Positions 1 through 28,993 of a stretch of 28,993 bases of DNA are shown piece by piece. The stretch spans positions 1 through 28,993 of IMG/VR virus record IMGVR_UViG_3300041964_000023. One strand, written 5' to 3'. A program made the translations under genes and the position numbers. Position 1 is the stretch's first letter; each line of letters opens with the position of its first letter. The notes under the pieces were generated by a model, which worked only from the letters and a program-made list of their open reading frames with translations, had not been told where the DNA came from and did not search any database. The DNA comes from a virus.

Positions 1-194
1 TGAACGACAAGGCATATCTGACGATCTTTGCCCCGCTCGGGTTTTCTCGGGAGGATGCGGACGGGAAGACCTTTGCCGAGCTGCTGATCGACCAAAGCGC
101 CGCGATGGAGATCGAGCGGCTGGACCGAGTTGCGCTCTCGAACCACGGCTCGGCCGTCAGCAACCTCATCCAGCTCCACCCGACCTTCCCCTGA
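1..194 (+). CDS. Hypothetical late phage protein, 5' end cut by window edge
   Basis: Reading frame open from base 3 to a TGA at 192-194, about 63 residues. The first bases (TGAACGAC) would read as ATG-AAC-GAC if one A preceded the window, so only the first base of the start codon may be missing. The protein is mixed hydrophobic/acidic (YLTIFAPLGF near the start, LIQLHPTFP at the end) and I do not recognise a family. Its stop overlaps the start of the next gene (TGATG). The position just before the lysis genes suggests a late tail-associated or lysis-cassette protein, but that is only context. Confidence 0.55.
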   Translation, partial: NDKAYLTIFAPLGFSREDADGKTFAELLIDQSAAMEIERLDRVALSNHGSAVSNLIQLHPTFP

Positions 195-373
195 TGCACG
201 TCGTGAAGGTGGCGACCACCGGCAAGATGGGGGCGCTCTGCTATGAAGGGTACGCCTTCCGAGCGAACGAGCGCGATGTCAGCGACGGCGTAGGGCAGGC
301 GCGACAGATCGAGGCGCGGGAAGCATCCATCGACCATCTGGCAGAGCCCTCGCCGCCCGCCCGCCCGCGCTGA
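194..373 (+). CDS. Small hypothetical protein (59 aa)
   Basis: ATG at 194 shares one base with the previous stop (TGATG) and the frame runs to TGA at 371-373. The product begins MHVVKVATTGKMGALCYEGY and ends in a Pro/Arg tail (PPARPR). There is no membrane segment and no recognised domain. The tight junctions on both sides support a real member of the late operon. Function unknown. Confidence 0.55.
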   Translation: MHVVKVATTGKMGALCYEGYAFRANERDVSDGVGQARQIEAREASIDHLAEPSPPARPR

Positions 374-390
374 ACTGAAGGAGAGAGACA

Positions 391-515
391 ATGACGAACC
401 AGCCCGAGCGGCGCTGGCGGCGCTCCTGCGTCCGCTCCTCAAGCCTCCCGGCTTCAACGACCCGACTTTCCTTGCCGAATGGAACCGCATCCTGGACGCC
501 GCGGGGGATGCGTAG
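391..515 (+). CDS. Small hypothetical protein, frame broken near its start
   Basis: A good ribosome site (AAGGAGAGAG, 379-388) precedes ATG 391. After about four codons the protein-like frame shifts by one base and reads ARAALAALLRPLLKPPGF, then DPTFLAEWNRILDAAGDA, to TAG at 513-515, about 40 residues. The frame that continues straight from the ATG gives an Arg/Ser-rich sequence typical of an out-of-frame shadow. I infer one missing or extra base near 400-405. The product looks like a short amphipathic helical protein; function unknown. Confidence 0.45.
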
Positions 516-1281
516 GGACGCCGAGGCAGGCTCCGCTGCGCCCGCCGCCCTACGACGCCTACGGTGCCTTCCCCGGCCGCCACGGTCGTTGTCCCGGGGG
601 GCAAGGGTCTCACGCCCGCCGTGCCGCGATCGACGCCACCCTGCTCAGGATCGCATGCCCCGAGAACAGCCTTGAGAGTCTCGCGTCGTGGGTGGATCCG
701 ACGCGGGCGGCGTGCATTCGCTGGGGATCGACACGGTTCGGGAGGTGGCCAGCTTCCTCGCCAACATCGGCGTCGGAGAGCGCGGGCTGACGAAGCTCGA
801 GGAGGGCTTGAACTACAGCGCCAAGCGCATGGCCGAGGTCTGGCCGGGCGGTTCGCCACCAACCCCGAAGCGCCGATGAAGCAGCGGCAGCGAACAACTT
901 GGCGATCAGCCTGGCTCACAAGCCGCAGGCGCTGGCGAACCATGTCTATGCGAACAGGATGGGCAATGGCCCACCGGCAAGCGGCGACGGGTGGCGGCAC
1001 CGGGGCTACGGACCAAAGCAGCTCACCGGCAAGGAGAACCACACCCGCTTCGCCAAGGCGTTCGGCGTGCCTGTCCAAGCGGTGCCCACCTTCTCCGAAC
1101 CCGCGAAGGTGGGATGCAGTCTGCGGGCTGGTACTGGTTCGACCGCGGCATGGATCGGCTGGCGGCAACTCCCGGCATCGAGGACGACCGCCAAGCGATC
1201 AACGGCGGCCAGATCGGCGTTGACGCGGTGCGCGAGCGTTTCGACGCGCTGATCGCCGAGCTGCTGCGGAGGTGCGCATGA
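508..1281 (+). CDS. Endolysin, glycoside hydrolase family 19 (chitinase/lysozyme-like), several frameshifts
   Basis: Predicted peptidoglycan hydrolase that would release virions by cutting cell-wall glycan. The reconstructed protein passes through three frames. It reads IDATLLRIACPENS (about 630-680), then IDTVREVASFLANIG and LNYSAKRMAEVWPG (about 728-848), then RFATNPEA, then LAHKPQALANHVYANRMG and GWRHRGYGPKQLTG (910-1030), then GGMQSAGWYWFDRGM (1110-1150), ending at TGA 1279-1281. These blocks match phage GH19 lysins in order and spacing. The usual ESGG segment with the first catalytic Glu reads GERG here, probably through two compensating indels near 775-790. At least four frame breaks occur, and the start is uncertain (ATG 508 or a little later). 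The stop overlaps the next ATG (ATGA), as in a lysis cassette. The family call is firm; the exact N-terminus is not. Confidence 0.8.
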
Positions 1282-1547
1282 GCGAGGATAAAGACGCCTT
1301 CGCCTCTGCGCCGCCTCGCGAGGTGCGCGCTATCGCGCCGCCATCGGCATCATGGCGCTGTGCGGCGGCTTGTTCGGGTTGGGCGCCTCTACTTCGTCCC
1401 TATTCCTGAGGGCAACCGGGAGTCGCTGCTGCTCGCGCTCGGGCTTGTCCTCGGTTGGGGCTCGACCGTCGTCGGTTACGAGTTCGGATCCTCGCGGCGG
1501 GAAGGAAGGCGGCGGACGCTGGCCTGCGGAAGGACGGGCAGGGGTGA
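1278..1547 (+). CDS. Holin-like small membrane protein, frameshifted
   Basis: ATG 1278 overlaps the endolysin stop. The product starts MSEDKDAFAS, changes frame near 1318 to YRAAIGIMALCGGLFGLG (first hydrophobic segment), and again near 1385 to LYFVPIPEGNRESLLLALG and LVLGWGSTVVGYEFGSS (second segment). It ends with a charged tail at TGA 1545-1547. Two transmembrane segments with an acidic N-terminus and the position right after the endolysin fit a holin or holin-like pore protein of the inner membrane. No specific holin family can be assigned by eye. Its stop overlaps the GTG start of the next gene (GTGA). The frame breaks are probably sequencing indels. Confidence 0.6.
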
Positions 1548-1937
1548 CCACCATTCCCCTCCGTCACGCAATGCTCGAAACGGCGGACTGGGGCTGCACC
1601 ACCTATTTCGCCGACGGCACTAAGTACGGCGCGACGCCGCATGCCTGGGATCACCACTACCACGTGATCGCCCACCGCTGCGGCTATGAGGGCGACACGC
1701 TGCGCTACTGCATCGAGCACGAGCTGGCGCATTTGGTGGCGGAAGAGTGCCTGTTTGACCGTCCTAGCCGCATCCTGTGGGGACTGGCCCACGGCGAGCC
1801 CCTGAGCGCCCCTGAGAGCGCTTACGAGGAGATGATGGCCCAGCGCTTCAGCGGTTCGTCCGCGGCGCTGAGCGGCCGATTATCGGCGGTGTCGACTGGG
1901 ATGCGATGCGGCGCCGGTTCTCGAGGTGGTGCCATGA
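1544..1937 (+). CDS. Phage protein with a HELAH (HExxH) motif, frameshifted near the C-terminus
   Basis: GTG 1544 overlaps the previous stop by four bases. The product reads LETADWGCTTYFADGTKYG, then HHYHVIAHRCGY, LRYCIEHELAHLVAEECLF and DRPSRILWGLAHG. HELAH fits the zinc-metallopeptidase HExxH pattern, and several further His/Cys residues surround it. Near 1850 the frame shifts to RPIIGGVDWDAMRRRFSRW. The stop is unclear: I place it near 1937, but the frame as written is open to 2112. It lies in the lysis cassette, so a peptidase role in lysis is possible. A non-catalytic metal site is equally possible. Confidence 0.55.
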
Positions 1938-1992
1938 CCCGCCTTTTTCGCCTCCTCCAGTCCCTCCTAGCAACCAGAGAAAGGCTCCTTCG

Positions 1993-2112
1993 ATGAACCT
2001 CCGGAAACTCTACATGCTCGGCAAGCGCCTCGTCCCGATCGCTGTCGCCGTCGCGCCCATCGTGGTCGACGCCTACAAGGCGGTTAAGGGGCCGAAGAAG
2101 CCCAAGCCGTGA
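1993..2112 (+). CDS. Tiny membrane-associated protein (39 aa)
   Basis: ATG 1993 follows an AGAAAGG ribosome site at about 1978-1984. The product has a basic start (MNLRKLYMLGKR), a hydrophobic stretch (LVPIAVAVAPIVVDAY) and a Lys/Pro-rich end (GPKKPKP), so one short membrane segment is likely. Its TGA (2110-2112) overlaps the GTG of the next gene. Position after the lysis genes suggests an accessory lysis protein. No family recognised. Confidence 0.5.
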   Translation: MNLRKLYMLGKRLVPIAVAVAPIVVDAYKAVKGPKKPKP

Positions 2113-2279
2113 CCTACCGCCGCTGCCCCTCGTCACAGCCTTACCCGTTGGGCTGGATCGTGCTGGGCGGGCTGCTCGGCTATGCCTGCATCTTCGCCTT
2201 CTGCGCCCTTCTCGCGCTGGCGGGGGAGTGCTTGGAGAGGGGCTGTCCTAGCGTCGGGGAGGTGGTGGAGAGGAGGTAG
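2109..2279 (+). CDS. Small single-pass membrane protein (56 aa), last gene of the late operon
   Basis: GTG 2109 overlaps the upstream stop (GTGA); the frame ends at TAG 2277-2279. The central segment (WIVLGGLLGYACIFAFCA, continuing LLALAG) is a clear transmembrane helix, followed by a short Cys-containing acidic tail. It could be a holin/antiholin or a spanin-like piece, but no lipobox is evident and I do not name it. It is the last rightward gene before the inverted repeat at 2283. Confidence 0.55.
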   Translation: MTYRRCPSSQPYPLGWIVLGGLLGYACIFAFCALLALAGECLERGCPSVGEVVERR

Positions 2280-2533
2280 TTGGCGGGCCGGGCTTGATAC
2301 CGGCTGATGCGGAGGCGGCTAAATTCCTCCTGCGTCTGGCTTTCCGCTTCGTTGGCCTTCGCCCACCAGCGCCTGTTCCGCGTGTCTATCCACGCCGCCG
2401 CCAACTGCTGGTTCGTACCACACCGCCCCTTGCCTCGCAAGCAAATCTCGTATAGCGGGGAGGAGCGCTGGTGTCGAAATCCTGCAGAGGACAGCGCATA
2501 GGTTGCGGCGGCGTGGAAAGGAACACGCGGCAT
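2180..2533 (-). CDS. Doubtful leftward ORF spanning the inverted-repeat segment
   Basis: An open leftward frame runs from ATG 2533 (MPRVPFHAAATYALSS) to 2180. The centre (QLAAAWIDTRNRRWWAKAN) looks protein-like, but the frame runs through the left repeat arm and antisense to the membrane-protein gene at 2109-2279. There is no clear ribosome site. Apart from this ORF, I see no convincing gene in 2280-2720. Confidence 0.25.
   Translation of the reverse strand: MPRVPFHAAATYALSSAGFRHQRSSPLYEICLRGKGRCGTNQQLAAAWIDTRNRRWWAKANEAESQTQEEFSRLRISRYQARPANYLLSTTSPTLGQPLSKHSPASARRAQKAKMQA
2283..2306 (+). repeat. Inverted repeat, left arm (24 bp)
   Basis: Identical, as the reverse complement, to 2613-2636 (24 of 24 bases; begins GCGGGCCGGGCTTG and ends ATACCGGCTG). 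The arms enclose 306 bp. There are no transposase genes and no obvious target-site duplication. Confidence 0.8.
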
Positions 2534-2612
2534 GGGGCTATAGTCAGGCGCGGTCCTACGGGTGCCTGATGTAAATGCCTCCCAGCGCGGCGAGAGGGTA
2601 GGACTACCTCGC

Positions 2613-2636
2613 CAGCCGGTATCAAGCCCGGCCCGC
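2613..2636 (-). repeat. Inverted repeat, right arm (24 bp)
   Basis: Perfect reverse complement of 2283-2306. It sits just left of a second cluster of short palindromes (2644-2699), marking the junction between the rightward late operon and the leftward gene block. Confidence 0.8.
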
Positions 2637-2643
2637 AACCGCC

Positions 2644-2699
2644 CTCATGTTAACGAACCCGCCGAAACCTAACAGGTTCGGCGCTCATGTTAGGGTTTT
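2644..2699. repeat. Overlapping short palindromes and a direct repeat
   Basis: CTCATGTTA occurs at 2644-2652 and again at 2684-2692. Two competing hairpins overlap: GCCGAAACC (2661-2669) with GGTTCGGC (2675-2682, one bulged A), and CCTAACA (2668-2674) with TGTTAGG (2688-2694), the latter followed by GTTTTC. It could be a weak terminator between convergent transcripts or a protein-binding site. Confidence 0.45.
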
Positions 2700-2720
2700 C
2701 GCTCGACCGGTGCGGAGGGC

Positions 2721-3010
2721 TTATCGGTTTACCGAGGCGGGGTGGGACTCTTTCAGGGCAGCGTCGATCATGGCGTGCCAAGTTTCGCCAGCGGTTGCCA
2801 GCCCTCCGCGTGACTGTGCATCCGCAGCCAGCCACATTCCCTCCGTAGGCTCGCGCATCTCTGCGATGGCGGCGCGGGCGGCATTCAAAGCCTCCCCATG
2901 CCGAACATCGCGCATGCCCTCAAAGCGGGAATCGAAGTAAAGCTCTGCAGCCTGATCACCCCACATAGCGGCGGCAAGAGCCCGCGCCACCGCTTCACCA
3001 TCTCGCTCAT
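2721..3010 (-). CDS. Hypothetical phage protein (about 96 aa), one frameshift near the start
   Basis: The protein-like frame reads VARALAAAMWGDQAAELYF, then EALNAARAAIAEMREPTEGM and GETWHAMIDAALKE. Its natural start is ATG 3010 (MSEMV), reached by assuming one missing base near 2995. A helical, Ala-rich protein of this style is common in sphingomonad phages and of unknown function. The C-terminal part of the DfrB-like gene (8351-8959) carries a related MVERV...RAALTAAL pattern. It is divergent from the rightward gene at 3037 with 26 bp between them. Confidence 0.55.
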
Positions 3011-3036
3011 CCCATCCTCCTCTGCTAACCAGCCCC

Positions 3037-3255
3037 ATGCCCATCCTAGACGAACCCGCCCTCCGATTCGAACTCCTCCGCATCGTACAGCTTCTCCCGA
3101 AGTCGGTACGCAACGACTTGGCGAGCTCGAAACCCGAGGCCGCCGAGCGAGGCACGAGGGCCGCGGTCGAGATCATGTACCAGCGGCTTCGGGAGTTCGA
3201 GGTGAGGGCGCCGGATCGGAAGGCGCTGGACTTTTCGGAGATGGAGCGGTGGTAG
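3037..3255 (+). CDS. Hypothetical phage protein (72 aa)
   Basis: ATG 3037 to TAG 3253-3255. The product begins MPILDEPALRFELLRIVQLL and ends LDFSEMERW. It is a charged, mostly helical soluble protein with no recognised domain. Its stop lies two bases from the reconstructed stop of the convergent gene at 3257, which supports both ends. The ribosome site is weak. It is the only rightward gene between 2.3 and 15.5 kb. Confidence 0.5.
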   Translation: MPILDEPALRFELLRIVQLLPKSVRNDLASSKPEAAERGTRAAVEIMYQRLREFEVRAPDRKALDFSEMERW

Positions 3256-3256
3256 A

Positions 3257-3771
3257 TCACGCGGCCTTGGCTCTCTGCTCCGCCCGTTCAGTTTCCAGTC
3301 GTGGTACCCACCGACCTCAAATCCGAGGTGAGCTTCACGATCTTGTCTGGCTGGTCAGGGTCATATTCCTTCTGAACTCCCAGCTCTCCGAACTCGTAAT
3401 CGTCCGGCAGTTGGCGGTAGCTGACTTGGAAGACGCGCTCGGTCCGACCTCCATCGATCGATCCACGAACTGTGAAATCGGCTGTGTCGGCGTCACTCGT
3501 TGGGCATAGGTAGCAAGAGCGAGCACGGCGTGCTGACCGATCATGACGGATACAGGCTTCCCCTTCTCCTGCGCTGCCTTGGCATGAACTTCCTCGATTG
3601 CGTGGAACCAGCGCCGAGTAACGGCCGCCAGCGCCTCGTCGGCAACTCCAAGTAGGCGCCGGCTTCGATCAGGTCGATGTTGCGACGGGCCGTGAACAAC
3701 ACGGTTTGCTGACCGAGGATTTTATCGGCGATCTTGCGGCGCAGTTTCGCGAACAGCGGCTTCTTACCCAT
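3257..3771 (-). CDS. Hypothetical phage protein (about 170 aa), three frameshifts
   Basis: ATG 3771 is placed 8 bases after an AAGGA site. The product reads MGKKPLFAKLRRKIADKILG and QTVLFTARRNIDLIEAGAYLE, shifts near 3640 to ADEALAAVTRRWFHAIEEVH and VMIGQHAVLALATYAQRV, then near 3445 to ERVFQVSYRQLPDDYEFGEL and KEYDPDQPDKIVKLTSDLR, and finally to LETERAEQRAKAA ending at 3257. An earlier stop at 3288 is reached if the last shift is not applied. No known family; the mixed domains suggest a soluble early protein. Confidence 0.5.
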
Positions 3772-3790
3772 CCTCATTGTCCTTCGTTGA

Positions 3791-4084
3791 CTAGCCCCTC
3801 CGGGTGGGAGGGTTAGGCGGCGCTCCGATGCGTCGGAGGTAATGCGGCAGCAGTGACGACCAGTCGAAGCTGTCCCGGAAGTCGCCGCAATGGTGCGAGC
3901 GCTCAGTGAACGGGTGACCAGCGCCGATGTGAAGGCTCGAGCCGTGGATCCCCAGCATAGCAACACGCTCCTCAGCCGCGACGGGAGCCGCCTTGGTACA
4001 TTGGCCGGCAAGGGAGTTGTACGACCCCCACCAGTCGCAGCCGGCGCAGCAAGGGCCATGCTGCCAGTAGAAGGTGTCGTGCAT
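3791..4084 (-). CDS. Cys/His-rich hypothetical phage protein (97 aa)
   Basis: Unbroken frame from ATG 4084 to 3791. Beginning MHDTFYWQHGPCCAGCDWW and later HHCGDF and FDWSSLLPHYLRRIGAPP, it contains Cys pairs (CCAGC) and a His-His-Cys cluster that could hold a metal ion. A purine-rich GGGAGG lies about 12 bases upstream of the start. Similar short Cys-rich proteins occur in sphingomonad phages, but I cannot assign a function. It lies between the methylase and the 3257-3771 gene, on the same strand. Confidence 0.55.
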   Translation of the reverse strand: MHDTFYWQHGPCCAGCDWWGSYNSLAGQCTKAAPVAAEERVAMLGIHGSSLHIGAGHPFTERSHHCGDFRDSFDWSSLLPHYLRRIGAPPNPPTRRG

Positions 4085-4124
4085 CTCCTGCGCCCCTCCC
4101 GCCCTCCGAAGGTGTGGGGAGGGG

Positions 4125-4949
4125 TCATGCTGCGAACAGTCCGGGAGTAGACTCAGCGGCCAATCGTTCGGCGGCCGCCGGATTGAGCCATAGCACCTCA
4201 GTCCGCTCGCGAGCCCCGTCTGCCAGGGCGGACCGAGTCTCGCGGCGCCAGCCGCCCAAAGCAGCGTCGTAGTGCTGCGAGGCATAGCCCGAGAGCACCA
4301 CCATCCCGTCTAGTCCGCGAAGAAACGCTAGCAGCTCCTGATGCTGCTCCAGCGACATTTCGTGACGATAGTCGCTGCCGGAATCTCGCGTCTCCGGAAG
4401 ATAGGGCGGGTCTACATAGTGGAGGGTTTCGGGCTATCGTGAGCAGCCATGACCAGCTTGGCATCCCGGTGCTCCACCACGATGCCGCGGAGCCGATCGA
4501 CAATGCTCAGAAGTGGCTCGGGATAGTTCGCCCAATCTCTTCGCTGGCGTGGTGCCGGAACGGTTGCTGTTGCCTAAAACCAGTGAGCCTAGCGTGTCCG
4601 TTGCTGCAAAGCCCATGAAGGAGCGCACGATCAGGCGGCGAGCTCGCTCTATGTCTGTGCTTGCCTCGCCATAAGCTGCGCCTGCTCAAGCCGGGCAAAG
4701 GGCGTGAGTGCGGTGAGACGAACAAGCTCCGCACCCTGCACCGGATCCCGCAGCACTCGAAACAGGGTCACCACATCATCATCAAGGTCGTTGTAGACCT
4801 CGGCGTAGCTAGGAGGTTTTCGAAGCAGCACGGAAGCCGCTCCGCCGAAGGTCAACATAGGCGCGGTGCTGCGGGAGGTGGGCGATGATCCAAGGAGCCA
4901 GAAGCCACTTACCGCCATGCCAGCGCAAAGCCGGTCGGGTGAGTGCCAT
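4125..4949 (-). CDS. dam: DNA adenine (N6) methylase, Dam/D12 class, frameshifted
   Basis: Predicted to transfer a methyl group from S-adenosylmethionine to adenine in DNA. The start ATG 4949 has a strong GGAGGA site. Motifs in order: [14 protein letters not shown] (SAM-binding start), [28 protein letters not shown], then [15 protein letters not shown] with the catalytic DPPY at about 4415-4430, and finally [18 protein letters not shown]. At least four single-base frame breaks interrupt it (near 4835, 4675, 4560, 4440). No restriction endonuclease lies beside it, so it is probably a solitary methylase protecting phage DNA or altering regulation. Length agrees with the family. Family call firm; target site not deducible. 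Confidence 0.8.
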
Positions 4950-4962
4950 CAAAATCCTCCCC

Positions 4963-4980
4963 TTGGTACGGTTGTACCAA
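4963..4980. promoter_or_regulatory. 18-bp palindrome upstream of the adenine methylase
   Basis: TTGGTAC-N4-GTACCAA, perfect 7-base arms, 13 bases upstream of the methylase start codon and next to its ribosome site. This is a typical place for a repressor to block transcription or translation. The remaining 4981-5118 is non-coding, with several CTGCGAA-like words. No convincing -35/-10 pair was seen. Confidence 0.5.
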
Positions 4981-5118
4981 CCTGCGAAACGGAAACGGAA
5001 CGCAGGCTGCACAAACTGCGAAAACGCCTGCGAAGAGCGGTCCAGAATTGGCAGAAAACTTGGGGGAGGCTTCGTTTACACCGAGAGGGTCGGCGGCGAG
5101 AGAAGGCGTTCAGGCCCG

Positions 5119-5416
5119 TCATACTGCCTCGTCCTCGACATTCTCTCCGCCGACTGCTCGCGAACTTTCGGCGTCACGGATAAGCGCCCGAGCAAGAGCG
5201 CGGCCAAAATGCTGCTCAGCGTGCGCGCTTGAGCTTATCCCGTAGGCGGCGGCCTCAAGGATCATATCCGTCCGACCCGCCGCCATCGGCACCGGCATCA
5301 AGCGCACATTGTCCAAGCTGGCCACCTTGACCGGGATGTAGCCGGCGGCTCGCAGGCTCGTCAGATGCATCGAGTTGATCTCAGCATCTTTCGTGTAAAA
5401 GGAAAACTTCGGCCAT
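5119..5416 (-). CDS. Hypothetical phage protein (about 97 aa)
   Basis: The frame reads KFSFYTKDAEINSMHLTSLR, then AAGYIPVKVASLDNVRLMPV and AEQHFGRALARALIRDAE, ending at 5119. The in-frame ATG at 5370 is internal to good coding sequence. The likely true start is ATG 5416 (with GGGAGA upstream), reached by deleting one G at about 5413. No known domain. It lies between the attP core and the adenine methylase and is separated from the latter by about 170 bp. Confidence 0.5.
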
Positions 5417-5575
5417 CAGAACATCTCCCGAACGGCGGCCCGGAACGGACCACGACCAAACTGTGCCGACCTATGGGACGGCACAGGCAGCGCAAAACCA
5501 GCGCTCATGCGCCCTTTGCGGCATCGTTTCTGGCGGAAATGCTGGACTTCTGGCGTTTTCGAGGGCTTACCGTAA

Positions 5576-5619
5576 GCGGTTTTCAAGACCGCTGCCTTAA
5601 ACCACTCGGCCACCTGTCC
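5576..5619 (-). other. Phage attachment core (attP): 5' half of a tRNA-Ser(UGA) gene
   Basis: Read on the minus strand from 5619, the 44 bases start GGACAGGTGGCCGAGTGGTT and end GGTCTTGAAAACCGC. This is the acceptor 5' strand, D-arm and complete anticodon stem-loop (anticodon TGA) of a serine tRNA. After 5576 the match to a tRNA stops: there is no variable arm, TTCGAAT loop or CCTGTCC acceptor partner. It begins 62 bp downstream of the integrase stop, the usual place for an integrase-linked attachment core. Confidence 0.8.
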
Positions 5620-5681
5620 AACGCCGCAGAAATCTGCCGTTTCTGAGGCATAGCATGGCACAAAAACCGCTGCATGTGTGC

Positions 5682-6726
5682 CTAGGTTTGTGCCGACTCT
5701 TCCATCACGATCGCAGCCTGTTCCGGGGTGAGGTAGGCCAGATACTCTTCCGTCTGCTTGATCGTGCCGTGCCCCAATACCTTCTGCAGCCGATAATCGA
5801 CCCTCTGTTTTCGAGGTAGCGGATAGCCATCTCGTGCCGGAAGTCGTGGAAGCGCATGCGGGTGAATCGGCGCCCAGATTTCTGTGCCGACTTTTGTGCC
5901 CGGCCGACGACCTCTCGGACATCTCGGTCACCCGCTTGTACGGACCGCCGTTGCGCGTATTGAACACATAATCCGAGCCAGCAATCCGGGGCTGGCGCTG
6001 TACGATCTCGCGAGCCCGGGGCGTCAAGGCAATGGTCCGCGGCACCCCGCTCTTTGTGTCCACGAAGGTCGCCTTGCCGTCCTTGGCGTCGCTCCTGAGT
6101 AGAAAGACCACCTCGTCCATCCGCCCGCCCGTTTCGAGCGCGAACCGGCATAGATCGCCGAAGGTGCCGTGCATCCGCGCGAAAATCGCATCGATGTCCT
6201 CCGCCGGCGGCCGACGGTAGCGCCACTTGCGCGCCCGCCTCGGCTTCTTCGCCAAAAGATCCACCGGGTTCACCTCGGGCCAGCCTGGCAGCTCGCGCAC
6301 ATGCTTTGCTATTCCGGAGATGACCGTGAGATAGCGATTGATCGTCGCCACACCGCTGCCAGATCGCCGCCGCGCCTCCGTGAATTCGATCAGCGCCGCC
6401 TTGTCCACCTGGTCCCAATACTTGTCGCCCAAGTAGTCCAGGATCACCCGCAGTAGCTTGGCGTACCCAGCCGCGGTCTTCGGCTTCCACTGGCCCGCCT
6501 CGAGCCACAGCGTCGCAGCCTCCTTGAAGGTGGCGCGAATCGTGCCGTGGTAGGGCGAGTTCTCTTTCAGCCACGAGACGAGCCGGCGTTCAGCTTCTCT
6601 TCGAGAGCGCGTCTTAAGCGACTGTCGACGCTCTCGTCCGTTAACCTGAGCACGGGCGTACCAGACCCCGTTGCGCTCGTAGAGGTTCTCCGGCTCATCA
6701 CCGCCTTTTCGCTTGCGATCACCCAC
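5682..6726 (-). CDS. int: Tyrosine recombinase / phage integrase, frameshifted at the C-terminus
   Basis: Catalyses site-specific recombination between attP and the host tRNA-Ser gene. GTG 6726 starts the frame. An N-terminal Arg-rich segment (ENLYERNGVWYARAQVNG) is followed by a SAM-like core-binding domain (KTAAGYAKLLRVILDYLGDK) and the catalytic domain. There, ALETGGRMDEVVFLL carries the first Arg, FHDFRHEMAIRYLE the H-x-x-R box, and LGHGTIKQTEEYLAYL the second His and the nucleophilic Tyr. Frame breaks near 5910 and 5810 separate these blocks. The reconstructed stop is TAG at 5682-5684, about 348 residues, normal for the family. Without the shifts the frame would read on into the tRNA fragment, which is an artefact. 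Confidence 0.85.
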
Positions 6727-6881
6727 GCCCGTAGCCTCTGCCTGTCATAGGTCCAGCTTCTTCCCAGCTTGGCCGCGCCCCACACCTCGCCCTTCGCGGA
6801 CAGGTTTTGCAGGGTCCGCGGGCAGAGGCCAGTGATAAGCACGGCCTCCTTCGTTTTGATGCGATCGGGCTGAGCCGTCAT
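6567..6881 (-). CDS. Excisionase-like small HTH protein
   Basis: ATG 6881 overlaps the upstream 21-codon gene by four bases and follows a GGAGGGG site. The first 50 residues (IKTKEAVLITGLCPRTLQNL, then AKLGRSWTYDRQRLRAW) look like the winged-helix MerR/AlpA-type fold of phage excisionases: HTH, then a Trp-containing strand, then a helix. Such proteins bend att DNA and direct the integrase towards excision. As written, the frame continues to 6567 and overlaps the integrase start by 160 bp, with low-complexity sequence after about residue 57. A lost stop near 6710-6720 is likely, so the true 3' end is uncertain. Confidence 0.6.
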   Translation of the reverse strand: MTAQPDRIKTKEAVLITGLCPRTLQNLSAKGEVWGAAKLGRSWTYDRQRLRAWVIASEKAVMSRRTSTSATGSGTPVLRLTDESVDSRLRRALEEKLNAGSSRG

Positions 6882-6943
6882 CCCCGCCCCTCCATCTCCG
6901 CCACGACCGCCGCAAACCGCGTCAGTGCCGCCCGCGACTTCAT
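6878..6943 (-). CDS. Micro-ORF (21 aa) coupled to the excisionase-like gene
   Basis: ATG 6943 overlaps the preceding gene's TGA (ATGA), and its own TGA overlaps the next ATG (ATGA). The product (starts MKSRAALTRF, ends AEMEGRG) would form one amphipathic helix. Exact four-base overlaps on both sides argue for a translated peptide or a coupling device rather than chance. Function unknown. Confidence 0.45.
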   Translation of the reverse strand: MKSRAALTRFAAVVAEMEGRG

Positions 6944-7163
6944 GTTGTCCTGAGGTCGCCGCGGTCAGGCTGTGTGCCGACGCGGAAGGCGAGGACATCC
7001 TTGGCGGCGGTGAGGAAGGTGGCTGCTCGTCGAGAAGGTCAGCCGCCTCCTCTGCCGTGCGAATTCGGCGCAGTGTGGCCTGATCTTCGCTCTCATGGGC
7101 ATAGCGGCCCCTGAACCGGAGTGCTTCTGCCACCTCCCGCGCCTTCTTGCTCTCTTCACCCAT
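6940..7163 (-). CDS. Hypothetical phage protein (about 74 aa), one frameshift
   Basis: ATG 7163 starts MGEESKKAREVAEALRFRGR, followed by DQATLRRIRTAEEAADLLDE. Near 7020 one base must be skipped to continue TFLTAAKDVLAFRVGTQPDR and stop at 6940-6942. The alternative unshifted frame gives Ser/Pro-rich sequence. The product is a charged helical protein with no recognised family. It overlaps the upstream gene by eight bases. Confidence 0.5.
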
Positions 7164-7455
7164 GACCCTCTCCGGTGTGTGCGCCTTGCTCGATGGCGGT
7201 GGCAAGGAGCAGAGGACTGTTGCTGACGACATGAGTCGGCGATGCAGAGACCGTGTGCGGCTGTTCCCGTAGCCACGCCACCACAGCCGCTCGCTCGGAT
7301 GCTATGGCGGCGTCGATGGCTGCTAGGGCCTCGCCGGTGGTGTGGTAGATGCTGCCTCCCTCAAGCACGCACCGAACCTCTTCCTCACGACCTTTGCGCG
7401 TCTTGGGTATTGCCGCCGCCAGCAGCTCCCGCGCCCGGTTGGTCGCCTCAGTCAT
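7156..7455 (-). CDS. Hypothetical phage protein (99 aa)
   Basis: ATG 7455 follows AAGGAG at 8 bases, the best ribosome site in this stretch. The product has a helical first half (RARELLAAAIPKTRKGREEE), a central GGSIYHTTGEALAAIDAAIA and AVVAWLREQPHT, and a flexible Ser/Thr/His tail. No known domain; soluble. It overlaps both neighbours by eight bases in the leftward early operon. Confidence 0.6.
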   Translation of the reverse strand: MTEATNRARELLAAAIPKTRKGREEEVRCVLEGGSIYHTTGEALAAIDAAIASERAAVVAWLREQPHTVSASPTHVVSNSPLLLATAIEQGAHTGEGHG

Positions 7456-7648
7456 GGGAACGCTCCTTATGGCGACCGGCGATGATGAGATTGTTGATTT
7501 CGTTGCCGATGTCCCAGCAGCAGGCGCGCCAGGCATTCGTGTTGCGAGACAGCCCGACCCGAACAATAGCCGCTTTCACTTCCTCGCTGGACAGCCAGAC
7601 GGCGGACGGAGTCGGGTGAGCGGGCGCGTAGGGCGGCTCCTCAGTCAT
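7448..7648 (-). CDS. Hypothetical phage protein (66 aa)
   Basis: ATG 7648 overlaps the upstream stop (ATGA). The product starts MTEEPPYAPAHPTPSAVWLS and contains SSEEVKAAIVRVGLSRNTN and WRACCWDIGNEINNLI. It has a Pro-rich N-terminus and a helical C-terminus with paired Cys. No recognised family. Confidence 0.6.
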   Translation of the reverse strand: MTEEPPYAPAHPTPSAVWLSSEEVKAAIVRVGLSRNTNAWRACCWDIGNEINNLIIAGRHKERSHD

Positions 7649-8052
7649 GGGAGGGGGTGTCCTTCCGACGCAGCGAGATCGCGTTCCAAGGCGTCCATCC
7701 CTTTGCCGCGGACGCCGAGGTAGCTGGTGAGGGCCGCTGGGCTTAGGAAGTTGCGTGCGCGCTCCATGTCGGCCGGATCGTCGGCACGGAAGGCGGCAAT
7801 TGGTTTCAGCCCTTCGGGGAACACGGCGACATAGGCGGCATTGAACGCCTCTCGGCAACGCTGGCATGTTCCGCGGCCCGGCTCCCAAGAAACATCCAGG
7901 CGGTTCCCATAGCTGAGGAAGGTCTCGATGCCGCCAGATTCTCCTTCAGGTTTACCGAGCAGCTTTCTGCCGCACCATGTACGGCCAACGCCCAAAGTCT
8001 GCGGATGCCGCTGCGCGCGACCGTTCGCAATGTGGATGGCAGCCTCACTCAT
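7645..8052 (-). CDS. Hypothetical phage protein with possible zinc-binding Cys pairs (135 aa)
   Basis: ATG 8052 is preceded by AAGGGA about 11 bases upstream. Residues 1-50 include HIANGRAQRHPQTLGVGRTW with WCGRKLL, and a CQRC motif follows at about residues 63-66. WCG and CxxC could form a small treble-clef or ribbon zinc site, as in many phage nucleic-acid-binding proteins. The C-terminal half (FPEGLKPIAAFRADD, then AALTSYLGVRGKGM) is unremarkable. Function unknown. A 38-bp gap on its upstream side is the only real gap in this part of the operon. Confidence 0.6.
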   Translation of the reverse strand: MSEAAIHIANGRAQRHPQTLGVGRTWCGRKLLGKPEGESGGIETFLSYGNRLDVSWEPGRGTCQRCREAFNAAYVAVFPEGLKPIAAFRADDPADMERARNFLSPAALTSYLGVRGKGMDALERDLAASEGHPLP

Positions 8053-8090
8053 CGCTCAGCTTTCCCTTCGTTCGAGGGGGGAGAGGGGGG

Positions 8091-8354
8091 TCACAGCATC
8101 ACCTTCCCGGCGCGCAGCATCTCGGCGCAATGCTGGAGGTAAGCGAAGTGGAGTCCGGCGGGGCGCGGGCTGGGTATCAGGCTCTCGATGAGGCGAGCCG
8201 CGACTAGGTTGCCGGGCGAAGCGAAACACTCTCCTCCTCGCATACACCGGGAATGGTGCACGCAATCCGGAGTGAAACCCTCGCACCGCATCACTGCGTT
8301 GCCGAACCTTTCAAGCGGAGCACCTTCTTGAAGGTCTCTTTCACGCGCCTTCAT
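8091..8354 (-). CDS. Cys-rich hypothetical phage protein (87 aa)
   Basis: ATG 8354 overlaps the stop of the DfrB-like gene (ATGA). A cluster of Cys and His (MRCEGFTPDCVHHSRCMRGG, then ECF) at residues 28-51 suggests a metal-binding knuckle. The C-terminal half (LVAARLIESLIPSPRPAG, then AYLQHCAEMLRAGK) is helical. No family recognised. Confidence 0.6.
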   Translation of the reverse strand: MKARERDLQEGAPLERFGNAVMRCEGFTPDCVHHSRCMRGGECFASPGNLVAARLIESLIPSPRPAGLHFAYLQHCAEMLRAGKVML

Positions 8355-8959
8355 CCGACCTTCTCCGGGTTGAGGGCTGCGGTAAGGGCGGCGCGCACGA
8401 TCCAGCGAAGGCCGGAGTGGTCGGCGCCGAGCTCGATGGATTTTTCCCAGGGAATCGGCTCGTCCGCACCCACGCCAGCCGCTTCGACCAAGGCCGGGCT
8501 GATCGCCGTGAAGGGCCGCTGCTCGTAGACCTGCTGCGTCACCCGCTCGACCATCGCCTCGTCGGCGGCGCCGCCCCACGGCAGCAGCGCGGTCTCGGGA
8601 TAGATCTGGACCGATCCCGGCTCGAATGCGCTCTCGACCGCATAGCCGAGCGCCGTCACCTCAGTGCGATACCAGCCGACGATCTTACCGCGCCAAGATG
8701 CGCGGCCCTTCTTCTGGACCAACGCGCCGCACTGGAACTGCGCGTCCGTCGGCCATGGCATCGCCTCGTCGGGGGTGAAGACGGCGAGGAGGTCACGAAG
8801 CTCGACGATTGCCTTGGCGTAGGCAGTCAAGTCCTCTCTGTCGCCATTGTTCTCGTTTGCCTCGAACAGTTTGCGGATGCGGGTCATTTCGACCCGCACT
8901 GAGGTCGTCGTTGGTGCGACTATCCGCTCCCGCAGCGTCTGCGCTTCGTCACCGGGCAT
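8351..8959 (-). CDS. Protein with an R67/DfrB-type (type II) dihydrofolate reductase domain (202 aa)
   Basis: ATG 8959 has GGGAGG five to six bases upstream. Residues about 74-127 match the small SH3-like type II dihydrofolate reductases of plasmid R67. An FQCGALVQKKGRASW block aligns with the R67 strand carrying Lys32 and Trp38, IVGWYRTEVTALGYAVES follows with a near-identical pattern, and EPGSVQIYPETAL contains the hallmark VQIY (residues 117-120). In R67 those residues form the active pore of a homotetramer that reduces dihydrofolate with NADPH and ignores trimethoprim. Here the domain sits between an N-terminal helical extension (1-69) and a C-terminal helical part (133-202, MVERVTQQVYEQ and WIVRAALTAAL), far longer than the 78-residue plasmid enzymes. 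Activity is inferred from motif conservation only; a scaffold or DNA-related role is possible. Confidence 0.7.
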   Translation of the reverse strand: MPGDEAQTLRERIVAPTTTSVRVEMTRIRKLFEANENNGDREDLTAYAKAIVELRDLLAVFTPDEAMPWPTDAQFQCGALVQKKGRASWRGKIVGWYRTEVTALGYAVESAFEPGSVQIYPETALLPWGGAADEAMVERVTQQVYEQRPFTAISPALVEAAGVGADEPIPWEKSIELGADHSGLRWIVRAALTAALNPEKVG

Positions 8960-9092
8960 CGGAGCCTCCCACGATGCGCACCGGCAGGTGTTTCAGGATG
9001 CCCGGGCTGGATCGGACGAGGCGTGCGGACACGCGCCACCACACGCCGTCGCCGAGATAGACGGCCTTGTCCGTCATGCGCTCACCGGGCAT
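8949..9092 (-). CDS. Small hypothetical protein (47 aa), paralogue of the gene at 12733
   Basis: ATG 9092 with AAGGAG seven bases upstream is preferred over ATG 9077, which has no ribosome site. The product reads MPGERMTDKAVYLGDGVWW, then RVSARLVRSSPGILKHLPVR. The segment from MT to RSSP is nearly identical to residues 8-31 of the 12733-13062 product, at both DNA and protein level, so one is a partial duplicate. Start and stop junctions carry the shared ATGCCCGGTGA overlap. Confidence 0.6.
   Translation of the reverse strand: MPGERMTDKAVYLGDGVWWRVSARLVRSSPGILKHLPVRIVGGSDAR
9004..9077 (-). repeat. 74-bp direct repeat, copy 1
   Basis: Matches 12968-13041 with two mismatches (CCGTCG/CCCTCG and TTGTCC/TTGCCC), 3,964 bp apart in the same orientation. 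It encodes the shared N-terminal segment of two paralogous small proteins. Confidence 0.85.
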
Positions 9093-9780
9093 CGGGGTTC
9101 TCCTTGGCGGGGATGGAGACTGCGGTGGCGACCTTGGATGCGACGGCAGCAATGCCGGACTGGCGGATCACCCTTTTCAGCATCAACCGCTCGATGTTCT
9201 GGTTCCACGGAGCGTCGAGAGTTGTGTCGATCCCGAACTCGGCGAAGACTGCCTGTCGCTGACTTTCGATCAGGTCACGGAAGAAGACCGCGATCACATA
9301 AGGCTCATCCCAGATAGGAGACCCCTGTGCATCAAGCTTGGCGCAGGGTTCTGTCACTGCCTTCCCCTCTCCCCCGTCTTGAGCGGTGCGGGCCTCTGTT
9401 GCTATGTCTCGAAAGTGCATCGCCTGCAGATGATAGACGCTGGGCACCGGCTTTGCCGTCTGACCCTGCTGCTCGGCGTAGTGCTCAAGGCACGCGGCCT
9501 GCTGATCATTCTTCAAGGCCAGCTTTTCCAGCGCCTCCCGCAGCCTCTCCGCTTCCGCCTCGGCTGCTTCGGCTCGGGCCACAGCAACCCCGCATTGACC
9601 GACTGCTCTTGCGTATTGGTCAGCGTAGAAGTCGACGCTCCGCTGCACCTCTCCCAGCTCGGCTCGTAGTGAGGTGATCTCGGCATCTCGAGCAGTGTCG
9701 TCGCCAGCCATGCGCTCATCATGCCGGGAGCACGGTCCCCAGTTCAGGCAGTTCCGAGCAAGGTTTTCGTGTTCCCCCAT
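9082..9780 (-). CDS. Hypothetical phage protein with coiled coil (232 aa)
   Basis: ATG 9780 shares one base with the stop of the ATPase gene (TGATG). A Cys-containing N-terminus (LARNCLNWGPCSRHDER) leads into a long predicted coiled coil, residues about 30-100 (EITSLRAELGEVQRSVDFYA, AEAAEAEAERLREALEKLAL). The C-terminal region (YVIAVFFRDLIESQRQAVF, then NIERLMLKRVIRQSGIAAVA) is helical. Co-transcription with the recombination ATPase and exonuclease suggests an accessory role, but no family was recognised. Confidence 0.65.
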   Translation of the reverse strand: MGEHENLARNCLNWGPCSRHDERMAGDDTARDAEITSLRAELGEVQRSVDFYADQYARAVGQCGVAVARAEAAEAEAERLREALEKLALKNDQQAACLEHYAEQQGQTAKPVPSVYHLQAMHFRDIATEARTAQDGGEGKAVTEPCAKLDAQGSPIWDEPYVIAVFFRDLIESQRQAVFAEFGIDTTLDAPWNQNIERLMLKRVIRQSGIAAVASKVATAVSIPAKENPDAR

Positions 9781-10910
9781 CACTCCGCTCCCACCTGGCC
9801 GTGCCGCACCATGCCGGCCGCGCTGATCTCGTCGGCAGAAGCGGCGGTGCTGCCGTCGTGCTGGCCGCCATGGTCCGCATCCGAGCGTCCGAACGGTACA
9901 TCCTCTGGCAACGCGGCCAGTTCGTCCGCGACACGGCACAGAGACTGGATCTCGTCCATAATCGGTCGAACGGCTCCTCGAGCAGCTTTTCCCTCGTCCG
10001 TTCCCCACCACTCGGTAAAAGCCTTGGTGCCGCCGCGAGCCCTCTCCCGAGCAAGGTCCATCGCCTCCTTTTGCTTCTGCGCCTCGTTGTCGCCGCTTGC
10101 CCACTTGGCCATTGCATGCCCGGTGTGCTCGCCCATCGGCTTGCGCGGGTCGAAAAGGCCCTTGAACTGGTCGGCAACCTTGATCTGGTGAATTGGGCAG
10201 CCAGGGGCCGACGGGTCGAGGATGACCATGGCGGTCATTTCGAACATCAGATCCCCGTCGCTTGCCGGATCCCACGGAACATCGTCGCGGCGGGTCTTGG
10301 TCTTGCGGGCATTCTTCGCTTTCTCGCCGAATCCCTGCTGCATGACCGGCTTGGCCCGGGTGCAAATGATGATGTTCGTCTTGGCCCTGACGATGCGATC
10401 GATCAGACGCCGATACCGCGGCTTCACCTCCGCCCATGCCAGTTGGCTGTACTTGGCCGGGTCAACATCGTAGCGGCCGTTGGCGCGCTTCTCAGCCTCT
10501 TGGACGAGGCGGTCCAGCACTTGCGCGTGAAGGTCGAGCACGCCACCGACGCCCTCCCATGCGTGGCTGAAGCTGTCCAGGATAAGCACCGGCAGTTCCG
10601 CTGCCTCGGCGGCATCGATCACCTCGATCCAGCGCTCCGGGCCAAAGCCGACCAACTCGCCGGCGTCATCAATCGCGGTGAAGTCGAAATGAACCATCTC
10701 CGGAAATGTGGCCTTGTAGTGGAGAGCGCGCTTGTTCTCGGTGTCCACATAGCCGATGGGCGAACCCCGCGGCCCTGTCGTGGCCTCGGCCATGCCGCGC
10801 GCCACGCGGAGCGCGGTGAAGGTCTTGCCGGTCGCGCTGCCGCCGGAGATGCCGAGGGCGATCGTTAGCGGGTCATTGATCTCGCTGACCGGGATGAACC
10901 TGATGCTCAT
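9780..10910 (-). CDS. RecA-like AAA ATPase, Sak4-type recombination protein (376 aa)
   Basis: ATG 10910 overlaps the upstream nuclease stop (ATGA). Walker A is GGSATGKT at residues about 23-30, preceded by LTIALGIS. The Walker B-like strand is LPVLILDSFSHAWEG at about 106-120. A conserved IIICTRAKPVMQQGFGEK follows, with a charged linker (KNARKTKTRRDD). This layout is that of the phage RecA-core ATPases grouped as Sak4, which assist single-strand annealing or strand exchange on phage DNA. Location next to a YqaJ-type exonuclease supports a recombination pair. The C-terminal third (KQKEAMDLARERARGG) is helical and low in conservation. The DNA-repair role is inferred from fold and context. Confidence 0.75.
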   Translation of the reverse strand: MSIRFIPVSEINDPLTIALGISGGSATGKTFTALRVARGMAEATTGPRGSPIGYVDTENKRALHYKATFPEMVHFDFTAIDDAGELVGFGPERWIEVIDAAEAAELPVLILDSFSHAWEGVGGVLDLHAQVLDRLVQEAEKRANGRYDVDPAKYSQLAWAEVKPRYRRLIDRIVRAKTNIIICTRAKPVMQQGFGEKAKNARKTKTRRDDVPWDPASDGDLMFEMTAMVILDPSAPGCPIHQIKVADQFKGLFDPRKPMGEHTGHAMAKWASGDNEAQKQKEAMDLARERARGGTKAFTEWWGTDEGKAARGAVRPIMDEIQSLCRVADELAALPEDVPFGRSDADHGGQHDGSTAASADEISAAGMVRHGQVGAE

Positions 10911-11602
10911 TGGAATGTCTCCTCGTAAATCGCAATGATGCTGGCAATTTTGGCCTCCGCTGCTTGGGAGGCTTCAAGGATCGCAGCTTGGATCTGATCG
11001 TCCGGATGGACGCGAATGACGGCCATCGGCAGCTTCTTCGAATAGCTGGTGAAGTCGATCCACCGGCGCTCCGATACGAGCAGGCCGGTCTGATGCTGCA
11101 TCAGGTACTCAGGCGGGATCGTGCCGTTTAGAAGGTGTTCGATGAGGGTCTGAACTTGATACTTCTGGCGCCGGGACTTGCATTCCAGAAGGCCGTCGCT
11201 GCCGACAAGCCCATCCGGCGAGTAGCCAAGCGTGAACCCCCACTTGTCGTTCGTGATGAACCCGCACTGCGTGACAGGCGCATAGCGTTCAGAATAGAGC
11301 GCGCGTGCCTCGGCCTCATCTTCCTCGCCGCGGATCATGTCGCTCGAAATGAAGACGGGTTCGACGGCCTTGGTAAGGCGCTGGGCGGCCAGCTCGTAGA
11401 TGTGGGTTCGGCACGCCTCATCGTCAGCAACCACGATCCATTCGCGCTGCTTGTAAGGCTCGCCGTTCTTCTTGATGCGCGTCTCTTCTTTGGGCGGAGG
11501 AGATACAATCAGCTTCATCTCGCTCGCCGTCAGCAGCCCGCAGCGAGCCGCCAGCCACTCGTCGGAGCCTTGGATGAGACCGTTGTGGTAGCGGATGGTC
11601 AC
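10907..11602 (-). CDS. YqaJ/lambda-type alkaline exonuclease (231 aa)
   Basis: GTG 11602 has GAGGAGG upstream and overlaps the preceding gene (GTGA). Motifs: GLIQGSDEWLAARCGLLTAS at the N-terminus, typical of YqaJ viral recombinases, and the PD-(D/E)xK nuclease core GYSPDGLVGSDGLLECKSR near residue 145, where Asp and ExK bind metal. QHQTGLLVSERRWIDFTSYS matches the last conserved motif. Predicted to digest one strand of double-stranded DNA ends, making substrate for the adjacent Sak4-like ATPase. Length is normal for the family. The gene is intact. Confidence 0.82.
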   Translation of the reverse strand: MTIRYHNGLIQGSDEWLAARCGLLTASEMKLIVSPPPKEETRIKKNGEPYKQREWIVVADDEACRTHIYELAAQRLTKAVEPVFISSDMIRGEEDEAEARALYSERYAPVTQCGFITNDKWGFTLGYSPDGLVGSDGLLECKSRRQKYQVQTLIEHLLNGTIPPEYLMQHQTGLLVSERRWIDFTSYSKKLPMAVIRVHPDDQIQAAILEASQAAEAKIASIIAIYEETFQ

Positions 11603-11736
11603 CGCCCCCTCCTCACCGGCTGAGCGCGAACCAGATCGGCGGCGCGGTTGATCGCCTCCCAAGCGTCCAACTCCTCGTCCGTCGGGATGTAGGTGGGCGC
11701 GCGCTCGGTGAAGCGGTGATCGGAGGTGCGGGTCAT
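11599..11736 (-). CDS. Small hypothetical protein (45 aa)
   Basis: ATG 11736 overlaps the upstream stop (ATGA), and its TGA overlaps the nuclease GTG (GTGA). The product starts MTRTSDHRFTERAPTYIPTD and continues ELDAWEAINRAADLVRA: a short acidic/helical protein. Exact four-base overlaps on both sides support translation. No family recognised. Confidence 0.55.
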   Translation of the reverse strand: MTRTSDHRFTERAPTYIPTDEELDAWEAINRAADLVRAQPVRRGR

Positions 11737-11924
11737 GATGCACCTGCCTGGAGCATGAGGATCGCGTTCTTTGCCGCTATCACCTCAGCACACTGATCGG
11801 CGCCGCCCGCTAAAATGACTTCGGCGTCTCGCTCCCCACATAGGCGCGCGTCCTTTGCTGCGCGGTCTTGCCAGAACTTCGCGGCTGCCCGTCGAGCAAT
11901 GTGAAGGACTTCCTCGTCGCTCAC
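11733..11924 (-). CDS. Small hypothetical helical protein (63 aa)
   Basis: GTG 11924 is chosen because GGAGG lies five bases upstream; a TTG four codons earlier has none. The product contains VSDEEVLHIARRAAAKFWQD and ADQCAEVIAAKNAILMLQAG, all helical with a Cys pair. It overlaps both neighbours by four bases. Function unknown. Confidence 0.6.
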   Translation of the reverse strand: MSDEEVLHIARRAAAKFWQDRAAKDARLCGERDAEVILAGGADQCAEVIAAKNAILMLQAGAS

Positions 11925-12082
11925 CTCCGCCTCCAAGCCGCATCGCGGAAGCTGGCGAGCTGTTCGACGTTGAATCCGGTCTTCTCCCGCACCGCGACAT
12001 CGAGGCTGATTGCAGCCTCAAGCCGTTCGATCGGCGAGCCGGTCAGGCAGGTGTGCGCAAGGATAGGGATGTCGTCTGTCAC
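11921..12082 (-). CDS. Small hypothetical protein (53 aa)
   Basis: GTG 12082 overlaps the micro-ORF stop (GTGA). The product reads TDDIPILAHTCLTGSPIERL, then EAAISLDVAVREKTGFNVEQ, ending DAAWRRR. No membrane segment and no recognised family. Confidence 0.55.
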   Translation of the reverse strand: MTDDIPILAHTCLTGSPIERLEAAISLDVAVREKTGFNVEQLASFRDAAWRRR

Positions 12083-12168
12083 GGCGTCACCAACAGCAGG
12101 AGGAAGGGGAGCCCTGCGGTCAGGGCGGCGACTGCGAGGAGGTCGCGGGGGCGGAGGTGGATGGTCAT
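12079..12168 (-). CDS. Micro-membrane peptide (29 aa)
   Basis: ATG 12168 to TGA 12079-12081, with four-base overlaps on both sides. After a basic start (MTIHLRPRD), residues 10-28 are nearly all hydrophobic (LLAVAALTAGLPFLLLLV), so it should insert as a single helix in the inner membrane. Such peptides in early operons can modulate membrane proteins, but nothing here shows the target. Confidence 0.5.
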   Translation of the reverse strand: MTIHLRPRDLLAVAALTAGLPFLLLLVTP

Positions 12169-12413
12169 GACGGCACCGGGGGCGCGGGGCGGGGCATCCA
12201 GTGGGTGGGCTGCGGGCTGAAGATGGTCGTCCTGGCGGGATAGCCATGCTTCCTCTTGACGGTCCCGCGCTCCCGGTAGCAGTCCGTGGCGCGAGCTGGC
12301 ACCGGCAGGTAGTGATGTGTCTTTCCAGCCCAAGCCACATCGATGAACGGGCCGTCCTTCGCGTTACCTTCGGGCGCCGTCTCGATCGGCTGCCACTGGC
12401 TCTCGTTCGTCAT
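12165..12413 (-). CDS. DUF551-like phage protein (82 aa)
   Basis: ATG 12413 overlaps the upstream stop (ATGA). The two signatures of DUF551 proteins frame the sequence: WQPIETAPEGN at residues 7-17 and PTHWMPRPAPP near the C-terminus. The middle (FIDVAWAGKTHHYLPVPA, then CYRERGTVKRKHGYP) varies between homologues. These small proteins are frequent in phage early operons of Proteobacteria and have no established function. Confidence 0.65.
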   Translation of the reverse strand: MTNESQWQPIETAPEGNAKDGPFIDVAWAGKTHHYLPVPARATDCYRERGTVKRKHGYPARTTIFSPQPTHWMPRPAPPVPS

Positions 12414-12733
12414 TCCGCCGCCTCCCTGAAATCCCCGCCCGCCTCAGCGTCGGGAGGTGAAATTTCGCCCATCCGGCGAGCGATGTACCCGACGGCCATC
12501 ACAGCGCCGTGGAGCGGGTTCTGCATCGCCTTCTGAGCCAGCGCGGCGGCCCAATTGCGGGCGTAGGAATAGGGCGACGAGTGGTGCAGGCCCTCAGCCT
12601 CACGCTCGGCGACGAACTCCCACCCCTGCGGCATGAACCAGCCGGTGTAGTCGTTGTGGTCGTATAGCCGGACAGCGCCGGCCTTGGGTTCGAGGCGCTC
12701 GAATCGCGGGCGACGGATGTGCGAGTGGTGCAT
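12410..12733 (-). CDS. Hypothetical phage protein (107 aa)
   Basis: ATG 12733 shares one base with the upstream stop (TGATG). The product starts MHHSHIRRPRFERLEPKAGA, with VRLYDHNDYTGWFMPQGWEF in the middle and a helical C-terminus (YARNWAAALAQKAMQ). Rich in aromatic and His residues, with no recognised fold. Intact frame in the early operon. Confidence 0.6.
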   Translation of the reverse strand: MHHSHIRRPRFERLEPKAGAVRLYDHNDYTGWFMPQGWEFVAEREAEGLHHSSPYSYARNWAAALAQKAMQNPLHGAVMAVGYIARRMGEISPPDAEAGGDFREAAE

Positions 12734-13062
12734 CACCCCACCTCCCCACCACGAGCCGCGAGGGCGCGAAGGGCGGCGGCGGTGAGGGCTAAAGCGGGGG
12801 TGGCTGCGGTCCCCCTCGAGTACCATCTGTTGAGCTTGGCCACCTCAGCTATCCAGCACGAAGGACCGTGCTGCCCTACGCCGGGATAAAGCCCCTCCGG
12901 AACCATCGTCATCGCCGCGTCGAGGGAGGAGGTGACAAGCGCGAGGGGCCGCCTAGTAACCAGACGAGGGCTGGATCGGACGAGGCGTGCGGACACGCGC
13001 CACCACACGCCCTCGCCGAGATAGACGGCCTTGCCCGTCATCGGCTCGTCACGCTCGCTCAC
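12733..13062 (-). CDS. Hypothetical phage protein (109 aa), paralogue of the gene at 8949
   Basis: GTG 13062 is preferred because GGAGG lies five bases upstream and it overlaps the previous stop (GTGA). ATG 13041 lacks a site. Residues 8-31 (MTGKAVYLGEGVWWRVSARL, then VRSSP) duplicate the core of the 47-residue protein at 8949-9092. The remainder (GLYPGVGQHGPSCWIAEVAK, then ALALTAAALRALAARGG) is unique, so this looks like the full-length form and the other a shortened copy. Confidence 0.6.
   Translation of the reverse strand: MSERDEPMTGKAVYLGEGVWWRVSARLVRSSPRLVTRRPLALVTSSLDAAMTMVPEGLYPGVGQHGPSCWIAEVAKLNRWYSRGTAATPALALTAAALRALAARGGEVG
12968..13041 (-). repeat. 74-bp direct repeat, copy 2
   Basis: Partner of 9004-9077 (72 of 74 bases identical). 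It encodes the shared segment of the paralogous small proteins and could support homologous exchange within the operon. Confidence 0.85.
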
Positions 13063-13259
13063 CCCCGCCTCCCATCGTCTGCGCGGGCCTGTTGCGCGCG
13101 ACGGTACACCCGGCGCGCTGTATAGAGCGGGCTCGGCGCTGGTGTGCCGACGGTTCGTGGATGTGGTGGATGCCACGACCCGTCGTCATGCTGAATTCCA
13201 TCGGTAGCGAGGATGAGTTCGCCTTCATCAAGTTGGCGGTACTTATGATCCCAACTCAT
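13059..13259 (-). CDS. Hypothetical phage protein (66 aa)
   Basis: ATG 13259 follows AGGGGGGAAG and overlaps the upstream stop (ATGA). The product reads MSWDHKYRQLDEGELILATD, then GIQHDDGSWHPPHPRTVG and PAPSPLYTARRVYRRAQQ. Proteins of this style with a DGSWHP motif occur in sphingomonad phages. No function known. Confidence 0.6.
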   Translation of the reverse strand: MSWDHKYRQLDEGELILATDGIQHDDGSWHPPHPRTVGTPAPSPLYTARRVYRRAQQARADDGRRG

Positions 13260-13729
13260 TTTGCTTCCCCCTCGGATGCGCGTATACCTTCCGCGATGTG
13301 ACGGCAGGCGTCGTTCCAATCGCCAAACTGCGGATGGTCGGTTTGCTGGTCGAAAGCGTATTGCGCCGCATCGAACGACCGCTCTCTTGTGTTCCCCTCG
13401 GATGCGCGGGCCTTGGCGGCTGCTTGGCGGAGAGGTTCGTCCAGCGACGAGGCGAGTAGACCAGCACGAGCAGAAGCCGTCGCCCCGCTGTAGCGGCCAG
13501 CACCTAGGTCGGCCGCGAAAGCCAACAGTGCGTTCTGGTACTGCTTGAGCGCCCTCCCCAGCACCTCGGCGACGGGTTCAGGCAGTGTGCTTTCCGCCAG
13601 CGCGTCGCGAGCGAGGCCACGGTGGCGAGGATCGTTGCCGTACGCGCCGTCCGCGATCTCCTCCAGCTCCAGCCGAGCGATATGTTGCTGCTCGACGGGT
13701 TCAGGCGGTGTGGGGGTGGGGTTAGCCAT
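13256..13729 (-). CDS. Hypothetical phage protein (157 aa)
   Basis: ATG 13729, intact frame. A Pro/Thr-rich start (MANPTPTPPEPVEQQ) is followed by helices: HIARLELEEIADGAYGND, VAEVLGRALKQYQNALLAFA and ASSLDEPLRQAAAKARASE. The C-terminal DHPQFGDWNDACRHIAEGIR is typical of soluble phage proteins of unknown role. It overlaps the preceding gene by eight bases. Confidence 0.6.
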   Translation of the reverse strand: MANPTPTPPEPVEQQHIARLELEEIADGAYGNDPRHRGLARDALAESTLPEPVAEVLGRALKQYQNALLAFAADLGAGRYSGATASARAGLLASSLDEPLRQAAAKARASEGNTRERSFDAAQYAFDQQTDHPQFGDWNDACRHIAEGIRASEGEAK

Positions 13730-13988
13730 GGGGCTGCTCCTCCAGAATGGCGCGGACTTGGAGGCCGAGCGGGGTAAAGTGGTAGATGTCCTGATCGCGA
13801 TTGATCGGCTGCCGGTGCCAGATACCCTTCGTGACCAAGTTCAGAGCGACGGTCAGGTGTACCCCGCCAGTATCGAAGGCTCCGCGCACGATCTTGCCGC
13901 CGCTGGCCGCGCACAGTTCAATCGCCCGCCGCTGCGCCTCGCTCAGCCCTTCCGCGATCACGCGCGGATCGTCGCGCTCACCGGCCAT
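13722..13988 (-). CDS. Hypothetical phage protein with a possible winged-helix fold (88 aa)
   Basis: ATG 13988, within an ATGGCCGGTGA junction shared in near-identical form with two other gene starts. The product (ALNLVTKGIWHRQPINRD, then DIYHFTPLGLQVRAILEE) resembles winged-helix proteins: a helical pair (SEAQRRAIELCAASGGK) followed by a recognition-like helix and a beta wing ending TPLG. A DNA-binding role is suggested by pattern only. Confidence 0.55.
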   Translation of the reverse strand: MAGERDDPRVIAEGLSEAQRRAIELCAASGGKIVRGAFDTGGVHLTVALNLVTKGIWHRQPINRDQDIYHFTPLGLQVRAILEEQPHG

Positions 13989-14310
13989 TGGACGGCTCCC
14001 CGCGTGCGAGGGAAAGGGCGTCATCAAGTTCCGACAGGAAGGCGTTCACCTCCTCGCGGGGAATGTCGCCATAGTCTCCGCCGCACTCGTTGGCGCGATG
14101 CTGGACCCGCGCCGCAATGTCAGCGAAGGTCGGAGCGGTGACGATCAGGTGGGCATCTTCCTCGCGCGTCACATCGTGAACGACAATCGAACCGTCAGCA
14201 GCCACGATCCTATCGGCAATCCGCTCATCGCGTCGGTCAACAGGATGGTGAGCCCAAGGCCCCGCCGTCCACGCCTCCCCGCCTGCCTCTGTGGTGCGGG
14301 GGGAGGTCAC
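13978..14310 (-). CDS. Hypothetical phage protein (110 aa)
   Basis: GTG 14310 overlaps the stop of the pentapeptide gene (GTGA). It contains [20 protein letters not shown], then [20 protein letters not shown] and [21 protein letters not shown] short beta-rich front ([11 protein letters not shown]) precedes acidic helices ([18 protein letters not shown]). It resembles phage proteins that report on nucleotide or site availability only vaguely, so no function is assigned. Confidence 0.6.
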
Positions 14311-15059
14311 TTGGACTGCTCCGCGAGGCGCTTCATGTCCGCAAGCGCTTCATCGTTCGAGCAATAAAAGCTCGGCAAACGCTCCATGCTTGGGTCGCTG
14401 GCAAGGTAGATCAGGGTCGCGGCCGCTGCGGTGCCGATCTTGTGCTCGAGGGCCTTACCTTCATCGCCGGCCAGCGTGACGACCCAGCCGGCGCGGCAAT
14501 GCGTCGTATCGCAAGTGTGCCAAGCGCCCATGTCGAGAGCGCGCGGCTGAGAGGCCGCCGCGTACACCTGCTTGTGAATGTCGGGGATAACAGGGGCATC
14601 GCGCAGGACGGCACCGCTCAGGTCGGCACCGCTCAGGTCGGCACAGCTCAGGACGGCACCGCTCAGGTCGGCACCGCGCAGGACGGCACCGCTCAGGACG
14701 GCACCGCTCAGGTCGGCACCGCTCAGGACGGCACCGCTCAGGTCGGCACAGCTCAGGTCGGCACAGCTCAGGACGGCACCGCTCAGGTCGGCACCGCGCA
14801 GGACGGCACCGCTCAGGACGGCACAGCTCAGGTCGGCACCGCGCAGGACGGCACCGCTCAGGTCGGCACCGCGCAGGACGGCACCGCTCAGGACGGCACC
14901 GCTCAGGTCGGCACCGCTCTTCCAGGCCCACTTGATGGCTAGGCCGAGTTTCACTCGCGGCGACAGATCCGGCGCACAGCTGATCTCGGCGGTGAATTGG
15001 ACCTTGCCGGTCCAACGGTTGCGAACCTCAAACTTTTCGTGGGGAGCCAGCGTTGCCAC
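14307..15059 (-). CDS. Pentapeptide-repeat protein (250 aa), first gene of the leftward operon
   Basis: GTG 15059 with GGAGA eight bases upstream, about 30 bases after the predicted pL start. Residues 1-47 are a short head ([18 protein letters not shown]). Residues about 49-153 are 21 tandem pentapeptides of the A(D/V)LSG/A(D/V)LRG type, which should fold into a right-handed quadrilateral beta helix. Residues 155-250 form a separate C-terminal domain with [19 protein letters not shown] and [15 protein letters not shown]. Proteins with this fold include Qnr and MfpA, which mimic DNA and shield gyrase, but most phage members have no tested role. First position in the operon fits an early host-interaction factor. 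Confidence 0.75.
14601..14915 (-). repeat. 21 tandem 15-bp units encoding the pentapeptide repeats
   Basis: 315 bp of a 15-bp unit, on the plus strand GGCACCGCTCAGGTC or GGCACCGCGCAGGAC and close variants. Units differ at only three or four positions, far less than needed to keep the protein pattern, which points to recent copy-number expansion. The period keeps several other frames open on both strands. Confidence 0.9.
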
Positions 15060-15096
15060 GGTCTTCGTCTCCGGCCGCCGGGGTGGCGGTGGAGAC

Positions 15097-15125
15097 TGTT
15101 TAGGCTAGCTAAACGGCACGCGCAA
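15097..15125 (-). promoter_or_regulatory. Leftward early promoter (pL)
   Basis: On the minus strand TTGCGC (15125-15120), a 17-base spacer, and TAAACA (15102-15097). The spacer and -10 contain operator OL1. The layout is base-for-base like pR (TTGCGC-N17-TAAACG; spacers share TGCCGTTTAG). It drives the operon beginning at GTG 15059. Confidence 0.65.
15098..15114. promoter_or_regulatory. Operator OL1
   Basis: GTTTAG-GCTAG-CTAAAC, perfect 6-base arms. It covers the -10 and spacer of pL, so bound repressor would block RNA polymerase. Confidence 0.7.
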
Positions 15126-15132
15126 GCTGTTT

Positions 15133-15149
15133 GTTTAGCCTAACGAAAC
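15133..15149. promoter_or_regulatory. Operator OL2
   Basis: GTTTAG-CCTAA-CGAAAC, one mismatch from the consensus, 35 bp from OL1 centre to centre. It overlaps the last codons of the repressor gene, upstream of the pL -35. Confidence 0.6.
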
Positions 15150-15446
15150 TTTTTTCTCGAGCGTCACGTCGTTGAGCGTCTCGACCTCGCTGGCAAGGCG
15201 CAACATTCCCACGCGGAGGCGCCGAAGCGACATCGCGTCATCGGGATGCATCAGCAGCTCGTAGGGGCGCAGGTTTAGATACTCAGCGAGCTCGTTGATA
15301 TCGTCGCGCGTATAGGGCTGCTTCCCACTGGCGGTGAGGCTCACCCTCGCCTTGTTCCAGTCCAGATCGCGCACGATGTCTGCCTGCTTCTTGCCAAGCG
15401 TCTTCAGCCACTGCTTCAGGTACCAGTCATGCGCGGGAGCTGCCAT
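15135..15446 (-). CDS. CI-like HTH repressor (103 aa)
   Basis: ATG 15446. An N-terminal Xre-type HTH domain is visible: WLKTLGKKQADIVRDLDWNK, ARVSLTASGKQPYTRDDINE and LAEYLNLRPYELLMHPDD at residues about 13-75, followed by a short helical tail (SLRRLRVGMLRLASEVE) and no peptidase or RecA-cleavage domain. It is bracketed by four 17-bp operators and divergent from a Cro-like gene, so it is the prophage repressor. There is no ribosome site. A TATCAT -10 ends six bases before the ATG, suggesting a leaderless message. Without a cleavage domain, induction must work differently from lambda, perhaps by an antirepressor. Confidence 0.75.
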   Translation of the reverse strand: MAAPAHDWYLKQWLKTLGKKQADIVRDLDWNKARVSLTASGKQPYTRDDINELAEYLNLRPYELLMHPDDAMSLRRLRVGMLRLASEVETLNDVTLEKKVSLG

Positions 15447-15452
15447 GTGCGA

Positions 15453-15481
15453 ATGATACCACCCACGCTTACGACGGTCGT
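15453..15481 (-). promoter_or_regulatory. Repressor-maintenance promoter (pRM-like)
   Basis: TATCAT at 15458-15453 on the minus strand, with a poor -35 (ACGACC, 15481-15476) at 17-base spacing. The -35 abuts operator OR2 (15480-15496), the geometry expected if bound repressor activates its own promoter. The predicted start falls at the A of ATG 15446. Confidence 0.45.
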
Positions 15482-15496
15482 TTCGCTCAGCTAAAC
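15480..15496. promoter_or_regulatory. Operator OR2
   Basis: GTTTCG-CTCAG-CTAAAC, one mismatch from the consensus. It is 36 bp from OR1 centre to centre and adjoins the repressor promoter. Confidence 0.6.
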
Positions 15497-15504
15497 ATTT
15501 GATG

Positions 15505-15533
15505 TTGCGCCTGCCGTTTAGACAGTCTAAACG
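15505..15533 (+). promoter_or_regulatory. Rightward early promoter (pR)
   Basis: TTGCGC (15505-15510), 17-base spacer, TAAACG (15528-15533). The start is predicted about seven bases later, at or next to ATG 15541, so the first message would be leaderless. It shares its layout and operator position with pL. Confidence 0.65.
15516..15532. promoter_or_regulatory. Operator OR1
   Basis: GTTTAG-ACAGT-CTAAAC, perfect 6-base arms, covering the spacer and -10 of pR exactly as OL1 covers pL. Confidence 0.7.
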
Positions 15534-15540
15534 CTTGTGC

Positions 15541-15762
15541 ATGACGCTAGACGCATATCTCAGCCGGCCTGACGCCAAACAGCTTACGACGCTCGCTTCC
15601 GAGATCGGAGTTTCGAAGGGCCGGCTGTCCCAACTTCGTCATGCGACCGACTGGCCGCCCGAGCTGGCATTGAACGCGGAGAAAGCCACCGGCGGTGTGC
15701 TGAACGCTTCATTGCTCTCGCCCGTCGTTGCGAAGGCGCGACTTCCGCAAGAGGCCGCGTAG
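15541..15762 (+). CDS. Cro-like HTH protein (73 aa)
   Basis: ATG 15541, divergent from the repressor with the operators between. The product resembles YdaS/Cro-type small HTH proteins: MTLDAYLSRPDAKQLTTLAS, then EIGVSKGRLSQLRHATDWPP at residues 20-40 as the recognition helix, and ALNAEKATGGVLNASLLSP. Such proteins lower repressor expression and favour the lytic route. There is no Shine-Dalgarno sequence before the ATG, in agreement with a leaderless pR transcript. Confidence 0.72.
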   Translation: MTLDAYLSRPDAKQLTTLASEIGVSKGRLSQLRHATDWPPELALNAEKATGGVLNASLLSPVVAKARLPQEAA

Positions 15763-15765
15763 ATG

Positions 15766-15993
15766 TCAGGCCACGCTGTCCCGATCCGGCCCACGCGATC
15801 GCCGCTTCCTCGGCTTTGCGGGAAAGTGGAGCACGTTACCGCGGTCGTGCTCGTCAAGCACGAGTCGCACTGCCGCGTTAGTAGCCCGCGCGATCCGCAG
15901 CGGCATGCAATGCTGATCCCCGTTCGACCAAGCCATGACGAGGTTGCCGTCAGCGATCCGAACCGTGGGCACTTCGTCTCTGTACGCGCACAT
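15766..15993 (-). CDS. Hypothetical phage protein (75 aa), opposite to the surrounding genes
   Basis: ATG 15993 follows GGGGAGGACAGGAAAC, a strong ribosome site. The product reads MCAYRDEVPTVRIADGNLVM, then AWSNGDQHCMPLRIARATNA and AAVRLVLDEHDRGNVLHFPA, with a basic tail. Its composition is far more protein-like than the rightward ORF in the same place (15763-16197). The stop lies three bases from the Cro-like stop, so the genes converge. It may be a separately expressed (lysogenic) gene. No family recognised. Confidence 0.55.
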   Translation of the reverse strand: MCAYRDEVPTVRIADGNLVMAWSNGDQHCMPLRIARATNAAVRLVLDEHDRGNVLHFPAKPRKRRSRGPDRDSVA

Positions 15994-16196
15994 GTTTCCT
16001 GTCCTCCCCATGCGGGGAAGCTGCCCACTTCCAGCTCCTGGTTTCCACGGCGCGACTCGTCTGCCCGGGGCCAGCGTATGCCGAACCCAGCCTTTAGGCT
16101 AGGTGCAAAGTGTAACAAATCTGTAGCAATCGGCGCTAGGCCCATCGGTTTGCGTGGAAAGGCGGGGGTCACAAGCCGCGCCGGTGGGGTCTGGTG
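15994..16196. promoter_or_regulatory. Non-coding divergent promoter region
   Basis: About 200 bp between the leftward gene and the rightward operon, with an AT-richer core (about 16105-16130). TTTAGGCTAG at 16093-16102 copies ten bases of operator OL1 but lacks the second half-site. No convincing -35/-10 pair was identified. Confidence 0.4.
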
Positions 16197-16355
16197 ATGG
16201 CGCAACCGCGGGCCATCATCGCCGCCGAAATCGAACGCCTGATCGACCTTCTCGACTGGATCGACGGTGACGCCGATTTCGAGCCGGACATCGACTGCGG
16301 GGCTGATGACATCGGGGAAGTCGAAGGCGACACCTTCATGGAAAGGGCCGCCTAG
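16197..16355 (+). CDS. Small acidic hypothetical protein (52 aa)
   Basis: ATG 16197 to TAG 16353-16355. The product starts MAQPRAIIAAEIERLIDLLD and continues WIDGDADFEPDIDCGADDIG. The very acidic second half is typical of short phage proteins. It is the first gene of the rightward operon, abutting the next ATG directly. No family recognised. Confidence 0.55.
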   Translation: MAQPRAIIAAEIERLIDLLDWIDGDADFEPDIDCGADDIGEVEGDTFMERAA

Positions 16356-16538
16356 ATGCTCGGCCCCATCCTCATCGTCCTTGGCCCTCTTATAGGCCTC
16401 GTGCTGGGCTGCCTCGCCATCGAGGCTTCCCGCGTCCTCGCGGATCTTCTGACGCGCCAGGATGCGACGGACGAGGAAGCCTATGGCGACTGGCCTCATG
16501 ACCCAACCACCAACATTGGAGACTGCAATGTCCTCTAG
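16356..16538 (+). CDS. Small membrane protein (60 aa)
   Basis: ATG 16356 immediately follows the previous stop. Residues 4-24 (PILIVLGPLIGLVLGCLAIE) form a transmembrane helix, followed by a soluble acidic tail. Function unknown; co-transcribed with the next membrane protein, which it overlaps by 11 bases. Confidence 0.55.
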   Translation: MLGPILIVLGPLIGLVLGCLAIEASRVLADLLTRQDATDEEAYGDWPHDPTTNIGDCNVL

Positions 16539-16725
16539 CTCGCAAGCGCAAGGTGGGGGCGTCGGCTGCCTCACCGTCCTTGGCATCGTATTTGTTGTGC
16601 TCAAGCTAGTGGGCACCATCGACTGGTCGTGGTGGTGGGTCCTCGCACCGTTCTGGGTACCAGCCGTGTTGCTCCTCGCGATCCTCGGCGTCGCGGCTGG
16701 CATCTCTGCCATATCACGCCGGTGA
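16528..16725 (+). CDS. Small membrane protein of the 'transmembrane Fragile-X-F' phage type (65 aa)
   Basis: ATG 16528. Two membrane segments: CLTVLGIVFVVLKLVGTI, then a WSWWWVLAPFW turn, then VPAVLLLAILGVAAGI. The IDWSWWWVLAPFW block is characteristic of short phage proteins that databases name after a Fragile-X-F-like transmembrane domain. Their role is unknown and the name is not informative. A possible superinfection-related membrane factor, by context only. Confidence 0.6.
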   Translation: MSSSSQAQGGGVGCLTVLGIVFVVLKLVGTIDWSWWWVLAPFWVPAVLLLAILGVAAGISAISRR

Positions 16726-16777
16726 TCATCGCCGTGCCCACTCTTTCTTGCCATGCCCACGATGGGAGCAATGCACG

Positions 16778-17230
16778 ATGAGCGTCCGCCAATCGTCGGA
16801 AAAGAGACCCGTATTTTCCGCTTCGTCAGTTCTCGATGCCGTCGCTTCCGAGCTGTCGCTTATCAAGTCTCAGGATCGGCTCACATATGCCGACTTAGCG
16901 CGGGTGCTCGGCAGGTCTGACGATCAGGCTGCCAAGTATTGCGAGGGCACTGCCGAGATGGGCATTGTCGCCTTTGCCAGCGCGAAGCGCGAGTGGAACG
17001 GTCGCTTCACCGGTGCACTTGATCGTCTTTGTCACGATAGCCGCCCCAGCAAGGTTGCTGATCGCCACCACGAAAGCAAGGTGCTGAAGGCGGCGTTAGC
17101 ACTGTCTATCGCACTGACTGACGACGACGAGATATGTGCCGAGGATGTTCGGGCAAACCGCGCGACTATCGAGGCCGCGCGCGACAGCCTGGAAGCCCTG
17201 CTGAGTAAGTTGACGGTGCAGGCGGCGTGA
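16778..17230 (+). CDS. Hypothetical phage regulator-like protein (150 aa)
   Basis: ATG 16778 with GGGAG upstream. The segment DRLTYADLARVLGRSDDQAA, then KYCEGTAEMGIVAFASAKRE and RFTGALDRLC, resembles a phage protein with an HTH-like start that may bind DNA. The C-terminal half (KVLKAALALSIALTDDDEIC, then NRATIEAARDSLEALLSKL) is helical and oligomer-like. Its stop overlaps the methyltransferase GTG (GTGA). Role inferred from pattern only. Confidence 0.6.
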   Translation: MSVRQSSEKRPVFSASSVLDAVASELSLIKSQDRLTYADLARVLGRSDDQAAKYCEGTAEMGIVAFASAKREWNGRFTGALDRLCHDSRPSKVADRHHESKVLKAALALSIALTDDDEICAEDVRANRATIEAARDSLEALLSKLTVQAA

Positions 17231-18351
17231 CCGTCCGCATCCTCATAGGCGACTGCCGGGAGCGGATGAAGGAGTTGCAGGATTGCAGCGTCGACTCCGT
17301 TGTTTGTGATCCACCGTACCATCTGACGAGCATCGTGAAGCGGTTCGGCTCGGCAACCGCGGCGCCTGCTCAAGTCGGTGCCACCGGTGCCTATGCCCGT
17401 GCCTCACGCGGCTTCATGGGCCAAACCTGGGACGGCGGCGACATCGCGTTCCAGCCGGAGTTTTGGGCCGAGGTGCTGCGCGTCCTGAAGCCTGGTGGGC
17501 ATCTCGTCGCCTTCTCCGGCTCCCGCACCTACCACCGCATGGCTGTGGCGATCGAGGATGCCGGGTTTGAGATCCGCGACCAACTCATGTGGCTGTACGG
17601 CTCCGGGTTTCCGAAGTCGCACAATCAGCCTGGCGGGCTCGGTACTGCTCTCAAGCCAGCGCACGAACCGACCTGCCTCGCTCGCAAGCCGCTGATCGGC
17701 ACGGTTGCCGCCAACATCGCTGCGCATGGCACCGGGGCGCTGAACATCGACGGGTGCCGGATTGAAGCGGGCAAAGAGACTATCGAGCGCGGCGATCTTG
17801 ACGCCGCCTATACCAACTCAGCCGAAGGTTATCAGCGGCTCAACCGCAGCATGATGACCCATAAGCCGAAAGAACGTGCAGGGCCCGCAAATGCACTCGG
17901 TCGCTGGCCCGCCAACATCATCCACGATGGCAGTGAGGAAGTGCTGGCCGGGTTTCCCGAAAGCAACGCTCGCGATGGCGTGACCAAAGGTGCGAATTTG
18001 GGGTTCCACGGCGGAGGTGCGGCCCACAGCCGGATCCCAAAAGAAGTGCGAAGCGACACCGGCTCCGCAGCCCGCTTCTTCTACTGCGCCAAGGCCACCT
18101 CCGAGGAGCGCGGCGAGGGCAACAATCACCCGACCGTGAAGCCGGTCGCGCTGATGCGCTGGCTGTGCCGTCTCGTCACTCCGAAGGGCGGGACGGTGCT
18201 GGATCCGTTCGCCGGATCCGGATCAACCCTGATCGCAGCTGACGCCGAAGGGTTCGATGCGATCGGCTGCGAGCTTTCCCCGGAATATGCAGCCATTGCC
18301 GAGCGCCGCATGCGCGCCGCTGCCGGCATGTTCGCGGAGATAGCAGCATGA
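17227..18351 (+). CDS. DNA methyltransferase (N4-cytosine/N6-adenine type, 374 aa)
   Basis: GTG 17227 overlaps the upstream stop. The catalytic motif comes first: VDSVVCDPPYHLTSIVKRFG has DPPY at residues about 28-31. The SAM-binding motif comes last: GGTVLDPFAGSGSTLIAADA, then CELSPEYAAIAERRM near residues 325-360. That order places it in the beta-group of amino-methyltransferases. The middle (WLYGSGFPKSHNQPGGLG, FFYCAKATSEERGEGNNHPT) is the usual linker and target-recognition region of phage enzymes. No restriction partner is nearby, so it is probably solitary, used for anti-restriction. Full length, intact. Confidence 0.85.
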   Translation: MTVRILIGDCRERMKELQDCSVDSVVCDPPYHLTSIVKRFGSATAAPAQVGATGAYARASRGFMGQTWDGGDIAFQPEFWAEVLRVLKPGGHLVAFSGSRTYHRMAVAIEDAGFEIRDQLMWLYGSGFPKSHNQPGGLGTALKPAHEPTCLARKPLIGTVAANIAAHGTGALNIDGCRIEAGKETIERGDLDAAYTNSAEGYQRLNRSMMTHKPKERAGPANALGRWPANIIHDGSEEVLAGFPESNARDGVTKGANLGFHGGGAAHSRIPKEVRSDTGSAARFFYCAKATSEERGEGNNHPTVKPVALMRWLCRLVTPKGGTVLDPFAGSGSTLIAADAEGFDAIGCELSPEYAAIAERRMRAAAGMFAEIAA

Positions 18352-18533
18352 CTGGCTGGCACTCCAAACAAGCCCTCCCGCCCGATCTGAGCCTCATAGA
18401 TCCGCAGCTCGCGGACGCGCGCATTGCCGCGGCGGCCGAGTATGAGCCCGACTCCATTCCCAGCCGCGCGATTCTCTCCGGCCAATGGGACGGCGGATCC
18501 GTCGTCGGCAGGCATTTGCGGGGAGGGGAGTGA
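18348..18533 (+). CDS. Small hypothetical protein (61 aa)
   Basis: ATG 18348 overlaps the methyltransferase stop (ATGA). The product starts MTGWHSKQALPPDLSLIDPQ and contains LADARIAAAAEYEPDSIPSR. Its stop shares one base with the next ATG (TGATG). No recognised family. Confidence 0.55.
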   Translation: MTGWHSKQALPPDLSLIDPQLADARIAAAAEYEPDSIPSRAILSGQWDGGSVVGRHLRGGE

Positions 18534-19354
18534 TGCCTCCGACGAAGATTCCCGCGAACTTCGCCGAGATCGCGCACCTCCCGAACAAACAGCTCGTTGC
18601 GATGCTGGGCGTGGCCGAGAAGACGATCAGTTGTGCGCGCACTCGTCTGGGCATCAGTAAGAAGGGCGGACGCACCCCTGAGGTCCGAGTTCCCGATGGT
18701 TTTGCTGCCCGGGCCGGGAGAGTCCCGGATCGGACCGTAGGGGCCGAGTTCGGTGTTTCCATCGCCACGGCCCTCCGGTGGCGCAAGGCGTTGGGCATCT
18801 CGAAGTATCGGCGGCCGAAGGCTGAGAAACCCGCGAAGGCTAAGCTGTTGCCGCGCGGTGGCAGCCTTGGTCACCCGGTGCCTGACGACTTCACACGGCT
18901 GGCGCCCACTTTGAACCTCATGGCGCTCGCCAAGCACTACGGTCGCGACAGGAAGACCATCTACCGCTGGGCAAAGCTCACCGGCGTCTATCCCAAAATG
19001 CATCGCCGCGACCCACGGCAAATGGCGCATCGCCCGCCCGAGCAGCGCGTCAGCCGCCGGCCCGGTCGTGCTCGCAAGCCCGTCGAGTTCGCCCGCACCA
19101 AGCCCGTCGCGGGCCGTATGGTGCTCCCAGCAGCGCCGCGCCAGGCCCCACAGCGTGCCGGGCGCGAGGAAGAGGCCGCTCAGCACCTCCGGCGCCATTA
19201 CCCGATCGTCTGCCGCTGCAACGAGCGCGGAGGCGCGGACCAGAAGGGTGAGTTGTGGCTGGTCGGGTCGGCGGTGCTCACGCCGGCGGAAATGCTCGAG
19301 CGGGCCAAGCGCAAGGGGTTTGATCCGGAGATCTGGCGGAGGATCGCGACGTGA
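18533..19354 (+). CDS. Multi-HTH DNA-binding protein (273 aa)
   Basis: ATG 18533 follows GGGGAGGGG. Three helix-turn-helix-like units are visible: PNKQLVAMLGVAEKTISCAR (residues about 16-40), RTVGAEFGVSIATALRWRKA (62-85) and NLMALAKHYGRDRKTIYRWA (123-148), each resembling a transposase/sigma-type HTH. A basic Arg/Pro linker (RPPEQRVSRRPGRARKP) and a Cys-containing C-terminus (HYPIVCRCNERGG, then TPAEMLERAKRKGFDPEIWR) follow. Position between methyltransferase and replication genes suggests an origin-binding or regulatory factor. Confidence 0.6.
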   Translation: MPPTKIPANFAEIAHLPNKQLVAMLGVAEKTISCARTRLGISKKGGRTPEVRVPDGFAARAGRVPDRTVGAEFGVSIATALRWRKALGISKYRRPKAEKPAKAKLLPRGGSLGHPVPDDFTRLAPTLNLMALAKHYGRDRKTIYRWAKLTGVYPKMHRRDPRQMAHRPPEQRVSRRPGRARKPVEFARTKPVAGRMVLPAAPRQAPQRAGREEEAAQHLRRHYPIVCRCNERGGADQKGELWLVGSAVLTPAEMLERAKRKGFDPEIWRRIAT

Positions 19355-19494
19355 GACGGCGCCATTTCTCCAAGAAGCTGAGCAAGGCTCAGAAAGCGGT
19401 CGTACCGTCGATGATGGACGCCGCTGTCGCTGCGGAGGCGCGGACGGTCGAGGAGTGCGAGCAGCGCTTGGCAGAGGAGGCGAAGAGCCGATGA
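19351..19494 (+). CDS. Small hypothetical protein (47 aa)
   Basis: GTG 19351 overlaps the upstream stop and its TGA overlaps the nuclease ATG (ATGA). The product begins RRRHFSKKLSKAQKAVVPSM and ends in an acidic helix (RTVEECEQRLAEEAKSR). A basic-then-acidic helical peptide. No family recognised. Confidence 0.55.
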   Translation: MRRRHFSKKLSKAQKAVVPSMMDAAVAAEARTVEECEQRLAEEAKSR

Positions 19495-19937
19495 CCTCCG
19501 CCAACCCCCTCGATATGCCCGCCGACGATTTCGATCAGGAACTGGACCCGGCTATCTATGTCGAGCCGAAGGACCGCGGCACCGCCTCTGAGGATGCGCG
19601 CCAGGCCGAGTTCGTGACGCTGATGCGGCGTACCGCGCGGGCGTGCCGGGTCTTTGCCGTGCCCAACGGTACGCATATCGCCAGCCACGCGGGACGGGCG
19701 AAGCGGCAGCGGGAGGGCCTGCTCTCCGGCGAGCCCGACACCGGCATAAGCTGGGCTGACGCGCCTACGGCTCGGATCGAGTTCAAGAACGGCCGCAAGA
19801 TGCCGGACGAGAACCAGATTGAGGCGCTCAACTGGTACCACCAGCGCGGCCATCCCGTCGCCGTTTGCCGGACCGCAGAAGGCGCGATGTGGTGGCTCCG
19901 CTCGATCGGCGCTCCGGTGCCTGAGGTGCGGTCGTGA
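19491..19937 (+). CDS. VRR-NUC domain nuclease (148 aa)
   Basis: ATG 19491. The core is the VRR-NUC restriction-fold pattern: SEDARQAEFVTLMRRTARAC, VFAVPNGTHIASHAGRAKRQ, then GLLSGEPDTGISWAD and ARIEFKNGRKMPDENQIEAL. The metal ligands are the Asp of GEPDTGISW and ExK of RIEFKNG, at residues about 82 and 97-99. Standalone phage VRR-NUC proteins are thought to resolve branched DNA such as Holliday junctions during replication. Adjacent replication genes agree with that. Intact, normal length. Confidence 0.8.
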   Translation: MTSANPLDMPADDFDQELDPAIYVEPKDRGTASEDARQAEFVTLMRRTARACRVFAVPNGTHIASHAGRAKRQREGLLSGEPDTGISWADAPTARIEFKNGRKMPDENQIEALNWYHQRGHPVAVCRTAEGAMWWLRSIGAPVPEVRS

Positions 19938-20284
19938 ATGCGCCGGCGCAGATCCAACGCCCTGCATCTCGACGCGCTGCTTACGAGCCAATTGTGCGGA
20001 CGATGCTCCCTGGCTGTGACGGCGAGGAATTGCAACAGCGGTGCTCGCTGCTTCTGGCCCGCGACAATGCAACGGCCGGCCTGCGTCGCTGCTCAGATGA
20101 GGCGGCAGCGGTGCTCGAGCATGTTCAGCGCCTCGCGACGACCTATGCGTTCGCCTCACTTCCTCTCGCTGCCCTCAAGGCGCTCCGATACCAGATTGTG
20201 ATGCTCACCGCTGCTGCGGCTGGGCTTGAGCAGTTCGCCTACGGCGTGGCCTCCAATGAGGAGGGGGCAGATGCGCGTGGCTGA
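19934..20284 (+). CDS. Hypothetical phage protein (116 aa)
   Basis: GTG 19934 overlaps the nuclease stop (GTGA). After a Pro/Arg-rich start (APAQIQRPASRRAAYEPIVR), the body is helical: EELQQRCSLLLARDNATAGL, AAAVLEHVQRLATTYAFASL and ALKALRYQIVMLTAAAAGLE. It overlaps the helicase gene start by 14 bases. Could be a helicase-loader or accessory factor by position, but no motif shows that. Confidence 0.55.
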   Translation: MNAPAQIQRPASRRAAYEPIVRTMLPGCDGEELQQRCSLLLARDNATAGLRRCSDEAAAVLEHVQRLATTYAFASLPLAALKALRYQIVMLTAAAAGLEQFAYGVASNEEGADARG

Positions 20285-21548
20285 GGATGGATATGAGGGC
20301 CTGCATCCGGGGCCGGACCTAGATCCGCAGCGCGATGGATTTGACGAGTCCGCGTATGCTCCGGAGCCCGGGCCAGCGAAAGTGGTCGAGATCGCCACAG
20401 GGAAGCCCGTAGAGCGCAAGGAAGGCGAAATGCGCGCCTCACCTTTCACCTGGCGCCCGGAGGCCGATCTGCCCCGCCGTCAGTGGCTTTACGGGCGACA
20501 TCTGCTGCGCAAGTTCCTCAGTGTCGATGTCGCGGCCGGCGGCGTCGGTAAATCCTCGCTCAAGATCGGCGAGGCGTTGGCGCTTGCAAGCGGCCGCGAC
20601 ATCTACGCTCAGACGCTGCACGAAGGCCCGCTGCGGGTGTGGCTCTACAATCTCGAGGATCCGAACGAAGAGACAGAGCGCCGCATTCATGCCGCGGTGA
20701 AACGCTTCAACATGCGCCCCGAAGATTTCGGAGACCGCCTGTTCATGGACAGCGGCCGCGACCAGCGCTGCGTCATCGCTGAAGAAACCGCGACCGGCGC
20801 CAGGATCATCAGACCGGTGGTGGACGCCATCAAGGCTGAGCTCCTGGCGCGGCAGATCGATGTCCTCATAGTCGATCCCTTCGTCTCCTCGCACATGGTT
20901 AGCGAAAACGACAATATGGGCATCGATCTCGTCGCGAAGGAATGGGCGGCCATCGCCGACGCTTGCAACTGCTCGATCAACCTCGTGCACCACGTGCGCA
21001 AGGCCAACGGCACCGAAGCGACGGCAGACTCAGCCCGCGGCGCATCATCGCTGATCGGTGCCGCCCGCTCAGTCATGGTCTTTAACAGAATGACGCCGGA
21101 CGAGGCCGAGAAGGTCGGCGTGGCGGCGGAGGAAGCGCGGTTCTTCTTCCGCGTCGACAATGACAAGGCGAACCTCGCGCCGCCTGGGGCCACGACCTGG
21201 TATCGCATGAACAATGTCGACCTCGACAACGGCGATAGTGTTGGGGTGGCGTGCCGCTGGAAGGCTCCGGATCTGTTCGAAGGCATCACGACGGCGCACC
21301 TGATGCGGGTTCAGAAAGCGGTTGGGGCGGGCAGGTGGAAGGAGAGCCCGCAGGCCAAGGATTGGGTTGGAGTCGCAGTCGCTGAGGCGCTGATGATGGA
21401 CGCGGAGGACAAGAAGGACAAGCGCCGAATAGCCGCGATGATGAGGGAATGGATCAAGAACGGACTGTTCGAGGTGGTCGAGGATGTGGACCCGAAACGG
21501 CGCGAAAAAAAGCTGTTCGTAGTGGTCCTGAATTGGGTGTCGGAATGA
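20271..21548 (+). CDS. RepA-like hexameric helicase / AAA_25 ATPase (425 aa)
   Basis: ATG 20271 with GAGGAGGGGG upstream. After a disordered N-terminus (about 1-60), the RecA-like core begins at LRKFLSVDVAAGGVGKSSLK with Walker A AAGGVGKSS, followed by VWLYNLEDPNEETERRIHAA. The Walker B strand is IDVLIVDPFVSSHMVSENDN, and CSINLVHHVRKANGTEATAD, then ARGASSLIGAARSVMVFNRM are the later conserved motifs of RSF1010 RepA-type helicases. Predicted to unwind DNA at the phage origin. A C-terminal winged-helix-like part (KDKRRIAAMMREWIKNGLFE) completes it. The iteron/hairpin array starts directly after it. Confidence 0.8.
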   Translation: MRVAEDGYEGLHPGPDLDPQRDGFDESAYAPEPGPAKVVEIATGKPVERKEGEMRASPFTWRPEADLPRRQWLYGRHLLRKFLSVDVAAGGVGKSSLKIGEALALASGRDIYAQTLHEGPLRVWLYNLEDPNEETERRIHAAVKRFNMRPEDFGDRLFMDSGRDQRCVIAEETATGARIIRPVVDAIKAELLARQIDVLIVDPFVSSHMVSENDNMGIDLVAKEWAAIADACNCSINLVHHVRKANGTEATADSARGASSLIGAARSVMVFNRMTPDEAEKVGVAAEEARFFFRVDNDKANLAPPGATTWYRMNNVDLDNGDSVGVACRWKAPDLFEGITTAHLMRVQKAVGAGRWKESPQAKDWVGVAVAEALMMDAEDKKDKRRIAAMMREWIKNGLFEVVEDVDPKRREKKLFVVVLNWVSE

Positions 21549-21742
21549 CCTGCCCAACCCGGAAAATCGCAGGTTGGGCAGCGTTGGGCAGGTTGGGCAA
21601 AAACCAGTCGCTCAGCCTGCCCAACCACCACCTCCCCTCCGTAGGAGGTGGGGTGGTTGGGCAGGGCGTGGCGGGCGCCCTGGCTAGGTTGGGCACATTC
21701 CGGGGTTGGGCAGCCCCTGAACGATACGCGCGCGGGAGGTGA
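21545..21742 (+). CDS. Possible small ORF overlying the iteron array (65 aa)
   Basis: ATG 21545 overlaps the helicase stop (ATGA) and the TGA overlaps the next start region. The translation (MTCPTRKIAGWAALGRLG, then GGGVVGQGVAGALARLG) is Gly/Leu-rich and largely dictated by TTGGGCA repeats read in different frames. Overlaps favour translation, but the DNA repeats suggest the segment matters mainly as DNA. Confidence 0.35.
   Translation: MTCPTRKIAGWAALGRLGKNQSLSLPNHHLPSVGGGVVGQGVAGALARLGTFRGWAAPERYARGR
21551..21712. other. Iteron array, candidate replication origin
   Basis: TTGGGCA (often as GGTTGGGCAG) occurs eight times in 162 bp: 21574, 21584, 21593, 21657, 21689 and 21706 on the plus strand, and 21551-21557 and 21618-21624 on the minus strand. 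Three copies are spaced 9-10 bp, one helical turn. The array sits immediately after the replicative helicase and encloses a strong hairpin. Confidence 0.55.
21616..21665. repeat. Long hairpin inside the iteron array
   Basis: A 14-bp perfect stem (21616-21629 with 21652-21665), two bulged G, six more pairs (ACCTCC with GGAGGT) and an 8-base loop at 21636-21643. No T run follows, so it is not an ordinary terminator. Both outer arms contain TTGGGCA units. Confidence 0.75.
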
Positions 21743-21747
21743 GGGTG

Positions 21748-22353
21748 ATGAGCAAGTTAGCGGTAAGGATCGGGCGAATGGCGAAGGGCAAGAGCAGGAA
21801 GAAGCCGGTCGAGATCTGTAGCCCGACTGCGGAACAGATGAAGGCGGGCCAGTTCCAGGTCGGCGATATCGTGGACCGGGAAGGCGGGAGGTCGATGACG
21901 ATCGGCAAGGCCTATCGCCGCGTCCCGATGATCGACACGCTGCGGGCCATGTTCTCGGAACCCGAGTGGAAGGCACTGCACCACTACCGGCACCACGCCA
22001 TGGTCGCTGACAAGAGCCCGGTGAGGGACAGCCTGTGCATTCAGCGGCAGGGCGGAAGCGGTGGCGGCACGACGGTGGAGATGCTGAACGCGGTACGGGT
22101 GACGGCCGATTGCGAACGAGCTGCGGGACAGTTGGTCGACATCCTGCGGGCCGTGGTGATTGAGGATCTGAGCCTGAGCGAGTGGGCCATGCGGCAGGCT
22201 GGCGGCTTGGATGTACGGCGCGAGAAGAAGGATCAGGCCGGCAATGTCCTGCGGGTCACCACTACCATCGAGCCGCGGAGGAAGGCGCTTGAGATCGCTC
22301 AGCTTGAGATTAAGATGGTGGCGAAGCGGGTAGAGGCGGAGTTGGCGGCGTGA
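21748..22353 (+). CDS. Hypothetical phage protein (201 aa)
   Basis: ATG 21748 is chosen because GGAGG ends eight bases upstream; a GTG at 21739 is also in frame. Sequence: a basic start (KLAVRIGRMAKGKSRKKPVE), GQFQVGDIVDREGGRSMTIG, AYRRVPMIDTLRAMFSEPEW, LHHYRHHAMVADKSPVRDSL and helical repeats to the end (RRKALEIAQLEIKMVAKRVE). Soluble, apparently DNA- or RNA-associated by its charge, with no recognised family. It may be a late regulator because it is the last larger gene before the late promoter/terminator pair. Confidence 0.6.
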   Translation: MSKLAVRIGRMAKGKSRKKPVEICSPTAEQMKAGQFQVGDIVDREGGRSMTIGKAYRRVPMIDTLRAMFSEPEWKALHHYRHHAMVADKSPVRDSLCIQRQGGSGGGTTVEMLNAVRVTADCERAAGQLVDILRAVVIEDLSLSEWAMRQAGGLDVRREKKDQAGNVLRVTTTIEPRRKALEIAQLEIKMVAKRVEAELAA

Positions 22354-22493
22354 GTGTCGAGGAGGAGGAGAGGAAAGCGCGCTTCAAGGCGGCCCGGCTC
22401 GCGCTGACTGGCGGCAGGTGGAGTCCTCAGGAAGCTGAGGAGCTTATCGCATTTGTCAGGCAGGGCACGGATTATCGATTGCGAGATCCTTGA
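22350..22493 (+). CDS. Small hypothetical protein (47 aa)
   Basis: GTG 22350 overlaps the upstream stop (GTGA); the frame ends at TGA 22491-22493. Contains EEEERKARFKAARLALTGGR, then WSPQEAEELIAFVRQGTDYR, a helical, SANT-like charged pattern. It ends inside the -35 of the following promoter. Confidence 0.55.
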   Translation: MSVEEEERKARFKAARLALTGGRWSPQEAEELIAFVRQGTDYRLRDP

Positions 22494-22519
22494 CAGATTT
22501 ACGGAACGGTGTCACTAAT
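22490..22519 (+). promoter_or_regulatory. Strong promoter candidate before the late genes
   Basis: TTGACA (22490-22495, perfect -35), 18-base spacer and ACTAAT (22514-22519). Transcription would start near 22526, about 20 bases before the terminator hairpin at 22548. Confidence 0.5.
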
Positions 22520-22547
22520 TCGTCAACATGGTGCATTGCGCCAGTGG

Positions 22548-22581
22548 GACCCGCAGAGCGCCCACCGCTCGCGGGTCTTTT
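22548..22581 (+). terminator. Intrinsic terminator right after the promoter
   Basis: GACCCGC (22548-22554), bulged A, GAGCG (22556-22560), 5-base loop, CGCTC (22566-22570), GCGGGTC (22571-22577) and TTTT. A 12-bp GC-rich stem with a T run. It ends early transcripts and/or forms a leader terminator for the late operon. Confidence 0.75.
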
Positions 22582-22604
22582 GGTATCCAGATCGGGAGAT
22601 GGCG

Positions 22605-22793
22605 ATGCTGCGGCGCTTCCTCGCAATCTTCGCGTGGAAGACAGAGTTTGTTGCGGGGGTTTACGCGTACCAGGAGAATCGCGTGACCGGACGGCGCAGG
22701 GTTCGTCGCGTCATCGATGGTGGGTACAGCTCTCTTGATGTAGAGTGGCTACAGGCGGGATCGAGCTTTTGGGTTTACCAAGGTCAGCCGTAG
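22605..22793 (+). CDS. Small hypothetical protein (62 aa)
   Basis: ATG 22605 with GGGAG six bases upstream is preferred to ATG 22599. The product contains RRFLAIFAWKTEFVAGVYAY, then NRVTGRRRVRRVIDGGYSSL and VEWLQAGSSFWVYQ. A basic arm (GRRRVRRV) between hydrophobic parts. First gene after the terminator. No recognised family. Confidence 0.55.
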   Translation: MLRRFLAIFAWKTEFVAGVYAYQENRVTGRRRVRRVIDGGYSSLDVEWLQAGSSFWVYQGQP

Positions 22794-23056
22794 TTCAACG
22801 CCTCCGAGGCCGAGCAGGCGTAGAGCAGCGCAAGCGCAGGCTGGCACGAACCAACGGACTATGTGAGCGGTGCCTACCGAAGAGGGTGCGGGCCGCTACG
22901 GTGGTGGATCACATCAAGCCTCTGGCGCTCGGTGGTAGCGATGAGGACGGCAATACGCGGAACCTGTGCGAGCCGTGTCACCTGGAGGTGACCGCGGAGC
23001 AGTTCGGGTTGAGGGCGCCGAAGCGACAGACGGGAGTGGACGGATGGCCTGTGTGA
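22745..23056 (+). CDS. HNH endonuclease (about 90-103 aa)
   Basis: The core is unmistakable: RRLARTNGLCERCLPKRVRA gives the first CxxC, VVDHIKPLALGGSDEDGNTR carries the DH catalytic pair, and NLCEPCHLEVTAEQFG has the second CxxCH. Such HNH proteins just upstream of terminase genes assist genome packaging by nicking or cutting at cos in many HK97-type phages. The start is uncertain: GTG 22745 overlaps the previous gene by 49 bases, and a later non-ATG start is possible. C-terminus overlaps the next ATG. Confidence 0.8.
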   Translation: MATGGIELLGLPRSAVVQRLRGRAGVEQRKRRLARTNGLCERCLPKRVRAATVVDHIKPLALGGSDEDGNTRNLCEPCHLEVTAEQFGLRAPKRQTGVDGWPV

Positions 23057-23232
23057 GAGAGATAAGGCAGCCTGTGGCGCCGTTGCTGAAGTCTATCACG
23101 ATCAGGGTGAAGATTACCGGTATGCGCACACTGCGGGCTAGGATGTGGTGCGCCGCCCATCTGTTCCGGCTTGCAGCCGCCGTGTCGGGATGCGCGGTTG
23201 CGATCGACATCGACTCAGCCGATCCGGCCTAA
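23044..23232 (+). CDS. Small hypothetical protein (62 aa)
   Basis: ATG 23044 with GGGAG seven bases upstream. Contains SITIRVKITGMRTLRARMWC, then AAHLFRLAAAVSGCAVAIDI: an amphipathic beta-like start and a hydrophobic helix. Similar short proteins are common between HNH and terminase genes of sphingomonad phages. Function unknown. Confidence 0.55.
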   Translation: MACVREIRQPVAPLLKSITIRVKITGMRTLRARMWCAAHLFRLAAAVSGCAVAIDIDSADPA

Positions 23233-23399
23233 TATAATATAATATGGCACGTCCTTTGCCCGTTCATCAATGGGCACCTCAACCTGAACAGGCATGTTGA
23301 ACCGCAGCATGGTAGGGGGGAGGGTGAATTACTGAATTAATACAGTAGGACACCGCCGTCAACAGAGAATAACCATATCCACAGTTGAGAGTTCGACCC
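23233..23399 (+). other. Non-coding region before the terminase genes, candidate packaging or promoter region
   Basis: 167 bp, AT-richer than its surroundings. It holds ATATAATATAATATG (-10-like), a TGCCC/GGGCA inverted repeat (10-base loop, about 23257-23276) and TACTG-N8-CAGTA (about 23331-23348). Immediately upstream of the small terminase gene, where cos or pac sites usually lie. Confidence 0.4.
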
Positions 23400-23777
23400 A
23401 TGGCTAATCCGCGCCAGCCGGTAGCGAAGGCTAAGGCTACAGGCGCTGCCGCTAAGAACCCGGGGCGTCACGCTGATCGATCAAGCCCGAAGGTGACGGG
23501 GCTGGGCAAGCCTTCGACCTTTCTGGACAAGAATGGCCGCGAGGCGTGGGAGGGCTTCAAGCGCGAGCTGCCATGGCTCGCTGAATCGGATCGCTCTCTG
23601 GTCGAGATTGCTGCGCTTGTCCGCGGTCGGTTGCTGGGCGGCGAGGATGTTGGTGTGACCGCGCTGTCGATGCTGCAAGTCATCCTGAGCAAGATGGGCG
23701 CCTCTCCTGCCGACCGCAGCAAGGTAAGTGCACCAAATGGCGACGAGCCTGAAGACGAGTTCTTTGGTCCTAACTGA
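23400..23777 (+). CDS. terS: Terminase small subunit, P27-like (125 aa)
   Basis: ATG 23400. After a basic N-terminus (PRQPVAKAKATGAAAKNPGR), the P27-family pattern follows: VTGLGKPSTFLDKNGREAW, FKRELPWLAESDRSLVEIAA and GVTALSMLQVILSKMGASPA. The small subunit recognises the packaging site and hands DNA to the large subunit. Its C-terminus overlaps the large-subunit start by 41 bases, a common arrangement for this family. Intact. Confidence 0.78.
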   Translation: MANPRQPVAKAKATGAAAKNPGRHADRSSPKVTGLGKPSTFLDKNGREAWEGFKRELPWLAESDRSLVEIAALVRGRLLGGEDVGVTALSMLQVILSKMGASPADRSKVSAPNGDEPEDEFFGPN

Positions 23778-25595
23778 TCGAGGCACCAGATACGCGCTGG
23801 ATGTCCTGGACGGGAAGATTGTCGCGGGGCCGCACGTCCGGAACGCCTGCCGGCGCCACATCGACGACCTGCAGTTCGGCCCAAACCGCGGACTGTTCTA
23901 CTCGGTGGAGAGGGGGGAGCGGGTCTGCCGCTTTTTCGAGCAGAAGCTTCGCCTAAACGGAGGGCAATTCGAGGGAAGACCGTTTCTGCTGCACCCGAGC
24001 CAGGCGTTCAAGGTGCATAGCATCTTCGGCTGGCAGCGCACCGACAACACCCGCCGCTTCCGCAGGGCCTACATTGAGGAGGGCAAGGGCAACGGAAAGT
24101 CGCCGTTCGCCGGCGGCATCGGTCTCTACGGCATGATGGCCGACGATGAGCCGGGGGCGGAGATTTACCCGGTTGCTTCACACCGCGATCAGGCGATGAT
24201 CCTGTTCCGGGATGCTGTCGCGATGGTTGATCAGTCGCCGGATCTCGCAAGTCGGGTCACGCAGAGCGGCGGCCCGGGACGAGTCTTTAACCTGGCTTGG
24301 CTGAAGACGGGATCCTTCATGCGACCGTTGTCGAGGTCGGCCGGGAAGTCAGGTTCAGGTCTGCGCCCTCACATGGGCCTCGCCGACGAGCTGCACGAAC
24401 ATCCAAACCGCGATGCGGTTGAGATGATAGAGCGCGGCTTCAAGTTTCGCAGGCAACCGCTGTTGCTGATGATCACGAACAGCGGGTCCGACCGTAATTC
24501 GATCTGCTACGAGGAACACGAGCACGCGGTGAAGGTGGCGGCCGGCACCCTGACGCCGGGCGAGGATTTCGCCTATGTTGGCGAGCCGATCGATGACACT
24601 ACCTTCTCCTTCGTCTGCTCGCTGGACCCGAAGGACAAGCCGCTCGAGGACCCTAGTTGCTGGGCCAAGGCAAACCCGCTGCTGGGCACCATCCTCACCG
24701 AGGAATATCTGGCCGGCGTCGTAGCGCAGGCGAAAGCCTTGCCGGGGAAGCTGAACGGCATTCTTCGGCTTCACTTCTGCCAGTGGACAGATGCCGATAC
24801 CGCCTGGATGTCGAGGGAGGTTCTTGAACCTTGCTTGGCCGACTTCGACCCGACCATCCATCACGGTAAGCGCATCGCTCAAGGGCTGGATCTGTCGCAG
24901 AACAGGGACATCACGGCCAAGGCTTCGATAGTGGAGACCGGCAGCGTTGAGGTTGAGGTAGAGGTCGACGGCGAGAAGAAGATCGTTGCGAAGCCCACCT
25001 ATGACGCATGGATAGAAGCTTGGACGCCGGGTGATACCATCGCCGAAAGGTCCACACGGGACAAGGCGCCGTACGAGGTGTGGGCGCGAGAGGGCCATCT
25101 GCACGCGCCGAAGGGCCAGAGCATCCGCTTTGACCATGTTGCGCAGTCCTTGGCCGACGATGACCGAGACTTCGACATCGGCATGGTCGGCTATGACAGG
25201 TACGCTTTCCGGCGGTTCGAGGAAGAGGTCGCTAGGCTTGGTCTGTCGATCGACTTCGTGGAACATCCGCAGGGAGGGACGAAAAAGGGCAAGCCGACCG
25301 AAGAAATGATCGAGGCAGCCAAGGCTGAGAAGCGGGAGCCGGAAGGCCTCTGGATGCCTGGTTCACTGCGAGCGCTGGAAGAAGCACTGCTGGAGGGCCG
25401 TATCCGCCTGAAGCGTAATCCGGTGCTGGTTTCGGCCATGATGTCCGCAGTTACCGATGAAGACCGCTGGGAAAATCGCTGGCTCGCGAAGGAGCGCCAC
25501 GAACAAATCGACGCTGCAGTTGCCCTTGATGGCATCGGCACAGCGCTGCAATGCCCAAGGGGCCGTCGCGCTCCTACCAAATGCTCATCCTCTGA
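23737..25595 (+). CDS. terL: Terminase large subunit (about 619 aa), one frameshift at the end
   Basis: ATG 23737. The ATPase domain has a Walker A-like EEGKGNGKSPFAGGIG at residues about 112-127, and HMGLADELHEHPN (about 213-225) as Walker B with its catalytic Glu. The RNase H-like nuclease domain shows GLDLSQNRDITAKASIVETG and IGMVGYDRYAFRRFEEEVAR with its acidic residues, followed by VEHPQGGTKKGKPTEEMIEA. This is the Terminase_1 (HK97-type) layout. Packages DNA into the prohead and cuts it. Near 25545 one base must be skipped to end as MPKGPSRSYQMLIL at TGA 25593-25595. Without it the frame runs on into the protease gene. Confidence 0.9.
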
Positions 25596-25605
25596 GAGAA
25601 CCCTA

Positions 25606-26290
25606 ATGCAGAACCGGGCCTATTCGTCCTCTCGATCAAATCGATCGATGAGGACAAGCGTTTATTCGTGGGTCGCCACCACGCCGACCGTCGATCGTGT
25701 CGGCGACATCATTGACCCGATGGGGGTGAAATTCACCAACCCGCTCGCTTTCCTTTGGCAGCACCAGCACGACAAGCCGATTGGCTCCGTCAAATTCGAC
25801 GCGCCGACCAAGGACGGCATTGGCTTCGAGGCTGAGATCGCCCGCACTGAAGAGCCTGGCACCTTGAAGGACAGGCTGGACGAGGCATGGCAGTCGATCA
25901 AGCTGGCTTGGTCCGCGCTGTTAGCGTCGGCTTCCGCCGATCGAGTACAGCTTTATGGACACCGGCGGCATTCGCTTCAGCGAGACGGAGTCTTCGAGCT
26001 TTCCCGCCGTCACGGTCCCCGCTAATTCAGAGGCGCTGATCAACGAAATTAAGTCGATGGGCGACGCTGCGTACATTCGCGCGATCAAAGCCCTCGATGC
26101 GGAGGTGCGGCATGACGCTGGCATCCCGATCCCGAAATTCCGGCCAGACCCGAAGGCGCTGCCGCGACAGGCAAGGGCGCTCGCGTGGTCCGCTTGGATG
26201 AACCTGCCCGCGATCGGGCGAAGCCTTTCCAAATTCGCTCGATCAGAGGATTCAATCATGAGCAAGTACGCAGAGCAGATCACCGCCTAT
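25606..26290 (+). CDS. HK97-type prohead protease, several frameshifts
   Basis: ATG 25606 starts MQNRAYS. Frame-corrected sequence then gives LSIKSIDEDKRLFVG, VATTPTVDRVGDIIDPMG and LAFLWQHQHDKPIGSV, with the His of WQHQHDKP expected at the active centre, then FEAEIARTEEPGTLKDRLDE and, after another shift near 25905, RAVSVGF. Later come ELSAVTVPANSEALINEIKS with the conserved Ser region, and RVVRLDEPARDRAKPFQIRS close to the end. This is the S78/U35 prohead protease family, which trims scaffold from the capsid protein during maturation. At least four indels interrupt it; the end near 26290 is approximate. Confidence 0.78.
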
Positions 26291-27625
26291 GAGGCGAAGC
26301 GCGGTGCGCTGGTTGGCAGCATGGACGCCATCATGTCCAAGGCAGCCGAGAGGGCGCGACCCTCGATGCAGCGCAGCAGGAAGAGTATGACGGCTATGAC
26401 GCCGACATCAAGCCGTGGATGCCCACCTGGGCCGGCTGCGCGTCATGGAGAGTGCCACTGCGGTCAAGGCTGTCCGGCGGTCGGCAGCTCGTCGACGATG
26501 GCTCCGCCGCGCGGGCGGCGACCGCATCGTCGTCAAGGGTCAGCCGAAGCTGGCGCCGGGCATCGGCTTCGCACGCATCGCCAAGTCGCTGGGCATGGCC
26601 AAAGGGTCGATGGGCGTGCCCTTCGTATCGCCGAGGCTCGCTATGGCGCCGACAGCGACACGGCGGCGTCTTCAAGGCCGCGGTGACGGCGGGTTCACCC
26701 TTAGCGAGCTGGGCGGAGATCTGGTCGGCGACACGACTTCGGCCTTCGCCGACTTCGTGAGTATCTGCGCCCGCAGACTATCCTCGGCAAGTTCGGCAGG
26801 ACGCATCCCGACCTTCGCCGCGTTCCGTTTCGCGTTCCCGCTCGTCAGCCAGACTGCCGTCGCGACGGCTACTGGGTCGGGAGGGTGCGGCCAAGCCGCT
26901 GACCGCCTTCGACCTTCAGCCGGACCACGATGGAGCGCTGAAGGTGCGAACATGCGGTGCTGACCGAAGAGGTATTCGCTCCAGCTCGCCTTCCGCCGAG
27001 CCATCGTTCGCGATGCTCTGCGGGATGCGCTGGTTGCTCGCCTCGATGTCGATTTCGTCACCCTGCCAAGGCGCTGTTGCGGGCTGTTTCGCCGGCTTCG
27101 ATCACCAACGGTCAGCACCGACGACATCGCGTCCTCTTCGGCGCGATGCGGATGCATCCGCCTCGATGTGCGCTCGTGTTCTTGCTCGCTCATCGCGGCG
27201 AACAACGCGCCCGAGCTCCGGCGTGTGATCATGTCGGCGACGAACGCGCTCGCGCTTTCGTGCTGGTCAATCCCTCGCCAGTCGGAGTTTCCGGGCATCA
27301 GTCATGACGGGCGGCGCTTCCAGGGGCTTCCGTCATCTTCTCGGAGTAATGTCGGCAACGTGATCATTTTGGATAACGCGCCGACATCTATCTGGCGGAA
27401 CGACGTCGAGATCGCCATCGACCTGAGCGCGAGGCTTCGCTCCAGATCGGAAGCGCGCCGACGATGAACAGCACGACCCGACGGCGATCGCCACGGTGTC
27501 GATGTCCAGACGAACTCGGTCGCATTCCGGGCCGAGCGCGACCCAACTGGCGCGCTCGCCGCGCCACTCGGTCGCGTACCTGACCGGCGTTGCCTACGCG
27601 GGCCGTGACGGCCCGACCGCGTTAA
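26258..27625 (+). CDS. HK97-family major capsid protein, heavily frameshifted
   Basis: ATG 26258 (MSKYAEQITAYEAKRGALVG) starts the N-terminal scaffolding-like region, continuing ATLDAAQQEEYDGYDADIK and LGRLRVMESATAVKAV. The mature capsid fold follows in pieces from all three frames: GQPKLAPGIGFARIAKSLGM, LRPQTILGKFG, GYWVG, LTEEVFA, FRLDV-like segments, VSPASITN, ISHDGRRFQGLP, NVIILDNAP, and finally QTNSVAFRAER and SVAYLTGVAY. Order and motifs match phage capsid proteins of the HK97 type. I count well over ten frame breaks. The final frame would stop at 27663, but a hairpin at 27626 suggests an end near 27625. Confidence 0.75.
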
Positions 27626-27649
27626 GTTTGAGGCCGGTGCGGCCTAAAC
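27626..27649. repeat. Short hairpin after the capsid gene
   Basis: GTTT-(G)-AGGCC, loop GGTGC, GGCCT-AAAC: nine pairs with one bulge. No T run. It may slow transcription or stabilise capsid mRNA. Confidence 0.5.
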
Positions 27650-27678
27650 GCGCCCGCGCTTAATGAGGAAGAATTTTA

Positions 27679-27964
27679 GTGCGCGTTCCCGATGATACGC
27701 CAACATGGGAAGTGACCTACGCAGGCGCGGCAGCTTTGGCCGAAGAACAGTTCGAGTCCAACGCGATCGAGGCCAAGCTCGGCTTCCTTGAGACCCTTGG
27801 CCGGGCTCGGCTGGTTGAAGACGGCGGCCCCCGGCATGGAGAGGCCGCGTGGACAAAGAGGCCGCAAGGGCGGAATCCAAGCAGCCCTGAAAGGGGACCT
27901 CGCCGCCCTTCGGCCCAATAACGTTGAGGTCGTGGGCAAGCTTCACGGCTGGGTGATAGGATGA
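27679..27964 (+). CDS. Small head-module protein (about 95 aa), frameshifted
   Basis: GTG 27679 with GAGGAAG eight bases upstream. The product reads MRVPDDTPTWEVTYAGAAAL, then AEEQFESNAIEAKLGFLETL and GRARLVEDGG. After shifts near 27850 and 27885 it continues DKEAARAESK and ALKGDLAALRPNNVEVVGKL, ending at TGA 27962-27964. A helical, acidic protein lying between capsid and portal genes, so probably a head or head-tail accessory. No family recognised. Confidence 0.5.
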
Positions 27965-28118
27965 GGGGTGCCCGCCACGCGCTGCGCGAGAAGAGAAGAT
28001 CGCTGAAACGTCGTCCGAACCGAAGTAAGCCCTCTCGGGTTCGTTTTCCGTAGCTCTGGGTGGTGAGGCACGAGTGAAATAACTGCTCGGCCTCTAACAT
28101 CAAGCGCGAGAGAAGGCG

Positions 28119-28993
28119 ATGGACGCACTGTCTCCAGATCGCGGGTTGTGGTGGTGGTGCCCATCATCCGTGGTGAAGCGTTCAGCGCGGCGCATGGCAG
28201 GAGAATGTCGAGGTCAAGTACGTCAGCAGCCAGCCGGCGTTACTCTCTTTCTCACCTGTTTTTGTATTCGCCTGATCTAGACGCTGATCGCATCGACATC
28301 GCACAAGCTCCGCGTGAATTGAGAAGCTGGTGGCGCAGGACAGGACGGCATCTGACGAGACCGGAAGAACGCGGCTACTCGCCCGTGCTGCGCAAACCGA
28401 ATGGATTCCAGACCCGCATCCAAATTTTTCGAGAATTGGGTCCTCACAAGCTTCAGCAGTGGGCAATGCGTACATCCTCAAGCAGCGGAGACGCCGCGGC
28501 GCGTCGTTGTCCGTCTCTTCGTGCTGGACCCGTGCCGAGTGAAGCCGCTTGTGTCGAGAGCGGGGAAATCTTTTACGAGCTGGATACCGATAACCTTTCC
28601 GGCCTTGCCGACAAGAGTCGTGGTGCCGCGCGGGAGATCATCCACGATCGCTTCAACTGCTTCTTTCACCCGCTGGTCGGGCTGTCGCCAATTTTTTGCC
28701 AATGTGTGGCCGCGACGCAGGGGCTTTCGATCCAGAAGGGTTCAGCCTTGTTTCTTCGCCAATGCGTTCCCGACGGAGGGGTGGTCACACACCCGGTGCA
28801 ATTGGCGACGAAACGGCCGCCTCGCCTCAAGGCTTATGTGGGACAGTAATTTTTCTCGGCAAGAACTCCGCAAGGTTGCCGTGCTTGTGACGGGTTTTGA
28901 AGTATGAGCAGGATGGCGACCAAGGCCGTTGATGCGCAGCTTATCGAGCAGCTTAAGTGGTCGGCTGAGGTAGTCTGCTCACCTACATGTTTC
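28119..28993 (+). CDS. HK97-family portal protein, 3' end cut by window edge, heavily frameshifted
   Basis: ATG 28119 after GAGAGAAGG. Pieces in order: ENVEVKYVSSQPALLSFSPV, a TLIASDIA-like helix, SPVLRKPNGFQTRIQ, NAYILKQR and VVRLFVLDP, then VESGEIFYELDTDNLSGLAD, ARE-IIHDRFNCFFHPLVGL, SPIFANVW, GLSIQKGSALFFAN, ELRKVAVLVTGFEV and, at the edge, MATKAVDAQLIEQLKWSAEV. These blocks follow the HK97 portal family from N-terminus to about two thirds of its length. The portal ring is the DNA entry and exit channel at one capsid vertex. Frame breaks occur about every 50-100 bases. The stretch 27965-28118 holds no convincing gene. Confidence 0.75.

Follow-up and report, generated by a model that had tools for sequence, protein, structure and literature searches.

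A putative lambda-like immunity switch with operator pairs on both sides of a small repressor gene in a temperate phage and its relatives

Introduction

In a virus record of 28,993 bp, which as a whole forms the window analysed here, a gene for a 103-residue repressor is bracketed by two pairs of similar palindromes. The locus raises the question of whether one small repressor controls two early promoters from these four sites and so decides between lysis and lysogeny. All conclusions were drawn from sequence by inference. On that footing, the locus is very probably a lambda-like immunity (lysis–lysogeny) switch of a temperate phage.

Operators and promoters in the window

A sequence-only reading of the locus had described four 17-bp sites fitting GTTTAG-N5-CTAAAC, and all four were present, two of them exact and two with one mismatch. 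The outer left operator OL1 (15098–15114, GTTTAGGCTAGCTAAAC) and the outer right operator OR1 (15516–15532, GTTTAGACAGTCTAAAC, 86 bp upstream of the repressor start) were exact palindromes. The inner left operator OL2 (15133–15149, GTTTAGCCTAACGAAAC) and the inner right operator OR2 (15480–15496, GTTTCGCTCAGCTAAAC, centred 42 bp upstream of the repressor start codon) each had one mismatch, in both cases in the half facing the repressor gene. These were the only sites with at most one mismatch in the whole 28,993-bp window, and 100 dinucleotide shuffles of the window yielded 0.00 such sites. Centre-to-centre spacing was 35 bp in the left pair and 36 bp in the right pair, as had been reported, and the pairs were 418 bp apart from outer to outer site and 347 bp from inner to inner site. 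The pairs do lie at both ends of the 312-bp repressor gene, but OL2 is not outside it: it overlaps the gene end, and the TAA stop codon of the repressor falls within it. The OL2 half-site reads GTTTCG in place of GTTTAG. Avoidance of a stop codon was considered as the cause and rejected, because GTTTCG is kept in L008, L035, L037, L044 and L087, where OL2 lies outside the repressor coding region.

Twin TTGCGC-N17-TAAAC modules had been proposed as promoters pR and pL. Both exist, with spacers sharing TGCCGTTTAG. The rightward promoter pR (15505–15533, plus strand) consists of TTGCGC (15505–15510), N17 and TAAACG (15528–15533), with a predicted start at or next to the ATG of the cro-like gene. 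The leftward promoter pL (15097–15125, minus strand) consists of TTGCGC (15125–15120), N17 and TAAACA (15102–15097), with a predicted start near 15090. The repressor promoter pRM (15453–15481, minus strand) was recognised as ACGACC (15481–15476), N17 and TATCAT (15458–15453), with a predicted start at the ATG. A strict sigma-70 scan returned no promoter, and the terminator scan returned no matches. Promoter logos of the family described below supported the placement of the outer operator inside the promoter on both sides and put pRM, pR and pL in a lambda-like arrangement. In the pRM logo, numbered from the repressor ATG, aaCGAC occupied −36 to −31 and TATaAT occupied −12 to −7, with a spacer of N17. 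From the position of TATaAT, the repressor mRNA should begin at the ATG and is probably leaderless. At pR, 36 of 42 representatives had TTG(A/C) at 34–37 bp before the cro ATG, and the cro mRNA is therefore probably leaderless too. The same TTG motif occurred at pL at an equal distance from the outer site. The −10 hexamers of pR and pL (TAAACG and TAAACA) match TATAAT poorly, and their starts are therefore less certain than that of pRM.

The centre of OR2 is at −42 from the predicted repressor mRNA start, and the site touches the weak −35 element of pRM. Lambda CI bound at OR2 activates pRM from −42. Lambda OR2 likewise lies near the −35 element of pRM (PMC8630535). The earlier reading had overlooked pRM, the inner site at this OR2-like position, the YdaS/P22-Cro-like cro gene and the pL leader hairpin.

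Conserved geometry in a family of relatives

Relatives of the repressor were drawn from viral contigs, sphingomonad genomes and three published phages. After duplicate removal 55 loci remained, with 53 used in the dyad test and 51 in the later tests, after exclusion of loci that were truncated, deleted or aberrant. The repressor start was taken, blind to the operators, as the nearest ATG (else GTG or TTG) upstream of a conserved W motif. In the dyad test, the palindromicity of every 17-bp stretch was scored independently of its letters. Across the 53 loci, a dyad peak was found at −86 from the repressor start, with a mean of 4.25 of 6 arm pairs (background 1.56, SD 0.31). A second peak lay at −50, and the signals at −13 and −17 were weaker; only some relatives have a third site, which is at −17.

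The left pair was sought past the repressor stop codon, using the half-site specific to each locus. It was found with 34–36 bp spacing in 45 of the 51 loci, compared with a mean of 1.3 (maximum 3) for scrambled half-sites and 0 for half-sites of other classes; these family statistics are not fully independent, because the 5-bp central gap and the TTG anchor were chosen after inspection of the window and the first relatives, a post-hoc choice whose main risk is countered by the scrambled and other-class controls. The left pair was undetected in six loci, one of which has only 288 bases beyond the gene. These counts support the earlier reading in its placing of operators for one repressor at both pR and pL. 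The margin over both controls argues that the conserved geometry is real and valid for many operator sequences, as the family includes the classes GTTTAG, GTTCGC, GTTTGC, GTTTCA/G, GTTCTA, GTTGCG and others.

A search of 385 genomes of the whole class recovered only the known Qipengyuania prophage, and 398 genomes of the family of Qipengyuania gave five matches. The plasmid search gave no matches. The genome matches identified by name (L024–L028) were sphingomonads, and two loci (L029 and L030) belong to phages recorded on Microcystis and Pseudanabaena. Either the switch family crosses phyla or these recorded hosts merit re-checking.

Three metagenomic contigs, seemingly of one virus (L021, L022 and L023, at about 5940–6212), kept all four operators and cro. 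A single deletion had removed the repressor promoter, the start codon and the HTH, and the records of L021 and L023 retain an integrase. These contigs look like natural clear mutants, which would stay sensitive to immunity. Around half of the relatives carry at least one gene between the repressor stop codon and OL2, often with an ATGA overlap with the stop; examples are L008, L015, L026, L030, L035, L037, L044, L047, L057 and L067. Judged by eye, several of these intervening genes resemble membrane proteins or lipoproteins. The gap between repressor and OL2 looks like a slot for lysogenic cargo comparable to lambda rex.

Inter-pair distance and DNA looping

The near-symmetry of the pairs and their separation of about 400 bp had been taken to suggest repression by DNA looping. 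This argument did not survive the comparison of relatives, in which insertions of whole genes between the repressor and OL spread the distance between pairs over 347–1562 bp. Helical phasing between the pairs was evaluated at three periods in two subsets, all loci and short ones, and was rejected as evidence for looping: Rayleigh p values were 0.08–0.9 and no common phase was found in any test. The geometry therefore no longer argues for a loop. A switch in which the four sites act mainly through a repressor-mediated loop joining OL and OR retains the mirror-image pairs that flank the gene in 45 of 51 loci, and lambda CI joins OL to OR by looping. Set against the variable, unphased distances and a repressor modelled with a long C-terminal helix only and no large oligomerisation domain, such a mainly loop-based action is rather unlikely.

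Repressor and Cro-like gene

The repressor gene (15135–15446, minus strand, 312 bp) encodes 103 aa with weak matches to HTH families of the Cro/C1 type in Pfam and PHROG. An AlphaFold2 model (pLDDT 81) placed the recognition helix at residues 32–40 and had a single long C-terminal helix and no peptidase domain; Pfam gave no match to an S24 peptidase domain in the 103 aa. Among solved structures, homologues were generic HTH proteins only. The earlier description of a small repressor lacking a cleavage domain was thus correct for the window and extends throughout the family, with full-length relatives of about 99–122 aa. Judged by this domain content, induction cannot be through RecA-stimulated self-cleavage of the repressor. 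SOS control through LexA boxes was rejected as well: the window holds two alphaproteobacterial boxes (GTTCN7GTTC; 0.76 expected), and neither precedes an obvious regulator.

The cro-like gene (15541–15762, plus strand, 73 aa) is weakly similar to YdaS and P22 Cro and is conserved in position among the relatives. Its similarity to YdaS_toxin (E 7e-4) is below the gathering cut-off of Pfam. It diverges from the repressor gene, and the 94-bp intergenic region holds OR1 and OR2. In the loci examined, a short open reading frame starts at most 12 bp from OR1 and is Cro-like in most. The cro-like genes beside OR1 are of visibly different sequence types between relatives and lie 6–11 bp from OR1 in most.

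Operator sequence and recognition helix

Covariation of operator and repressor was analysed in 43 representatives. Operator similarity was correlated with similarity of the predicted recognition helix when the rest of the protein was controlled for (partial r 0.55, permutation p 0.0005), compared with a partial r of 0.10 for the rest of the protein when the helix was controlled for. In sliding windows along the repressor, covariation was maximal at residues 26–39, which include most of the modelled recognition helix. All 19 representatives with Leu at residue 37 had T at half-site position 4. At that residue, Gln, Asp or Glu occurred mostly with C, and Lys with G in two of three cases. Position 56, outside the recognition helix, also scored highly, so shared descent still contributes to the covariation. 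The covariation is strong evidence, but not proof, that the four sites belong to the repressor, as it is partly confounded with descent.

The sites could instead be primarily operators of the Cro protein, with the 103-aa protein as an accessory regulator. Cro-like genes adjoin OR1 throughout, and in the CP-933P immunity region PaaR2 and YdaS both bind overlapping sites in the same region (PMC8630535). Yet it is the recognition helix of the repressor with which the operators covary, in a test run on the repressor alone, and the sites bracket the repressor gene, one of them at the activation position of pRM. Assignment of the sites primarily to Cro is improbable on these grounds, and the repressor is preferred as their main ligand.

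Gene order across the window

The first gene of the pL operon encodes a pentapeptide-repeat protein of 250 aa (14307–15059, minus strand). The remainder of the left operon, as far as recognised, extends over 5416–11743 on the same strand and includes a YqaJ exonuclease (10907–11743), an AAA ATPase (9780–10910), an excisionase-like HTH protein (6567–7232) and an integrase (5416–6726). The right operon was recognised on the plus strand over 16748–21548, with a DNA methyltransferase (17227–18351) and an AAA primase/helicase-like protein (20226–21548); TerL follows further right, beyond these genes. By annotation, the order of functions across the window is that of lambda. Rfam and tRNA scans returned no matches.

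Several neighbouring genes showed features of their own. In the integrase reading frame, the match to the integrase family ends at about residue 265 and the catalytic part is in another frame, which points to a frameshift, either in the gene itself or introduced by assembly. The TerL reading frame (23728–26025, plus strand) continues in frame into matches to head proteins and a head maturation protease, a joining that is possibly a deletion or an assembly artefact. An R67-type dihydrofolate reductase domain (Pfam DHFR_2, E 1.4e-19) was identified in a 202-aa protein of the left operon (8351–8959, minus strand). Within the pentapeptide gene, the repeats (14600–14920) are built of near-identical 15-bp DNA units, which suggests a recent expansion.

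These surroundings also bear on whether the locus is an autoregulated operon of the defence or toxin–antitoxin type and not an immunity switch. The weak YdaS_toxin similarity of the Cro-like protein points in that direction, and small HTH repressors serve such modules too. The neighbours, however, are divergent phage operons for recombination, integration and replication, with TerL further on, and the twin promoters pL and pR are conserved in phage contigs and published phages. A toxin–antitoxin style operon is highly improbable in this setting, and an immunity switch remains the preferred reading.

An inverted repeat in the pL leader

The inverted repeat (15067–15096, minus strand) starts immediately beyond OL1. 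Its 5' arm is GTCTCC (15096–15091), and its 3' arm GGAGAC (15072–15067) contains the ribosome-binding site of the first left gene. In the family, arms paired with a score of 16.0 with their own partners, compared with 11.1 for permuted partners (SD 0.58, maximum 12.7 in 200 permutations); the arms therefore covary. The predicted pL start lies just after the CTCC arm, so RNA reading through from the repressor gene would have both arms and pL RNA would not. Predicted exposure of the ribosome-binding site was 0.15 in read-through RNA and 0.33 in pL RNA, and 29 of 36 loci had the higher value in pL RNA, a difference that arises partly because the arm is removed, which leaves arm covariation as the independent evidence.

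Since the repressor transcript heads toward pL without a recognisable terminator, read-through RNA would have its ribosome-binding site hidden by the repeat, which straddles the pL start, but in pL RNA that site would probably stay exposed. We tentatively propose, at somewhat less than even chances, that the pL module of many family members is a built-in read-through insulator and thus a translational second lock on lysogeny. Fold-back protection of the IS10 and IS50 transposase genes is a parallel. If true, the leader hairpin adds a translational safeguard that is absent from the standard lambda picture.

Proposed mechanism and implications

From the sites, their conserved geometry in the family and the covariation of operator and recognition helix, all of them features of the sequences themselves, we infer repressor binding, activation of pRM, leaderless starts and a role for Cro. 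The 103-aa repressor would bind as a dimer to OR1/OR2 and OL1/OL2. At OR1 and OL1 it would mask the −10 regions of both early promoters, pR and pL, and switch their operons off, shutting down cro, the methyltransferase and replication on the right, and the pentapeptide protein, recombination and integrase on the left. Bound to OR2, a site that touches the weak −35 element of pRM (ACGAC), it would make contact with RNA polymerase and increase synthesis of its own leaderless mRNA. Cro is expected to share the region and turn the repressor off, leading to lytic growth.

About 50 phage switches with the same wiring distances and many operator sequences form a natural set for reading the correspondence between helix and half-site. 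This set may allow shared phage immunity to be predicted from sequence alone.

Comparison with known systems

By its sequence, the switch resembles the known plan of lambda and CP-933P and differs in the length, number and spacing of its sites. Further differences of the family are the fixed geometry with diversified operators and the leader hairpin.

Common with coliphage lambda are repressor and cro genes that diverge from a region holding operators and a second cluster at the presumed leftward early promoter. Repressor-controlled pL and pR, an operator at the activation position immediately before pRM, a repressor mRNA without leader (predicted here), and recombination and integration on the left with replication on the right are also shared. 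Unlike lambda, there is no CI cleavage domain, each cluster has two operators and not three, the pairs are 347–418 bp apart instead of 2.3 kb, and the sites are 17 bp long with 35–36 bp spacing.

Among alphaproteobacterial temperate phages, the C repressor of Sinorhizobium phage 16-3 is described as binding PL and PR (PMC3694467), and the likeness drawn from that description is to the two-promoter plan alone. Pseudanabaena phage Pam1 and Microcystis phages Mae-JY04 and Mae-JY28 are members of the family, with repressors 45–54% identical. Pam1 and Mae-JY04 have operators at the same places with different sequences (GTTCGC and GTTTCA types). The Pam1 paper describes CI-, Cro- and CII-like regulators, and the passages located in it on repressor, Cro and lysogeny mention no operators (PMC9382816).

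The closest described system, which has been studied by experiment and is likened by its description, is the CP-933P immunity region of E. coli O157:H7 with PaaR2, YdaS and YdaT (PMC8630535). PaaR2 is a small repressor with no peptidase domain and is unresponsive to mitomycin C, and the mRNAs of paaR2 and lambda cI are leaderless (PMC8630535). In CP-933P, GTTTAG-type palindromes occur at pRM and pR, pL, beyond the repressor operon, has operators of its own and −35 and −10 elements identical to those of pR, and paaA2-parE2 is located between repressor and pL (PMC8630535). The related system Rac was compared through RacR, which showed no detectable similarity. The window shares with CP-933P the small repressor lacking a peptidase domain and pL beyond the repressor; its repressor mRNA is predicted to be leaderless, its Cro-like protein is weakly similar to YdaS, and many relatives share accessory genes between repressor and pL. 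GTTTAG palindromes at pR and pL and beside pRM are also common to both. The sites differ in length and spacing: the right region of CP-933P holds four 18-bp repeats at equal intervals and its OL has three operators, and the window has two 17-bp sites per side, 35–36 bp apart. Unlike in CP-933P, no gene separates the left pair of the window from the repressor stop codon, which the pair abuts. The switch with a small non-cleavable repressor, as described for CP-933P, would thereby extend to phages of sphingomonads and to others whose recorded hosts are cyanobacteria.
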